Assembly: GCF_002252705.1 (NCBI RefSeq) | Contig: NZ_NQLA01000006.1 | Span: 1-64,000, forward strand | Origin: Vulcanococcus limneticus LL | GTDB taxonomy: Bacteria > Cyanobacteriota > Cyanobacteriia > PCC-6307 > Cyanobiaceae | Length of the DNA stretch: 64,000 nt | Direction of reading: 5' to 3' | Notes under the pieces: model-generated | Databases searched by the model: none | Seen by the model: the letters and a program-made list of their open reading frames with translations, nothing else | Told to the model about the DNA's origin: nothing | Shown here: piece by piece, positions 1 to 64,000 of the stretch | Layout: each line of letters starts with the position of its first letter | Numbering within the stretch: the stretch's first letter is position 1 | Made by a program: the position numbers and the translations under genes

Positions 1-2
1 CA

Positions 3-335
3 CGTCGGTACATGTGGAAAACTTTGGTCGGCAATTTGGCCGTAACAGGCCGATTTGCGCACATTTTACCGGCAGAAGCTGCTCAGATCCATTGCGGCGC
101 AGAAGATCTGGTGTTTCTCAGGAGGCCCTACGTGGATGCTGGCCAGGTGATCCAGCGTTTTCTTGTGGCTGGCCTGATCGACAGAGCGACCATTACAACG
201 ATTCCCGTTCTAATCGGCACCGGCCGCAGGTTCTTTGGACACCTCCCAACCGATGTGACAGTCACCCTCGCCCAGCCCTGGGTCTACGACTTCGGCGTTG
301 CGCAGGCCACCTACCTCGCAGCCCGCGCCGCTTGA
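3..335 (+). CDS. Dihydrofolate reductase-like (RibD C-terminal family) protein, 3' part
   Basis: The reading frame is open to the left edge, so the gene starts outside the window or is degraded. The last 75 residues match the C-terminal half of the RibD/DHFR-like reductase family: a YVDAGQVIQRFL segment (usually VDGG), GLIDRATITTIPVLIGTG, then a hydrophobic strand and a short C-terminal strand. The canonical VDGG is VDAG here. The first 35 residues do not resemble the family, so a frameshift or a decayed upstream part is possible. The family reduces flavin precursors or pteridines with NADPH; no substrate can be assigned. The stop overlaps the end of the convergent patatin-like gene by 25 bp. 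Confidence 0.5.
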   Translation, partial: RRYMWKTLVGNLAVTGRFAHILPAEAAQIHCGAEDLVFLRRPYVDAGQVIQRFLVAGLIDRATITTIPVLIGTGRRFFGHLPTDVTVTLAQPWVYDFGVAQATYLAARAA

Positions 336-2245
336 GTGCAACGCCTGGAGGCCAGCCAGTCGCTGAGCAGCACACAGGGCAGCCGCACCACGGCCAGGCG
401 TAGCAGCCGCAGCCAGTCCCGCAGGCGCAGGCCTGAGCGCTGCGGCTGGGGGAGATAGTCGCCGCGGGCGCGTTGGACCAGTGCTTGTACTGCGCTCCGA
501 AGTTCGTCGTCGCTGAGCAGCGGCGGCTCGCCGTGGGGGCCGGGCAGGCCGAGCCAGGCCAGGCCCGAGAGGCGCCCGATCAGGTAGTCATGGCGGCGGT
601 AGCGCTCGTTGAAGAAGCCGCCGAAGGCGCCGAGGAAGTCGCTGGCCAGCAGGTCGGCCGGGGCCAGGGCCCCCTGCGGCAGCGGCTGGTCCGGGCTGCG
701 CTTGCCCAGCAGGGTCTCGAAGCGCACCAGGGCGGCTACGTCGTCGGTGGGCGCGGCGGCCACGGGTTGAGCCATCACCTTGGCCGTTTCCTCCAGCAGC
801 AGCGTGCGGAAGGGGTTTGAGCCGCTGGCCGTGGAGCGGAACGGGAGCAGCGGATCGATCGGATCGAGCCGCACCGTCCGGTAGGGCAGCACCTGGCGCA
901 GGTGCAGGGCCTGGGGATCGTCGGGCGGGAGGGCGAGCTCCTCGATCAGCCGTTCACGCCGCGCCACCAGTTTGTTGATCTCCTCAATCTGCTCCAGCCG
1001 TAGATGGTCGTGTTCGGCCCTGGGGTAGAGCAGCCCGGCCAGCCCACTGGCCAGGGCCCCGAAGAAGGGCCGCAGCAGCGAGGGGCTGCTGCGCAGGTCC
1101 GTCACCGGGATCGGCTGCACATACACGAAGCGCCGTTGATCCTCGGCCTGTGGCTGGCGGAACCAGTCGGCGGCGAAGGCCTGGAGATCCGCGTCCGCAG
1201 CTGGCGGGGCCGTCAGCTGGTTGAGCAGGCCGATGCCCCTGAGGATCGGTAGCCCGTCGAGCACGCCGCCGTCGCTGTAGTCGAAGCGCAGCCGCAGGCC
1301 GGGATCGGCGGGATCAATGATGTCGTTGGCGGCCTCCAGCCAGCAGACGCGGTCGGGATCGCGGCCGGCGGCGGTGCCGTCCTGGGCGTGGGCTTCCGCC
1401 AGGTAGAGGGCCAGGCTGTCGGCGTTGAGGTTGAGGTTGATGCTGCTGGGGTTGCTGGTGTTCGAGACGGGCGGAAAGGCCAGAGGGAAGGCCCCCGAGG
1501 CCCGCGCCGAGTCCTTGGCCTTGCGCCAGCGGAGGTTCAGTAGCTCCAGGCCCCCGGCCTGGGCCGGCGCCGCGGCCAGTCCCTCCATGGTGCGATGGAA
1601 CAGGAAGCGCCGGGTTTCCGCAGCGTTCACCGTGCGCACGCCGCTGGGGCTGGCCCGCAGCACCCCCTGCAGGTTCGTCGCCGTCATCAGCAGGGCCAGG
1701 CTGCGCCGCTCCAGCGCCTGCCGCATCCCGGGCAGATCGTCCACCAGCCAGTCGCCGGTCATGTCGTCGGTGATGGCGGCAATGGAGGCGCCGCTGAGCA
1801 GGCCGCGCCGGGGCCGGGGCGGCGGGCTTGTGCGGTGCGCCTGCCGCAGCAGCGCCTCCTCCTTGGCGTAGCTGGTGAGCACCCCGATGTCCGCCCGCCG
1901 CACCCAGGCCTGGAAAAAGCGATTGCGGGGCTCGGCGGCCCCGGGGCGATCGCTGGCGCGGTCGTCCGCCAGCTCCGCCAGCGACCGCCCGGGATCCTGC
2001 AGCAGGCAGCGGGCCGCGATCAGACCGGTCATCGCCCCGGCCGAAGCGCCGGTGATCGTGTCGATGCGGATCGGCGCCTCGGCCCCCTTCGCCCGCGGCC
2101 GCAGTGCGGCCTGCACCAGCTCGGTGAACACGCCGGCCATGTAGGCCCCCAGGGAGATGCCGCCCGAGCAGTTGAGCGTCACCGGCACGGCGGCCGGCGG
2201 GTCGCTGCCCTGGCTGGGGGGGCAAGGGTCGTCGGCTTCCACCAT
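311..2245 (-). CDS. Patatin-like phospholipase domain protein
   Basis: This 644-residue protein carries the patatin hallmarks near its N-terminus. There is a glycine-rich oxyanion loop (NCSGGISLGAYMAG, about residues 25-38), the nucleophile elbow TGASAG with the catalytic serine (about residues 66-71), and a later YSDGGVLDGLPI segment supplying the dyad aspartate. The family hydrolyses acyl ester bonds in lipids with a Ser-Asp dyad. The long C-terminal half resembles the large bacterial patatin-related proteins and has no other domain I recognise. No signal peptide is evident. The gene is divergent from the methyltransferase at 2297, with about 50 bp between them, so the two probably share a promoter region. 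Confidence 0.8.
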   Translation of the reverse strand: MVEADDPCPPSQGSDPPAAVPVTLNCSGGISLGAYMAGVFTELVQAALRPRAKGAEAPIRIDTITGASAGAMTGLIAARCLLQDPGRSLAELADDRASDRPGAAEPRNRFFQAWVRRADIGVLTSYAKEEALLRQAHRTSPPPRPRRGLLSGASIAAITDDMTGDWLVDDLPGMRQALERRSLALLMTATNLQGVLRASPSGVRTVNAAETRRFLFHRTMEGLAAAPAQAGGLELLNLRWRKAKDSARASGAFPLAFPPVSNTSNPSSINLNLNADSLALYLAEAHAQDGTAAGRDPDRVCWLEAANDIIDPADPGLRLRFDYSDGGVLDGLPILRGIGLLNQLTAPPAADADLQAFAADWFRQPQAEDQRRFVYVQPIPVTDLRSSPSLLRPFFGALASGLAGLLYPRAEHDHLRLEQIEEINKLVARRERLIEELALPPDDPQALHLRQVLPYRTVRLDPIDPLLPFRSTASGSNPFRTLLLEETAKVMAQPVAAAPTDDVAALVRFETLLGKRSPDQPLPQGALAPADLLASDFLGAFGGFFNERYRRHDYLIGRLSGLAWLGLPGPHGEPPLLSDDELRSAVQALVQRARGDYLPQPQRSGLRLRDWLRLLRLAVVRLPCVLLSDWLASRRCTQAARAAR

Positions 2246-2296
2246 GGCCTCGGCGCGGCATGCCTCGTTGCACCAGCCTGCGCAGGCATCCTGGGG

Positions 2297-3319
2297 ATGT
2301 CAGCCTCGCTGCCCGTGCCCTTCCCACCGATGACCCCCACCCAGGTGCCCCTGGCGGCCGGCGGGACCGCCGGCTCCCCCGCGACGGCCCCCCCCAACTG
2401 GGTGGACCACGCCAACCCCCTGGGCTGGGCGATCGACCGGCTGCTGGCGATCGAGCCCCTGCGCCGGCTGCTGTTCCTGCAGGCCCGCCGGCTGATCATC
2501 CGCACCGCCGAGAAGCGCGGTATCGCCTGGCGGGAGCGGCGCGAGGTCCTGCAGCGCCTGGCCGAACCCCTGCTGGCCGCCAGCACCAACCCCGCCACAC
2601 GCACACCGGCCTACTACCGGGCCCGCTTCCACGCCTACCAGCAGGGCAACCTCTGCTGGGCCGCCGCCTGCGAGGCCGAGCAGGCCACCGATTCGATGGC
2701 CCTGCGGGTGTGGCCTGCGGAGGCGCTGGCGCCGGCCGAGGCCCAGGCGCGGCTGCGCAACGCGATCTTCGCTGCCATCGAACCCAGCCTCAGCGGCCCC
2801 GTGCACGACGCCCTCGACGTGGGCTGCTCGGTGGGGGTGGGCACCCTGGCCCTCAAGGACTGGCTCGATCGGCGCGAGGGCCGGGATGTGGCCGTAGGCG
2901 GCCTCGACCTCTCGCCCGAGATGCTGGCGGTGGCCCGGGTGCGCGACGCCGAGGGCCGCATCCGCGCCTGGCACCACGCCGCCGCCGAGGCCAGCGGGCT
3001 GCCGGCGGCCAGCTTCGATCTGATCACCCTGCAGTTCGTGTGCCATGAGCTGCCCAGTGACGCCACCCGCGCGATCCTGCGCGAGATGGCGCGGCTGCTG
3101 CGCCCCGGCGGCGTGCTCGCCCTGGTGGACCAGGACCCCGACTCGGCCGTGATCCGCCGCCTGCCGGCCCCGATCGCCACCCTGCTCAAGAGCACCGAGC
3201 CCTACCTGGAGGCCTACTTCCGCCTCGACCTGCCGGCCGCCCTGGCGGAGGCTGGCTTCCACAGCGTGCGGCGAGAGGCCTGCGACCCGCGCCACCGGGT
3301 GCTGGTGGGGACGCGATGA
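2297..3319 (+). CDS. Class I SAM-dependent methyltransferase
   Basis: The protein is about 340 residues. The Rossmann SAM-binding motif DALDVGCSVGVG lies near residue 172, followed by the acidic LDLSPEML strand, ITLQFVCHELP (motif IV region) and LLRPGGVLALVDQD (post-motif segment). The N-terminal 150 residues form a helical region of unknown role. The substrate cannot be read from the sequence. I chose the ATG at 2297; the in-frame ATG at 2330 is an alternative. The stop overlaps the moaD start by 4 nt (ATGA), so it is probably cotranscribed and translationally coupled with moaD-moaE, though nothing links it chemically to molybdopterin synthesis. Confidence 0.8.
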   Translation: MSASLPVPFPPMTPTQVPLAAGGTAGSPATAPPNWVDHANPLGWAIDRLLAIEPLRRLLFLQARRLIIRTAEKRGIAWRERREVLQRLAEPLLAASTNPATRTPAYYRARFHAYQQGNLCWAAACEAEQATDSMALRVWPAEALAPAEAQARLRNAIFAAIEPSLSGPVHDALDVGCSVGVGTLALKDWLDRREGRDVAVGGLDLSPEMLAVARVRDAEGRIRAWHHAAAEASGLPAASFDLITLQFVCHELPSDATRAILREMARLLRPGGVLALVDQDPDSAVIRRLPAPIATLLKSTEPYLEAYFRLDLPAALAEAGFHSVRREACDPRHRVLVGTR

Positions 3320-3573
3320 GCGTTGCGGGAACCGGTCTGACGGTTCAGGTGCGCCTGTTCGCGAGCCTGCGGGAGCGGGCCGGCTGGGACGCGCGCCGGA
3401 TCGAGCTGGCGGCCGGCACCACGCCCGAGGGGCTCTGGCGGCAGCTGGGGCTGGGGGATGGCGCCATCCCGGCCACGGTGCGGGTGGCCGTGAACCAGGC
3501 CTTCGCCGATCCGCACCAGCCCCTGGCCCCTGGCGACGAACTGGCCTTTCTGCCCCCGATCAGCGGTGGCTGA
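3316..3573 (+). CDS. moaD: Molybdopterin synthase sulfur carrier subunit MoaD
   Basis: This 85-residue ubiquitin-fold protein ends in ISGG. The C-terminal diglycine is the residue pair that is adenylated and converted to a thiocarboxylate to deliver sulfur to precursor Z (cPMP). Size, the LFASLRERAG start and the DELAFLPPISGG end fit MoaD. It overlaps the upstream methyltransferase by 4 nt and the downstream moaE by 8 nt, so the two subunits of the molybdopterin synthase heterotetramer are translationally coupled. Confidence 0.9.
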   Translation: MSVAGTGLTVQVRLFASLRERAGWDARRIELAAGTTPEGLWRQLGLGDGAIPATVRVAVNQAFADPHQPLAPGDELAFLPPISGG

Positions 3574-4066
3574 CGCGCGTCCGGCCCTGTTGGTGGTGCG
3601 GCTGCACGCGGAGCCCTTCGATCCGCTGGCGCTGTTGGCCGGCACAGGCCCTGGCGGCGGCTCCGGCGCGCACCCCGGCGGCTGGTGCGGCGGCCTGGGG
3701 CTGGACTCCCCGGCCGCCGAGGCCCACTTCATCGGCCGGGTGCGGGGCACGGCGGCCGGCGGCGGCGTGCTGGAGGCCCTGGAACTGGAGCACTACCCCG
3801 GCATGACCGAGCGCCAGCTGCAGGTCCTGGCCCAGGCCTGTGCCGCCCGCCATGGCGTAGCGGCGGTGCTGGTGGCCCATCGGGTGGGCCGTGCCCTGCC
3901 CGGCGAGGCCCTGGTGCTGGTGGCGGTGGCCGCCGACCGCCGCGGTCCGGCCCAGCGCTGCGGCGGCGAACTGCTGGAGGCCCTCAAGCACGAGGCCCCC
4001 TTCTGGAAGCGCGAGTGGAGCGGCGGCGTGGGCACCTGGGTGGAGGGCAACACGCCGCTGGGGTGA
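3566..4066 (+). CDS. moaE: Molybdopterin synthase catalytic subunit MoaE
   Basis: MoaE of 166 residues transfers sulfur from MoaD thiocarboxylate to cyclic pyranopterin monophosphate. Recognisable segments are FIGRVRG, LELEHYPGM, VAHRVGRALPGE, VLVAVAADRR and the C-terminal EALKHEAPFWKRE, whose lysines are the family's active-site lysines. The start is GTG at 3566, inside the end of moaD (8-nt overlap), which fits the two-subunit enzyme. A glycine-rich insert at residues 25-40 is longer than usual. It ends 34 bp before the convergent moeA stop. Confidence 0.9.
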   Translation: MADARPALLVVRLHAEPFDPLALLAGTGPGGGSGAHPGGWCGGLGLDSPAAEAHFIGRVRGTAAGGGVLEALELEHYPGMTERQLQVLAQACAARHGVAAVLVAHRVGRALPGEALVLVAVAADRRGPAQRCGGELLEALKHEAPFWKREWSGGVGTWVEGNTPLG

Positions 4067-4100
4067 GGTCGAGCCCAGGCCGCAGCCAAAGCCTCCGGCC

Positions 4101-5423
4101 TCAGAACAGCGGCAGTCGCAGCAGCTGGGCCCAGAGCTCGCTGCCGGCCGCCAGGGTGCCCGCTTCGGCGGGGATCTCCAGCAGCAGGTCGGCGCCCTGG
4201 AGCGAACCGATCCGCGAGGAGGCCTGGCTGCCCTCCACCAGCGCCAGCAACTCCCCCCCTGGCCCCACCTGCAGGCGGGCCCGGGCCAGCTCGGGCCGGC
4301 CAGGACCGCGCTTGAGATCCGCCGCCAGACGCAGCTTCAGCCGCGGCAGCAGCTGCGGTTCGGCCCCCTCCAGGGCCTGCAGGGCTGGCCAGAGCAGCTG
4401 CAGCGCCGTGATCGCCGCCGCCACCGGATTGCCCGGCAGGCCGAAGAAGGGCCTGCCGCCCAGCTCGCCGAAGGCGAAGGGCCGGCCGGGCTTGAGGAAC
4501 AGCTTCCAGAAGTCCACGGCCCCGAGCTCGGCCAGCAGCGGCCGGATCCAGTCGCTGTCGCCGGCGGACACGCCGCCGGTGCTGACCACCACATCGCAGC
4601 CGCCGGCGAGTTCCAGCAGGGCAGCCCGCAGGGTTTCGGGCGCATCGCCCACCAGCCGCCGCTCGGCCACGGCGTAGCCCAGCCGGGCCAGCAGGGCCTC
4701 CAGCAGGGTGCCGTTGCTCTCCCAGATCTGGCCGGGGCCGCGGGGCTGGCCGGCCGGCACCAGCTCATCGCCACTCACCAGCAGGCCGATCCGGGGCCGG
4801 GGCCGCAGCGCCAGCTCCGCCACGCCGCAGCCGGCCAGCCGGCCCAGGTCCGCCGGGCCCAGGCGCACGCCGGCGGGTAACAGCTCCTGGCCGGCGGTGG
4901 CCTCCTCCTCGGCGGCGCGGATCCAGGGGTTGGCGCTGGCCTCGCGGGCCAGGCGGATCGGCGACGCAGTGGCCGGCCGATCAGCCGCACCTCCCTCGAC
5001 CACCACCAGCTCCTGGGCCAGCACCCGGGTGGCCCCCTCGGGAAGCGGCGCGCCGGTGAGGATGCGGATCGCCTCGCCGGGCTCCAGCCGATCAGGACCG
5101 GCCCCCGGCCCTCCGGCGCGGCGGAAGGGCGCCCCCGGCGCCGAGCGCCCCACCACGGGCCAGGTGTGTCCCAGCTGCGGGACACTTGCCTCGGCGATGG
5201 CGTAGCCATCGAGGATCGCGGCCCGGAAGCCCGGCACCGCCGCAGGCGCCCGTACCGGCTCGGCGCTCACCCGACCCAGGGCCGACGCCAGCGGCAGCCG
5301 CTCGGCGGCGCCGGGGGCGGCGATGGCCTCCAGGATCCGCTGGCGGGCCTGCTCCAGCGGCAGTCCCTCGGCGGGGAACGGCTCTGACGATCGAGCGGGA
5401 TTGGCCATGGGGCGCTCAGGCAC
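4101..5423 (-). CDS. moeA: Molybdopterin molybdenumtransferase MoeA
   Basis: MoeA inserts molybdate into adenylated molybdopterin, the last step of molybdenum cofactor synthesis. The N-terminal segments [22 protein letters not shown] and [14 protein letters not shown] are MoeA signatures. The MPT-binding domain follows, with [23 protein letters not shown] and [15 protein letters not shown], then [10 protein letters not shown] and the C-terminal beta domain. At 440 residues it is slightly longer than the usual ~410. The first start is GTG at 5423, overlapping the moaC stop by 8 nt; an ATG at 5408 is an equally reasonable start. It forms a two-gene unit with moaC facing moaD-moaE. Confidence 0.93.
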
Positions 5424-5940
5424 GGGAGCCCACGGCGGCGGGATGGCGCCAGGGGCCGTGGCGTCCCCCCGTCTTCTCCAGCAGCCTCACCGGCCCGATC
5501 GTCATCGCCGGATCGGCGCTCTTCACCATGTCGTAGAGGGTGAGCAGGCCCACCTGCACCGCCGTGAGCGCCTCCATCTCCACGCCGGTGGGGCCGGTGG
5601 TGCGGGCGGCCGCCTCGAGGCGCAGGCCGCTGCCATCGGCCGCCGGCTCGATGCGCACCTCAAGGCCCGTCAGGGCAATCGGGTGGCAGAGGGGGATCAG
5701 CTCCCAGGTGCGCTTGGCGGCCTGGATCGCCGCCACCCGCGCCACGGCCAGCACGTCGCCCTTGGGGGCCCTGCCCTCCAGCACCAGGGCCAGCACCGCT
5801 GGATCCATGCTGAGAAAGCCCTCGGCCAGGGCGCGGCGGTCGCTGGCGGGCCGGTCGCCCACCTCCACCATGTGCGCCTCGCCGCTGGCGTTGAGGTGGC
5901 TGAGCCGGGGAGAAGCGGCCGCTGGAGACTCCGCGGTCAT
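5416..5940 (-). CDS. moaC: Cyclic pyranopterin monophosphate synthase MoaC
   Basis: MoaC acts with MoaA to make cyclic pyranopterin monophosphate from GTP. The 174-residue sequence opens with [19 protein letters not shown], then has [11 protein letters not shown]-type helices, the catalytic loop [23 protein letters not shown] and [16 protein letters not shown], all diagnostic of the family. It is the upstream gene of moaC-moeA. moaA, moaB/mogA and moeB are not in the window, so the pathway is completed elsewhere. Confidence 0.95.
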
Positions 5941-6030
5941 CGGGGCAGGTTGTCGGAGCCCCCATCCTGCTGGTGCCGGACCTGGGGCGGGGGCTGCCTA
6001 CGGTTGGAGGGACCCCCAGGGCTGCCTCCG

Positions 6031-6492
6031 GTGCTGTCAACGGCCTCGATCCGCCTGGTGGAGGCCGATGCCGGCCACCTGCCGGTGCTGCTGCCCCTGG
6101 TGCAGGCCTTCTACGACCACTTCGCCTACCCCTTCGACGGGGGGCGCAAGCGGGAGCTGCTCCAGCAGTTCCTGGCCGACCGCAACGCCGGCAGGCTCTG
6201 GCTGATCGAGATCGACGCGATCCCCCGGGGCTACCTGCTGCTGGCCTTCTCCTTCAGCCTCGAGCTGGATGGCCGCATTGCCTTTGTCGATGAGCTCTAC
6301 ATCGCGCCCGAAGGCCGCCAGCGGGGCGCGGGCGCCGAGGCGCTGCGCCAGCTGGAGGCGGCCTGCCAGGACCTTGAACTGCGGGCCCTGCGGCTGGAAA
6401 CCGAAGCCAGCAACGAACGCGCCCATGCCCTCTACCTGCGCAGTGGCTACCGGGACCCGGACCGCCAGCTGCTGACCAAGCCTCTCGGGTGA
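6031..6492 (+). CDS. GNAT family N-acetyltransferase
   Basis: This protein of about 153 residues has the GNAT fold order. The N-terminal strand is IRLVEADAGHLPVLLPLV, and the central strand-loop FVDELYIAPEGRQRGAGAEAL carries the acetyl-CoA pyrophosphate-binding motif (Q/RxxGxG/A). It ends with the LRLETEASNERAHALYLRSGY helix-strand typical of small-molecule acetyltransferases. The start is not certain: no ATG lies in a suitable place, and GTG at 6031 just before the first strand is the best candidate. The substrate is unknown. Confidence 0.75.
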   Translation: MLSTASIRLVEADAGHLPVLLPLVQAFYDHFAYPFDGGRKRELLQQFLADRNAGRLWLIEIDAIPRGYLLLAFSFSLELDGRIAFVDELYIAPEGRQRGAGAEALRQLEAACQDLELRALRLETEASNERAHALYLRSGYRDPDRQLLTKPLG

Positions 6493-6669
6493 GCCCCATT
6501 GCGATGACCGGCACCCGTCCAGCCGTCTCTATGGGTTGCCCCTGCATGGCGGCGCTGGCTCGCCGTTCCACTCCTGATGCCGCGTCACCAAGCAGCAGGC
6601 CACCCGTTTGGGCTTGGCACCTTGGAGCTGGAGCAGGGCCCGTAGCATCGCTGGGCCCGACGCTCTGCC

Positions 6670-7692
6670 ATGACGTCGCCCTCCCCGGCTCGCATCCTCG
6701 AAGTGGGCATGGCCTTCTGGCCGGCAAAGGTGCTGCTCTCGGCCGTCGAGCTCGGTCTGTTCAGCAGCCTCGGCACGGGCTCCCTGACGGGGCCTGAACT
6801 GGTGGAGGCCCTGGCCCTCCACCCCCGCGCCAACCCGGACTTTTTCGACACCCTGGTGGCTCTCGGCTTCCTGGAGCGGGACGGAGACGGCGAGGGGGCC
6901 CGCTACCGCAACACCGAAGAGACGGGCCTGTTCCTCGATCGGGCCCAAGCGGGCTACATCGGCGGTTTCCTGGAGATGGCGAATGACCGTCTCTATCCCT
7001 TCTGGGGCGACCTGGCCGAGGCCCTGCGCACCGGAGCGCCCCAGAACGAGATCAAGGCCAGCGGTGCGCCGATGTTCGAGGAGCTCTACGCCGAACCGGA
7101 GCGGCTCGAGCAATTCATGGCGGCGATGAGCGGCATCTCCGCCGGCAACTTCCAGGCCCTGGCGGAGCGCTTCGACTTCTCTCCCTACCGCAGCCTCTGC
7201 GATGTGGGCGGTGCCTCCGGGCTGCTCTCGACCCTGGTGGCCCGCCGCCACCCCCACCTCCACTGCACCACCGCCGACCTGCCGCCAGCGACGGCGATTG
7301 CCGCCCGCCGCATTGCCGCCGAGGGGCTCGCGGACCGCATCGACGCAGTGCCGCTTGATTTCTTCGCCGATCCGCTGCCGAAGGCCGACGTGATCACCAT
7401 GGGGCTGATCCTGCACGACTGGAACCTGGAGAAGAAGCTCCAGCTCGTGCGCGCCGCCTACGAGGCCCTGCCGGAGGGCGGTGCCTTCATCGTCGTCGAG
7501 CATCTGATCGACGATGCGCGCCGCAGCAACGCCTTCGGCCTGATGATGTCGTTGAACATGCTGATCGAATTCGGCGACGCCTTCGACTTCACCGGCGCCG
7601 ACTTCGACCGCTGGTGCCGGGAGGCGGGCTTCCGCCGCACCGAGGTGATCCCCCTGGGGGGACCGGCCAGCGCGGGGGTGGCTTACAAGTGA
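6670..7692 (+). CDS. O-methyltransferase family 2 (winged-helix plus SAM domain)
   Basis: The 340-residue protein has the architecture of plant-caffeate/hydroxyindole-type O-methyltransferases. A helical dimerisation and winged-helix region (about residues 1-110) comes first. The SAM domain has CDVGGASGLLS (about residues 178-188), a TTADLPPA acidic strand, IDAVPLDFFADPLPKADV, and MGLILHDWNLEKKL, where the histidine is the usual catalytic base. Such enzymes methylate hydroxyls of aromatic or pigment-like compounds; the actual substrate is not evident. It is separated by only 7 bp from the convergent YbjQ-like gene. Confidence 0.85.
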   Translation: MTSPSPARILEVGMAFWPAKVLLSAVELGLFSSLGTGSLTGPELVEALALHPRANPDFFDTLVALGFLERDGDGEGARYRNTEETGLFLDRAQAGYIGGFLEMANDRLYPFWGDLAEALRTGAPQNEIKASGAPMFEELYAEPERLEQFMAAMSGISAGNFQALAERFDFSPYRSLCDVGGASGLLSTLVARRHPHLHCTTADLPPATAIAARRIAAEGLADRIDAVPLDFFADPLPKADVITMGLILHDWNLEKKLQLVRAAYEALPEGGAFIVVEHLIDDARRSNAFGLMMSLNMLIEFGDAFDFTGADFDRWCREAGFRRTEVIPLGGPASAGVAYK

Positions 7693-7699
7693 GCGCGGC

Positions 7700-8053
7700 T
7701 CACTCCAGCTTCTCGATCAGCACCGCCGTGCCATAGCAGAGCACCTCGGTGGCCGCAGAGGCGCCGCTCTCCACCTCGGAGCCGTCGTAGCGAACACCCA
7801 CGATGGCGTTGGCGCCGAGTTTGCGGGCGTGGCTGATCATCTGCTCGTAGGCCTGCTGGCGGGTCTGCTCACACATCTCGGTGTAGGCGCCGATCCGGCC
7901 GCCGATCATCGTCTTGAGCCCACCGAGGAAGCCCTGGAGCAGGGTCGGGGAGCGCACGACGATGCCGCGCACCATGCCGTAGTACTCGCGGATGGCGTAC
8001 CCCTCGATGCTGAAGGTGGTGGTCACGAACACGGGCTGAACCACGGGCGGCAT
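7700..8053 (-). CDS. YbjQ/UPF0145-like (DUF74, heavy-metal-binding domain) protein
   Basis: A 117-residue protein matching the YbjQ family: VFVTTTFSIEGYAIREYYGMVRGIVV at the N-terminus, then a helix ending TRQQAYEQMISHARKLGANAIVGVRYD, and a final strand ATEVLCYGTAVLIE. The family forms small pentameric rings of uncertain function, although it is often named heavy-metal-binding. The ATG at 8053 fits the usual family N-terminus. Longer upstream extensions in the same frame run through the transporter gene on the other strand and are not credible. It is divergent from the MFS transporter. Confidence 0.85.
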   Translation of the reverse strand: MPPVVQPVFVTTTFSIEGYAIREYYGMVRGIVVRSPTLLQGFLGGLKTMIGGRIGAYTEMCEQTRQQAYEQMISHARKLGANAIVGVRYDGSEVESGASAATEVLCYGTAVLIEKLE

Positions 8054-8125
8054 CCCAGCGGGTGGTGCCAACGCTATGGCGGGTCCCCGGCCCGTGGGAC
8101 TCTGAGGGACCCGACGCCACCGGTC

Positions 8126-9370
8126 GTGCGCTGGTCCCGGCCTTCCACCACCCTCTGTGCCTTCATCACCCTGCTCAACGACCGGCTGGGCGAGAGCATC
8201 GTGTTTCCGCTGCTGCCCTACCTGCTGGCCAGCTTCAGCGGCAGCGGCCGCACCCTCGGCCTGCTGGCGGGCAGCTACGCCGTGGCCCAGTTTGCCTTCA
8301 CGCCCCTGATCGGCGCCCTCAGCGATCGCTTCGGCCGCCGGCCGGTGATGGCGGGCTGCGTGGCCGGCTCGGTGCTGGGCCTGGGCCTGTTCGCCCTCAC
8401 CATCACGATCGACTGGAGCGCGATCCCCTGGGCCGCCGGCACCGCCCTGCCGCTGACGCTGCTGTTCGTGGCCCGGCTGATCGATGGGGTGAGCGGCGGC
8501 ACCGCCGCCACCGCCGGTGCCGTACTGGCCGACATCTCCACCCCCGAAAACCGGGCCAAGGCCTTCGGGCTGATCGGCGTGGCCTTCGGCCTGGGCTTCA
8601 TCCTCGGCCCCGCCCTTGGCGGCCTGCTGGCCGGCGTGAACGTGACCCTGCCGGTGTGGGCAGCGGCCGCCTTCGCCCTGGTGAACCTGCTGCTGGTGCT
8701 GGGGCTGCTGCCGGAGACCCACCCGATCGAGGCGCGGCTGCCCCTGCCCCGCAAGCGGGAGCTCAACCCCTTCACCCAGCTCAGGCGCGTGTTCACCAAC
8801 CCCCAGGTGCGCCGCCTCTGCCTGGCCTTCTTCCTGTTCTTCCTGGCCTTCAACGGCTTCACCGCCGTGCTGGTGCTCTATTTCAAGCAGGCCTTCGGCT
8901 GGGGGCCGGCCCCTGCCGCCACCGCCTTCCTGGTGGTGGGGGTGGTGGCCACGGTGGTGCAGGGCGGCCTGATCGGTCCGCTGGTGCAGCGCTTCGGCGA
9001 GTGGCGCCTGAGCCTGGCGGGCCTGGGCTTCGTGATGGCGGGCTTCCTGCAGGTGCCCCTGGCCACCCCCGCCAACGCCCAGCCGCTGGTGTTCATCGCC
9101 GTGGCGATCCTGGCCCTGGGCACGGGCCTGGTCACCCCCTGCCTGCGCAGCCTGGTGTCACGCCGCCTCGACGCCGCCGGCCAGGGCGCGGCCCTCGGCA
9201 GTCTGCAGGGGCTCCAGAGCCTGGGCAGCTTCCTGGGGCCGCCCCTGGCAGGGGTGGCCTACGACCTGGTGGGCCGCCAGAGCCCCTTCTGGCTCGGCAT
9301 CGCCCTGATGCTGGGGGTGGTGGCGCTGGTGGCCGGGCGCTCGCCGGGGCCGGAGCGCAGCCCTGCCTGA
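8126..9370 (+). CDS. Major facilitator superfamily transporter (TetA-like)
   Basis: About 414 residues with roughly 12 hydrophobic membrane segments. The MFS motif A loop GALSDRFGRRPVM sits between the second and third segments. Other landmarks are LTLLFVARLIDGVSGGTAATAGAVLADIS, which resembles motif B/C of drug-proton antiporters, and GFILGPALGGLLAG. This pattern is closest to the TetA/multidrug efflux subfamily, but cyanobacterial members are of unknown specificity. I chose GTG at 8126, since no ATG precedes the first membrane segment in this frame without crossing into the divergent neighbour. Confidence 0.8.
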   Translation: MRWSRPSTTLCAFITLLNDRLGESIVFPLLPYLLASFSGSGRTLGLLAGSYAVAQFAFTPLIGALSDRFGRRPVMAGCVAGSVLGLGLFALTITIDWSAIPWAAGTALPLTLLFVARLIDGVSGGTAATAGAVLADISTPENRAKAFGLIGVAFGLGFILGPALGGLLAGVNVTLPVWAAAAFALVNLLLVLGLLPETHPIEARLPLPRKRELNPFTQLRRVFTNPQVRRLCLAFFLFFLAFNGFTAVLVLYFKQAFGWGPAPAATAFLVVGVVATVVQGGLIGPLVQRFGEWRLSLAGLGFVMAGFLQVPLATPANAQPLVFIAVAILALGTGLVTPCLRSLVSRRLDAAGQGAALGSLQGLQSLGSFLGPPLAGVAYDLVGRQSPFWLGIALMLGVVALVAGRSPGPERSPA

Positions 9371-9458
9371 GGGACTGTCAAGCGGGAGAAACACGGAATG
9401 GCTTGGAGGGTCTGGCTATGGTTTCGGCTGGGGAAAAGTCGCAGGGGCGGAACGGGCA

Positions 9459-11597
9459 ATGGCACAACCAGTGGTCGCTCCGGAGCACTACATCAACCGG
9501 GAGCTGAGCTGGATCGCCTTCAACCAGCGAGTGCTGGCCCAGGCCCTGAGCGAGCACACGCCGCTGCTGGAGCAGGCCAAGTTCAGCGCCATCTTCAGCA
9601 ACAACCTCGATGAGTTCTTCATGGTGAGGGTGGCCTCCCTGAAGTCGCAGATCGAGGCGGGCCTGCAGACCCTCAGCGACGACGGCGCCACCCCCAGCCA
9701 GCAGCTGGTTCGGATCCGCGAGGGCCTGCTGCCGCTGCTGGAGCAGCAACAGGCCCACTATCGCCATTACCTCAAGCACCAGCTGGCTGAGCACGGCGTC
9801 CAGCTGCTCGATTACACCCGGCTCAGCCGCCGCCAGAAGGAGTGGGTGAATGCCTATTTCCAGAGCGCCATCTTTCCGGTGCTGACGCCCCTGGCGGTGG
9901 ATCCGGCCCACCCCTTCCCCTTCATCAGCAACCTCAGCCTCAACGTGGCCGCCTTGATCCGCGATCCGGACACTGGCCAACAGCAGTTCGCCCGGGTGAA
10001 GGTGCCCCAGAAGAACCTGCCACGCTTCGTGCAGATCCCCACCGAGCTGAGCGAGCACGAGCCCACGCCGATCTACACGGCGGTGCCGCTGGAGCAGGTG
10101 GTGGCCTTCAACCTTGAGCTGCTGTTCCCCGGCATGACGATCGAGGGGCACTACTTCTTCCGCGTCACCCGCGACGCTGACCTGGAACTGCGCGACCTGG
10201 AGGCCGACGACCTGATGGAGGCCCTGCAGGAGGGTCTGCGCAAGCGCCGCCGCGGTGGCGAGGTGGTGCGCCTCGAGGTGGCCGATGAGATGCCCGACGA
10301 GGTGGTGGACCTGCTGATGGAGGGCACGGCCGTTGAGCCGGACGACCTCTACCGGATCAACGGCCCCCTGGGGCTCGACGACCTGATGAGCCTGCTGGCG
10401 ATCCCCTTGCCCCAGCTCAAGGACAAGCCCCACCTGGGCCGCACCGCCCAGGCCCTGGCGCGCACCCAGAAGACCCGGCTGGAGGACGGCTCGATCAAGC
10501 CGGAGGAGTTCGAGAGCATCTTCTCGGTGCTGCGCCGCGGCGACGTGCTGCTGCACCACCCCTTCGACCTGTTCTCCACCTCAGTGGAGGAGTTCATCAA
10601 CCAGGCCGCCGACGACCCTTCGGTGCTGGCCATCAAGATGACCCTCTACCGCACCTCCAAGGACTCGCCGATCATCGCAGCGCTGATCCGCGCCGCCGAG
10701 AATGGCAAGCAGGTGATGGCCCTGGTGGAGCTCAAGGCCCGCTTCGATGAGGACAACAACATCCAGTGGGCGCGCCAACTGGAGCGCTCCGGGGTGCACG
10801 TGGTCTATGGGGTGCTGGGGCTCAAGACCCACACCAAGATCACGCTGGTGGTGCGCAAGGAGAAGGAGCGGCTGCGCAGCTACTGCCACATCGCCACCGG
10901 CAACTACAACTCCAAGACCGCCAGCCTCTACACCGACCTGGGCCTGCTCACCGCCCGACCAGAGCTGGGCCAGGACATGGCGGAGCTCTTCAATTACCTC
11001 ACCGGCTTCTCCAAGCAGCAGAATTTCCGGCGCCTGCTGGTGGCCCCGGTGACCCTGCGCAAGGGCATGGAGGCGCTGATCCTGCGCGAGACCGAACACG
11101 CCCTTCTGGGCAGGCCGGCCCACATCAAGGCGAAGATGAATGCGCTGGTGGATCCCCGCATCATTGCCCTGCTCTATGAGGCCTCCCAGGCCGGGGTGGA
11201 GGTCGACCTGGTGGTGCGGGGCATGTGCAGCCTGCGGCCAGGGCTGGCGGGCATCAGCGACAACATCCGCGTCAGCAGCGTGATCGGGCGTTTTCTGGAA
11301 CACTCGCGCCTATTCTGGTTTGCCAACGGCGGTGATGAAGAGATGTACATCGGCAGCGCCGACTGGATGCCGCGCAACCTTGATCGACGGGTAGAGGCGG
11401 TGACGCCGATCGAGGACCCGCTGCTGCGCCAGCGCCTGGAGACCCTGATCGACAGCTATCTGAACGACAACAGCAGCGCCTGGGACATGCAGAGCGATGG
11501 CCGCTTCCTGCAGCGTTTTCCCGAGGGCGATGAGGAGCGTGCCGTGCAGCGAGAGCTGATCAATGGCTGGCGCCACGGTCTACAAAGTGTCGCCTGA
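9459..11597 (+). CDS. ppk1: Polyphosphate kinase 1
   Basis: PPK1 polymerises the terminal phosphate of ATP into polyphosphate. The 712-residue sequence begins with YINRELSWIAFNQRVLAQA (N domain) and FFMVRVASLKSQ, continues with the H domain, and has the two PLD-like C domains. The autophosphorylated histidine is in YCHIATGNYNSKTA (about residue 476). Supporting motifs are VLAIKMTLYRTSKDSPI, VALVELKARFDEDNNI and the C-terminal SADWMPRNLDRRVE. Length and order fit full PPK1. It precedes the sigma factor gene, with a 175-bp gap that probably holds a separate promoter. Confidence 0.96.
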   Translation: MAQPVVAPEHYINRELSWIAFNQRVLAQALSEHTPLLEQAKFSAIFSNNLDEFFMVRVASLKSQIEAGLQTLSDDGATPSQQLVRIREGLLPLLEQQQAHYRHYLKHQLAEHGVQLLDYTRLSRRQKEWVNAYFQSAIFPVLTPLAVDPAHPFPFISNLSLNVAALIRDPDTGQQQFARVKVPQKNLPRFVQIPTELSEHEPTPIYTAVPLEQVVAFNLELLFPGMTIEGHYFFRVTRDADLELRDLEADDLMEALQEGLRKRRRGGEVVRLEVADEMPDEVVDLLMEGTAVEPDDLYRINGPLGLDDLMSLLAIPLPQLKDKPHLGRTAQALARTQKTRLEDGSIKPEEFESIFSVLRRGDVLLHHPFDLFSTSVEEFINQAADDPSVLAIKMTLYRTSKDSPIIAALIRAAENGKQVMALVELKARFDEDNNIQWARQLERSGVHVVYGVLGLKTHTKITLVVRKEKERLRSYCHIATGNYNSKTASLYTDLGLLTARPELGQDMAELFNYLTGFSKQQNFRRLLVAPVTLRKGMEALILRETEHALLGRPAHIKAKMNALVDPRIIALLYEASQAGVEVDLVVRGMCSLRPGLAGISDNIRVSSVIGRFLEHSRLFWFANGGDEEMYIGSADWMPRNLDRRVEAVTPIEDPLLRQRLETLIDSYLNDNSSAWDMQSDGRFLQRFPEGDEERAVQRELINGWRHGLQSVA

Positions 11598-11757
11598 GAT
11601 ACCGCGAGCCAACACGGTGATTGCCAGGGCTCATGAGCCGAAGTCCTTGCGCTGCAGGGGAAGTGAGAAGAACATTCGGAGCAATTCCTACCAGATGTCT
11701 TCCGATTTACACCGCTAGCCACTTGCCAACGGTGCTACATTCCGGCCACATCAAAAC

Positions 11758-11763
11758 AGGAGG
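11758..11763 (+). promoter_or_regulatory. Ribosome binding site of the sigma factor gene
   Basis: AGGAGG lies 9 nt before the ATG at 11773. It is a near-perfect Shine-Dalgarno sequence, stronger than at most genes here, and it fixes the start of the sigma factor. Confidence 0.7.
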
Positions 11764-11772
11764 CCGGGGGTC

Positions 11773-12885
11773 ATGGGGACGCCTCAGCATTCCAACCCAG
11801 GGGGATCCAGCCGTGATCCACGATCGTCGGGCTCCAGGGCTGGCGATCAGGGTGATGGCGCCCCTGCCGGCGGCCTTCAAGACACCACTGCCTCCGGTAT
11901 TCAGCTGATCGCCAAGTCGTCGCTTAGCAAGCCCGCCATCCCCAAGAAGGCAGCGGCCAAGGCGCCGGTCGCCAAGACCGGCGGCGCCCGCCAGGGTGGA
12001 CGCCTCGGAGCCGATTCGATCGGCTGGTATCTCAGCAACATCGGCAGGGTGCCGCTGCTCACGCCCGCCGAGGAGATCGAACTGGCCCACCATGTGCAGA
12101 CGATGAAGCGTCTGCAGGCCCTGCCGGTTGACGAACTGACCCCTCGCCAGCGCCACCAGATCCGCATGGGCACCCGTGCCCGCGACCGCATGATGGCCGC
12201 CAACCTGAGGCTGGTGGTGAGTGTCGCCAAGAAGTATCAGAACCAGGGCCTGGAACTGCTTGATCTGGTGCAGGAAGGGGCCATCGGCCTGGAGCGCGCC
12301 GTCGACAAGTTCGACCCTGCCATGGGCTACAAGTTCTCCACCTATGCCTACTGGTGGATCCGCCAGGGCATGACCCGGGCCATCGACAACAGCGCCCGCA
12401 CGATTCGCCTCCCGATCCACGTGAGCGAGAAGCTCTCGAAGATGCGGCGCGTCACCCGCGAACTCTCCCATCGCTTCGGCCGCCAGCCCAACCGCCTGGA
12501 GCTGGCCCATGCCATGGGCATGGAGACGACGGAGCTGGAGGATCTGATCGCCCAGAGCGCCCCATGCGCCTCCCTGGATGCCCACGCCCGCGGCGAGGAG
12601 GACCGCAGCACCCTGGGTGAGCTGATCGCCGATCCGGCCAGCCACAGCTCCATGGACTCGATGGACCGCAGCCTGCAGAAGGAGCACCTCGGTGCCTGGC
12701 TGGCCCAGCTCAACGAGCGCGAACAGAAGATCATCAAGCTGCGCTTCGGCCTGGAGGGCAGCGAACCGCTGACCCTGGCCGAGATTGGCCGCCAGATCAA
12801 CGTGTCACGCGAGCGCGTGCGGCAACTGGAGGCCAAGGCCATCCTCAAGCTGCGACTGATGACCAACTACCAGCAGGCCGCCTGA
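11773..12885 (+). CDS. Group 2 sigma-70 family RNA polymerase sigma factor
   Basis: A 370-residue sigma factor. Residues 1-75 are a low-complexity, Ala/Lys/Gly-rich tail. Region 1.2 starts at DSIGWYLSNIGRVPLL. Region 2 includes NLRLVVSVAKKYQNQGLELLDLVQEG and the -10 recognition helix FDPAMGYKFSTYAYWWIRQGMTRAI. Region 3 follows, and region 4 ends with the helix-turn-helix LTLAEIGRQINVSRERVRQLE. The high similarity to RpoD with a shorter N-terminus is typical of cyanobacterial group 2 (alternative, non-essential) sigma factors that respond to light, nutrient or circadian cues. Which of the SigB-E types it is cannot be told from the sequence alone. Confidence 0.93.
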   Translation: MGTPQHSNPGGSSRDPRSSGSRAGDQGDGAPAGGLQDTTASGIQLIAKSSLSKPAIPKKAAAKAPVAKTGGARQGGRLGADSIGWYLSNIGRVPLLTPAEEIELAHHVQTMKRLQALPVDELTPRQRHQIRMGTRARDRMMAANLRLVVSVAKKYQNQGLELLDLVQEGAIGLERAVDKFDPAMGYKFSTYAYWWIRQGMTRAIDNSARTIRLPIHVSEKLSKMRRVTRELSHRFGRQPNRLELAHAMGMETTELEDLIAQSAPCASLDAHARGEEDRSTLGELIADPASHSSMDSMDRSLQKEHLGAWLAQLNEREQKIIKLRFGLEGSEPLTLAEIGRQINVSRERVRQLEAKAILKLRLMTNYQQAA

Positions 12886-12972
12886 CGCAGCGGCCGTCCG
12901 GTCGCCTGGCAGCGTTCCCTGGGGCCCGGAGGGCCCGGTTGCTGATTGGATAGGCGGCTTCGGTTCGGTTCC

Positions 12973-13683
12973 ATGCCCAGCCCCGCCCTGCTGCAGTCCC
13001 AGCTGCTCGGCATCGCCTTGGTGGGGCTCTGGCTGGCGGCCCTGGCCGCGGCGGCCCTGGTGGTGCGACGCCGCTGGCCGGAGCAGCGCGAGTGGAGTCG
13101 CAAGCTGGTGCACATCGGCACTGGCGCCGTGGTGCCGATCGCCTGGGCCACCGGCATCGATCGCAGCATCGCCCTGCCGGCCGCGGCGACGATCACCCTG
13201 CTTGCGGCCCTCAACCACCGGCTGCGGGTGCTGCCCGCCATCGAGGACGTGGGTCGCCACAGCTACGGCACGATCGCCTATGGGGCGGCGATCACGGCCC
13301 TGCTGGCCCTGTTCTGGCCTGCCCAGCCGGCGGCGGTGACGGCCGGGGTGTTGGTGCTCGCCCTGGGCGATGGCACGGCGGGACTGATCGGTCCGCTGTG
13401 GCCTTCCCCCAGCTGGACGCTGTGGGGGCACCGCAAGTCGCTGCTGGGCACCGGTGCCATGGCAGCGGTGAGCCTGCTGGCGCTGCTGGCCCTGTGGGGC
13501 CTGCTGGTGGCGGTGGGCGGATCGGCCAGCGCCATGCCCATCCCCGTGCCCAGCCCGGCGGCCCTGGTGCTGATCGTGGCGGTGGGTGTGGCCCTGGAGC
13601 AGGTGGCGCTGCTGGGCCTTGACAACCTCACCGTGCCGCTGGGGGTGGGTCTGCTCTGGGACCTGTTGGCACGGGGAGCCTGA
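12973..13683 (+). CDS. Phytol/polyprenol kinase family membrane protein (VTE5-like)
   Basis: A 236-residue integral membrane protein with about six to seven hydrophobic segments. REWSRKLVHIGTGAV, near residues 42-56, is characteristic of the CTP-dependent phytol/dolichol kinase family (SRKxxHI). Further conserved segments are YGTIAYGAAIT, VLALGDGTAGLIGPL and GHRKSLLGTGAM, carrying the acidic and basic residues of the CTP-binding region. In cyanobacteria such kinases recycle phytol from chlorophyll into tocopherol and chlorophyll synthesis. The ATG at 12973 is preferred to a TTG nine codons upstream. Confidence 0.85.
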   Translation: MPSPALLQSQLLGIALVGLWLAALAAAALVVRRRWPEQREWSRKLVHIGTGAVVPIAWATGIDRSIALPAAATITLLAALNHRLRVLPAIEDVGRHSYGTIAYGAAITALLALFWPAQPAAVTAGVLVLALGDGTAGLIGPLWPSPSWTLWGHRKSLLGTGAMAAVSLLALLALWGLLVAVGGSASAMPIPVPSPAALVLIVAVGVALEQVALLGLDNLTVPLGVGLLWDLLARGA

Positions 13684-13735
13684 GCGTCAGTGGCCGGCCC
13701 AGGCCCCCCGGCGCTCGGCTTGGGGCCCCCTCCCC

Positions 13736-14137
13736 TCAGGCCCGCAGCATCGCCTCGCAGCGCTGCTGCCAGTCGTGCTGACTGCCGATCCCGGCCACCA
13801 GCAGCCGATCGGCCGGCTCCTCCCGCAGCCGCCGCTGCCACTGGCGGATCGCCTCGGCCCGCTCCAGCCAGCAGTCGAGCACGGTGCACTGCACCAGGCC
13901 CGGATCCCACTGGCGCTGGCGGGCGGTATTGAGGGCCCAGGCCAGCAGGTCGTCGAGTTGGAACGGTCGGAAGCCGCCGAAGGCCGGACCGGCGGCTGCC
14001 CCCGGGGTGAGGCCCCCCGAGGGGATGGGCCCCTCGGGGCTCGGCGTGGGGGAGGCAGCGGTGCCGAGGGCACTCTGCTCAAGGTAGAAGAGCTGCAGCG
14101 GATCGCTGAAGCCGCAGAACTGCAGGAGATAGGTCAT
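13736..14137 (-). CDS. Conserved cyanobacterial small protein of unknown function
   Basis: 133 residues with no domain I recognise. The N-terminal 20 residues (MTYLLQFCGFSDPLQLFYLE) and the C-terminal half, rich in Trp, Gln and Arg (FQLDDLLAWALNTARQRQW and CWLERAEAIRQWQRRL), look folded and conserved. Between them is a roughly 30-residue Pro/Gly/Ser-rich low-complexity stretch. The start at 14137 is supported by GGGAGG (14145-14150 on the minus strand) 7 nt upstream. About 90 bp upstream of the start is a perfect inverted repeat resembling a CIRCE operator (14227-14261). Confidence 0.65.
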   Translation of the reverse strand: MTYLLQFCGFSDPLQLFYLEQSALGTAASPTPSPEGPIPSGGLTPGAAAGPAFGGFRPFQLDDLLAWALNTARQRQWDPGLVQCTVLDCWLERAEAIRQWQRRLREEPADRLLVAGIGSQHDWQQRCEAMLRA

Positions 14138-14226
14138 GGCATGACCTCCCGATTGCCTTGGGTGATTCACCCTAGGAATGGCAATCGAGCCAACTGTTAG
14201 GCGTGGACAGTTTGTGACATGAGTAA

Positions 14227-14261
14227 CACTCTGGCACTCAAACTTGGCGAGTGCCAGAGTG
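14227..14261. promoter_or_regulatory. CIRCE-like inverted repeat or terminator hairpin
   Basis: CACTCTGGCACTC (14227-14239), a 9-nt spacer, then GAGTGCCAGAGTG (14249-14261) form a perfect 13-bp inverted repeat. The core GCACTC-N9-GAGTGC and 7 of 9 positions in each arm match the HrcA operator CIRCE (TTAGCACTC-N9-GAGTGCTAA). It lies 15 bp past the DAHP synthase stop and about 90 bp upstream of the 133-residue gene on the same strand. It could therefore be an HrcA site for that gene or simply the DAHP synthase terminator. The T-tract that would be needed for a good intrinsic terminator is almost absent. Confidence 0.45.
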
Positions 14262-14276
14262 AGTCAAGCCGTGCGC

Positions 14277-15350
14277 TCAGCTCACCACCAGCTCGCGCTT
14301 CTGGGCTTCGGCCACCGCCGCCGCGAGTTCGGCCAGGAGCTGGCGTGTGGTGTCCAGATCGATGCAGGCATCGGTGACGCTCTGGCCGTAGGTGAGCTGG
14401 GAGCGGTCGGAGCAGATTTTCTGGCTGCCGGCCACCAGGTGGCTCTCGATCATCACGCCCATCAGATGGCGGGAGCCGGCGCGGAGCTGGGCGGCCACCT
14501 GGCTGGCCACCTCGCCCTGTCGCCGGTAGTCCTTGTTGGAGTTGCCGTGGCTGCAGTCCACCATCACCCGGGCGGGGAGGCCCGCCTTGGCAGCGGCGGC
14601 GGCGGCCTCCTGCACGGCCTCGGGGTGGAAGTTGGTGCCGCGCTTGCCGCCTCGCAGCACCAGGTGGCCATCCGGATTGCCGGTGGTGGTGACGATGGCG
14701 GCGTGGCCGTCGCGGTTGATGCCCAGGAAATGGTGGGGCCGGGCCGCCGCCTCCATGGCGTGGAGGGCGGTGGAGGCGCTGCCGTCGGTGCCGTTCTTGA
14801 AGCCGATCGGCATCGACAGGCCCGAGGCCATCTCGCGGTGGGTCTGGCTCTCGGTGGTGCGTGCGCCGATGGCGGTCCAGCTGATCAGATCGGCGATGTA
14901 CTGGGGCACGACCGGATCGAGCAGCTCGGTGGCGGCTGGCAGGCCCATCTCGGCGAGGTGCAGGAGCAGGCCGCGGGCCAGGCGCAGGCCGGTGTTGATG
15001 TCGTAGCTGCCGTCGAGGTGGGGGTCGTTGATCAGACCCTTCCAGCCCACGGTGGTGCGCGGCTTCTCGAAGTAGACGCGCATCACGACCTCCAGCTGGC
15101 CGCGGTGGCGCTCGTGCTCAAGGGCGATGGCGTCGGCGTACTCCTTGGCGGCGTCGACGTCGTGGACGGAGCAGGGCCCGACGATCACCAGGAGGCGCTG
15201 GTCGTCGCCGCGGAGGATCGCCTTGATCCGCTCGCGGGCGTCGCGCACGGTGCGTGAGGAGCTGTCGCTGAGTGGCAGCTCGCGGTGGAGCAGAGCCGGC
15301 GGCACGAGCGGCCGTGTTTCCACCACGTGGAGATCGGAGGTGGGGAGCAT
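14277..15350 (-). CDS. aroG: 3-deoxy-7-phosphoheptulonate (DAHP) synthase, AroF/G/H type
   Basis: DAHP synthase condenses phosphoenolpyruvate with erythrose 4-phosphate, the first step of the shikimate pathway. The 357-residue sequence is the class I alpha (E. coli AroF/G/H) type: [67 protein letters not shown] and [14 protein letters not shown]. The cysteine, histidine and glutamate metal ligands are in these segments. The AroG label is generic; the feedback type (Phe, Tyr or Trp) cannot be assigned. The gene is monocistronic and divergent from acnB. Confidence 0.92.
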
Positions 15351-15600
15351 GGCCGCGATCCGGGTCGACGGATTGACCCGTCAGCCTAGAAGCTCTGCCG
15401 AAAGAAGGACCCTCGGCGTCAGAAGCGCCGCACCCCGGCCGCCGGCTGGGAGTGTGGTAGCCCGGATCAGTGGCCGCAGGAGCCCTGTCAGTGACCGCTG
15501 GGGTCGGTTCTGCAGCCGTTGCCACCCAGGTCGGTCCGGCGGCACAGAACAATGGATGGTAACTCCGCCGCCCGGGGCAGCGCCCCGGAAGCTCGCGCCG

Positions 15601-18234
15601 ATGTCCACCGCGCCGATCTCCAGCGCCGCTACCTTCCTCTCCAGCTATCGGGCCGCCGCGGCCGAGCGTGAGGCCCTGGGGGTGCCGGCCCTGCCCCTGG
15701 ACGCTGGGCAGACCCAGTCCCTCACAGAACTGCTGCAGGCCCCCCCGGCCGGTGAGGAGTCCTTCCTGTTGCACCTGCTCAGCGAGCGCATCCCCCCTGG
15801 CGTGGATGAAGCCGCCTATGTGAAGGCCGACTGGCTGAGCGCGGTGGCCCAGGGCAAGACCACCAGCCCGCTGGTGAGCCCGGTGGAAGCGGTGCGTCTG
15901 CTGGCCACGATGATCGGTGGCTACAACGTTGGCGCCCTGATCGTGCTGCTGGAGAGCGCCGATCCGGCCATCGCCGAGGCCGCCGCCGCCGGGCTGAGCA
16001 AAACCCTGCTCGTCTATGACGCTTACCACGACGTGCTGGAGCTGGCCCGCAGCAATGCCTACGCCCAGCGGGTGATCGACAGCTGGTCCGCAGCCGAGTG
16101 GTTCACCGCCAAGCCCGAACTGCCCGCCGAGATCACCGTGACGGTGTTCAAGGTGGAGGGCGAAACCAACACCGACGACCTCTCCCCCGCCACCCACGCC
16201 ACCACCCGGCCGGACATCCCCCTGCACGCCACGGCGATGCTGGAAACGCGGATGCCGGGTGGCCTGGAGTTGATCGCCCAGCTCAAGCAGAAAGGCCACC
16301 CCGTGGCCTACGTGGGCGATGTGGTGGGCACGGGCAGCTCGCGCAAATCCGCCATCAACTCGGTGCTCTGGCACACCGGCACCGACATTCCCCACGTGCC
16401 CAACAAGCGCAGCGGCGGCGTGGTGCTCGGCGGCAAGATCGCCCCGATCTTCTTCAACACGGCTGAAGATTCCGGCGCCCTGCCGATCGAGTGCGACGTG
16501 AGCGTCCTCAACAGCGGCGATGTAATCACGATTCGCCCCTACGCCGGCACGATCGAGCGCGCCGCCGGCGAGCCGAATGCCGGCGAGATCGTGGCCCGCT
16601 TCGAGCTCAAGCCCAGCACCATCACCGATGAGGTGCGAGCCGGCGGCCGCATCCCGCTTCTGATCGGCCGCTCGCTCACAGACAAGGTGCGCGCCCAGCT
16701 GGGCCTGCCCGCCAGCGACCTGTTCATCCGCCCCGTGGCCCCCGCCGACACTGGCAAAGGCTTCACCCTGGCCCAGAAGATGGTGGGCAAGGCCTGCGGC
16801 CTGCCGGGCGTGCGCCCGGGAACCAGCTGCGAGCCACTGATGACCACCGTGGGCTCCCAGGACACCACCGGGCCCATGACCCGCGATGAGATGAAGGAGC
16901 TGGCCTGCCTGGGCTTCAGCGCCGATCTGGTGATGCAGAGCTTCTGCCACACCGCCGCGTATCCCAAGCCGGTGGACCTGAAAACCCACGCCGAATTGCC
17001 TGACTTCATGGCGTCCCGCGGCGGTGTGGCCCTGCGCCCCGGCGACGGCATCATCCACAGCTGGCTCAACCGCATGCTCCTGCCCGACACCGTGGGCACC
17101 GGCGGCGACAGCCACACCCGCTTCCCCCTGGGCATTTCCTTCCCGGCCGGCTCGGGCCTGGTGGCCTTCGCCGCCGCCATCGGCGCCATGCCGCTCGACA
17201 TGCCCGAATCGGTGCTGGTGAAGTTCTCCGGCTCCCTGCAGCCGGGCGTAACCCTGCGGGATGTGGTGAACGCGATCCCCTACGTGGCGATCCAGCAGGG
17301 ACTGCTCACCGTGGCCAAGGAGGGCAAGCAGAACGTGTTCAACGGCCGGATCATGGAGATCGAAGGGCTGCCCGATCTCAAGCTGGAACAGGCGTTTGAA
17401 CTCACCGACGCCACCGCCGAGCGCTCCTGTGCCGGCAGCACGATCAAGCTCAGCGTGGAGACGGTGAGCGAATACCTGCGCAGCAACGTGGCGCTGCTCA
17501 AGAACATGATCGCCCGCGGCTACGGCGACGCCCGTACCCTGGCCCGCCGCATCAAGGCGATGGAGGCCTGGCTGGCCAATCCGCAGCTGCTGGAGGCCGA
17601 CGCCGACGCCGAGTACGCCGCCGTGATCGAGATCGACCTCGATGCGATCACTGAGCCGATCCTGGCCTGCCCCAACGACCCCGACAACGTGAAGACGCTC
17701 TCGGAGGTGGCGGGCGCGCGCATCGATGAGGTGTTCATCGGCTCCTGCATGACCAACATCGGCCATTACCGCGCCGCCGCCACGGTTCTGGAGGGTCAGG
17801 GCGAGAACAGTGCCCGCCTGTGGGTGTGCCCGCCCACCCGCATGGACGAGGAGATGCTCAAGCAGGAGGGCTACTACGCCATCTTCGAGAAGGCCGGCTC
17901 CCGCATGGAGATGCCCGGCTGTTCGCTGTGCATGGGCAACCAGGCCCGCGTGGATGACGACACCACCGTGTTCTCCACGAGCACCCGCAACTTCAACAAC
18001 CGCCTCGGCAACGGCGCCCAAGTGTACCTGGGCAGCGCCGAACTGGCGGCGGTGTGTGCCCAGCTGGGCCGCATCCCCACGAAGGACCAGTACCTGGCCA
18101 TCGCCGCCGCCAAGATCGATCCCCGTGGCGCCGAGCTCTATCGCTACCTCAACTTCGACCAGATCGATGGCTTCGAGGACAGCGGCCGGGTGGTGAGCGC
18201 CGACGAGGAGGCCCAGGTGCTGGCGGGGGTGTGA
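15601..18234 (+). CDS. acnB: Bifunctional aconitate hydratase 2 / 2-methylisocitrate dehydratase (AcnB)
   Basis: AcnB interconverts citrate and isocitrate. The 877-residue protein has the AcnB domain order: an N-terminal helical repeat domain (residues 1-160), the swivelling domain (about 165-385, with [10 protein letters not shown] and [16 protein letters not shown]), then the [4Fe-4S] catalytic domains. Cluster ligands are the cysteine of GSCMTN (about residue 716) and the pair in CSLCMGN (about 774 and 777). Other AcnB motifs are [12 protein letters not shown] and [12 protein letters not shown] prefer the ATG at 15601; an in-frame ATG at 15556 would add 15 residues. In cyanobacteria this is the usual aconitase feeding 2-oxoglutarate synthesis for nitrogen assimilation. 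Confidence 0.96.
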
Positions 18235-18345
18235 GGCGGCCCAGGACGACCCGGAGTTTGGTAGCAATGCTGACAACAACCCGAAGAAACCGCCGGTGGC
18301 GACTGGCGTTCTTACGGTTCGGCACATCCTCCGTTCGGATCGGCC

Positions 18346-18780
18346 ATGCGCTTTAACCGACTGTTCACCGCGGGGATGGCCCTGACCGTGGTCGGGGCCA
18401 TCAGCCTCACCGCCTGCTCCAGCCAGAAGGAAGCCGCCCGGCAGGCCACCGAGATGTTGGCGGACACCGCCAGGGCCACCGGTCAGGCGGCCCTGGCCCC
18501 TGCTGTGCAGCCCGTGCTCGATCTGCTCCAGCGGGGCGAGAGTGAGGTCAAGGCCGGCAGGCTTGGGGGCGCCGTGGCCATGCTGGGTGGCTTCAAGGTG
18601 CTCTGGGAGAAGGCCGCGCCCGTGATCCAGCCCCTGGCCGGCGACAAGTGGCCCGCAATCAACACCGCCGCCAACACGGTGCTCAGCACCTTCGACAAGG
18701 GGGCCACCCCCGATGCCGCGGCAGCCAGCGCGGCCATCTCGGGCCTGATCGGTCCTCTGAGCGCCCTGATTGGGAAGTAG
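18346..18780 (+). CDS. Small lipoprotein of unknown function
   Basis: A 144-residue protein with a lipoprotein signal peptide: MRFNR, a hydrophobic core, then the lipobox LTAC with the modified cysteine at about residue 24. The mature part is alanine-rich and predicted helical, without a known domain. It lies between acnB and the radical SAM gene, with 110 bp and 62 bp gaps. It is likely anchored in the plasma membrane facing the periplasm. Confidence 0.75.
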   Translation: MRFNRLFTAGMALTVVGAISLTACSSQKEAARQATEMLADTARATGQAALAPAVQPVLDLLQRGESEVKAGRLGGAVAMLGGFKVLWEKAAPVIQPLAGDKWPAINTAANTVLSTFDKGATPDAAAASAAISGLIGPLSALIGK

Positions 18781-18842
18781 ACCCGCAGCGCTCCACGACA
18801 GGAGTCGCCACAACCACCCCACGGGAGCGGTCAGCCGTTGCA

Positions 18843-20546
18843 GTGAGACGCTGGGGACATCCCGGCGTCTGCTTCACCCTGAACCAGGAAACCCTGCTGT
18901 TCGAGCCCGCCCAGCCGGAGGCCGGTGCCCTGCGGGCCGTGCTCGCCTTCCCCAGCACCTATTCGGTGGGCATCACCAGCCTTGGCTATCAGGTGGTGTG
19001 GGCCACGCTCGCCCAGCGGGCCGATGTGGATGTGCGCCGGCTGTTCACCGACCAGGGTGATCCGCCCCACGGCGGCAGCCGCGGCCGCGGGCCTGGCCTC
19101 GATCTGTTCGGCCTGTCGCTGAGCTGGGAGCTGGATGGGCCGGTGCTGCTGGAGTTGCTGGAACGGCAGCGCATCCCCCTGTGGGCCAGCGAGCGGGGCG
19201 ACGGCGATCCGATCGTGTTCGGTGGCGGTCCGGTGCTCACCGCCAACCCCGAACCACTGGCACCCTTTTTTGATGTGGTGCTGCTGGGGGATGGCGAGCT
19301 GCTGCTGCCCGACTTTCTGGATGCCCTGCAGAAGCACCGCAGCGCGCCGCGGGCCGAGCGGTTGCGGCGGCTGGCCCAGGTGCCGGGGGTGTACGTGCCC
19401 GGCCTCTATGCCCCCCGCTACTCCGCCGAGGGTGACCTGCTGGCGGTTGAGCCGATCGAACCGGGCATCCCCGCCACCGTCGCCAAACAGACCTGGCGGG
19501 GCAACACCCTCAGCCACTCCACGGTGATCACCCCGGAGGCCGCCTGGCCCTCGATTCACATGGTGGAGGTGGTGCGCAGCTGCCCGGAGCTGTGCCGCTT
19601 CTGTCTGGCCAGCTACCTCACGCTCCCGTTTCGCACCCCCAGCCTCGATGACGGCCTGATCCCGGCGGTGGAGAAGGGCCTGGCAGCCACCCAGCGCCTG
19701 GGCCTGCTCGGCGCCTCGGTGACCCAGCATCCCCAGTTTTCCGACCTGCTGACCTGGCTGGACCAGGACCGCTTAGAGGGCACGCGCGTCAGCGTTAGCT
19801 CGGTGCGGGCCGCCACCGTGACCCCCCAGCTGGGGCGGATCCTGGCCAAACGGGGCAGCAAGTCGCTCACGATCGCGATCGAGAGCGGCAGCGAGCGGAT
19901 GCGTGAGGTGGTGAACAAGAAGCTCAGTCGCGAGGAGATCTTCGCCGCCGCCCGCTATGCCAAAGAGGGCGGCCTCACTGGCCTCAAGCTCTATGGAATG
20001 GTGGGCCTGCCCACGGAGCAAGAGGCCGATGTGGAGGCCACCGCCGCGCTGGTGCTGGAGCTGAAGAAGGCCACCCCGGGGCTACGGCTCTCGCTAGGGG
20101 TGAGCAGCTTCGTGCCCAAGGCCCACACCCCCTTCCAGTGGGAGGGGGTGCGGCCCGAGGCCGAGCAGCGCCTCAAGCTGCTGGCCAAGCGCCTCAAGCC
20201 CAAGGGCATCGAACTGCGCCCCGAGAGCTACGGCTGGAGCGTGATCCAGGCCCTGATATCCCGCAGCGACCGCCGCCTGGCGCCGGTGATCGCCGCCGCC
20301 CGCGGCAGCCACGAGAGCCTGGGGGGCTGGAAGAAGGCGTACCGGGCGGTGCTGGCCGGCGACAACCAGAGCAGCCCCACCGCCCCTGGCTATCCGCTGC
20401 CGCTTCCGCCAGCCTGGGAGCAGGTGATCCACCAGTGCTGGGGCGCCGAGGTGGTGCTTCCCTGGGACCATCTGGAGGGGCCCCTCCCGAAACGCACCCT
20501 GGACAAGCACCGGTCGGAAGCTCTGGGCTCCAGCCCAGCTCAGTAG
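18843..20546 (+). CDS. B12-binding-domain radical SAM protein
   Basis: About 567 residues. The N-terminal 200 residues form a cobalamin-binding-type Rossmann region (YSVGITSLGYQVVWATLAQ, DLFGLSLSWELDG, IVFGGGPVLTANPEPLAPF and VVLLGDGELLLPDFLDAL). The radical SAM domain follows, with the CxxxCxxC iron-sulfur motif in CPELCRFC (about residues 250-257), then IESGSERMREVVNK and GLKLYGMVGLPTEQ. The layout is that of class B methylthiotransferase or methyltransferase-like radical SAM enzymes; the substrate is unknown. The start is taken as GTG at 18843. Its 3' end overlaps the convergent O-antigen-ligase-like gene by 7 bp. Confidence 0.85.
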   Translation: MRRWGHPGVCFTLNQETLLFEPAQPEAGALRAVLAFPSTYSVGITSLGYQVVWATLAQRADVDVRRLFTDQGDPPHGGSRGRGPGLDLFGLSLSWELDGPVLLELLERQRIPLWASERGDGDPIVFGGGPVLTANPEPLAPFFDVVLLGDGELLLPDFLDALQKHRSAPRAERLRRLAQVPGVYVPGLYAPRYSAEGDLLAVEPIEPGIPATVAKQTWRGNTLSHSTVITPEAAWPSIHMVEVVRSCPELCRFCLASYLTLPFRTPSLDDGLIPAVEKGLAATQRLGLLGASVTQHPQFSDLLTWLDQDRLEGTRVSVSSVRAATVTPQLGRILAKRGSKSLTIAIESGSERMREVVNKKLSREEIFAAARYAKEGGLTGLKLYGMVGLPTEQEADVEATAALVLELKKATPGLRLSLGVSSFVPKAHTPFQWEGVRPEAEQRLKLLAKRLKPKGIELRPESYGWSVIQALISRSDRRLAPVIAAARGSHESLGGWKKAYRAVLAGDNQSSPTAPGYPLPLPPAWEQVIHQCWGAEVVLPWDHLEGPLPKRTLDKHRSEALGSSPAQ

Positions 20547-21886
20547 CAGCGCAACCCCGCCAGCAGGATCCAGCCGGCGATGTTGATGCGGCTGTCATAC
20601 ATCGGGATGTCGGTGGCATGCAGGGCCACCAGTACCAGGGCCGCAGCCCACCAGGCCCGCTCAAACACCGCCGCCCTGGCGATCCCGCGCCGGGCCGCGC
20701 GGATCAGCAGCCACAGCACCAGGCCCACCACGATCGCGGCCACCGGCAGGCCGTGGCTCACCGCCAGGTCGATCACCACGTTGTGGGGGTGGCCGTGCCA
20801 CTGGCCGGTGCGCAGGGGGTAGATCACGCTGAAGGCGGCTGCGCCCCAGCCCAGCCAGGGGCGCTCGGCGATCAGGCCCAGGGCCACCCCCCACTGGCTG
20901 AGGCGGGTACTGGCCAGGTTGCGCTCGCCGGCGAACTTCATGTCGTTGAGGCGGGCCCAGATCGCCTCGGGCACCAGGGCGCGGGCGGGGGCCTGCAGCA
21001 GCGCCGGCACCCCAGGCAGGCTGGCCAGGGCCAAGGTCACCAGCACCAGCGCCAGCAAGGGCAACAGCCAGGGCCAGCTGATGGGTCCGGCCACGATCGG
21101 GGCCGCCAGCACCAGGGCCCCCCAGGCGTTGCGGGAATCGGTGAGATACAGGGCCGCCACCTGGGCCACCGCCAGTCCGAGCGCGAGCAGCAGCAGGGCC
21201 AGGCCCCCGGGGTGATCGGCCGGCGCGGCAGTGCCCGATCGGCGCTGGCGCCAGCGCCGGGCCCGCTCCAGCAGGGCCGCCAACACCAGGGGCCAGCTCA
21301 GGGCCAGCCAGGCCGCCGTGATGTTGGCGTAGTCGAACAGGCCCGAAAGCCGACCTTCGGGATTGCCGCCGGGCTTGATCCACCACACGATCAGCCCCCC
21401 CAGGATCTGCCAGGGCCCGCTCCACCCCCACCACAGCTGGCCCAGTCCTGTGACGATCACCGGCACGGTGCCGGCCACCAGGGCCATGGCCACCCGCCGC
21501 CGCGCCGCCGGGGTGACCAGATAGGGCTGGAAGCCCCAGAAGGCCCAGAAGAAGGGCAGCCAGTTGCCCAGACCCACCCAGGCCAGGAGGCCACTGCTGG
21601 CCCCCAGGCAACCGAGCAGCATCAGGGCGGCGGCGATGGCCAGCGCCCCATTGGCGCGATCGCGCCACCAGGGCTGCCGCTGGCGACTGCCCAGCACCAG
21701 GGCCACAAACAGCAGTACCCCGGCGACCAGGGCACTGGAGGCCAGGAAGAAGGCCCCGAGCTGGAAGCAGCGCCAAGCCAGGGGGTTGGCCGGCTCGGGC
21801 CGCGCGCTGTCAAGGAGCGTGCGCAGCCGCGCCGGCAGGGCCTGGAGCTCCGGTGCGATCGAAGGCTCCGGTGGGGCCGCGCTCAT
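20540..21886 (-). CDS. O-antigen ligase/polymerase-like membrane protein
   Basis: A 448-residue polytopic membrane protein with about 10-12 hydrophobic segments. SGLFDYANITAAWLALSW and LTDSRNAWGALVL resemble the periplasmic-loop region of the Wzy/WaaL (O-antigen ligase) superfamily. RPWLGWGAAAFSVIYPLR and GHPHNVVIDLAVSHG form the conserved large loop before the last helices. Cyanobacterial members include IctB-type proteins once called bicarbonate transporters; polysaccharide ligase or polymerase is the more cautious reading. The start overlaps the purU stop by 4 nt (ATGA), so it is translated from the purU mRNA despite no evident functional link. Confidence 0.78.
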   Translation of the reverse strand: MSAAPPEPSIAPELQALPARLRTLLDSARPEPANPLAWRCFQLGAFFLASSALVAGVLLFVALVLGSRQRQPWWRDRANGALAIAAALMLLGCLGASSGLLAWVGLGNWLPFFWAFWGFQPYLVTPAARRRVAMALVAGTVPVIVTGLGQLWWGWSGPWQILGGLIVWWIKPGGNPEGRLSGLFDYANITAAWLALSWPLVLAALLERARRWRQRRSGTAAPADHPGGLALLLLALGLAVAQVAALYLTDSRNAWGALVLAAPIVAGPISWPWLLPLLALVLVTLALASLPGVPALLQAPARALVPEAIWARLNDMKFAGERNLASTRLSQWGVALGLIAERPWLGWGAAAFSVIYPLRTGQWHGHPHNVVIDLAVSHGLPVAAIVVGLVLWLLIRAARRGIARAAVFERAWWAAALVLVALHATDIPMYDSRINIAGWILLAGLRCY

Positions 21887-22755
21887 TCGAACACCGCCGT
21901 ACGGCCCCGGTACACGATCACCTGGCGCTTGATGTGCAGGCGCACGGCGCGGGCCAGGGCCAGCCGCTCGGTGTCACGACCCTTGCGGATCAGATCCTCC
22001 ACCTCATCACGATGGCTCACAGCCAGGGTGGACTGGGCGATGATCGGCCCCCCATCCAGTTCCTCGGTCACGTAATGGCCGGTGGCGCCGATCAGCTTCA
22101 CGCCCCGCTCCCAGGCCCGGTGGTAGGGCTGGGCCCCCTTGAAGGCCGGCAGGAAGGAGTGGTGAATGTTGATCACCTGGTGGAAGGCATCCGGGGGATC
22201 GAAGGCCGTCAGGAAGCCGGGGGTGAGCACCTGCATGTACTTGGCCAGGATCACCAGCTCGATGCCGTGCTCGGCCAGCAGCTCCAGGTGGCGGGCCTCG
22301 GCCTCCTGGCGGTTGGCGGCGTTGATCGGCACGTGCTCGAAGCGGGCGCCGAACTCCTCGGCGATGGGGCCCAGGTCGGGGTGGTTGGAGATCACCAGCG
22401 GCACCTGCATCGGCAGCTCACCGGTGCGGGTGCGCCAGAGCAGATCGAGCAGGCAGTGGTCCTGCTTGCTCACGAAGATGGCCACCGCTGGGCGCACATC
22501 GGAGAAATGCAGCTGGTAGCTGCCGTCAAGCCGCTCGGCCAGGGCCCCCGCCGCGGGATCGATCGCCTCGCGGGGCAGCCCGAAGCCCTCCAGCTGCCAC
22601 TCGATGCGGCTGAGGAACAGCCCAGCGCCCTGGTCGCTGTGGTGGTCGGCGTGGACGATGTTGCCGCCGTTGGCCGCCACCCAGCCGGCGAGCTCCCGCA
22701 CCAGCCCGGGCTGATCCGGACAGATCATCTGGAGGATGGCGGTGGGGCCCGTCAT
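21883..22755 (-). CDS. purU: Formyltetrahydrofolate deformylase PurU
   Basis: PurU hydrolyses 10-formyltetrahydrofolate to tetrahydrofolate and formate. The N-terminal ACT domain (ILQMICPDQPGLVRELAGWVAANGGNI) precedes the formyltransferase-like domain with VFVSKQDHCLLDLLWR-type and LVISNHPDLGPIAEEFG segments. The active-site signature is INIHHSFLPAFKGAQPYHRA, followed by GATGHYVTEELDGGPII with the catalytic aspartate. About 290 residues from ATG 22755; an in-frame ATG at 22782 adds nine. The formate produced can feed PurT, which is encoded at 34289. Confidence 0.95.
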   Translation of the reverse strand: MTGPTAILQMICPDQPGLVRELAGWVAANGGNIVHADHHSDQGAGLFLSRIEWQLEGFGLPREAIDPAAGALAERLDGSYQLHFSDVRPAVAIFVSKQDHCLLDLLWRTRTGELPMQVPLVISNHPDLGPIAEEFGARFEHVPINAANRQEAEARHLELLAEHGIELVILAKYMQVLTPGFLTAFDPPDAFHQVINIHHSFLPAFKGAQPYHRAWERGVKLIGATGHYVTEELDGGPIIAQSTLAVSHRDEVEDLIRKGRDTERLALARAVRLHIKRQVIVYRGRTAVFE

Positions 22756-22877
22756 GGCCGCTGGCAGGGGGAGTGCTGGCATTGTGCCCGTCCAGGCCGG
22801 CTTCGGTTGCAGTGCGCGACCGCCAGGCCTGCAGGGCAGTCGTCGCCGGTAAAGTCGCCGGATTCGCACCGCCCGCC

Positions 22878-23369
22878 ATGGCCGTCCAGCGCGTGTCCGC
22901 GTTCCTCCAGACCCTCCGCTCCTCGCTGCGCAGCCTGGCCCTGCTGGCGATGGCCCTGGTGCTGAGCGTGGGCCTGGTGGCCTGCAGCGGCGCCGAGGCC
23001 AAGCCTCCCACCATCAGCCCCGCCGATCTGGCGATCATCAGCCGCCAGGCCGAGGGCTTCCTGGCCGCCAAGGAGCGTCTGCCCGAGCTGGCCACCCTTG
23101 TGAACGAGCGCGACTGGACCTTCACCCGCAACCTGATCCACGGTCCGATGCAGGAAGTGGGGCGCGAGATGCTCTACATCAACCAGCGCCTGCTGCCCAG
23201 TGACCGGGCCGAGGCCAACCAGCGCGCCGACAAGCTCAAGGCCGCCCTCGCAGACCTGGATGAAGCCGCCCGCCAGCAGGACGGCGAGAAGCTGCGCAAG
23301 GCCTACATCCGCGTGGCGAGCGGCTTCGGCTCCTACGCCGAGGTGATCCCCGCCGCCGTCCTCAGCTGA
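22878..23369 (+). CDS. psbQ: Photosystem II lipoprotein PsbQ (CyanoQ)
   Basis: A 163-residue protein with a lipoprotein signal peptide. A twin of leucine-rich membrane segments ends at the lipobox LVAC near residue 34. The mature protein is a four-helix-bundle type, with the CyanoQ segments LPELATLVNERDWTFTRNLIHGPMQE and MLYINQRLLPSD. CyanoQ sits on the lumenal side of photosystem II and stabilises the oxygen-evolving complex. The start ATG 22878 gives a normal length. The FAD oxidoreductase start follows its stop by 17 bp. Confidence 0.9.
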   Translation: MAVQRVSAFLQTLRSSLRSLALLAMALVLSVGLVACSGAEAKPPTISPADLAIISRQAEGFLAAKERLPELATLVNERDWTFTRNLIHGPMQEVGREMLYINQRLLPSDRAEANQRADKLKAALADLDEAARQQDGEKLRKAYIRVASGFGSYAEVIPAAVLS

Positions 23370-23386
23370 GCCGGTCGCCTCTGGAC

Positions 23387-24559
23387 TTGTCGTCCCCGGA
23401 GCAGGCTCCGCTGATCCAGCCCCAACCCCGGGCCCAGCATCCCCAGCCGGTCGTGGTGATCGGTTCGGGGGTGGTGGGCCTTTCAACCGCCTGGCTGCTG
23501 CAGAGCCAGGGCCATCGGGTGATGTTGGTGGATCCGGCCGTGGCCCGGCCCCAGCCACCGGAGGCCGGGAGCAGCGCGGCCCTGGGCCTGTTGATGGCCC
23601 GTATCTACCGGCGCTCCAGCGGCCGTGGCTGGCGGCTGCGCCAGCGCTCGCTGGAGCTCTGGCGCAGCTGGAGGCAGCAGCTCGAGGCGGCTGGCCAGCG
23701 GCTGCCCTGGCGGCCGGGCCTGTTGCAGTTGGCCCCCGATGCCGCAGCCTTTGCGGCCCAGACCCGCCTGGCGGCGGAGCGGGCCCGCCGGGGCCTCACC
23801 CTGCAGCCCCTTCCCGCCGAGGCCCTGGCCGCCCTGGCCCCCAGCCTGCCCTCCGGTGCCGTAGGCGGCCTGTTCTCGCCCGAGGACGGCCAGCTGGATC
23901 CCCTCCCCGCCATGGCCGCCCTGCGCGCCGACGCGCTGGAGCGGGGCCTGGAGCTGGTGGCGGACGCCGCTACCGCGATCGAGCGCCAGGCGGGTGCGGA
24001 GCGCTGGCGCATCGCCCTGGCCGGAGGCGGCTGGCTGGAGGCACCCTGGCTGGTGATGAGTGCCGGCCTGGCCTGCCCGGAACTTCTCGATCCCCTGGGC
24101 CACCGCCACCCCCAGGTGCCCGTGCTGGGACAGGCCCTGGAGCTGCAGCTGCCAGCCGGGACTCCCGACCCTTGCCAGTGGCCCGGCTCGATCAGCTGGG
24201 GGGGTGTGAACCTGGTGCCCCGCCCCGGCGGCCGCCTGTGGCTGGGGGCCACCCTGGAACCGCCGGCGGGCGAGCCATTCGCAGCCCAGGCCAGTGCGGC
24301 GGAACTGGCCAACCTGAGGGATCTGGGTGGCACTGCCCCCGACTGGCTGCGCCAGGCCACGGTGCTGCGCCACTGGCAGGGCCTGCGGGCCCGACCCCAG
24401 GGGGCACCGGCGCCGCTGCTGGAGCAGCTGGAACCCGGCTTGCTGCTGGCCTCGGGCCACTACCGCAATGGCGTGCTGCTGGCCCCGGCCACGGCGGAGT
24501 GGGTGGCGGAGCGGATCGCGGCGGGCAGCAGCCTGAGTGGGATTTCAGGCTCGCCGTAA
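23387..24559 (+). CDS. FAD-dependent oxidoreductase (DAO/glycine-oxidase-like)
   Basis: 390 residues with the ADP-binding fingerprint VVVIGSGVVGLSTAWLLQSQG near residue 22 and the acidic end of strand two in VMLVDPAV. The C-terminal substrate domain ends with the second FAD contact (LLASGHYRNGVLLAPATAEWV), characteristic of D-amino-acid-oxidase family enzymes including ThiO glycine oxidase. GHYRNGVLLAP is a good match to ThiO/DadA-type enzymes, but substrate and product are not fixed by this. The start is a TTG at 23387, which places the fingerprint at the expected position. It probably shares a transcript with psbQ. Confidence 0.8.
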   Translation: MSSPEQAPLIQPQPRAQHPQPVVVIGSGVVGLSTAWLLQSQGHRVMLVDPAVARPQPPEAGSSAALGLLMARIYRRSSGRGWRLRQRSLELWRSWRQQLEAAGQRLPWRPGLLQLAPDAAAFAAQTRLAAERARRGLTLQPLPAEALAALAPSLPSGAVGGLFSPEDGQLDPLPAMAALRADALERGLELVADAATAIERQAGAERWRIALAGGGWLEAPWLVMSAGLACPELLDPLGHRHPQVPVLGQALELQLPAGTPDPCQWPGSISWGGVNLVPRPGGRLWLGATLEPPAGEPFAAQASAAELANLRDLGGTAPDWLRQATVLRHWQGLRARPQGAPAPLLEQLEPGLLLASGHYRNGVLLAPATAEWVAERIAAGSSLSGISGSP

Positions 24560-24620
24560 CCTGCGGGGGCGACGCCGGCACGGCCTTGCACAGCGCCGCC
24601 TGACCCAGCCTCTTCCCCCG

Positions 24621-25649
24621 ATGGTTCTCAATTGCCAGCGCTCCAGCAGTCCGCGCCGCGTTCCCCTGGGGGCCACCCTGGGCCTGCTGGGCAGCCTCGC
24701 CCTCACGGCCTGTGGCAACGGCAGTCCGGGTGGGGCGCCCAGCGGTGGAGCCACGCTCCAGGGGGCCGGGGCCACCTTCCCCGCCTCGATCTACCAGCGC
24801 TGGTTCGCTGAACTGGCAGCCAAGGGAGAGGCCCGGGTGAACTACCAGTCGGTCGGCTCGGGCGCCGGCGTTCGCCAGTTCAGCGCCGGCACGGTGGACT
24901 TCGCCGCCAGCGACAAGCCCCTTGATGCGGAGGAGGCCGCCGTCGTGAAGCGCGGCGTGGTGCAGATCCCGCTCACCGCCGGCGCCATCGCCGTGGCCTA
25001 CAACCACCCGGGCTGCAGCCTCAAGCTCACCCAGGCCCAGCTGGTGGGCATCTTCGAGGGCAAGATCACCAACTACAGGGAGCTGGGCTGCGCCGATCAG
25101 GCCATCAAGGTGGTATTTCGCTCCGATGGTTCCGGCACCACCTACAACTTCACCAACTCCCTCTCAGCCTTCAGCTCCAGCTGGAAGTCGGGCCCCGGCG
25201 CCGCCAAATCCGTGCAGTGGCCCACGGGCATCGGCGCCAAGGGCAACGAGGGAGTGGCCGCCAGCCTGCAGCAGGTGAAGGGCGGCCTCGGCTACGTGGA
25301 GGCGGCCTTCGTGCGCCCGCCCCTGCAGGCGGCGGCGATCCAGAACGCCGCCGGCAGCTTCAGCAAGCCCGACACCTCCGAGGCCGCCAAGGCTCTTGCC
25401 AGCATCGCCCTGGGCCCCGACCTCACTGGCAGCGATCCCAACCCCAAGGCGGGCTACCCGATCGTGACCTTCACCTGGGTGCTGCTCTACAAGGGCGGCA
25501 ACGGCGCCAAACTGCCGGCCCTGCAGAAGACCTTCGGCTACGCCCTCTCCGATGCCGCCCAGGCCGGCGCCCCCGCCCTCGGCTATGTGAGCCTGCCGGC
25601 GCCGGTGCTGGAGAAGGCCCGCGCCGCGTTGGCCACGGTCGCCCCGTAG
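24621..25649 (+). CDS. pstS: Phosphate ABC transporter substrate-binding protein PstS
   Basis: PstS is the periplasmic phosphate receptor of the high-affinity Pst ABC importer. The 342-residue protein begins with a lipoprotein signal ending LTAC (cysteine about residue 31). The phosphate-binding segments are LQGAGATFPASIYQRW, YQSVGSGAGVRQF, DFAASDKPL and VVFRSDGSGTTYNFTNSL. Others are GVAASLQQVKGGLGYVE and ITNYRELG. pstCAB are not adjacent, as is common for cyanobacterial PstS/SphX paralogues. The 61 bp upstream contain no clear Pho box repeats. Confidence 0.93.
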   Translation: MVLNCQRSSSPRRVPLGATLGLLGSLALTACGNGSPGGAPSGGATLQGAGATFPASIYQRWFAELAAKGEARVNYQSVGSGAGVRQFSAGTVDFAASDKPLDAEEAAVVKRGVVQIPLTAGAIAVAYNHPGCSLKLTQAQLVGIFEGKITNYRELGCADQAIKVVFRSDGSGTTYNFTNSLSAFSSSWKSGPGAAKSVQWPTGIGAKGNEGVAASLQQVKGGLGYVEAAFVRPPLQAAAIQNAAGSFSKPDTSEAAKALASIALGPDLTGSDPNPKAGYPIVTFTWVLLYKGGNGAKLPALQKTFGYALSDAAQAGAPALGYVSLPAPVLEKARAALATVAP

Positions 25650-25684
25650 GGCCCGGCCCCGCCGCCACACCACCGGCGCATGAA

Positions 25685-25744
25685 AAAGCCCCCCGGATGG
25701 GGGGCTTTGTGCTGATCGGGCCTGTGGGGATCAGGCCCGATCAG
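25685..25744. terminator. Two hairpins between convergent pstS and dnaK
   Basis: The first hairpin is AAAGCCCCCC (25685-25694), loop GGAT, GGGGGGCTTT (25699-25708). Read on the minus strand it is followed by a run of five T, a good intrinsic terminator for dnaK. The second is a perfect 13-bp inverted repeat, CTGATCGGGCCTG (25712-25724) and CAGGCCCGATCAG (25732-25744), directly after the dnaK stop. Together they separate the two convergent genes. Confidence 0.75.
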
Positions 25745-25745
25745 C

Positions 25746-27641
<1,896 letters not shown>

Positions 27642-27782
27642 GGATAACCGCCTCCCGCAGGGGATTTCAGACTGAAGGCATCCTCAACAGCAGGCCCCTG
27701 GTGGGGCTAGGTGTGGTTGCCGAACCGGGGCCGTACGGTGCGGCCCCAACCGCGTCCGGCCCGCGCCGGCGCATGCCCCCCG

Positions 27783-28778
27783 ATGCCGCCTGCCACCCCT
27801 CCCGCCGCAGCCCCAGCCGCGGCTCTCGCCATCGATGGACACACTGCCCTGGTGGGGGTGCTGGGGGATCCGGTGCGCCACTCGCTCTCACCGGCCATGC
27901 ACAACGCGGCCCTGCGGGAGCTGGGGCTCAACTGGGTGTATCTGGCCCTGCCGGCACCGGCGCCGCAGCTGGAGGCCGTCGTGCGGGGCCTGGAGGCGAT
28001 CGGCTGCCGGGGCCTGAACATCACCATCCCCCACAAGCAGGCGGTGGCGGCCCTGGCGAGTGAGCTGAGCCCCCTGGCCCGGCGGCTTGGGGCCGTGAAC
28101 ACGCTGGTGCCGCGGCCGGGCGGCGGCTGGCTGGGCACCAATACCGATGTGGAGGGCTTCCTGGTGCCGCTGCGCCAGGCCGACCAGAGCTGGCAGGGCA
28201 AGAGGGCCCTGGTGCTGGGCAACGGCGGCAGCGCCCGGGCGGTGGTGGCGGGCCTGGTGGAGCTGGGCCTGGGGTCGATCCAGCTGGCGGGACGGCGCGC
28301 CGCCAGCCGCGAGGCCTTCCTGACGGATTGCCGGGGCTGGGCGCCTCAGCTGCAGGGCCTGGTCTGGGGCCAACCGGAACCAGGCGCGGGCCCCGGCGTG
28401 GGTGCCGGCACCGCGCCCAGCTCCTACCCCAGCGGGCCCCACACCCTGACCGCCGCCCTGGCTGCCGCCGACCTGGTGGTGAACACCACCCCTGTGGGCA
28501 TGGCGAGCGCCACCGATCCCGCCGCCGCCCAGCGCTCGCCGATCTCACCGGCCGAGCTGGAAGCCCTCCGGCCCGGCGCCACCGTCTACGACCTGATCTA
28601 CACCCCACGACCAACGGCGCTGCTGGAGGCGGCCGCGGCCCGCGGCTGCCCCACCCACGACGGACTGGAGATGCTGGTGCAGCAGGGGGCCGCTGCCCTG
28701 CGGCTGTGGAGCGGCCAGGAGGCCATTCCCGTGGCGGCGATGCGCGCTGCTGCCCTGGTCCAGCTGGAAGGCCGCTGA
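27783..28778 (+). CDS. aroE: Shikimate dehydrogenase AroE
   Basis: AroE reduces 3-dehydroshikimate to shikimate with NADPH. Signature segments are VLGDPVRHSLSPAMHNAAL (substrate binding), LNITIPHKQAVAALA with the catalytic lysine, GAVNTLVP, and GTNTDVEGF. The nucleotide-binding LVLGNGGSARAVVAGL and VVNTTPVGM follow, then DGLEMLVQQGA at the end. At about 331 residues it is longer than the usual 270-290. The excess is an Ala/Pro-rich N-terminus and a Gly/Pro-rich insert (about residues 205-225) in the cofactor domain. The ATG at 27783 is the preferred start. Confidence 0.93.
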   Translation: MPPATPPAAAPAAALAIDGHTALVGVLGDPVRHSLSPAMHNAALRELGLNWVYLALPAPAPQLEAVVRGLEAIGCRGLNITIPHKQAVAALASELSPLARRLGAVNTLVPRPGGGWLGTNTDVEGFLVPLRQADQSWQGKRALVLGNGGSARAVVAGLVELGLGSIQLAGRRAASREAFLTDCRGWAPQLQGLVWGQPEPGAGPGVGAGTAPSSYPSGPHTLTAALAAADLVVNTTPVGMASATDPAAAQRSPISPAELEALRPGATVYDLIYTPRPTALLEAAAARGCPTHDGLEMLVQQGAAALRLWSGQEAIPVAAMRAAALVQLEGR

Positions 28779-28879
28779 GCCGGACGACCGCGGAGGAGGA
28801 CGCTCGCCGAGCGGGCGGGCAGGGCACCGGCCAGCGGCGGGCGCCCTAGCCTCGGCCCAGCAGCGGGCTTGCCCCACCC

Positions 28880-29347
28880 ATGGCCGACATTCCCCCCTGG
28901 CAGCGCCTGCTGGCCCTGCTGGCCTACCTGCTGCCCTGGAGCGATGGGCTGCCCTTCGGGCGCTCCCTGTTCGGCCTGTTCCCGGCGCTGCAGTGGCTGA
29001 GCCTGCCCGCCCTGCCGGTGGTGATGCTGCAGCAGATGGTGCCCTTCGGCGGCTTCCTGCTGTTCCTGGCCCTCTATCTGGCGGTGGTGCGCAACCAGCG
29101 GGTGCCCTACTACGTGCGTTTCAACGTGCTGCAGGCGATCCTGCTGGACATCGTGCTGGTGGTGATCTCCCTGGCCTTCAGCATCCTGCTCAGCCCCCTG
29201 GGCGGCGGCTTCGCCGCCCGCACCCTCAGCAACACCGTGTTTCTGGGGGTGCTGGTGCTCGTGGCCTACGCCGTGGTGCAGTGCGTGCGGGGCAAGGAGG
29301 CGGACATCCCCAGCGTGTCCGACGCCGTGCGGATGCAGCTCTACTGA
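28880..29347 (+). CDS. Tic20-family membrane protein
   Basis: A 155-residue protein with four hydrophobic segments. The N-terminal WQRLLALLAYLLPWSDGLPFG and the central RVPYYVRFNVLQAILLDIVLV (RFxxxQAILLDI) are characteristic of the Tic20 family, whose plastid member is part of the chloroplast inner-envelope protein import channel. The role of cyanobacterial members is not established. The upstream spacer contains CCTAGCCTCGG, a possible -10 region. Confidence 0.85.
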   Translation: MADIPPWQRLLALLAYLLPWSDGLPFGRSLFGLFPALQWLSLPALPVVMLQQMVPFGGFLLFLALYLAVVRNQRVPYYVRFNVLQAILLDIVLVVISLAFSILLSPLGGGFAARTLSNTVFLGVLVLVAYAVVQCVRGKEADIPSVSDAVRMQLY

Positions 29348-29458
29348 GGGGCTCCCCACCGCGGGATAAGGTGGTGGATCCGTCGCTGGTGGGGCAAGCC
29401 CCCGGGGCCCGCCGCCAGCCACCGTCCCCTTCGGCGCCCACGTCGGATCGCGCAAGCC

Positions 29459-29827
29459 ATGTCGCAGCCCTACTACGAAACGATGTACATCCTTCGTCCG
29501 GACATCCCGGAGGAAGAGGTGGAAACCCATGTGACCAAGTACCGCGACCTCGTGACCGAGGCCGGTGCCGAGGTGCTGGATTGCCAGATGCGCGGCAAGC
29601 GCCGCCTGGCTTACCCCATCGCCAAGCACAAGGAAGGCATCTACGTGCAGCTGACCCACAACGGTGACGGTCAGCAGGTGGCCAGCCTGGAGCGCGCCAT
29701 GCGCCTCAGCGAGGACGTGATCCGCTACCTCACCGTCAAGCAGGACGGCCCCCTGCCCGCTCCCCGCAGCGGCCCCGTGGCCACCGCCACCAGCGACGCC
29801 GCGGCCCTGCAGACGGCCGAGGCCTGA
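29459..29827 (+). CDS. rpsF: 30S ribosomal protein bS6
   Basis: S6 binds the 16S rRNA platform with S18. The 122-residue sequence has [18 protein letters not shown], the strand-loop [24 protein letters not shown], and [14 protein letters not shown], all typical of S6. A non-conserved Ala/Pro tail follows. It is monocistronic here and followed by a clear terminator. Confidence 0.95.
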
Positions 29828-29870
29828 AGTCCCACACGCCCCGGCCAGGTCCGTGGCCGCTTCACTGCCA

Positions 29871-29908
29871 GGCCCCTGCGATGGTTCACGCCGTTGCGGG
29901 GGCCTTTT
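29871..29908 (+). terminator. Intrinsic terminator of rpsF
   Basis: GGCCCCTGC (29871-29879) pairs with GCGGGGGCC (29896-29904), with one G-T pair, and is followed by TTTT. It lies 44 bp after the rpsF stop. Confidence 0.75.
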
Positions 29909-29986
29909 CACTGTGGAAGGGCGCCCGGTGCCGCTGCGCTGGCCCCGGCAGGTTCAGCCCGGCGAGCCGACACGGCGGAATCGCTC

Positions 29987-29992
29987 TAGGCT
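29987..29992 (+). promoter_or_regulatory. Possible -10 element
   Basis: TAGGCT in CGCTCTAGGCTGAG lies in the 278-bp spacer between rpsF and the coiled-coil gene. The form TAGGxT is seen upstream of several genes in this window. No convincing -35 box was found. Confidence 0.3.
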
Positions 29993-30105
29993 GAGTCCCA
30001 CGCGGTGACGAGCCGCCCGCTCAGGCCCCCTCGGACGGCCGATTACCCAGCATTCCCTGACCAGCCAAGCCCGAAGGCTCTCCACGCCAGGCCCTGCAGA
30101 CGACC

Positions 30106-30624
30106 TTGAGCAGCGACAGTCCCACTCCTGGAGAGCCCAGCGGCGGCCCAGCCAACGGCATCCAGCCCAGCGGCAGCCAGGTGGCTGGGGAGTCAGCGTC
30201 TGGCCGTGCGGCAGGTGGGCTGGAGCGGCCCGCTCTGGAGGCCGCGCGCCTGGAGCTGGAGGCCAGCCAGCGCCAGCTCACCGAGCTGGAGGGTTTGCTC
30301 AGCGACCTGCCGGCGATCTTCGAGCGCAAGTTCGGTGAGCGGATCGAGCCCCTGCTCGAGCGTCAGCGCCTGCTGCTCGATGAGAATCACGCCCTGCACG
30401 ATCGCCTGAGCCGGCTCCTGCCCCAGGCAGGCGAAACCGGGGGCAGCCCTGGGGCAGCTGTCGAGCCGCCGGAACCCGCCGCGGCGGACCCAGCGTCAGA
30501 AACCCCGTCCCAGGCGCCGGAGCCGGAGGGCCCCGGCCAACCCAGCCTGCCGTCGCTGCCCCAGCTGCGGCGCGGCCGGGCCGCCACCAGCCGCCTGATG
30601 GGTCAGAACGGCCGGGTGGCCTGA
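30106..30624 (+). CDS. Conserved hypothetical coiled-coil protein
   Basis: A 172-residue protein from a TTG start. Residues 1-40 and 110-150 are Pro/Ser/Gly-rich and probably disordered. Residues 45-105 form a Leu/Glu/Arg-rich coiled coil (LEASQRQLTELEGLLSDL and IFERKFGERIEPLLERQ). The basic C-terminus includes LRRGRAATSRLMG. No known domain is visible. It ends 4 bp before the convergent argG stop. Confidence 0.6.
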   Translation: MSSDSPTPGEPSGGPANGIQPSGSQVAGESASGRAAGGLERPALEAARLELEASQRQLTELEGLLSDLPAIFERKFGERIEPLLERQRLLLDENHALHDRLSRLLPQAGETGGSPGAAVEPPEPAAADPASETPSQAPEPEGPGQPSLPSLPQLRRGRAATSRLMGQNGRVA

Positions 30625-30628
30625 GCGA

Positions 30629-31834
<1,206 letters not shown>

Positions 31835-31851
31835 CAATGCTCTCCGTGTGC

Positions 31852-32109
31852 TCAGTCGGACGATTCTCCCCTGCCGGGGTCGCCCAGGGGCGCGCCGGCT
31901 CCGGGCGGCGGAGGCGCCAGCAGGCCCCGCAGTAGCGCCAGGCCCATCAGGGCCGGAGGCACCAGCACCAGCACCAAGGCCAGCTCGGGGTTCACTGCCA
32001 GTCCATTGGGCCAAAGCACCCCGGCCCAGCGGAGCAGGGCACTCAGCCCCAGGGCCAACCCCCAGACCCAGGCCAGTTGCACGAGTTTGGTGGTGAACGG
32101 AGGCGTCAA
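31852..32109 (-). CDS. Small membrane protein of unknown function
   Basis: 85 residues with two hydrophobic segments (about residues 10-33 and 41-65) followed by a short Pro/Gly-rich tail. It lies immediately upstream of argG and is divergent from the DUF3134 gene. No family is recognised. Confidence 0.6.
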
Positions 32110-32131
32110 AGGAAAGTTGCCACAGGTCCGT

Positions 32132-32137
32132 TACAAT
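32132..32137 (+). promoter_or_regulatory. -10 promoter element of the DUF3134 gene
   Basis: TACAAT lies 26 bp before the ATG at 32164 in the short divergent spacer. It is the best match to TATAAT in the intergenic DNA of this window. A -35 box at the right distance is not clear. Confidence 0.5.
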
Positions 32138-32163
32138 GGTCGATTGGCGGAGATTCCAAATCC

Positions 32164-32448
32164 ATGGGCAGCCCCAGCACGAGCCTCAGCCAGAGCCTGA
32201 GTCAGTTGGACGGGATCAACCCGTCGCTGACCCGCTACGGCCGCAACGAGCCCGCGCCGGTGCTGCCGCTGCGCGAAGAGCCCGATCTGCTCAGCTGGCT
32301 GGAGACCAGCGGCCGCCTGGTGGCGGACGAGGAGACCGCCAGCCCGGATGTGAGCACCGTGGAGGAGGAGGAGCTCTCGGCGCTGATGGGCGAGAAGGAG
32401 GACTACAACGCCGCTGACGAGCAGACTGAAGAAGACTGGGAAGACTGA
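32164..32448 (+). CDS. DUF3134 family protein
   Basis: A 94-residue cyanobacteria-specific protein. The conserved core [18 protein letters not shown], then [15 protein letters not shown], matches the DUF3134 family. The rest is acidic, ending with [11 protein letters not shown] and a Glu/Asp-rich tail. The function is unknown. A TACAAT element lies just upstream. Confidence 0.8.
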
Positions 32449-32464
32449 GGTCCCGCTGGCCCAA

Positions 32465-32494
32465 CACGGCTTGCCCCAGCACGGCTTGCCCCAA
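32465..32494. repeat. 15-bp tandem duplication
   Basis: CACGGCTTGCCCCAG (32465-32479) is directly followed by CACGGCTTGCCCCAA (32480-32494) in the spacer between the DUF3134 gene and mraY. Confidence 0.7.
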
Positions 32495-32631
32495 TTCGGC
32501 GGGCCGCCCCATTGGCTGGCCGCCTGACCGGTTGACCTAGGGTCCGGCGCGGTACGGGCAGCGCGCTCGCCCGCCTCGCGCTGCGGCTGCGTGTCCCGCT
32601 CGCCATTCGCCCGCCGCCCCCAAGTCACCCC

Positions 32632-33777
32632 TTGGCCTCCCCGTCCTCGCCCTCCGGGGCCTCCAGCCGCCCCGCCGGGCCGATCACCCGGCTGCTGGCC
32701 TCCCTGCCCGGCAACAGTCGCCCGCTGGCCCTGCTGCTGGGCCTTGTGCTGCTGGGGCTGGCTCTGGCCGGCGACTGGCTGGCCAGGGCGCCCCAGCTGA
32801 GCCTGCCGCTGCTGGTGGCGGCCCTGGTGAGCGCGGGCGTGGGGGCCTGGGGCGTGCCGCGCCTGCGGGCCCTCAAGCTGGGACAGGTGATCCGCCAGGA
32901 GGGCCCCCAGGCGCACCTGAGCAAGGCGGGCACACCCACGATGGGCGGCCTGCTGGCGGTGCCGGTGGGGGTGATCGTGGGGGGCCTGGTGGCACCGGAC
33001 GATCCGCGGCTGCTGGCCGTGGCCGCCCTCACCCTGGCCGCGATGGCCATCGGAGCCATCGACGACTGGCAGAGCCTGACCAAGCGCCACAACACCGGCC
33101 TCAGCCCCCGCGGCAAGCTGCTGCTGCAGGCCCTGGTCGCCGCCGCCTTCCTGGGCTGGGCCTGGCACGGCCAGTGGCTCGGCGGTGCCGATCCCGGCGA
33201 CATCGCCCTGCCCCTGGGCTGGGTGCTGCCTCTGGGGTTGCTGATCTGGCCCCTGGGGCTGTTCGTGGTGCTGGCCGAGAGCAACGCCACCAACCTCACC
33301 GACGGCCTCGACGGCCTGGCTGCAGGCTGCGGTGCCATTGTGTTCGGCGGCCTGGGACTGCAGCTGATGCTGCGGGGCAATGAGGGCGACCCCGCCCTGG
33401 CGGGGTTCTGCGCGGCCATGGCCGGCACCTGGCTGGGCTTCCTGCTCTGGAACCGTCACCCGGCGCGGATGTTCATGGGCGACACGGGATCCCTGGCCAT
33501 GGGCGCCGCCCTGGCGGCGGTGAGCCTGCTGAGCAACAGCCTCTGGCCGCTGCTGGTGATGGGCGGCGTGTTCCTGGCCGAATCGCTGTCGGTGATCACG
33601 CAGGTGTGGGTGTTCAAGGCCACCAAGGGGCCCGATGGTGTGGGCCGGCGGGTGCTGCGCATGGCGCCGCTGCACCACCACTTCGAGCTGGGGGGAGCCA
33701 GCGAGCAGCAGGTTGTGGTGGGCTTCTGGGGTGCGAGCTTGCTACTGGTACTGGTGGGGCTGGCCCTGCTGCCCTGA
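32632..33777 (+). CDS. mraY: Phospho-N-acetylmuramoyl-pentapeptide-transferase MraY
   Basis: MraY transfers phospho-MurNAc-pentapeptide to undecaprenyl phosphate to make lipid I at the plasma membrane. The 381-residue protein has about ten membrane segments and the family motifs [49 protein letters not shown] and the cytoplasmic loop [11 protein letters not shown]. The start is a TTG at 32632. It stands apart from a mur/fts cluster, as is normal in cyanobacteria. Confidence 0.95.
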
Positions 33778-33823
33778 CCCGGAGCGCAAGCCCCTGCCGG
33801 TGTCCCTGTCCTCACCCCCTGCC

Positions 33824-34060
33824 ATGGCCTACTTCACCTGGAAGGAAACCGGCCTGACGGCCGACTGCGCCAGCCTGGAGGCGATGGCGGCCCGCTTCGA
33901 GGAGGCGGCGGCCCTGATGCGGCGCATGGCCAGCGAGGGCTTCGTGCTGGAGCGGCACAGCGACGGCCAGCACATCACCCACGGCGATGCCACGGTGTTC
34001 GAGGCCTACGGCTTCATCGACGAGGAGTCGCCGGTGCGCCAGCTCGACCTGATCGCGTGA
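33824..34060 (+). CDS. Small conserved hypothetical protein
   Basis: 78 residues without signal peptide or membrane segment. The sequence starts MAYFTWKETGLTADCASLE, continues as a helix rich in Ala, Glu and Met (MAARFEEAAALMRRMASEGF), then short strands. It lies 46 bp downstream of mraY on the same strand. It looks like a cyanobacterial orphan family; no function can be given. Confidence 0.65.
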   Translation: MAYFTWKETGLTADCASLEAMAARFEEAAALMRRMASEGFVLERHSDGQHITHGDATVFEAYGFIDEESPVRQLDLIA

Positions 34061-34067
34061 AGGGCCG

Positions 34068-34238
34068 TCAGCCGGGGCGCCGCACGTAGCCCACCACCCA
34101 CACCACGATGAAGGCCAGCGAGGAGATGCCCAGGTAGATCAGGGCCCAGCGCTGCAGATCGTCGATGCTCCAGCCGTTGAGCAGGCCGTTGGCGGCATCG
34201 CCCGCCGTCGCGTAGGCCAGCAGTACGGGGGTCGGCAC
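34068..34238 (-). CDS. Small single-pass membrane protein (56 residues)
   Basis: A short frame from GTG 34238 to TGA. It encodes VPTPVLLAYATAG, an amphipathic WSIDDLQRW segment, one hydrophobic segment (LIYLGISSLAFIVVWVVGYV) and a basic RRPG end. It lies head to head with purT (50 bp apart) and ends 7 bp after the convergent 78-residue gene, exactly filling the gap. The positive-inside charge pattern suggests a real small membrane protein; no family is recognised. Confidence 0.55.
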   Translation of the reverse strand: MPTPVLLAYATAGDAANGLLNGWSIDDLQRWALIYLGISSLAFIVVWVVGYVRRPG

Positions 34239-34288
34239 GGGGTTCGACGCGGCAGAGTCTGTCGAGTATCTCGTCCCCCGCCGCGGCC

Positions 34289-35479
34289 ATGGCCAGCCGA
34301 CCGTTTCCCCGCACCCTGATGCTGCTGGGCAGCGGCGAACTGGGCAAGGAGGTGGCCATCGCCGCCCAGCGCCTAGGCTGCCGCGTGATCGCCGTGGATC
34401 GCTACGCCGGCGCGCCGGCCATGCACGTGGCCGACACGGCCGAGGTGATCGCCATGACCGACCCCGAGGCCCTCAAGGCCGTTGTGCGCCGCCACCGACC
34501 GGATGTGCTGATCCCGGAGATCGAAGCCCTGGCGGTGGATGCCCTGGCGGAACTGGAGGCGGAGGGCACCACCGTGATCCCCACCGCCCGCGCCACGGCG
34601 GTGACGATGAACCGCGACCGCATCCGCGATCTGGCGGCCGGCGAGCTGGGCCTGCGCACGGCCCGCTTCGCCTATGCGAGCAGCGCCGAGGAGCTGGTGG
34701 CGGCCGCCGCGCCCCTCGGCTGGCCCGTGGTGGTCAAACCGGTGATGAGCTCCTCGGGCAAGGGCCAGAGCGTGGTGGAGGGTCCCGAGGGAATCGCCGT
34801 GGCCTGGGAGGCGGCGATGGCCGGCGCCCGCGGCAGCGGCGAGCGCGTGATCGTGGAGGAGTTCCTGCGCTTCGAGCAGGAGATCACCCTGCTCACCGTC
34901 AAGCAGTGGGAAGGCCCCACCCTGTTCTGCCCTCCGATCGGCCACCTGCAGGAGCGCGGCGACTATCAGACCAGCTGGCAGCCGGCCCACCTGGGCTGGG
35001 ACCAGCTGGCCGCCGCCCAGTCCATGGCCCGGGCCGTGACGGACAACCTGGGCGGCGCGGGGCTGTTCGGAGTGGAGTTCTTCGTGTGCGCCGGCCCGGA
35101 CGGCGGCAGCGAGGTGGTGTTCTCGGAGCTGTCGCCCCGACCCCACGACACGGGCCTGGTGACCCTGGCCGGCCAGAACCTGAGCGAATTCGAGTTGCAC
35201 CTGCGGGCGGTGCTGGGGCTGCCAATTCCGGAGATCCGCTCCACGGGGCCCGCCGCCAGCCGCGTCATCCTCGCCGAGGACGCCCTGGAGAGCGTGGCCT
35301 ACACGGGCCTGGAGCAGGCCCTCTCCGAAACCGACGTGCAGGTGCTGCTGTTCGGCAAGCCCGATGCCCGGCCCCAGCGACGCATGGGCGTGGCCCTGGC
35401 CAGCGGCTCCGACCTGGAGGAGGCCCGCGCCAAGGCCGATCGCGCCGCCGGGCGGGTGCGGGTGGTGGCGGCTCCCTGA
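34289..35479 (+). CDS. purT: Formate-dependent phosphoribosylglycinamide formyltransferase PurT
   Basis: PurT formylates GAR with formate and ATP in purine synthesis. The 396-residue ATP-grasp protein has the N-terminal LMLLGSGELGKEVAIAAQRLG, VAVDRY-type IAVDRYAGAPAMHVA, VIPTARATAVTMNRDRIRDLA, and the ATP-grasp loop VVVKPVMSSSGKGQS. The metal-binding FSELSPRPHDTGLVTLA follows. Together with PurU (formate producer, 21883-22755) it supplies the folate-independent route at this step. Confidence 0.96.
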   Translation: MASRPFPRTLMLLGSGELGKEVAIAAQRLGCRVIAVDRYAGAPAMHVADTAEVIAMTDPEALKAVVRRHRPDVLIPEIEALAVDALAELEAEGTTVIPTARATAVTMNRDRIRDLAAGELGLRTARFAYASSAEELVAAAAPLGWPVVVKPVMSSSGKGQSVVEGPEGIAVAWEAAMAGARGSGERVIVEEFLRFEQEITLLTVKQWEGPTLFCPPIGHLQERGDYQTSWQPAHLGWDQLAAAQSMARAVTDNLGGAGLFGVEFFVCAGPDGGSEVVFSELSPRPHDTGLVTLAGQNLSEFELHLRAVLGLPIPEIRSTGPAASRVILAEDALESVAYTGLEQALSETDVQVLLFGKPDARPQRRMGVALASGSDLEEARAKADRAAGRVRVVAAP

Positions 35480-35518
35480 ACCGGCAGAGGCCCCTGGCCA
35501 CGAGGAATCACGGGCTTT

Positions 35519-36601
35519 ATGGTGCGGCGATCGCAAGCAGCCATGGCCCAGGCCGTCCCCCGCCACGACAGTGAACGCCCCCGGCGCGGCAAGGCCCGGC
35601 GGGACGATGGGCGGCGCGTGGCGGAAGGGCGGGCTGAGGCGGAGCCAGCCACGGTGACGGCCCTGGACGGCCGCCGCCAGCGTCGCCAGGAGCCGCGCCA
35701 GCGCGGCCGCAAGGCGACGCCAGGACTCCTGCGCCGCGGCGTCGCCAGCCTGCCGGTGTTCGTGGCGGGCCTGGGGCTGGGCTACGGCCTCAGCGGCCCG
35801 TTGCCCCGCCTGGCCATCGCCGCCCTGGCCGCCCTGCCCCACCCCGGCACCTCCCTCACCGACCTGGTGTCTCCGGCGGGCATGGGCAACCGCCGCATCG
35901 TGGTGCTGGGCAGCGACCAGGTGGCCAGCAACACCGACGTGATGATGACGGTGCAGCTGCAGCAGGGCCGCACGGTGCTCACCCAGGTGCCGCGCGACAC
36001 CTTCATCGACTCGCCCAGGTATGGGGTGATCAAGGCCAACGCCCTCTACGCCAGCGGCGGGCCGGAGCTGGTGAAGCAGGAGCTGAGCAAGCTGCTGGCG
36101 GCGCCGGTGGACCGCTACATGCTCGTGAACCTGGAGGCGGTGCAGCGTCTGGCCGATGCCCTTGGCGGCGTGGAGGTGGATGTGCCCAAGCGCCTCTACT
36201 ACGTGGACAACAGTCAGGGCCTCTACATCGACCTCTACCCCGGTCGTCAGCTGCTCAAGGGCAAGGAGCTGGAGGGCTTCCTGCGTTTCCGTCACGACGA
36301 GCTGGGCGACATCGGCCGCATGGAGCGCCAGAAGCTTGTGCTCGCTGAGGTGTTCCGCAAGCTGGCCAGCCCCGCCACCGTGACCCGCCTGCCGGAATTG
36401 CTGCGCATCGCCGGCAGCGACATCCGTACCGATCTCTCGCCGGTTGATCTGGGCGCCCTGCTGACGGCCATGGGCACCACCAAGCTCTCCTCCAGCCGGC
36501 TGCCCGGCACCCCCTACTGGCATAACGACATCAGCTACTGGATGCCGGACGCCAACCCTGACAGCGCCTACTACCGAAGCCAGGAGCAACCGTCGCCCTA
36601 G
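35519..36601 (+). CDS. LytR-CpsA-Psr (LCP) family glycopolymer transferase
   Basis: A 360-residue protein. Residues 1-65 are a highly basic cytoplasmic tail. One membrane segment follows (about 75-110), then an extracytoplasmic LCP domain. Family motifs are VVLGSDQVASNTDVMMTVQ, TQVPRDTFI, IKANALYASGG, LGGVEVDVPKRLYY and FLRFRHDELGDIGRMERQ, with the conserved arginines and aspartates that bind polyprenyl pyrophosphate. LCP enzymes attach polysaccharides to peptidoglycan. Start ATG 35519, with an alternative at 35543. It overlaps the convergent sps gene by 4 bp. Confidence 0.88.
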   Translation: MVRRSQAAMAQAVPRHDSERPRRGKARRDDGRRVAEGRAEAEPATVTALDGRRQRRQEPRQRGRKATPGLLRRGVASLPVFVAGLGLGYGLSGPLPRLAIAALAALPHPGTSLTDLVSPAGMGNRRIVVLGSDQVASNTDVMMTVQLQQGRTVLTQVPRDTFIDSPRYGVIKANALYASGGPELVKQELSKLLAAPVDRYMLVNLEAVQRLADALGGVEVDVPKRLYYVDNSQGLYIDLYPGRQLLKGKELEGFLRFRHDELGDIGRMERQKLVLAEVFRKLASPATVTRLPELLRIAGSDIRTDLSPVDLGALLTAMGTTKLSSSRLPGTPYWHNDISYWMPDANPDSAYYRSQEQPSP

Positions 36602-38658
36602 GGCAGGTTCAACCCCGCCACGGGGTCGCGGGCCCGACCGGAGTGGTGAAGCCCCAGGGCGCCGAGCCGCTCGGCCCCGCCCTGGGGTGAGGCCATCAGC
36701 AGGAAGCGATCGAGGGGCAGCCGCCAGCGCAGGGACAGGTGGCGAATCGCCTCGGCTGTGGAGGCCCGCGGCGGCAGAACGTCCAGGTACCAGTGCTGAA
36801 CCAGCTGGGCCCGGGCCTCCAGACGCCGCTGGCGCAGGGTCTGGCGCACGATCGCCAGCGCTCCGGCCGGGGGCGGCCTCAGGAGATAGCTGAGCTTGAA
36901 CGCTCCCTGCATGGCCTCCGCCTGCAGCCGCAGCCGGGAGTCGAGCTCCGCCAGGGCCGCCAGCACCGCCTGGCGGTCCCAGCCTGGTGCGATCTGCTGC
37001 TGCCAGAGCAGGTCGAGTTCGGCGCCGTGGCCCAGGCGAATCTCGGTGCCGGCCTGGGTGATCCACACCTGGGGATCCACGAGCTGGAGCTCGGCGTAGC
37101 GGTGACGGGCCGCCTGGTAGCTGCGGCCGCTGAGGATGCCCAGGCCGCTGCACGGATCGGCGGCCAGGCGGCGACGCAGCTGGTCGAGGCCAGCGGCTTC
37201 GGGGGCCTGGAGGCAGCCGTCGAGATCCAGTAGCAGCAGCCGCTCCGGGATGGGGACCAGGGCGCTGGAGCCGGGGCTGGCAACAGGACTGGCGACCCGA
37301 GGGGCGGCGCCGGTGGCTTCCGGTCGGCAGCGGTGGGTGGCATGGCCCAGGTAGCCGCACACGTGGGCATCCCAGCTGTAGCTGCGACTCACCGCCTCCA
37401 GGCCGTTGTCGCGCCAGCGGCGCCAGCGCAGCGGGTCGGCGGCGGCGGCCTCCAGGGCCGTCTGCAGCGCATCCAGGTCGGTCACATCGACGAGCTGGCC
37501 GTTGTCACAGCGGGCCAGGATGTCGCGGGGTCCGCCGTCATCGGTGGCCACCAGGGGCAGGCCGCAGGCGGCCGCCTCCAGCAGGGTGAGGCCGAAGGGC
37601 TCGGTGAGGGCCGGATTCACGAACACCCCGCCCCGGGCGGCGGCCCAGCGGTAGAGGGCCGGGATCTGTGCGCCGCTGTGCTGCTTGGGGTAGGCCACCT
37701 GGCCGTAGAGATCGAAGCGGTCCACCAGCTCGAACACCTGCTGGAACAGCTCCCGCTGCTGACGGTCCATCTGGCCGGGGTCCTGGCGGCAGCCGAGCAC
37801 CAGCACCAGGTTGTGGCGCTGGCGCAGCAGGTCGGAGCGCCCGAAGGCCTCGATCAGGGCGGGGATGTTCTTGCGCCGTTCCGGCCGGCAGATCGCCAGC
37901 AGCGGCGGCTTGGCCGGGTCCCGCAGGAACGGCGCCAGCAGCGCCTCCACCGCCGCCGCCTCGCCGGGCAGCAGGGCCGGATGGAAGCGGCGCGTGTCCA
38001 CCCCCGGCGCCAGCACTTCGGCCCGTTCGCCGGCGAAGCGGTCGTAGCGGGCGTACTGGCTCTCCACCTCCTGGCGGGTGCTGGTCACCACCAGGGAGCT
38101 GGCCGCCAGGGCCTGCTCCTCGGCCTCGATGCGCTGACCCATGGCGTAGGTCTGCTCGATCTGCTCATGGGTGAGGCCGCTGGCGAGCAGGCGCCGCTGC
38201 TTCTCGCGACCGAGGGAATGGCCGGTGAACACCAGCGGGATGCCGAGGCGCCGGCTCACCAGCGTGCCCACGTAGCCGGCATCGGCGTAGTGGGCGTGGA
38301 TCCAGTCCGGCAGCCGCGGACGGGCGGCCAGGGTCGCCACCAGGGCATCGGCGAGTTCATCGAGGTGGGGCCAGAGCTGCTCCTTGCGCAGGTAGCGGCG
38401 CGGGCCGAAGGGCAAGCGCAGGATGCCGGCACCTGGGCCGAGCGACTCGTGTGGTTCGGCATAGTCGGGCGAGACGCGCCGGTCAGGGATGCGGCGCGTC
38501 ACCACCTCCACCTGGTCCACCTCAGGGCGGGCCGCCAGGGCACGCACCAGCTCCAGCACATAGGTGGTCTGGCCGCCGGTGTCGGCATCGCGGCCGAGCT
38601 CCAGATCGCGGCCGCGGAACAGGCCGTGTAGGTGCAGATGCAGGAGCTGGAAGCCCAT
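36598..38658 (-). CDS. sps: Sucrose-phosphate synthase with degenerate phosphatase-like domain
   Basis: This enzyme transfers glucose from NDP-glucose to fructose 6-phosphate. In the 686-residue protein the GT4 glycosyltransferase domain occupies residues 1-450: LHGLFRGRDLELGRDADTGG, IHAHYADAGYVG, VFTGHSLGREKQRRLL, CRPERRKNIPALIEAF, and the nucleotide-sugar loop NPALTEPFGLTLLEAAACG. Residues about 475-686 resemble sucrose-phosphate phosphatase. However, the HAD motif I is LLLDLDGCL and motif IV, normally GDSGND, is replaced by MASPQGGAE, so phosphatase activity is unlikely. Sucrose is a compatible solute in these cyanobacteria. Confidence 0.92.
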   Translation of the reverse strand: MGFQLLHLHLHGLFRGRDLELGRDADTGGQTTYVLELVRALAARPEVDQVEVVTRRIPDRRVSPDYAEPHESLGPGAGILRLPFGPRRYLRKEQLWPHLDELADALVATLAARPRLPDWIHAHYADAGYVGTLVSRRLGIPLVFTGHSLGREKQRRLLASGLTHEQIEQTYAMGQRIEAEEQALAASSLVVTSTRQEVESQYARYDRFAGERAEVLAPGVDTRRFHPALLPGEAAAVEALLAPFLRDPAKPPLLAICRPERRKNIPALIEAFGRSDLLRQRHNLVLVLGCRQDPGQMDRQQRELFQQVFELVDRFDLYGQVAYPKQHSGAQIPALYRWAAARGGVFVNPALTEPFGLTLLEAAACGLPLVATDDGGPRDILARCDNGQLVDVTDLDALQTALEAAAADPLRWRRWRDNGLEAVSRSYSWDAHVCGYLGHATHRCRPEATGAAPRVASPVASPGSSALVPIPERLLLLDLDGCLQAPEAAGLDQLRRRLAADPCSGLGILSGRSYQAARHRYAELQLVDPQVWITQAGTEIRLGHGAELDLLWQQQIAPGWDRQAVLAALAELDSRLRLQAEAMQGAFKLSYLLRPPPAGALAIVRQTLRQRRLEARAQLVQHWYLDVLPPRASTAEAIRHLSLRWRLPLDRFLLMASPQGGAERLGALGLHHSGRARDPVAGLNLP

Positions 38659-39381
38659 GGGTCCCCCGAAGCGGTGGGCGCAGCGCCAGGCGCCGGCTGT
38701 TACCTCACGCCTAGGCGCGTTTCAAGGGGGTGGGCGCAAATCCACCAAAAGGGCTCAGCAGCCCGCGCCTGCTATGGAGGAGGCCCAGATCGACGCTGGC
38801 ACAAGGGAAGCGAGGCCTCCAAAGGGAAGACCAGGCCCCGATTCTGTTGCATATCGAAACACTTGGGCCGCCCTGGTCTGGGGAGGGGTCCGCCGGAATG
38901 GCGGCCTAGGCGATGGCGGCCAACGCTCTCGACTCCTTTCCCTTCGAGCAGCAGAGGACCGGGAATGCTGGTGGGCAGGATCAGCGATCCCAGCGGCATC
39001 GTGGACTATGGGATTGCGGAATCGCGGAATCGCGGAATCGCGGTATTGCGTTATTGCAATTAGAAGCACCCCGGCGTCCACCTGTGCTCGCCATGTCCCG
39101 CAGGTGGGTGTCGGCATGGATGCGTTCCGCCAGGGCTGTTTCATCCCTCCCATCCAGGGCTCGATCATTCAGAACGACCGGGACATCAGCTTCGGGACCT
39201 GCGTTGCCGCCCTGTTTGCCCGTTGTCTTCGCGGCAATCCTGCAGTCTGTGAATTTCCAATGCAGGACTCCTTCCAGGACTGTTGTGGCTGGTCAGGCTT
39301 CCCGTTGAAGATGTCGGAACATGGCGACCCAGTTGCGCCTCCACTCCTGCGATCCGTTCACCTGTGCACGGCCGAGCCTCA
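38659..39381. other. Gene-poor 0.7-kb interval
   Basis: No credible gene, tRNA or mobile element is visible. It holds the promoter region of sps on its left, a block of degenerate 8-bp units at 39010-39057, and the upstream region of the formylglycine-generating enzyme on its right. Reading frames here are short, mutually conflicting and without family resemblance; decayed gene remnants are possible. Confidence 0.5.
39010..39057. repeat. Six degenerate 8-bp tandem units
   Basis: The units are GGGATTGC, GGAATCGC three times, GGTATTGC and GTTATTGC. The block is richer in A+T than its surroundings and lies in a gene-free interval. Confidence 0.75.
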
Positions 39382-40404
39382 ATGCCTCGGCCTGAACTGA
39401 TCTGGTTGCTCCCGGTCGTGCTGGCGGTTCTCTTCATGCGGCCGCTGCTGGCCCAGGCGGCGACGGCATCGGCCTGCCCGGCGGGCATGGTGCCGATCCC
39501 TGCGGGCCAGTTTCGCATCGGAGCCGCGGGGCAACTGGGGGAGGAGCGCGCCGCGGGCGGGGTTCGCCTCTCCCCCTTCTGCCTCGGTGCCCATGAGGTG
39601 ACGAACCGGGAGTTCGCCGCCTTCGTGGCCGCCACCGGCTACCGCACCGTCGCGGAGCGCCCCCTCTCGATCGAGCAGTTCCCCGACCTGGCGCCGGCCG
39701 AGCGCGCACCGGGTTCGCTGGTCTTTCGGCCCGTCTCCGGGCACGGGCCGATCGAGGAGCTGAGCTGGTGGCACTGGGTTCCGGGGGCCGACTGGCGCCA
39801 CCCGGCCGGACCGGACAGCACGCTCGCCGCCCTGGACGACCATCCCGTGGTCCAGGTGGCCTACGAGGACGCGGAGGCCTACGCCGCCTGGGCAGGGGCC
39901 TCCCTGCCCAGCGAGGCCCAGTGGGAATTTGCGGCCCGGGGCGGCCTGAGCGATCAGGTTTATGCCTGGGGCAACACCTGGAACCCGCGCCGGGCCAACA
40001 CCTGGCAGGGGCCGTTCCCGATCCGCAATACGGCCGAGGATGGATTCTCCGGCACGGCCCCGGTGGCCTCGTTCACGCCGAACGGCTACGGCCTCTTCGA
40101 CATGACCGGCAACGTCTGGGAGTGGACCGAGGACTGGTATGAGCCTGGCCATGAAGCCCAGGCGAATCGCGCCGATCCCGTGGTCAGCGCTGCGGTGGCC
40201 ACGGGGGATCCTCGCGATCCGGGCGTGGCCAAGCACGTGATCAAGGGCGGCTCCTTCCTCTGCTCCCCCGACTACTGCAGCCGCTACCGGCCTGCTGCCC
40301 GCGAGGCCCAGAGCCCGGACACCGGCACCTCCCACATCGGCTTCCGCCTGGCCGCTCCCCTGGCCTCCCCTTCCCTGCCCTCCCCGCTGCCCCTCCGTGG
40401 CTGA
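39382..40404 (+). CDS. Formylglycine-generating enzyme (sulfatase-modifying factor), exported
   Basis: A 340-residue protein with an N-terminal signal segment (LIWLLPVVLAVLFMRPLLAQA) followed by an FGE-sulfatase domain: MVPIPAGQFRIG, LGAHEVTNREFAAFVAATGYRT, HPVVQVAYEDAEAYAAWAG, LPSEAQWEFAARGG, GLFDMTGNVWEWTEDWY. The copper/redox cysteines are present in GGSFLCSPDYCSRYR (about residues 294 and 299), with the spacing of human SUMF1 Cys336/Cys341. It should therefore be an active oxygen-dependent FGE converting a sulfatase cysteine to formylglycine. Its stop overlaps the sulfatase start by 8 nt, coupling enzyme and substrate. Confidence 0.92.
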   Translation: MPRPELIWLLPVVLAVLFMRPLLAQAATASACPAGMVPIPAGQFRIGAAGQLGEERAAGGVRLSPFCLGAHEVTNREFAAFVAATGYRTVAERPLSIEQFPDLAPAERAPGSLVFRPVSGHGPIEELSWWHWVPGADWRHPAGPDSTLAALDDHPVVQVAYEDAEAYAAWAGASLPSEAQWEFAARGGLSDQVYAWGNTWNPRRANTWQGPFPIRNTAEDGFSGTAPVASFTPNGYGLFDMTGNVWEWTEDWYEPGHEAQANRADPVVSAAVATGDPRDPGVAKHVIKGGSFLCSPDYCSRYRPAAREAQSPDTGTSHIGFRLAAPLASPSLPSPLPLRG

Positions 40405-42997
40405 TTCCCCCTCCAACGCCCGATTCGCCCGGATCCGTCGTCTCCTGGCCTGGTTCAGTGTCTCCGGCACCCCCGGCCTGGTGCGCCGCCTCGGGGCCCT
40501 GGCCCTGGTGGTCGTGCTGGTGGGCTGGCAGGTGGGCTGGGTGCCGGCTGCCGCCCAACGGATCAGCGGCACCCCCGGAGCCCCCAATGCCACCACCACA
40601 CTCCCCGGCAACCAGCTCCCGGCCCCATCCCCACCCTTCGGTGGGGTGATCAAGGACGGCGCCCTGCAATCCAAACCGTGGTGGGCGCCGCGGATCGTGC
40701 CGCCGCAGAGCGCGCCCAACGTGCTGCTGATCATCACCGACGACGCCGGATTCGGGGTGCCCAGCACCTTCGGCGGCGTCATCCCCACCCCGGCGATGGA
40801 CCGCATCGCCAAGGCGGGGCTCCGCTACAACCGCATGTTCTCCACGGCGCTGTGCTCCCCCACCCGCGCTGCCCTGATCACCGGCCGCAACCACCACTCC
40901 GCTGGGTTCGGGGTGATCTCGGAGCAGTCCACCGGCTTCCCTGGGTACAACAGCATCATCGAGCGCGACAAGGCCACGATCGGCCGGCTGCTCAAGGACA
41001 ACGGCTACGCCACCGCCTGGTTCGGCAAGGACCACAACGTGCCCGCTTTCCAGGCCAGCCAGGCCGGGCCGTTTGATCAGTGGCCCACCGGCATGGGCTT
41101 CGAGTACTTCTACGGATTCGTGGGCGGTGACGCCAACCAGTGGCAGCCGAACCTGTTCCGCAACACCACGCAGATCTATCCGTTTGAGGGCAAGGATCCC
41201 GGCACCTGGAATCTGGTCACCGAGATGGCCGATGACGCCATCGACTACATGACGCGGATGCACCAGATCAACCCCAGCAAGCCGCTGTTCATCAAGTACG
41301 CACCAGGCGCTACCCATGCCCCCCACCACCCCACCAAGGAGTGGGTGGACAGGATCCATGCCATGCATCTTTTTGATGACGGCTACGAGAAACTGCGGGA
41401 ACGGATCTTCGCCAACCAGAAGCGGCTCGGCGTGATTCCGAAGGACGCCAAGCTGGAACCCTGGCCCGCCGATGTGATCACCCCCTGGGACAAGCTGAGC
41501 CCGGAAGCCCAGAAACTGTTCATCCGCCAGGTGGAGGTGTTCGCCGCCTACGCCGCCTACAGCGATTACGAGATCGGCCGGGTGATCCAGCAGTTTGACG
41601 ACCTCGGCAAGCTCGATAACACATTGGTGATCTACATCAACGGCGATAACGGCACCAGCGCCGAAGGCGGTCCGTTGGGCACCCCCAACGAAGTGGCCTT
41701 CTTCAATGGCCTCAATAAGCTGCCCGTCGAGGTGCAATCCAAGTTCATCGACGTCTGGGGCACCGAGCAGACCTACAACCACATGTCAGCGGGCTGGTCC
41801 TGGGCCTTCGACACCCCGTTCACCTGGTTCAAACAGAACGCTTCCAAACTGGGCGGCGTCAACCAGAACATGGTGGTGTCGTGGCCGGCGCGCATCAAGG
41901 ACAGGGGCGGCCTGCGTGAGCAGTTCGTGCACGTGATCGACGTGGTGCCCACGATCCTGGAGGCGGCTGGTCTGCGGGCGCCCGAGGTGGTGGATGGCAT
42001 CCCCCAGAAACCGATCGAGGGCACCAGCTTCGTCTACACCTTTGATGCGAAGAATGCCAAGGTGCCCTCACGCCACAAGACCCAGTACTTCGAGATGTTC
42101 GGCCAGTGGGCCCTCTACGACGACGGCTGGCTGCTGAGTACCAAGGTGAACCGCGCCCCCTGGGACGCCTTCGGCCCGGCCAACCCCGATCCCCTCAACA
42201 ATCAGACCCTGGAGCTCTACAACCTGAACAAAGACTTCAGTCAGACCACCGATCTGGCTGCGCAGAATCCCCAGAAGGTGAAGGAGCTGAAGCAGGCGTT
42301 CATCGCTGAGGCGAAGAAGTATCAGGTGTTCCCACTCGATGCTTCGGTGGCGGCGCGCATCGTGGCGCCACGGCCCAACATCACCGCTGGCCGCAACAGC
42401 TTCGTCTACACCCGCCCGATGGTGGGGCTGCCCCAGGGCGATTCGCCCGTTCTGCTCAACACCTCTTACACCGTTACCGCCGACATCGACGTGCCGGCCA
42501 GTGGGGCCGAGGGCATGCTGCTCACCTCGGGGGGCCGCTTCGGTGGCTACGGCTTCTACCTGAAAAACAACAGACCGGTTTGGCTCTGGAACATGGTGGA
42601 TCTGGAGCGCCTGAAGTGGGAGGGCACCGAGCCGCTCACCCCGGGCAGGCACAAGGTGGAGTTTGATTTCGTCTACGACGGCAAGGGGGCTGGCACCCTG
42701 GCCTTCAACGACTTCAGCGGCGTCGGCCGCCCCGGCACCGGCACCCTCAAGGTCGACGGCAAGGCGGTGGCTACCAAAACCATGGAGAAAACCCTGCCGA
42801 TGATCCTGCAGTGGGATGAGAGCTTCGACATCGGCTCCGACACCCTCACCGGTGTCAACGACGCCGACTACCAGCCGCCGTTCCGGTTCACCGGCACGCT
42901 CAACAAGCTGACGATCAAGATCGATCGGCCCCAGTTGTCCCCTGCAGACATCAAGAGCCTTGAGGCGGCGATGCGCAACAACCGGCTGAGCGAATAG
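40397..42997 (+). CDS. Arylsulfatase (formylglycine-dependent, type I)
   Basis: An 866-residue sulfatase with an N-terminal membrane or signal segment (about residues 28-50). The catalytic domain has NVLLIITDDAGFG (metal-binding aspartates), the formylglycine motif LCSPTRAALITGR with the modified cysteine at about residue 153, and WFGKDHNVP. VYINGDNGTSAEGG carries the second metal-binding pair. A C-terminal beta-rich domain follows (about residues 660-866). The CSPTR motif is the cysteine type needing FGE, which is encoded just upstream. Large AtsA-like sulfatases release sulfate from aryl or carbohydrate esters; the natural substrate is unknown. The start is GTG at 40397. Confidence 0.92.
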   Translation: MADSPSNARFARIRRLLAWFSVSGTPGLVRRLGALALVVVLVGWQVGWVPAAAQRISGTPGAPNATTTLPGNQLPAPSPPFGGVIKDGALQSKPWWAPRIVPPQSAPNVLLIITDDAGFGVPSTFGGVIPTPAMDRIAKAGLRYNRMFSTALCSPTRAALITGRNHHSAGFGVISEQSTGFPGYNSIIERDKATIGRLLKDNGYATAWFGKDHNVPAFQASQAGPFDQWPTGMGFEYFYGFVGGDANQWQPNLFRNTTQIYPFEGKDPGTWNLVTEMADDAIDYMTRMHQINPSKPLFIKYAPGATHAPHHPTKEWVDRIHAMHLFDDGYEKLRERIFANQKRLGVIPKDAKLEPWPADVITPWDKLSPEAQKLFIRQVEVFAAYAAYSDYEIGRVIQQFDDLGKLDNTLVIYINGDNGTSAEGGPLGTPNEVAFFNGLNKLPVEVQSKFIDVWGTEQTYNHMSAGWSWAFDTPFTWFKQNASKLGGVNQNMVVSWPARIKDRGGLREQFVHVIDVVPTILEAAGLRAPEVVDGIPQKPIEGTSFVYTFDAKNAKVPSRHKTQYFEMFGQWALYDDGWLLSTKVNRAPWDAFGPANPDPLNNQTLELYNLNKDFSQTTDLAAQNPQKVKELKQAFIAEAKKYQVFPLDASVAARIVAPRPNITAGRNSFVYTRPMVGLPQGDSPVLLNTSYTVTADIDVPASGAEGMLLTSGGRFGGYGFYLKNNRPVWLWNMVDLERLKWEGTEPLTPGRHKVEFDFVYDGKGAGTLAFNDFSGVGRPGTGTLKVDGKAVATKTMEKTLPMILQWDESFDIGSDTLTGVNDADYQPPFRFTGTLNKLTIKIDRPQLSPADIKSLEAAMRNNRLSE

Positions 42998-43023
42998 GGC
43001 GCTGGTCAGGCCTGTGCTGATCG

Positions 43024-43086
43024 CCGATCCAGGGCATCACGCCCAGGGGCCGTTTGGGCCACGGCCCTGGTCATGCCCTGGATCGG
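43024..43086. terminator. Long nested hairpin between convergent sulfatase and enolase genes
   Basis: CCGATCCAGGGCAT (43024-43037) is perfectly complementary to ATGCCCTGGATCGG (43073-43086). Between them lies a second, nearly perfect stem, CCAGGGGCCGT with ACGGCCCTGG. The 63-nt structure can form on either strand. It has no T-run, so it may be a bidirectional 3'-end structure or mRNA stabiliser rather than a classical intrinsic terminator. Confidence 0.6.
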
Positions 43087-43156
43087 CTTAGGTGCGGGAT
43101 AGCGGGGGCGCTGAGCTGGCGGCCCGGCCAGGAGAGGGCCTGTCAGCGCAGCGGCC

Positions 43157-44476
<1,320 letters not shown>

Positions 44477-44616
44477 CTATGGGTCGCCCCTGCCCGGCCT
44501 TTGGTGATCGTTGGCACGAAATTGGCCTTCAGGCCCGGACGCTCAGGGCCGTGGCGGTTCGGGCGCTGGCGTCACTGGCCAGAATGGAAGGCTGCGCCGC
44601 CCGGCTGACCTCCTCC

Positions 44617-45018
44617 ATGCGTTTGCTCCACACCATGCTGCGGGTCGGGGACCTGGAGCGCTCGCTGGCCTTCTACACGGAGGTGCTGGGCATGCGGCTG
44701 CTGCGCCGCAAGGACTATCCCGGCGGCCGCTACACCCTGGCCTTTGTGGGCTACGGGGAGGAGAGCGACCACACGGTGCTGGAGCTCACCCACAACTGGG
44801 ACACCAGCCACTACGAGATCGGCACCGGCTATGGCCACATCGCCCTGGGAGTCGACGACATCGTGACCACCTGTGAGGCCATCCGCGCCAAGGGCGGTCG
44901 GGTGGTGCGCGAGCCCGGGCCGAAGCAGCACGGCACCACGGTGATCGCCTTCGCGGAGGATCCCGACGGCTACAAGGTGGAACTGATCGAACTCGCCTCG
45001 AGGGCCCATGGGGCCTGA
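44617..45018 (+). CDS. gloA: Lactoylglutathione lyase (glyoxalase I)
   Basis: GloA isomerises the methylglyoxal-glutathione hemithioacetal to lactoylglutathione. The 133-residue vicinal-oxygen-chelate protein has the four metal ligands in the expected places: H in [19 protein letters not shown] in [12 protein letters not shown] in [11 protein letters not shown] and E in GYKVELIE. The ATG at 44617 gives the standard start. It overlaps the clpB2 start by 11 nt. Confidence 0.94.
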
Positions 45019-47923
45019 TTTCGGCGGCGCTGGCGTCCCCCCGGGCGCCGTCCCGACCTCCGGCGCTGGCCCGGAGCGCGGCTCCCTCACCAGCACGCCC
45101 GAGCGCTTCAGCGACGCGGCCTGGGAGCTGCTGCTGGCCAGCCAGGACGCGGCCCGCCGCTGGCGCCACGGCCAGATGGATGTGGAGCACCTGCTGCAGG
45201 TTCTGCTCTCCGAACCGCCCTACGCCGCCTGGATCGATCCCCTGCCGCTGGACACCGGCCGGCTGCTGGATCGCCTCGAGGATTTCTGTGCCGATCTGCC
45301 CTCGGGCAGCGGCCGTGAGCTGTTCATCGGCGATGCGCTTGAAGATCTTCTGGAGGACGCCGATCGGCGCCGTGCCGCCTGGGGCTCGCGCCTGCTCGAT
45401 GTGCCCCACCTGCTCCTGGCCCTGCTGGATGAGCCGCGGATCGGGGCGGCCCTGCTGGCCGAGGCGGGGCTGAGCGAGGAGATCCTGCTGCGCCAGCTGC
45501 GGCCTGGGGCTGCCGGCTCCGGCGGCCGGCCGGCCACCGGTCCTCCGGCGCCGTCGCTGCCGGCCGTGCCGCGCCGCCCCGAGCGGCCCCAGGCCGCCGA
45601 GGTCTTTCCCCCTGCGGCCAGTCCGGCTGGGGGGCGATCCCCCAGGTCCGTGGCGTCGCAGCCCCGTCCGGCGGGGTCGGGCGGGGCCAGCGAGGCCAGC
45701 GGTGAGGCGGGTGACGGCGGACTCACCCTGGAGCGCGAACCCGGCGCCCTGGAGCAGTTCGGCCGTGACCTCACCGCCGCGGCCCGCGCCGGTCAGCTCG
45801 ATCCGGTGATCGGCCGCGATACCGAGATCCGTCGCCTGATCCAGGTGCTCTCGCGCCGGGGCAAGAACAACCCGGTGCTGATCGGCGAGCCCGGCGTCGG
45901 CAAGACCGCCATCGCCGAGCTGCTGGCCCAGCGGATCGTGGCCGGTGAGGTGCCCGATTCGCTGCGGGGTCAGCGCCTGATCGCCCTGGACATGGGCGCC
46001 CTGATCGCCGGCGCCAAGTTCCGCGGCCAGTTCGAGGAGCGCCTGCGCAGCGTGCTCCAGGAGGTGGCCGACGCCGATGCCACCCCTGGGGAGGCCGGCG
46101 TGATCCTGTTCATCGACGAGCTGCACGCGGTGGTGAGCAGCGAGCGCTCCGGCAGCGACGCCGGCAGCATCCTCAAGCCGGCCCTGGCCCGGGGCGAACT
46201 GCGCTGCATCGGCGCCACCACCCCCGAGGAATACAGCCGCAGCGTGGAGAAGGACCCGGCCCTCAACCGCCGCTTCCAGCAGGTGCTGATCAAGGAGCCT
46301 GGCATCGAGGAGAGCACCCTGATCCTGCGGGGCCTCAAGGAGCGCTACGAGCTGCACCACGGCGTGGCGATCGCCGACGGGGCCGTGGTGGCCGCCAGCC
46401 GCCTGGCCGACCGCTACATCGCCGACCGCTGCCTGCCCGATTCGGCCATCGACCTGATCGATGAGGCCGCTGCCCAGCTGAAGATGGAGGTGACCTCCAA
46501 GCCGCGGCTGGTGGAGGAGGCAGAAAGCGAGCTGCGCCGGGTGGAGCTGGCCCTGCTGGCCGCCGAGACGGCACCGTTGGCCGAGCGCACCCAGCTGCAG
46601 GAGCAGCGGCGCGTCGCCGCCGAGCGGCTGCAGGAGCTGCAGCAGCGCTGGCAGGGCGAGCGCGAACAGCTGGCCGAGCTGCGCCAGCTGCTGGCCGAGG
46701 ACGAGGCCCTGCGCCAGGCCATTGCCGAGGCCGAGCGCGATGGCGACTTGGAGGAGGCCGCCCGGCTGCAGTACGACCAACTGCATGGGGTGCAGCAGCG
46801 ACGCAGCGAGCTGGAGGCCCTGCTCCAGGCCGACCAGGCCAGTGGCCAGTCGCTGCTGCGGGAGCAGGTGGAGGCCGGTGACATCGCCGACGTGGTGGCC
46901 CGCTGGACCGGCATCCCGGTGCAGCGGCTGCTGGCCGGCGATCGCCAGAAGCTGCTGGAGCTGGAGGCCCGGTTGGGCGAGCGGGTGATCGGCCAGCCCG
47001 AGGCCGTGGCGGCCGTGGCCGCGGCGATCCGCCGGGCCCGGGCCGGCATGAAGGATCCCCGCCGGCCCGTGGGCTCGTTCCTGTTCCTGGGCCCTACCGG
47101 TGTGGGCAAGACCGAGCTGGCCAAGGCCCTGGCCGCCTCCCTGTTCGACGAGGAGGAGGCCCTGGTGCGGCTCGACATGAGCGAGTTCATGGAGCGCAAC
47201 GCCGTGGCCCGGCTGTTGGGGGCCCCCCCCGGCTACGTGGGCTACGAGGAGGGCGGCCAGCTCACCGAGGCGGTGCGGCGGCGCCCCTATGCGGTGCTGC
47301 TGCTCGATGAGGTGGAGAAGGCCCACCCGGATGTGTTCAACGTGCTGCTGCAGGTGCTCGACGACGGCCGCCTCACCGATTCCCAGGGCCGCACCGTGGA
47401 CTTCCGCCACACCGTGGTGGTGATGACCAGCAACCTGGCCAGCCGCGCCATCCTCGACAGCGCCCGGGATCAGGCCGGCGTCGGGGGGCCGGGGGCGGAG
47501 GTTGAGTCCGAGGCCCGCGAGGCGACCTTGGCCGCAGCGATCGAGCGGGCCCTGGCCAGCCATTTCCGCCCCGAGTTCCTCAACCGGATCGACGAGGTGA
47601 TCCGCTTCCGGCCCCTGCAGCCGGCCGATCTGGAGCGGATCGTGCGTCTGCAACTGGCGGAGCTGGCGCTGCTGCTGCGGGAGCAGGGCCTGGAGCTGGA
47701 GGTCGACCCGCCGGTGCTGCCGCTGCTGGCCCGCCAGGGCTACGAGCCGGAGTACGGCGCCCGGCCGTTGCGGCGCCTGCTGCGCCGGGCGATCGAGAAC
47801 CCGCTGGCCACCGAGCTGCTGGAGGAGCACTTCAGCGGCGCCCGCGGCGTGCGGGTCAGTGTCGCCGGTGAGGGCAGTGCGGGTTCCGGCGCCGACCGGC
47901 TGGCCTTCACCCCGCTCCCCTGA
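45008..47923 (+). CDS. clpB: ClpB-type Hsp100 disaggregase (ClpB2)
   Basis: A 971-residue two-ATPase Hsp100. The N-domain (residues 30-165) is divergent. NBD1 has [17 protein letters not shown], Walker [10 protein letters not shown] (about 293) and Walker [12 protein letters not shown]. The middle coiled-coil domain spans about 500-617. NBD2 has Walker [10 protein letters not shown] (about 695), Walker [13 protein letters not shown] and the arginine-finger region FLNRIDEVI. The linker between N-domain and NBD1 (about 165-238) is a Pro/Gly/Ala/Ser-rich expansion, far longer than normal. This resembles the second cyanobacterial ClpB, which is not the classic heat-inducible one. Confidence 0.9.
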
Positions 47924-47948
47924 ACGGCTGGCCAGCCCAATTCTCCTG

Positions 47949-47980
47949 CCCTACCGGCCCCGGAACGACGTCCGGTAGGG
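47949..47980 (+). terminator. Hairpin between clpB2 and secE
   Basis: CCCTACCGG (47949-47957) and CCGGTAGGG (47972-47980) form a perfect 9-bp stem with a 14-nt loop, 25 bp after the clpB2 stop. TGACTGTTTG follows. It may end clpB2 transcription. It also overlaps a possible -10 element (TAGGGT, 47976-47981) for the secE operon. Confidence 0.45.
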
Positions 47981-48079
47981 TGACTGTTTGCCGGTCCGCG
48001 CCGCCCCAGTGCCGCGCGATCACCTGGGGACCCCAGCTCCCCCAGTCGACCGACATCCCCCAGCCCCCCGGACCCGACG

Positions 48080-48334
48080 GTGACATCCACTGATACGGCT
48101 GATACGGCGCCCGGCACCACGGCGCCCAGCGGCGATCCGGTGAGCCCCACCGAGACGCCGAAGACGGGCTTCGTGGCCACCAGCCTCGAGGAGCTGCGCA
48201 AGGTGGTCTGGCCCAGTCGCCAGCAGCTGTTCAGCGAATCCCTGGCGGTGATCCTGATGGTGACCCTCTCGGCCTTCGCCATTGCCGCCGTGGATCGCTT
48301 CTACAGCTGGGCCAATACCCAGGTCTTCCGCTGA
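48080..48334 (+). CDS. secE: Preprotein translocase subunit SecE
   Basis: An 84-residue single-membrane-segment SecE: a hydrophilic Thr/Pro-rich N-terminus, the conserved amphipathic SLEELRKVVWPSRQQLFSES, and one membrane segment (about 53-72). The start is GTG at 48080. It begins the secE-nusG-rplK-rplA block as in most bacteria. Confidence 0.95.
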   Translation: MTSTDTADTAPGTTAPSGDPVSPTETPKTGFVATSLEELRKVVWPSRQQLFSESLAVILMVTLSAFAIAAVDRFYSWANTQVFR

Positions 48335-48386
48335 GCCGGGCCCGCCCGTCCCGCCGTTCTCGTCCTCTTTCCCGCCGCCCCCGCCT

Positions 48387-49061
48387 GTGTCCGACGTCGA
48401 CCTGACCACCACCGATCTCGCCTCCACTGACGCCGGGACCGTGCTGGATCTGGCCGGCGCCGCGGCCCCCGAGGCCGGTGAGGCGGCGCCCCGGGCCCAG
48501 GTGGCTCGCTGGTACGCCGTGCAGGTGGCCTCCAGCTGTGAGAAGAAGGTGAAGGCGACCCTCGAGCAGCGCGCCGTGACCCTGGGCGTGGACAACCGCA
48601 TCCTCGAGATCGAGATCCCCCAGACCCCAGCCGTCAAGATCAAGAAGGACGGCAGCCGCCAGGGCACCGAGGAGAAGGTGTTTCCCGGCTACGTGCTGGT
48701 GCGCATGGTTCTCGACGAGGACACGATGATGGCCGTGCGCAGCACCCCGAACGTGATCAACTTCGTGGGCGCCGAAGACCGGCGCGCCACCGGCAAGGCC
48801 CGTGGCCACATCAAGCCCCGCCCCCTCAGCCGTCAGGAAGTCGACCGCATCTTCAAGCGCGCCGCCGAGAAGAAGCCCGTGGTCAAGGTGGATCTGGCCG
48901 AGGGCGATCAGATCCTGGTCACCGCCGGACCGTTCAAGGACTTCCAGGGCGAGGTGATCGAGGTGTCGGGCGAGCGCAGCAAGCTCAAGGCCCTGCTCTC
49001 GATCTTCGGCCGGGAGACCCCGGTGGAACTCGAGTTCTCCCAGATCAGCAAACAGAGCTGA
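48387..49061 (+). CDS. nusG: Transcription termination/antitermination protein NusG
   Basis: A 224-residue NusG. The acidic Ala-rich N-terminal extension (about 45 residues) is followed by the NGN domain RWYAVQVASSCEKKVKATLEQRA, KVFPGYVLVRMVLDEDTM and FVGAEDRR. The KOW domain follows (EGDQILVTAGPFKDFQGEVIEV). It couples RNA polymerase to the ribosome. The start is GTG at 48387, 52 bp after secE. Confidence 0.96.
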   Translation: MSDVDLTTTDLASTDAGTVLDLAGAAAPEAGEAAPRAQVARWYAVQVASSCEKKVKATLEQRAVTLGVDNRILEIEIPQTPAVKIKKDGSRQGTEEKVFPGYVLVRMVLDEDTMMAVRSTPNVINFVGAEDRRATGKARGHIKPRPLSRQEVDRIFKRAAEKKPVVKVDLAEGDQILVTAGPFKDFQGEVIEVSGERSKLKALLSIFGRETPVELEFSQISKQS

Positions 49062-49068
49062 TCGCCAC

Positions 49069-49118
49069 GGCCGCCTCCCTGCGGAGGGCGGCCCCAGGTG
49101 ATCCCCCGCCCGCGGGGG
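49069..49118 (+). promoter_or_regulatory. Two GC-rich hairpins in the rplK leader
   Basis: GGCCGCCTCC (49069-49078) pairs with GGAGGGCGGCC (49083-49093, one bulge). CCCCCGC (49103-49109) pairs with GCGGGGG (49112-49118). They lie between nusG and rplK; attenuation or mRNA processing is possible. No typical L1-binding mimic was recognised. Confidence 0.4.
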
Positions 49119-49196
49119 AGCGCCGCACCGCCGTTGCCCTAGGTTCGGCGATCCGCAGATTCCCCTCGCGGGGAAACCCGTTCCGCAGCCCAGCCG

Positions 49197-49622
49197 ATGG
49201 CCAAAAAAGTCGTAGCCGTGATCAAGCTGGCCCTCCAGGCCGGCAAAGCCAACCCCGCGCCGCCGGTGGGCCCCGCCCTCGGTCAGCACGGCGTCAACAT
49301 CATGGCGTTCTGCAAGGAGTACAACGCCCGCACGCAGGAGAAGGCCGGGTACGTGATCCCGGTGGAGATCTCGGTCTTCGAAGACCGCAGCTTCACCTTC
49401 ATCACCAAGACCCCGCCCGCCTCCGTGCTGATCTCCAAGGCGGCCGGCATCGAGAAAGGTGCCGCGACCTCCTCCAAGGGCGGTGTCGGCGCCATCAGCC
49501 GCGCCCAGCTCGAGGAGATCGCCAAGACCAAGCTGCCCGACCTCAACACCTCCAACCTCGAGGCGGCCCAGCGCATCATCGAAGGCACCGCCCGCAACAT
49601 GGGCGTCGCCATCACCGACTGA
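49197..49622 (+). CDS. rplK: 50S ribosomal protein uL11
   Basis: A 141-residue L11. The N-terminal domain has [36 protein letters not shown], and the rRNA-binding C-terminal domain has [19 protein letters not shown] and [15 protein letters not shown]11 forms the GTPase-associated centre with 23S rRNA. Confidence 0.98.
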
Positions 49623-49726
49623 GTCCCATCGGCTGTCCGGCCATCCGCCCGGCCTGCCGCTGAGTTCCGTCCCCATCCACCCCACCGGGGGAGACCGATA
49701 CCGGTCGCCCGCACCCCACTCCTGTC

Positions 49727-50434
49727 ATGCCCAAAATTTCCAAGCGCTTCAACGCCCTCACCAAGACGGTCGAAGACCGCACCTACGCTCCGCTGGAAGC
49801 GGTGGAACTGGTGAAGGCCAACGCCAACGCCAAGTTCGATGAGACCCTCGAGGCCCACGCGCGCCTCGGCATCGATCCCAAGTACACCGACCAGCAGCTG
49901 CGCACCACCGTGGCTCTGCCCCACGGCACCGGCCAGACCATCCGCATTGCCGTGATCGCCCGCGGCGAGAAGGTGGCCGAGGCCAAGGCCGCCGGCGCCG
50001 ACCTGGCGGGTGACGACGAGCTGGTGGAGATCATCGCCAAGGGCGAGATGAACTTCGACCTGCTGATCGCCACCCCGGACATGATGCCCAAGGTGGCCAA
50101 GCTGGGCCGGGTGCTCGGTCCCCGCGGCCTGATGCCGAACCCCAAGGCCGGCACCGTGACCACCGATCTCGCGGGCGCCATCAACGAGTTCAAGGCCGGC
50201 AAACTCGAGTTCCGCGCCGACCGCACCGGCATCGTGCACGTGCGCTTCGGCAAGGCCAGCTTCGATGCCGCCAAGCTGCTCGATAACCTCAAGGCCCTGC
50301 AGGAGACCATCGACCGCAACAAGCCCAGCGGTGCCAAGGGTCGCTACTGGAAGAGCCTCTACATCACCTCCACCATGGGCCCCTCCGTGGAGGTGGATGT
50401 TGCGGCCCTGCAGGACATCAAGCAGGAGTCCTGA
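49727..50434 (+). CDS. rplA: 50S ribosomal protein uL1
   Basis: A 235-residue L1, the stalk protein and, in other bacteria, autogenous repressor of rplKA. Motifs include [61 protein letters not shown] and [18 protein letters not shown]. It ends 4 bp before the convergent GGDEF-EAL gene. Normally rplJ would follow directly. Confidence 0.98.
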
Positions 50435-50438
50435 GGGC

Positions 50439-52781
50439 CTAGTCCTGGCTGGTTTGCTGCCAGCGGGGATGCAACAGGGAGCCTGGGCCCGTGGGTCCAG
50501 GCTCCCTCGGCAGGCTGAACAGGTAGCCCTGGAAGCGGTCGCAGCCGTAGTCGCGCAAGCGGTGCCACTGCTCCTCCGTTTCGATTCCTTCGGCAACAAC
50601 ATCCATCCCCAGCGACTGGCACAGACTCACAACTGAGCGAATGACGGCGTCGTCGTTGGGGTTGGAGAGAAACCTCTGCACGTAGCTCTTGTCGATCTTC
50701 ACTTCCTTGAATGGCAGTTGGCGTAGATAGCTGATCGAGGAGTAGCCCGTGCCGAAATCGTCGAGGGAGAATTCCACGCCATGATCGCGTAGGTGGTTCA
50801 TGCGTTCGGTGACTTTGTCGAGATCGTCCATTATTGTCGCCTCTGTGATTTCTAGCTTGAGTCGCAGGCTCTCGATGCCTGCATCCTGCAATTGCTGCAG
50901 GGTGCGTTCCACGAATTGTGGATGTAGAAACTGGTTGGGGCTCAGGTTCACGGAGATACGGAAGTCTGCTGGAAGTTCCGCGCTCCACTGCCGCAGCACA
51001 GCGCCCACGCGCATCAGGCTCCACTCGCCGATCGTGTGAATCAGGCCTGAATCCTCGGCGATGGCAATGAAGTCATCGGGTTTCACTACCGGGCCCCCCG
51101 AGCGAGGCCAGCGCAACAGCGCCTCGGCCCCGCTGAGAATCCCCGCGCCATTGACGATGCCCTGGAGGTGCAGGGCCAGCTCCTGTTGCTCGATGGAGGT
51201 GCGCAGCTCCTGCTCCAGCCGCACTCGACGGGTGACCTGTTCCTGCATGTGCGTGTTGAACACCCGCACCGTTGCCCGTCCTGCTCCCTTGGACTCGTAG
51301 AGCGCCACATCGGCATGTTGCATCAGGTCCGAGGCCGTGGCGCTGCGGTGGTCGATCACGGCCACCCCGATGCTGGCGCTGTGATGGCTGATGCCCACAT
51401 CCAACTGGTAGGGCTGGCTCAGCTGGTCAAGGATCTCCTCGGCCACCCCCCGGGCCCTCGCCTGCGCAGTCTGCAGGTCCTGGCCGAGGGCATGGAGCAC
51501 CACCATGAATTCATCGCCGCCCAGCCGTGCCACCAGATCGTTGTTGCGCAGGCGCTGGCGCAGGCGCTGGCCGACGATGCGCAACATCTGATCACCGGCG
51601 GCATGGCCGTAGGTGTCGTTGAGAGTCTTGAAACCGTCCAGATCGATCATCACCAGAGCCATCCGCTGCCCTGTGGTCTGGAAGCTGGCGATCGCTCCCG
51701 GCAGCTGATCCATCAGGCCGCGGCGGTTGGGTAGTTCGGTGAGGTCGTCGTAGAAGGCGAGGCGGTGCACGTGCGCCTCATGCCGCTTGCGCTCGGTGAG
51801 GTCCAGGATCGTGCCTGAGAACCGGACCGCCTGGCCCTGGTCATCGTGGCTCACGGTGCCCCGCACCAGCACCGGCAGGGCGCGGCCATCCTTGCGGCAC
51901 AGTTCCATCTCCTGTTCGAGTGTGTCAGCGCCTTGCCCCTCCAGGGCCTGTCTCAGGTTCCGTTCGAAGCGGTCGCGATCCGAGGGCTGGATGCATTCCA
52001 GCCAGAAACCCTCGCGCAGCTGCGGTTCACGGCTCTCGCCGCCGAGCATGGCGATCCAGCGGCTCGACACCAGGCAGAGATTGCTGCTGAGATCCCAGTC
52101 CCACCAGCCGTCGTTGGTGCCCTGCAGCACACGCAGCAGACGTTCCTCGGAATCCTTGAGCTCCTGCAGCCGCAGGTCGAGCAGATCGTGGAAGCGGCGT
52201 ATCTCGAGGTGGGCGGCGAAGCGTTCGGCCACCTGGGTGAGCACCGCCAGCGTCTCGTTGCTGATGGGGTCAAACATGCCGGACAGGGTGACGGTGTTGG
52301 CCGCCATCACCACACCGATGCATTGGTTCTCGCCGTTGATGCAGCGGCAGATCAGCACATCGCAGAGGTCGCTCTGGGCAAGCAGCGGGATCTCTGCGGC
52401 ATCGGCCCGGATGGTTTCGTGGGTCTCGTGAGCCAGTAGCCGATCGAGTAGCTCCAGGCTGAGATGCCGCCAGTCCTTGCCCTCGAGGTCAAGGCCGCAG
52501 GCGGAATGGTCAACCACCTGGCGCCCACTCAGCTCCCAGACAACACCAATGGCCATATCCAGCACATCGGGGATGGTCTCCGCGAAGACCTGAAGGCCAT
52601 GCCCCCCCTGCTGCAGGGAGAGCAGCGTATTGGAGATCCGGTTGAGTCGGGTGAGTTGGGCGATCTGCCGGTCGAAGCTGGTGCGTACGGCGATCAGCTC
52701 CTGTTGCAGGCGGATGTAATCCGTGCTGTGGAAAGCCCGCGGTCCCCTGGCCTGGGGTGACGGCAGTGATTCGGACACCAT
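50439..52781 (-). CDS. GAF-like/PAS GGDEF-EAL cyclic di-GMP turnover protein
   Basis: A 780-residue soluble protein. Residues 35-200 form a GAF-like sensor region, and residues about 215-330 a PAS/PAC domain (NDGWWDWDLSSN, ending FSGTILDLTERKRHE). The GGDEF domain carries an intact RLGGDEFMVV (about residue 420). The EAL domain has intact GAEALLRW (about 552), ISVNLSPNQF, LKLEITEAT, FSLDDFGTGYSSISYL, VKIDKSYV and VVAEGIETEEQ. Both cyclase and phosphodiesterase residues are present, so either activity is possible. The start overlaps the FIST gene stop (ATGA). Confidence 0.92.
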   Translation of the reverse strand: MVSESLPSPQARGPRAFHSTDYIRLQQELIAVRTSFDRQIAQLTRLNRISNTLLSLQQGGHGLQVFAETIPDVLDMAIGVVWELSGRQVVDHSACGLDLEGKDWRHLSLELLDRLLAHETHETIRADAAEIPLLAQSDLCDVLICRCINGENQCIGVVMAANTVTLSGMFDPISNETLAVLTQVAERFAAHLEIRRFHDLLDLRLQELKDSEERLLRVLQGTNDGWWDWDLSSNLCLVSSRWIAMLGGESREPQLREGFWLECIQPSDRDRFERNLRQALEGQGADTLEQEMELCRKDGRALPVLVRGTVSHDDQGQAVRFSGTILDLTERKRHEAHVHRLAFYDDLTELPNRRGLMDQLPGAIASFQTTGQRMALVMIDLDGFKTLNDTYGHAAGDQMLRIVGQRLRQRLRNNDLVARLGGDEFMVVLHALGQDLQTAQARARGVAEEILDQLSQPYQLDVGISHHSASIGVAVIDHRSATASDLMQHADVALYESKGAGRATVRVFNTHMQEQVTRRVRLEQELRTSIEQQELALHLQGIVNGAGILSGAEALLRWPRSGGPVVKPDDFIAIAEDSGLIHTIGEWSLMRVGAVLRQWSAELPADFRISVNLSPNQFLHPQFVERTLQQLQDAGIESLRLKLEITEATIMDDLDKVTERMNHLRDHGVEFSLDDFGTGYSSISYLRQLPFKEVKIDKSYVQRFLSNPNDDAVIRSVVSLCQSLGMDVVAEGIETEEQWHRLRDYGCDRFQGYLFSLPREPGPTGPGSLLHPRWQQTSQD

Positions 52782-53998
52782 CAGCTGCCGTCGGCACCGT
52801 TGCGGCGGTAGAGTGCCGCCAGGGCCGTGGTGTAGTTGTGATAGGCGTTGCGGCCGCCCAGTCGAGCGTACTCGCCGAATCCATACATGCCGAGCCACGG
52901 TGGCACTGCTCCTTCGTGGGTGAAGGGCTCCTGCATGAGGTGAACCAGCTCTTCCTTCATCACCCGGGCGAACAGGCGACGGCCCCGTGCCAGGCAGTCG
53001 GCATGGAAGACGGCCACAGGTGTGCGCCCTGGCTGGCGTGAGTCCATCGCCTGCAACATCCGCTCCATGTCGCTGAAGATCCGCTCCTCATCGCGCACGG
53101 TGAGCCAGAGGTCGGTCCCCTCCGCGCAGGCTGTGGCGTAGATGATCTCACCCTGCTCCGAGTGGTGAGTCACCGCGCGAAGGATGTGGTCGTTGCCGTA
53201 TTCCGCGGCCAGGGCGACAGGCAGAGCTTCGGCCAGAGCACCGATCGGGATCGTGTCGGCCTCCCGGGCTTCAGGCGGCAGGCCCAGGCGTTCGAGGAAC
53301 ACCGGCCAGGCCGCTTGGCCGTTCAGCTCGATGATGCGGTTGCCTTCGCGGCGGGTGACCCGCAGGGGCGTCCCCACGGCCACGAAACCGTGACTGGCCT
53401 GGGTCTCGACCTCCAGGCTGGGATCCCAGATGCCCACCGCGAAGGCGGCGTGCTTGTAGAGCTGCCCGTCGATGCACTGGAAGGTGGCCACGCCCTGCAT
53501 CTGGTCGGATGAGGTGGCTCCGAAGATCACCACATCGGGCCCGAGCACCGACTCGATGCCGGCGATCAGTTGGTCGTTGGCGATATCGATGCCGGAGGCG
53601 AGCAGGTAGAGCATGTGCACCGGCCGAGGCGCTGCCAGCAGGCCCTCGGCCAGCTCGACCCCCTTGGCGTAGGAGCTGGAGCCGAACAGGCCGTCGACGT
53701 GGCTGATGCAGGCTCCCTCGCCATGGATGGCCATCAGGGCGATGTCGTGCATGGACTCACCCGGACCATCCCGTCCGACCACGCCGGCGCAGGACGCCCC
53801 CAGCACCCGGGTGCCGGGGCATTCCGCCTGAATCGCCGCCGACAGTTTGGCGAGGTCGTGGCCGACGGCGGCATTGAACAGCACCAGGTCGGGGCTGCCC
53901 CGGCGCTCGATCCCCGCCAGTTCCAGGGCCTCAAGCACCGCCCGCTGGGTATTCACGGAGCGGGTGTTGCCGGAGCAGAAGCTAAGCATGGCGCCCAT
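52781..53998 (-). CDS. FIST N- and C-domain sensor protein
   Basis: A 405-residue protein with an N-terminal FIST domain (VLFNAAVGHDLAKLSAAIQ, VLGASCAGVVGRDGPGESMHDIALMAI, VIFGATSSDQMQG) and a FIST-C domain (IPIGALAEALPVALAAEYGNDHIL to VAVFHADCLARGRRLFAR). FIST domains are proposed small-ligand sensors (possibly amino acids) found alongside signalling outputs. The only partner here is the coupled GGDEF-EAL protein, so it probably controls it. Start ATG 53998, alternative ATG 53989. It diverges from rplJ. Confidence 0.9.
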   Translation of the reverse strand: MGAMLSFCSGNTRSVNTQRAVLEALELAGIERRGSPDLVLFNAAVGHDLAKLSAAIQAECPGTRVLGASCAGVVGRDGPGESMHDIALMAIHGEGACISHVDGLFGSSSYAKGVELAEGLLAAPRPVHMLYLLASGIDIANDQLIAGIESVLGPDVVIFGATSSDQMQGVATFQCIDGQLYKHAAFAVGIWDPSLEVETQASHGFVAVGTPLRVTRREGNRIIELNGQAAWPVFLERLGLPPEAREADTIPIGALAEALPVALAAEYGNDHILRAVTHHSEQGEIIYATACAEGTDLWLTVRDEERIFSDMERMLQAMDSRQPGRTPVAVFHADCLARGRRLFARVMKEELVHLMQEPFTHEGAVPPWLGMYGFGEYARLGGRNAYHNYTTALAALYRRNGADGS

Positions 53999-54015
53999 CG
54001 GCGACAGTGAGGCTC

Positions 54016-54043
54016 AACCTAAATTGGCTGGCCGTGGCCAGCC
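54016..54043 (-). promoter_or_regulatory. FIST-gene promoter with operator-like palindrome
   Basis: On the minus strand TAGGTT (54021-54016) is a plausible -10. Directly upstream, at the -35 region, is GGCTGGCC-GT-GGCCAGCC (54026-54043), a perfect 8+8 inverted repeat. The position suits a repressor or activator dimer controlling the FIST-GGDEF-EAL pair. Confidence 0.45.
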
Positions 54044-54107
54044 TACGGATAGGGGGAATGGCCATGGGGTAGCTTAAGGGACTGGATTCGTCCAGAAGGG
54101 CACGCGC

Positions 54108-54240
54108 CCGACCCCAGACAGCAGGTCAGTCCAGCGGGATTTCCCTCCGGGCCGTAAACCCTGCCGAGGTGCACGCGAGAGCTTCATTCCCTCCGGCGGA
54201 GCAGCCCTGCGGCTTCCCTGCTGGAACGGTTCCCGAGCAT
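54108..54240 (+). ncRNA. L10 leader (rplJ 5' UTR autoregulatory RNA)
   Basis: AGACAGCAGG (54116-54125) pairs through GCAGG with CCTGC in CCTGCCGAGGT (54160-54170), with a GC-rich arm between. The AGACAGCAGG / CCTGCCGAGG pair is the conserved kink-turn region of L10 leaders, bound by L10(L12)4 to repress rplJL. A downstream GC-rich arm (about 54189-54225) could be the regulatory hairpin. The boundaries are approximate. Confidence 0.7.
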
Positions 54241-54357
54241 GCAGCGGCCTCGAGCCTGAGCAGCGGCAGTCTGACTGCCCCAGCGGCCCCTTCCCAGGGG
54301 CGATCAGGTGTCCAGGGCCGCGTACCCCGCTTGTTCCCCCGATCCGTTCCACTTCCT

Positions 54358-54891
54358 ATGGGCCGCACGCTGGAGAGCAAGCAACAGATCGTCGAAGAGC
54401 TCAAGGGGCTCCTCGGTGAGGCCGAACTGGCGCTGGTCCTTGATTTCAAGGGCCTGTCCATCAAGGAGATGTCTGATCTGCGGACCCGTCTGCAGGCCAG
54501 CAACGGTGTGTGCAAGGTGACCAAAAACACCTTGATGCGCCGCGCCATTGATGGCAACGACGCCTGGTCGAATCTCGATTCCCTGCTCACTGGCACCAAC
54601 GCCTTCGTCCTGGTCAAGGGCGATATCGGCGCTGCCGTGAAGGCCGTCCAGTCCTTCCAGAAGGACACGAAGAAGTCTGAGGTGAAGGGTGGCCTTTTCG
54701 AAGGTCAGATCCTCTCCCAGTCCGACATCAAGGCCATCGGGGACCTGCCCTCCAAGGAGGTGCTGCTGGCCCAGATCGCCGGTGCGATCAACGCCGTGGC
54801 CACCAAGGTTGCTGTGGGCATCAACGAGATTCCCTCCGGTCTTGCCCGGGCGCTCAAGCAGCACGCCGATGGCGAAGGCAGCGCCAACTGA
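54358..54891 (+). CDS. rplJ: 50S ribosomal protein uL10
   Basis: A 177-residue L10. [36 protein letters not shown] and [12 protein letters not shown] are typical, and the C-terminal helices that bind L7/L12 dimers include [14 protein letters not shown] and GLARALKQ. It has its own leader and probably its own promoter, separated from rplA by the inserted signalling genes. Confidence 0.97.
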
Positions 54892-54965
54892 GGCCTGCCC
54901 CACCCGTCGAGCCGCCCGAGCTCAACCGATCACTGTCCATACAGATCTGTTGCTGATTCCCAACC

Positions 54966-55349
54966 ATGTCCGCTACCACTGACCAGATCCTCGAGCAGCT
55001 GAAGACCCTCTCCCTGCTGGAAGCTTCCGAGCTCGTCAAGCAGATCGAAGAGGCCTTTGGTGTGTCCGCCGCCGCCTCCGCTGGCGTCGTCGTGGCCGCC
55101 GCTCCCGCCGCTGCCGCCGAGGCCGCTGAGGAGAAGACCGAATTCGACGCCATCCTCGATGGTTTCGATGCCGCCGCCAAGATCAAGGTGCTGAAGGCCG
55201 TCCGCGAGGCCACCGGCCTGGGTCTGGGCGAAGCCAAGGCCCTGGTGGAAGGTGCCCCCACCCCCATCAAGGAAGGCATCTCCAAGGCCGATGCCGAAGC
55301 CATCAAGAAGTCCGTGGAAGAGGCCGGCGGCAAGGTCACCATCAAGTGA
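54966..55349 (+). CDS. rplL: 50S ribosomal protein bL12 (L7/L12)
   Basis: A 127-residue L7/L12: an N-terminal dimerisation helix ([22 protein letters not shown]), an Ala-rich hinge, and the factor-binding C-terminal domain ([23 protein letters not shown]). Cotranscribed with rplJ. Confidence 0.98.
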
Positions 55350-55420
55350 TCGCCGCGGAGTGGCACCAGGCCCAAGGGGCCCGGCGCCACCCCAGCCCTT
55401 CCGGACCCTGGTCCCACCGC

Positions 55421-55447
55421 AGCCGGCCCCACTGGGGCCGGCTTTTT
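55421..55447 (+). terminator. Intrinsic terminator of rplJL
   Basis: AGCCGGCCCC (55421-55430), loop ACT, GGGGCCGGCT (55434-55443), followed by a T-run to 55447. It is a 10-bp perfect stem. Confidence 0.85.
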
Positions 55448-55508
55448 GCTGACAACGCTCCCAAGGGAGAGCGACGCCAGGGGCAGCGATGCCCAAGGAT
55501 AGGCAGGC

Positions 55509-55536
55509 AAAAAAAAGCCCCGCCGAAGGCAGGGCT
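55509..55536 (-). terminator. Intrinsic terminator on the minus strand
   Basis: On the minus strand AGCCCTGCC, loop TTC, GGCGGGGCT is followed by a run of seven to eight T. It ends the DUF3747 transcript (as a 187-nt 3' UTR) or a small RNA lying between. Confidence 0.85.
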
Positions 55537-55578
55537 CTGAGCCGGAACTCTTCTGGGAGTCTGTCCTCGTTTCGACCC

Positions 55579-55628
55579 CGGAAGTGGGTTCCGCACTCCT
55601 CACACGCTTAGACCATAACCCGGTCTGA
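55579..55628 (+). ncRNA. Possible Yfr1-like small RNA
   Basis: A hairpin CGGAA-GTGGG-TTCCG (55579-55593) is followed by ACTCCTCACAC (55595-55605) and a second hairpin TTAGACC-ATAACCC-GGTCTGA (55608-55628). An unpaired ACUCCUCACAC between two stem-loops is the hallmark of the cyanobacterial riboregulator Yfr1. Against this, the 3' hairpin lacks the U-tail, no promoter is evident, and Yfr1 usually lies beside guaB and trxA. Confidence 0.3.
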
Positions 55629-55722
55629 AGGGAGGGGGAAGGGGGAGGAGGGCCGCTGCTGCAACTGTCCCGCTTCGCTGGCCTGCAGGGGGTGGCTGGC
55701 CGCGCAGCGGCGCCCCGGCCTC

Positions 55723-56469
55723 TCACTCCCGGAAGGGGATCACCTGCAGCGGCACGGGACCGCTGGCCAGGGCCCTGTCCGAGAAGTCGCCAGCCCCAGG
55801 TAGGCCGGGAGCCGTGGCGGGACCCAGGCCGGCCCGGCGGCTGGCGCCGAAGCGACCGTCGCCCGGGCGGCCGTCACCGTTGCTGCCATCACTGCCGCTG
55901 CTGGCGGCGATCAGCTGACCCAGGGGCGTGGCGTTGGCGAAGTACACGTGATTGAGGGTCTGGCGGCCGTAGACGCGGCGCTGCAGCTCCCAGCCCGGCT
56001 CCAGCGTCAGGCCCACGAAACCGTCACGATCGCGCAGGGTCACGGTTCCCCGGCCGACCAGCAGCTCGGTGGGGTTCTCCGGAGTCATGGCCAGCAGCTG
56101 CAGGGTGCTGCCCTGCTGGCTGAGCCGCAGCCGGTAGGTGGTGCCCAGATCCTGCTGGCCCACCCGTAGCGAATAGCCGTTGCTGTCCAGATAGCGGCTG
56201 CAGATGCCCGTGTAGTCGAAGCGGTTCAGGGCCGGATCGATCAGGCCATCGGCCCGCGGTTCCCAGCAGCGTGGCGTGGCGGCGATCTGCTCGAGAACCA
56301 GCAGGTTCCAGTCGCTGCGGCCGACCGGCCTGGCCAGCACGGCGAAGCGGGCGCTGTCGATCGCACGGCTGTCGAACAGGGCGGCGGCTACGCCCCGATC
56401 CTGGAGCGTGAGGGCAGTCCCGGCGGCGAGGGCCGAGAGCCCGAGCCACGGGAGGTAGGTTCGCTGCAT
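55723..56469 (-). CDS. DUF3747 domain secreted protein
   Basis: A 248-residue protein with a signal peptide ([16 protein letters not shown]). The cyanobacterial DUF3747 signature follows: [56 protein letters not shown] and [15 protein letters not shown]. Two conserved cysteines could form a disulfide. The C-terminal 50 residues are Gly/Ser/Ala-rich. Likely extracytoplasmic; function unknown. It is divergent from rnhA. Confidence 0.85.
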
Positions 56470-56519
56470 GGGTCAGGCTCCAAGGCGTCTCATTGTCAAT
56501 GGTTTGTACCGGATTTCGG

Positions 56520-57335
56520 ATGGTCAGCCCAGTGGCCACTGACCAGTCCGCCGAGCCGGCCCAGGCCCCGCGGGTGGTGGCGGCCGCCTGTGACGGCGCC
56601 TGTAGTGGCAACCCCGGCCCCGGCGGTTGGGGCTGCCTGCTGCGATTCGAAGACGGCACGGTGCAGGAGTTCGGCGGTGCTGACCCGGCCACCACCAACA
56701 ACCGCATGGAGCTCACCGCGGCCCTGACGGTGCTCCAGAAGCTCAAGCAGCTGCCGCTCCACCCCGACCTGGCGATCCGTACGGACAGCAAATATCTGAT
56801 CGACGGCTTCAGCAAGTGGATGCCGGGCTGGAAGCGCAAGGGCTGGCGCACGGCATCCGGCGGCCCCGTGCTCAACCGCGACCTCTGGGAAGCTCTGGAT
56901 GCGGCCCGGCTTCCAGCCGTGCCCTTCCGCTACGTGAGGGGCCACAGCGGCGACCCCGACAACGACCGCTGCGACGCCATCGCGGTGGCCTTTTCCAAAG
57001 GGGGGCGGCCGACCCTGGCCAAGACCAGTTCCTCCACAACCACGCCGGCCGCCGAGCCCGCCTTGCCTGAGGCGGCGGAGCCAGCCCCGCCCGCCCTGCA
57101 GCAGCTGCTGACGCGGCTGGAGCTGGCAGACCGGCTGGCGGCCGGCGGCTATGGCCTCAGCCTGGTGGAGCTGGCCCAGCTGGTGCAGATGCCGCTGCGG
57201 ACCCTGGAGGCCCGCCAGGGCCCCTGGCCCTGGCGCGACTGGCGGGTGCTGCCCGCCGGCGAGGGCCGCTGGCGCCTGGAGCGTGAGGCGGCAGGATCGG
57301 GGTGCGCGACCAGCGAGGACCTGGCCCATGGCTGA
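56520..57335 (+). CDS. rnhA: Ribonuclease HI with C-terminal extension
   Basis: RNase HI cleaves RNA in RNA-DNA hybrids. All catalytic residues are present: D in [19 protein letters not shown] in [13 protein letters not shown] in [11 protein letters not shown], and H/D in [16 protein letters not shown]. After residue 165 there is an extra region of about 105 residues: a Pro/Ala linker, then a small helical module ([20 protein letters not shown] to WRLERE) not found in E. coli RNase HI. Start ATG 56520; ATG 56499 and TTG 56493 are alternatives. It overlaps pyrD by 8 nt. Confidence 0.92.
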
Positions 57336-58485
57336 GGGCACCGGCAGCCTCTACCGCCGCTTCGTGGGCCCCCTGCTGGCCCAGGACGAGGGCGCCGACG
57401 CCGAGCAGCTCAGCCAGCTGACGTTGACGCTGCTGGGCCAGGCCTCGCTGCGGCGCGGCTGGCCGCTGGTGGCCGGCAGCCTGGCGGGCCTCGGCGCCGA
57501 GCTGCAGCGGCACGACCTGCGCCTGGAGCAGACCCTGTTCGGCTGTCGCTTCCCCAACCCCGTGGGGCTGGCGGCGGGCTTCGATAAGAGCGCCGTGGCG
57601 GCCGGCATCTGGCACCTGTTCGGCTTCGGCTTTGCCGAGCTGGGCACGGTCACCTGGCACGCCCAGCCCGGCAACCCCCGGCCCCGCCTGTTCCGCCTGG
57701 CGGCCGAGCGGGCGGCCCTGAACCGCATGGGCTTCAACAACGGCGGTGCCGTGGCGGCCCGCCGCACCCTGGAGCGCCAGGGCCTGCCCCCGGCTGGGCA
57801 GCGCCCGGCTGTGCTGGGGATCAACTTCGGCAAGTCGAAGATCACGCCGCTGGAGCTCGCCGCCGACGACTACGCCTCCTCCCTGGAGCTGCTGGCGCCG
57901 CTGGCGGACTATGCGGTGATCAACGTGAGTTCGCCGAACACGCCGGGGCTGCGGGAGCTGCAGGACGAGACCCAGCTGCGGCGCCTGGTGGAGCGGCTGC
58001 GGCGGTTGCCGGCCTGCCCGCCGCTGCTGGTGAAGATCGCGCCGGATCTGGAGGACGACGCCATCGACACCATCGCCCGCCTGGCCTACGAGGAGGGGCT
58101 GGCCGGGGTGGTTGCCGTGAACACCAGCCTCAACCGCCTGGGTCTGGAATCCCGCCGCCTGGTCCAGACCGGCCGCACGCTGGCCGAGGAGGCCGGTGGC
58201 CTCAGTGGGGCGCCGCTGCGGGCCAGGGCCCTGGAGGTGATCCGTCGCCTCCGGGCCACGGCCGGCCCCTCCCTGCCCCTGATCGGCGTGGGCGGCATCG
58301 ACTCGCCCGAGGTGGCCTGGGAGCGGATCGTGGCCGGCGCCTCGCTGGTTCAGCTCTACACCGGCTGGATCTACCGGGGCCCAGAGCTGGTGCCGGCGAT
58401 CCTGGAGGGCCTGCTGGGCCAGCTCGATCAGCACGGCTTCCGCAGCATCGGCGAGGCGGTGGGCAGCGGAGCGCCTTGGCGCTGA
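57328..58485 (+). CDS. pyrD: Dihydroorotate dehydrogenase (quinone), class 2
   Basis: Oxidises dihydroorotate to orotate with quinone as acceptor at the membrane. The 385-residue class 2 enzyme has the N-terminal helical tunnel region, then [64 protein letters not shown] (catalytic serine), VKIAPDL and the FMN-phosphate loop [16 protein letters not shown]. Coupled to rnhA. Confidence 0.95.
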
Positions 58486-58515
58486 GCGGCCGGGCCCGAT
58501 ACCCTGCGCACACTT

Positions 58516-59520
58516 GTGTGGGGTGAGGCCTTGGTCCTCTCCGGAGTCCAGGAGCAGTTGCAGGAGCGGCTGACCCCCCTGAGGTCGTGGCTGTTCCCAT
58601 CGATGGCCTATCTGGAGCTGGAGGACCGCTCGATCACCGTGCTGGCCGGCCAGCGCAGCGGCGGCGCCTTCCAGGCGGATGTGCTGGAGCGGGTGCAGCT
58701 GCCGGTGGGCCTGTGTGATCGGGGGGAGCCGCTACGCCAGGAGGCGGTGGGGGATTTCATCGGCGATCTGCTGATCGAGCGCGACCTCAACGGGGTCCAC
58801 GTGCGGGCCTGTCTGCCGGCGGCCGCCAGCCAGTGGAAGCTGGTGCAGTGGCCGGGGGGGGAGTGGCCGCAGGATCCCGATGAGCTGCTGATCCGTCGGG
58901 GGGACGATTCGGGTTTCAGCTTGCCGATCCAGGCGGCCTACACCCGCGTGATCCCGCTCGACACCGACCTCACCGGCGGTGCCCCCACCTCCCTGGTGGT
59001 GGCGGTGCGTCAGTCGGTGCTGCAGGCCTGGATCGAGACCCTGGCCATCGCCGGGGTGACGCTGGACGGGCTGGAGGCCGCCCAGGTCTGCGAGCTGCGG
59101 GCCCTGGAGCCGCTGCTGCGCCAGGCGCCGGCCAGTCAGCTGCTGGCGGTGCTCAGCCTGCGGGCCGAGGCCGGCCGGCTGCTGCTGGTGCGCCGCGGCC
59201 TCCCGCTCTACGAGCACGCCTACCCGGCCGATAGCGGCGCCGTGGAGCTGGCGGAGCAGCTGCGCCGCAGCATCGACTTCACCCTGCAGCAGGACTCCTC
59301 CGCCACCGGCGTGCGCCTGCTGGTGCATGGCACCAAGGCCTCGGGCGCCTTGATCGAGCAGCTGGCCAGCCTGCTGCCCTGGCCGGTGGAACTGCTGGAC
59401 CCCGTGGCGGAGGGCTGGATCCGCCTGAAGCCGGACGCCGAGCCGGATGATCCCGCCGCACCGACCGGCCTGGAGCTGCTGCGGATCACCGGCCTGGCCC
59501 TGGCGGAGGCGGCGCGATGA
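58516..59520 (+). CDS. pilM: Type IV pilus assembly protein PilM-like
   Basis: A 334-residue actin-like-fold protein, recognised mainly by context and by short segments (AYLELEDRSITVLAG at the start, FIGDLLIERDLNGVHVRACLPA, and IETLAIAGVTLDGLEAAQVCELRAL). PilM is the cytoplasmic ring component that binds the N-terminus of PilN. The start is GTG 58516; ATG 58603 would be shorter. It overlaps pilN by 4 nt and begins the pilM-pilN-pilO-pilQ order. Confidence 0.78.
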   Translation: MWGEALVLSGVQEQLQERLTPLRSWLFPSMAYLELEDRSITVLAGQRSGGAFQADVLERVQLPVGLCDRGEPLRQEAVGDFIGDLLIERDLNGVHVRACLPAAASQWKLVQWPGGEWPQDPDELLIRRGDDSGFSLPIQAAYTRVIPLDTDLTGGAPTSLVVAVRQSVLQAWIETLAIAGVTLDGLEAAQVCELRALEPLLRQAPASQLLAVLSLRAEAGRLLLVRRGLPLYEHAYPADSGAVELAEQLRRSIDFTLQQDSSATGVRLLVHGTKASGALIEQLASLLPWPVELLDPVAEGWIRLKPDAEPDDPAAPTGLELLRITGLALAEAAR

Positions 59521-60254
59521 GCAGCACCTTCAAGCTGGATCGCCTCGACCTGCTGCGCCAGCGCCGCCTCGAGCTGGGGCTGCCCCCCGAGGCTCCTCCC
59601 CTGGTGGGCGCCCGTCAGCTGGTGCTGGTGGGGGGAGTGATCGGTCTCGCGGTGGCGGCCTCCGCGGCGGGGGTGTGGCTGTTGCTACAGGCCCGCCAGG
59701 TGTATGTGGAGGGCAAGATCCGCGAGCTCGGCTTGGTGCCCGTCCAGCTGAAGGACCTGGAGCAGCGGGTTCAGGCGGCCCAGGCCCAGCTCACGAAGAT
59801 CAACACCAGCAACGAAGGGCTGGCCAAGGGGCTGGTGGCCGTGTCGTCCGGTTCGGCCCTGCTGACCCAGCTCTCCCAGATCACGCCCGAGCAGGTGCAG
59901 CTGACCGAAGCCACGGTGGCGGGTGCACCGTCGTCGGATCAGACGCTGACGCTCAAGGGCACGGCTGCCGACCCGCAGGCCTTCCGCCGCATCAATGCCC
60001 TCCAATTGCTGCTGGCCTATTCCCCCCTGTTCAAGCCCGATGGGGTGGTCCTGAAGAAGGCCGTGCGCGAACCAGCGGCAGCGGCGGCCGATCCCCAGGC
60101 CACCGCGCCGAGCGTCGGTCCGGTGGCGTTTGATCTCACGTCCCAGTTCAGTACCCTGCCGGCGACGGCCCAGCTGCGGCAGTTGCGGCGGCTGGGGGCC
60201 GATGGCATGGCCCGCCGCCTGGAGACCCTGCAGAAGGAGGGATTGCTGCGATGA
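59517..60254 (+). CDS. pilN: Type IV pilus inner-membrane protein PilN-like
   Basis: A 245-residue bitopic protein: a short cytoplasmic N-terminus (LDLLRQRRLELGLP), one membrane segment (about 38-63), a coiled-coil stretch (LGLVPVQLKDLEQRVQAAQA), and a periplasmic alpha/beta domain. Layout and position fit PilN, which pairs with PilO and binds PilM. It overlaps both neighbours by 4 nt. Confidence 0.78.
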   Translation: MSSTFKLDRLDLLRQRRLELGLPPEAPPLVGARQLVLVGGVIGLAVAASAAGVWLLLQARQVYVEGKIRELGLVPVQLKDLEQRVQAAQAQLTKINTSNEGLAKGLVAVSSGSALLTQLSQITPEQVQLTEATVAGAPSSDQTLTLKGTAADPQAFRRINALQLLLAYSPLFKPDGVVLKKAVREPAAAAADPQATAPSVGPVAFDLTSQFSTLPATAQLRQLRRLGADGMARRLETLQKEGLLR

Positions 60255-60982
60255 CGAACCTGCAGGTCGGTGTTGAGGCAGGGGGTGCGATCCAGAGACT
60301 GATCACGCGGGAACGGCTGCTGGTCGGCGCCCCGATCCTGGTGGGAGGCCTTGCGGCCCTGGGCGTTCTGGCTGTGGCCGCCTGGCCGGCCTGGCAGAAG
60401 CTGCAGCAGACAGAACAGCAGTTGCGATCCCTGCAGGCCCAGGCCGCCCAGCTGCCCCTGCTGCGCGCTCAGATCCGGCAGACCGAGGCGAGGCAGGCCA
60501 AGGCGGAGCTGAGTCAGGCCCGCATCCTGCATCTGATCGCCGGCAGCGGCGACATCTCCACGTTCATGGCCCAGCTCGGTGCCGAGGCGATCCGCAGCGG
60601 TGTGCAGCTCGACAGCTATGAGCCGGTGGAACAGGCAGCACCAGCAGCCCCTGCCCCGCCCCCTGCAACGCCCGCTGTAACCCCACCACCGGCCGGTGCG
60701 GCCCAGGGGGCTCAGCAGCCGCCCGCAGCACCTGAGGATCCGCTCTGCCGAGCGTCCCTCAAGCTCAAACCGACCTCCCGGTTGATCAGCGCCAAGGCCC
60801 CGACGCCCCAGCTGCTCGACTTCCTGCGCCGTCTGGAACGGCTCAGCCTGCTGGTGGTGCAGCGCGACCTGAGCCTCAAGCGCCCCGCCGCTCCCGCCCC
60901 ACAGCCCGGAACTCCGCCGGTGCCGGGCAGCACCGAGCTGCGGCTGAATCTGACCCTCTGCTCCAGGGCCACCGGGGGCTGA
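60251..60982 (+). CDS. pilO: Type IV pilus inner-membrane protein PilO-like
   Basis: A 243-residue bitopic protein with one membrane segment (about residues 28-47), a coiled coil (LQQTEQQLRSLQAQAAQLPLL) and a periplasmic domain containing a Pro/Ala-rich loop (about 135-160). Fits PilO, the partner of PilN. pilP is not present, as in other cyanobacteria. The stop codon lies inside a strong hairpin (60963-61010). Confidence 0.78.
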   Translation: MTNLQVGVEAGGAIQRLITRERLLVGAPILVGGLAALGVLAVAAWPAWQKLQQTEQQLRSLQAQAAQLPLLRAQIRQTEARQAKAELSQARILHLIAGSGDISTFMAQLGAEAIRSGVQLDSYEPVEQAAPAAPAPPPATPAVTPPPAGAAQGAQQPPAAPEDPLCRASLKLKPTSRLISAKAPTPQLLDFLRRLERLSLLVVQRDLSLKRPAAPAPQPGTPPVPGSTELRLNLTLCSRATGG

Positions 60983-61010
60983 GACTGGACTCAGCCCCCG
61001 GTGGCCCTGG
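60963..61010 (+). terminator. 21-bp perfect hairpin between pilO and pilQ
   Basis: Arms 60963-60983 and 60990-61010 are perfectly complementary over 21 bp, with the loop ACTGGA, followed by TTTCAG. It includes the pilO stop codon. It could attenuate or end transcription before pilQ, or protect the pilMNO mRNA. Confidence 0.75.
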
Positions 61011-61052
61011 TTTCAGTGAAGGTCAGTCGTTACCATCCGGGCGCATGGATGG

Positions 61053-63701
61053 GTGGGTTTGGTGAAACGGCTGGGTCTTGCAGGCACGCTGTGGTGTGGG
61101 GCCGCCACCTTGGCTCTGGTCGTGGCGCCCCCCCTGGAGCTGGTGGCCCAGGCCCAGGCCCAGATCCGTCAGGACGGGCTGCAGCTGCGGGTGAAGCGCC
61201 TCCCGGATGCGATCGAACTGGTGATCCAGGATGCGGGTGCCGGCAGTGCCCTGGAGCAGCAGCGCTCGGGCACGATCTGGACCGGAGAGCTGCGCACGGA
61301 GCGGGAGCGGGGCCTGAAGGCCGGGCCCCAGTCGTTGGCGATGCCGGATGCCGGCATGGAACGCATCACCTTTGATGGCACCGGCCGGCTGTTCCAGCTG
61401 AAGGTGACGCCCCAGATGGGCCGCTCGCTCGGGCCTCCGATCATCAGCAGCGACGGCAAGGACCTCACCGTGCGCTTCCCGGCGGCGCCGCTGCCGGTGA
61501 GCCAGACCTTCCGGCCCAACCTGACCCAGCCCACGGCGCTGCCGACTCCGGCCTACGTGCCGCCGCTGCGGCCAAGGGCCGTGGCTCCGCCGCTGGGCGA
61601 CATGGCGGTGGGCTCGATGACAATCCGCAACCGGGGCTACATCAATCTGAGCGGGCCACCGGTGACCCTCACCACCCGCGGTGCCAACGCCCGTGACGTG
61701 CTGATGGTGCTGGCCCAGATGGGCAACTATGGCTTTGCCTATGAGGACAACTTTCTTCAGGGAGCACTGACGGATCCTCAGGGCAGCAAGGACATTCTCT
61801 GCGGTGTACCGGTTCAGCCCTTCAAGACAAAGCGGGAGAACGAGGATGAGTTCCAAGGGCCAAACAAGGCTTTTGTGCCCTGCCCGGTTACAGCATCGTT
61901 CCGTGGCGAATCCTTTGCGCGTGCCTTCAACTTTGTGCTGATGACCTCTGGTCTCAAGGCGAGAACAGATGGGAATACCATTCTTGTTGGACCCAATGTG
62001 CTTCAGAAGCCGATGGGCCCCCAGGCCTCCAAGGTGTATCGGCTCAACCAGTCGTCCCCAGATAGTGCGGCGGATTACCTGGCCAATCTTGGAGCTGCCG
62101 TAACAAAGACCTTCACGGAAACCATTACGGCGACCACCGGAGTGCCCCTGGCTGGTGCCTCCACCTCCAACCCGCAGACTACGCGCACCTCCACCAAGAT
62201 CAAGGTGGAGGAATATCAGGCCAACAGTGGGCCATTACTGGGTCTGCGGGCGACCACAGATACCCGCTTGTCGACCATTACCTTGGTTGGCGAGCCTGGC
62301 CTGGTTGCGACTGCTGAGCAATACTTGCGCCAGCTTGATCTGCGCCAGCGTCAGGTGGCGCTGAGCGTGAAGATCCTGGACGTGACCCTGAATAATTCCA
62401 CGGATATCGACAATAGCTTTGCGCTGCGGTTTGGCACCAATTTCATTGTTAACGATAGCGGCCGGCTATTGGCGGCCTTTGGAAGAAACCTGCCCGCCCG
62501 CCAGGCTGAATTCACGAATAGCAGAGAGCTGATCAGTACCTCTGACTCTTCTGGATCTTCTTCTGATCTGACTTCTGGCGCCACTAATAGGACTGGTTTT
62601 GAGAACTCGCTCACTGCTACCTTCGCCAACAGTCGAGCGTTGACACAGGATCAGATAGAGGAGGTTAACGCTAGCTTGTCGCGCCAAACGGGAACTGAGA
62701 TCCAGAAGTTTACAGAGAAATCATTTGTTCCAAACCCCAACGCGACTGGGCCGGGGGATGCCTTTGTCGAGGTTGAGAATGATGTATTCCGTGTGGTCCC
62801 GATTGGGAGGACAACTCAGGCATTCGGCTCCGATCTCGTGTCGCGCATCCAGGAAGTTATCGCTAATTCTACTGGTCAGAACGTGAGCCTTGGCCGCACC
62901 GCATCAGGTTCGTCGACTAACGGCCGTGGAAGGACGGTATTTTCTGATAGGACCCGAGATGTTTCTGCTACTGGCGTTCGCAGGACCAACCCAGGCCTAA
63001 ATTATCCGGATAATCAGTTCTTTAACTTCTTGCAGGCGCAAATCGTCTCGAGTAACGCCAAGGTCTTGGCGAGTCCCACTTTGATTCTTCAAGAGGGTGG
63101 AGCTGCTTTGAATGACAGGTCCATTGATGCCAATTCCTTGTCTACTGATGGCCAGATTGGTCGCTCTCGCTCAAATGAGTCCTATGTGAGTGTGGGTACT
63201 CAATTGGTGAAATCCTATAAAGTGATAACACAGGAAAATGCCCCCACCATCTGTGAGCCCGTTTTTGCAAATGCTGGCCTGACTTTTGGCGCTCGAGTCG
63301 ACAAGATTGATGATAACGGTTTTGTTACTTTCTCTCTTTCTCCTGAGGTCAGTGCTCAGGTAGGCTCTGTGCCTGGCAACGGAGATTGTGGTGGCTATGC
63401 CATTCTCAATAGCCGACAGCTTGATACGGGTCAAGTGCGCGTGCGTGATGGGCAAACCTTGATTCTCACTGGTGTTATCTCTGACACCGACCGCCAGGAC
63501 GTTTCCAAGTGGCCTGTTTTGGGCGATCTCCCCTTCATCGGTCAGTTCTTTAGGAGAACTGGCGGCTCGCGAACCAAGAGTGAGTTGGTGATCATGGTGA
63601 CGCCACGTATCATTAACGATGAGCAAGGTGGTACCTATGGGTATGGCTACACGCCTTCAACCCAGGATGCTCGGCGTCTGATTTATTCCTCGGGTCAGTA
63701 G
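61053..63701 (+). CDS. pilQ: Type IV pilus outer-membrane secretin PilQ
   Basis: An 882-residue secretin. There is a signal peptide (residues 1-35) and an AMIN-like region (about 40-150). A Pro-rich linker leads to the N0/N1 domains (TLTTRGANARDVLMVLAQMGNYGF, SFARAFNFVLMTSGL, LSTITLVGEPGLVATAEQYLRQLDLRQRQV), and the secretin core has VRVRDGQTLILTGVISDTDR and the signature WPVLGDLPFIGQFFRR, ending LVIMVTPRII. It forms the pilus exit pore. The region from about residue 230 to the end has much lower GC and different codon use than the start of the gene. Start GTG 61053; GTG 61062 is an alternative. Confidence 0.9.
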   Translation: MGLVKRLGLAGTLWCGAATLALVVAPPLELVAQAQAQIRQDGLQLRVKRLPDAIELVIQDAGAGSALEQQRSGTIWTGELRTERERGLKAGPQSLAMPDAGMERITFDGTGRLFQLKVTPQMGRSLGPPIISSDGKDLTVRFPAAPLPVSQTFRPNLTQPTALPTPAYVPPLRPRAVAPPLGDMAVGSMTIRNRGYINLSGPPVTLTTRGANARDVLMVLAQMGNYGFAYEDNFLQGALTDPQGSKDILCGVPVQPFKTKRENEDEFQGPNKAFVPCPVTASFRGESFARAFNFVLMTSGLKARTDGNTILVGPNVLQKPMGPQASKVYRLNQSSPDSAADYLANLGAAVTKTFTETITATTGVPLAGASTSNPQTTRTSTKIKVEEYQANSGPLLGLRATTDTRLSTITLVGEPGLVATAEQYLRQLDLRQRQVALSVKILDVTLNNSTDIDNSFALRFGTNFIVNDSGRLLAAFGRNLPARQAEFTNSRELISTSDSSGSSSDLTSGATNRTGFENSLTATFANSRALTQDQIEEVNASLSRQTGTEIQKFTEKSFVPNPNATGPGDAFVEVENDVFRVVPIGRTTQAFGSDLVSRIQEVIANSTGQNVSLGRTASGSSTNGRGRTVFSDRTRDVSATGVRRTNPGLNYPDNQFFNFLQAQIVSSNAKVLASPTLILQEGGAALNDRSIDANSLSTDGQIGRSRSNESYVSVGTQLVKSYKVITQENAPTICEPVFANAGLTFGARVDKIDDNGFVTFSLSPEVSAQVGSVPGNGDCGGYAILNSRQLDTGQVRVRDGQTLILTGVISDTDRQDVSKWPVLGDLPFIGQFFRRTGGSRTKSELVIMVTPRIINDEQGGTYGYGYTPSTQDARRLIYSSGQ

Positions 63702-63763
63702 CGCCGCTGGGGCGCGTCAGAGTCTGGCTGGCCCTATTCGTTCGTTTGCGGTGTTGAATTGGA

Positions 63764-63795
63764 GGCTCCAGTGGCTTAAAACGCCACTGGAGCCA
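63764..63795. terminator. Hairpin between convergent pilQ and the next gene
   Basis: GGCTCCAGTGGC, loop TTAAAAC, GCCACTGGAGCC forms a perfect 12-bp stem. It contains the stop codon of the minus-strand gene. There is no long T-run on either side. Confidence 0.6.
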
Positions 63796-64000
63796 GGAAC
63801 TTGAGGGCAAGTGGTGCCACCTGTTGGAAGATGTTAATTGCACCCTGGAGAAAGGCGCTGCCAGCCCCATTGCCCTTCTGCCGGGGATCCTTGGCCAGTT
63901 CGGCTGCGCCCTTGCGGAGCTGTTCTGCCGTTTCCTTCTGGCCCTGTTGTTCATACAGCGTGGCTGCGTAGGTGAAGTCCTGCGCAGCCAGTTGCCGTTT
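63776..64000 (-). CDS. TPR-like protein, C-terminal part (runs off the window)
   Basis: The last 74 residues of a gene entering from the right. FTYAATLYEQQGQKETAEQLRKGAAELA has the helix pair pattern of a tetratricopeptide repeat, followed by a Lys/Gly linker and a hydrophobic C-terminal helix (FLQGAINIFQQVAPLALKFLAPVAF). It lies tail to tail with pilQ. Role unknown; TPR proteins often accompany pilus genes, but this is only context. Confidence 0.65.
   Translation of the reverse strand, partial: KRQLAAQDFTYAATLYEQQGQKETAEQLRKGAAELAKDPRQKGNGAGSAFLQGAINIFQQVAPLALKFLAPVAF

Follow-up and report, generated by a model that had tools for sequence, protein, structure and literature searches.

Introduction

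Two FIST proteins, NosP and CdpA, act on cyclic di-GMP enzymes (PMC8846402, PMC12570481, PMC11237717). The same publications present the nitric-oxide-sensing NosP, which works with NahK/NarR or NosK/NosR, as a stand-alone FIST_N-FIST_C protein whose gene lies beside that of the signalling protein it controls and whose pathway ends in cyclic di-GMP (PMC8846402, PMC11237717, PMC12570481); CdpA of Vibrio cholerae combines a FIST-FIST_C input with a heme-inhibited EAL output, and in Shewanella woodyi an H-NOX protein is a separate sensor controlling a diguanylate cyclase-phosphodiesterase of the GGDEF-EAL type (both PMC8846402).

The locus discussed here comes from Vulcanococcus limneticus LL and lies within a stretch of 64,000 nucleotides, which as a whole is referred to below as the window. 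It shares with these systems the pairing of a sensor with a cyclic di-GMP output, but differs from NosP in having a GGDEF-EAL protein as the direct partner, no kinase standing between the two, and in a sequence far below the NosP cut-off, from CdpA in being made of two overlapping genes rather than one polypeptide, and from the H-NOX arrangement in its sensor family. A direct literature search returned no described FIST system in small unicellular cyanobacteria. The cassette belongs to a known general type, and its position suggests a preferred site of insertion rather than a switch tied to growth.

Organization of the gene pair

Between rplA and rplJ, two open reading frames on the minus strand encode a FIST sensor protein and a PAS-GGDEF-EAL protein. 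The features of the locus are the following, in window coordinates:

49727 to 50434, plus strand: rplA, the left border
50439 to 52781, minus strand: PAS-GGDEF-EAL protein, 780 aa (ATG at 52781, stop at 50439), from Pfam and motifs
50476 to 50507, no strand assigned: strong hairpin with a 14-15 bp stem and no T-run, in codons past the EAL domain, at a distance of 42-73 bp from the rplA stop
52779 to 52783, minus strand: TGATG stop/start overlap of the FIST and EAL genes, from the sequence
52781 to 53998, minus strand: FIST (FIST_N + FIST_C) sensor protein, 405 aa, from Pfam, an AlphaFold2 (AF2) model and a PDB match
53999 to 54069, no strand assigned: divergent stretch from the FIST start to the rplJ -10 region, containing a palindrome at 54026-54043
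54070 to 54075, plus strand: candidate rplJ -10 element TAGCTT, found by eye (relatives have, for example, TATGTT or TATGAT)
54082 to 54357, plus strand: conserved, intact rplJ (L10) leader; the alignment with relatives resumes near 54081
54358 to 54891, plus strand: rplJ, the right border

The original prediction, made from the sequence alone, that opposite-strand FIST and GGDEF-EAL genes split rplA from rplJ is correct, and by open reading frame and Pfam reading the insert consists of these two genes only. Its account of the borders agrees with the coordinates as well: the EAL gene stop is convergent with the rplA stop and 4 bp from it, and the FIST gene diverges from the rplJ leader, with 359 bp, the conserved leader included, between its start and that of rplJ at 54358. 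The ATGA overlap that it described has to be amended, the sequence being TGATG, with one base common to both genes; an ATGA overlap is present in the orthologous pair of genome G046, and the orthologous pair of G091 has no overlap.

The FIST protein

Pfam assigns both halves of the sensor protein, FIST (PF08495) at 1.1e-31 (110.6 bits, cut-off 23.2) and FIST_C (PF10442) at 3e-13 (50.5 bits, cut-off 28.5). An AF2 model built on a 9-row alignment (pLDDT 83.4, pTM 0.85) has as its closest PDB match FBXO22 (Foldseek E 7.1e-11; Z 22.5 over 264 residues, rmsd 3.5), a eukaryotic FIST and F-box protein whose common fold does not imply a shared function, followed by chorismatases and cyclic amide hydrolases at Z 12.7-16.4. 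The fold matches of this predicted structure confirm the family and say nothing on the ligand. A solved FIST structure was also sought by sequence search, which gave only chance matches to OTUB2 (E 2.4-2.5).

His203, Cys335 and His387 are invariant across the 9-row alignment. On the NosP model NF041558 the protein scores 44.7 bits, below the equivalog cut-off of 450, and two further FIST proteins from cyanobacteria score higher (97.2 and 64.3); the orthologues in G046 and Phaeovibrio score 37.5 and 47.4. By its sequence, the window protein is at most NosP-like.

The GGDEF-EAL partner

Pfam recognizes EAL (5.5e-72), GGDEF (1.8e-44) and PAS_3 (3.2e-12) in the 780-residue partner. Of the GAF/PAS input expected for it, the PAS part stands and a GAF domain is not shown, Pfam matching nothing in residues 1-217 even with E allowed to reach 10. 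A GAF-like N-terminus common to the FIST partners was considered and rejected, given a BLASTP E of 2.1, a weak profile match and a poor AF2 model of the N-terminus of the window protein (pLDDT 52.5 from 3 rows).

The sequence contains GGDEF, an RxxD five residues ahead of it, EAL, DDFGTGYSS and the other EAL-domain motifs sought, as anticipated for an enzyme with intact cyclase and phosphodiesterase motifs; the catalytic motifs of both domains are present. The partner is likely to be a cyclic di-GMP enzyme, and it would be one of many such proteins in the window genome, which has 17 EAL matches in addition to 3 FIST matches.

Sensor-output co-occurrence

Strong-match FIST loci were gathered from the genus (25 genomes) and the family (151 genomes) at E<=1e-15 and from the phylum (386 genomes) at E<=1e-20, phylum loci between 1e-20 and 1e-15 being left out; the set also draws on a pattern-based pass through a genome collection, among close relatives only, with one confirmed locus. 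At all 15 of these loci, window included, a signalling gene on the same strand lies downstream of FIST, and it encodes a GGDEF-EAL protein in nine (the window genome G000, G046, G091, G019, G020, G022, G068, G146 and G085), a histidine kinase in four (Phaeovibrio, G342, G429 and G228) and a SpoIIE-type phosphatase in two (G221 and G181). The partner at loci L007 and L018 was located by a tblastn match about 0.43 kb past FIST, without an open reading frame table. FIST and partner genes overlap in the window, in G046 and at L017. At L102 and L106, the SpoIIE-type phosphatase that follows FIST has a coiled-coil-like start.

Co-occurrence in 15/15 loci and overlaps in several lineages support the predicted sensor-output pair, and the putative coupling of FIST to its downstream protein is, at the level of gene arrangement, well supported. 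That FIST and GGDEF-EAL genes became neighbours through joint arrival, with no interaction between their products, is very hard to credit. Such an explanation would draw on the weak similarity of the partners' N-termini, which give no BLASTP match and, in a profile comparison of EAL-type with kinase/phosphatase-type partners, a weak match only (probability 36%, E 4e-4, 61 coiled-coil columns), but order and strand stay constant in 15/15 loci despite the swaps of output, and the NosP systems provide precedents.

No EAL-protein match was found near 11 FIST loci of lower score (L008-L014, L020-L023, with E from 4.7e-7 to 4.5e-4; flanks of up to 1.5 kb), so that, set against the 15 strong loci, the signalling link is confined to one FIST branch. 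A separate cyanobacterial FIST protein of about 440 aa is encoded at these loci, and at L002 (G000:C24), without a GGDEF-EAL partner; L002, a further FIST gene in the window genome, has no signalling partner, and the gene beside it and beside several of the weaker loci probably encodes a tRNA methyltransferase.

Distribution and origin of the pair

A FIST orthologue is absent from the 24 congeners, 13 of which have a completeness of 90% or more and a contamination of 5% or less, the best match having 28% identity. In the search of the 151 family genomes, orthologues occur only in genus g23, in G046 and G091 at 68 and 72% identity, and three genomes, window included, carry the pair. The EAL orthologues in g23 have 43-46% identity, FIST being the better conserved of the two; the Phaeovibrio FIST orthologue has 48%. 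Neither g23 pair lies at rplA: in G046, rplA-rplJ occupies 688-692 kb of a contig on which the pair is found at 259 kb, about 429 kb away, and in G091 the two are on different contigs, the pair lying one open reading frame downstream of a gene that we take to be infB-like.

Lateral gain is the likeliest origin of the pair, with a GC difference that is small (EAL gene 0.633, FIST 0.677, whole window 0.693). The plasmid search yielded 12 records at 20-24% identity and no close plasmid copy; no tRNA lies in window positions 44000-62000, and no direct repeat of at least 14 nt joining both insert borders was found. Since neither tRNA nor border repeat was found and the GC difference is small, retention with many losses has to be weighed, that is, a pair ancestral in the family and lost from the other sampled genomes. 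Its presence in both sampled g23 genomes and in the window genome would fit, as would an old occupancy of the gap, to which the related ABC transporters of five genera described below may point; the count of 0/24 congeners and 3/151 family genomes (window included) and the different place in g23 make it unlikely.

The rplA-rplJ gap as an insertion site

In the 143 family genomes that carry rplA and rplJ on a single contig, window included, the median gap is 252 bp, and it exceeds 450 bp in 18, 900 bp in 17 and 1000 bp in 13 (G156, G008 and G003, with the genes on different contigs, are left out, and second matches were dropped for G120 and G139 in the case of rplA and for G156 in that of rplJ). 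The insertion put forward by the original prediction is not universal in close relatives: where rplA and rplJ share a contig, as they do in 16 other congeners, the gap is always 272-349 bp and holds no pair. In two further congeners (G003 and G008) the contigs are split and rplA is followed by other genes, and in six one or both genes are missing from the assembly.

Control gaps were taken at 49 loci (best matches and chosen genomes, out of 149 genomes with rplA), three of which are cut by contig ends; they measure 50-223 bp for rplK-rplA and at most 181 bp for nusG-rplK, with 0/46 above 450 bp. The rplJ-rplL gap is 35-84 bp in 40 loci, some genomes being counted twice. Outside the family but within the class, 33 of the 34 genomes measured have gaps of 207-524 bp and the genes lie apart in one; the phylum genomes found numbered 88, and 53 of other classes, in which the genes are often apart, were left out. 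Fisher tests, with kinship ignored, give p 0.045 against the other families, which is marginal, and 0.014 against rplK-rplA. On contig G224:C1 the gene block is split, rplJ lying about 574 kb from rplA.

The contents of the gap were assigned by Pfam in eight genomes, window excluded (those named are G141, G053, G134, G167, G068, G008 and G091), and read without Pfam in G029, G112 and G152, G127 and G162 being left out. Amino-acid ABC transporters occupy the gap in g23, g45, g47, g51 and G003, with a binding protein-permease fusion convergent with rplA and, where read, an adjoining ATPase gene (L063-L067, L090-L092); eight of these proteins, across five genera, have pairwise identities of 49-94%. 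Other contents are a GDSL hydrolase (G134), a 1688-aa DUF4347 protein (G167), an open reading frame with an AMP-binding C-terminal domain (G053), an AMP-binding match below the cut-off (G068), frames left without assignment by Pfam (G141 and G053) and, after rplA in G008, a symporter-binding-protein fusion.

The ABC transporter cases may stem from few events, in which case the independent insertions are fewer than 17. From its lengths and contents, the gap looks like a recurrent insertion site with unrelated cargo in this family, and the suggested link of cyclic di-GMP to the making of ribosomes is not upheld, the g23 pairs lying away from rplA and unrelated genes filling the same gap elsewhere. 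A literature search by title and opening lines of the abstract gave no evident paper on such a site, which is a fresher observation than the cassette, whose general type is known.

Transcription at the borders

Empty congener gaps follow one order, namely rplA terminator, rplJ promoter region and conserved leader, and a strict scan places an intrinsic terminator after rplA in 13/15 of them. In the window, the strict scan found none in the 266 bases after rplA, nor did a separate scan of the plus strand at 50200-54500, for which reason antisense readthrough from rplA into the EAL gene is possible; this is the one route that we see by which the place could matter.

A growth-coupled switch might be built on this, in which, after loss of the rplA terminator, heavy rplKA transcription would cross the EAL gene in antisense and interfere with its mRNA, so that fast growth would lower the cyclic di-GMP enzyme. 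The convergent genes, 4 bp apart, and the terminators of the empty congener gaps are in line with it, but we judge it improbable on four grounds. The stretch 50435-50525 is very stably folded (-56.3 kcal/mol, z -3.9, 0/200 shuffles), and transcripts may be terminated or protected by its hairpin, even without a T-run; the strict scan also missed a terminator in 2/15 congeners and found none at L050, L057 and L058, the empty gaps outside the genus, which makes a missing hit weak evidence; the g23 pairs lie away from ribosomal genes; and the ABC-permease loci L063-L067 and L092 have the same convergent layout, again with no terminator found by scan. We likewise judge improbable the compound idea that small lateral cassettes repeatedly land in the rplA-rplJ break and that, in this strain, terminator loss has put the cyclic di-GMP enzyme under antisense control by ribosomal transcription; if the antisense reading were true, second-messenger output would fall as growth rises.

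On the rplJ side, a sigma-70 promoter scan of 50200-54500 found 0, and the sole terminator call of the scan of that interval is on the minus strand at 54043-54026, at the palindrome GGCTGGCC-N2-GGCCAGCC (54026-54043) of the divergent FIST-rplJ gap, which is possibly an operator. The rplJ leader of the window and of the relatives' gaps is strongly conserved and matches no leader family in Rfam, whether at gathering or at permissive thresholds; scanned permissively, 53950-54400 gave a single chance match, and none to an L10 leader. The sole Rfam match in the window is a Cyano-1 RNA (RF01701) at 55541-55609 on the minus strand (47 bits), about 190 bp past rplL.

Proposed explanation and implications

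We consider it probable that the locus is a laterally moved FIST/GGDEF-EAL cassette in which FIST regulates its partner and whose position in the rplA-rplJ break need not have any functional meaning. This explanation takes gene anatomy, motifs, co-occurrence, empty sites and varied cargo as they were observed. Binding, ligand, switch direction and lateral transfer are its conditional parts: FIST would be a stand-alone cytosolic ligand sensor, NosP-like, for heme/NO or another small molecule; it would bind its co-translated GGDEF-EAL partner in the N-terminal part and so tip that enzyme towards synthesis or breakdown of cyclic di-GMP; and the cassette would have entered the transcription break that separates rplA from the rplJ promoter, where genes have settled repeatedly in the family. 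Counted against it are the low NosP score, the weak similarity of the partners' N-termini, the unequal conservation in g23 (FIST 68-72%, partner 43-46%), the G091 genes without overlap and the L002 FIST gene without a signalling partner.

The pair would represent a compact two-gene FIST/cyclic di-GMP system in small unicellular cyanobacteria, and the FIST partners, whose outputs vary (cyclase-phosphodiesterase, kinase and phosphatase), form a set in which the FIST-contacting region may be sought. For the family, the variable rplA-rplJ gap suggests that an insertion point is tolerated even in a core ribosomal gene block.
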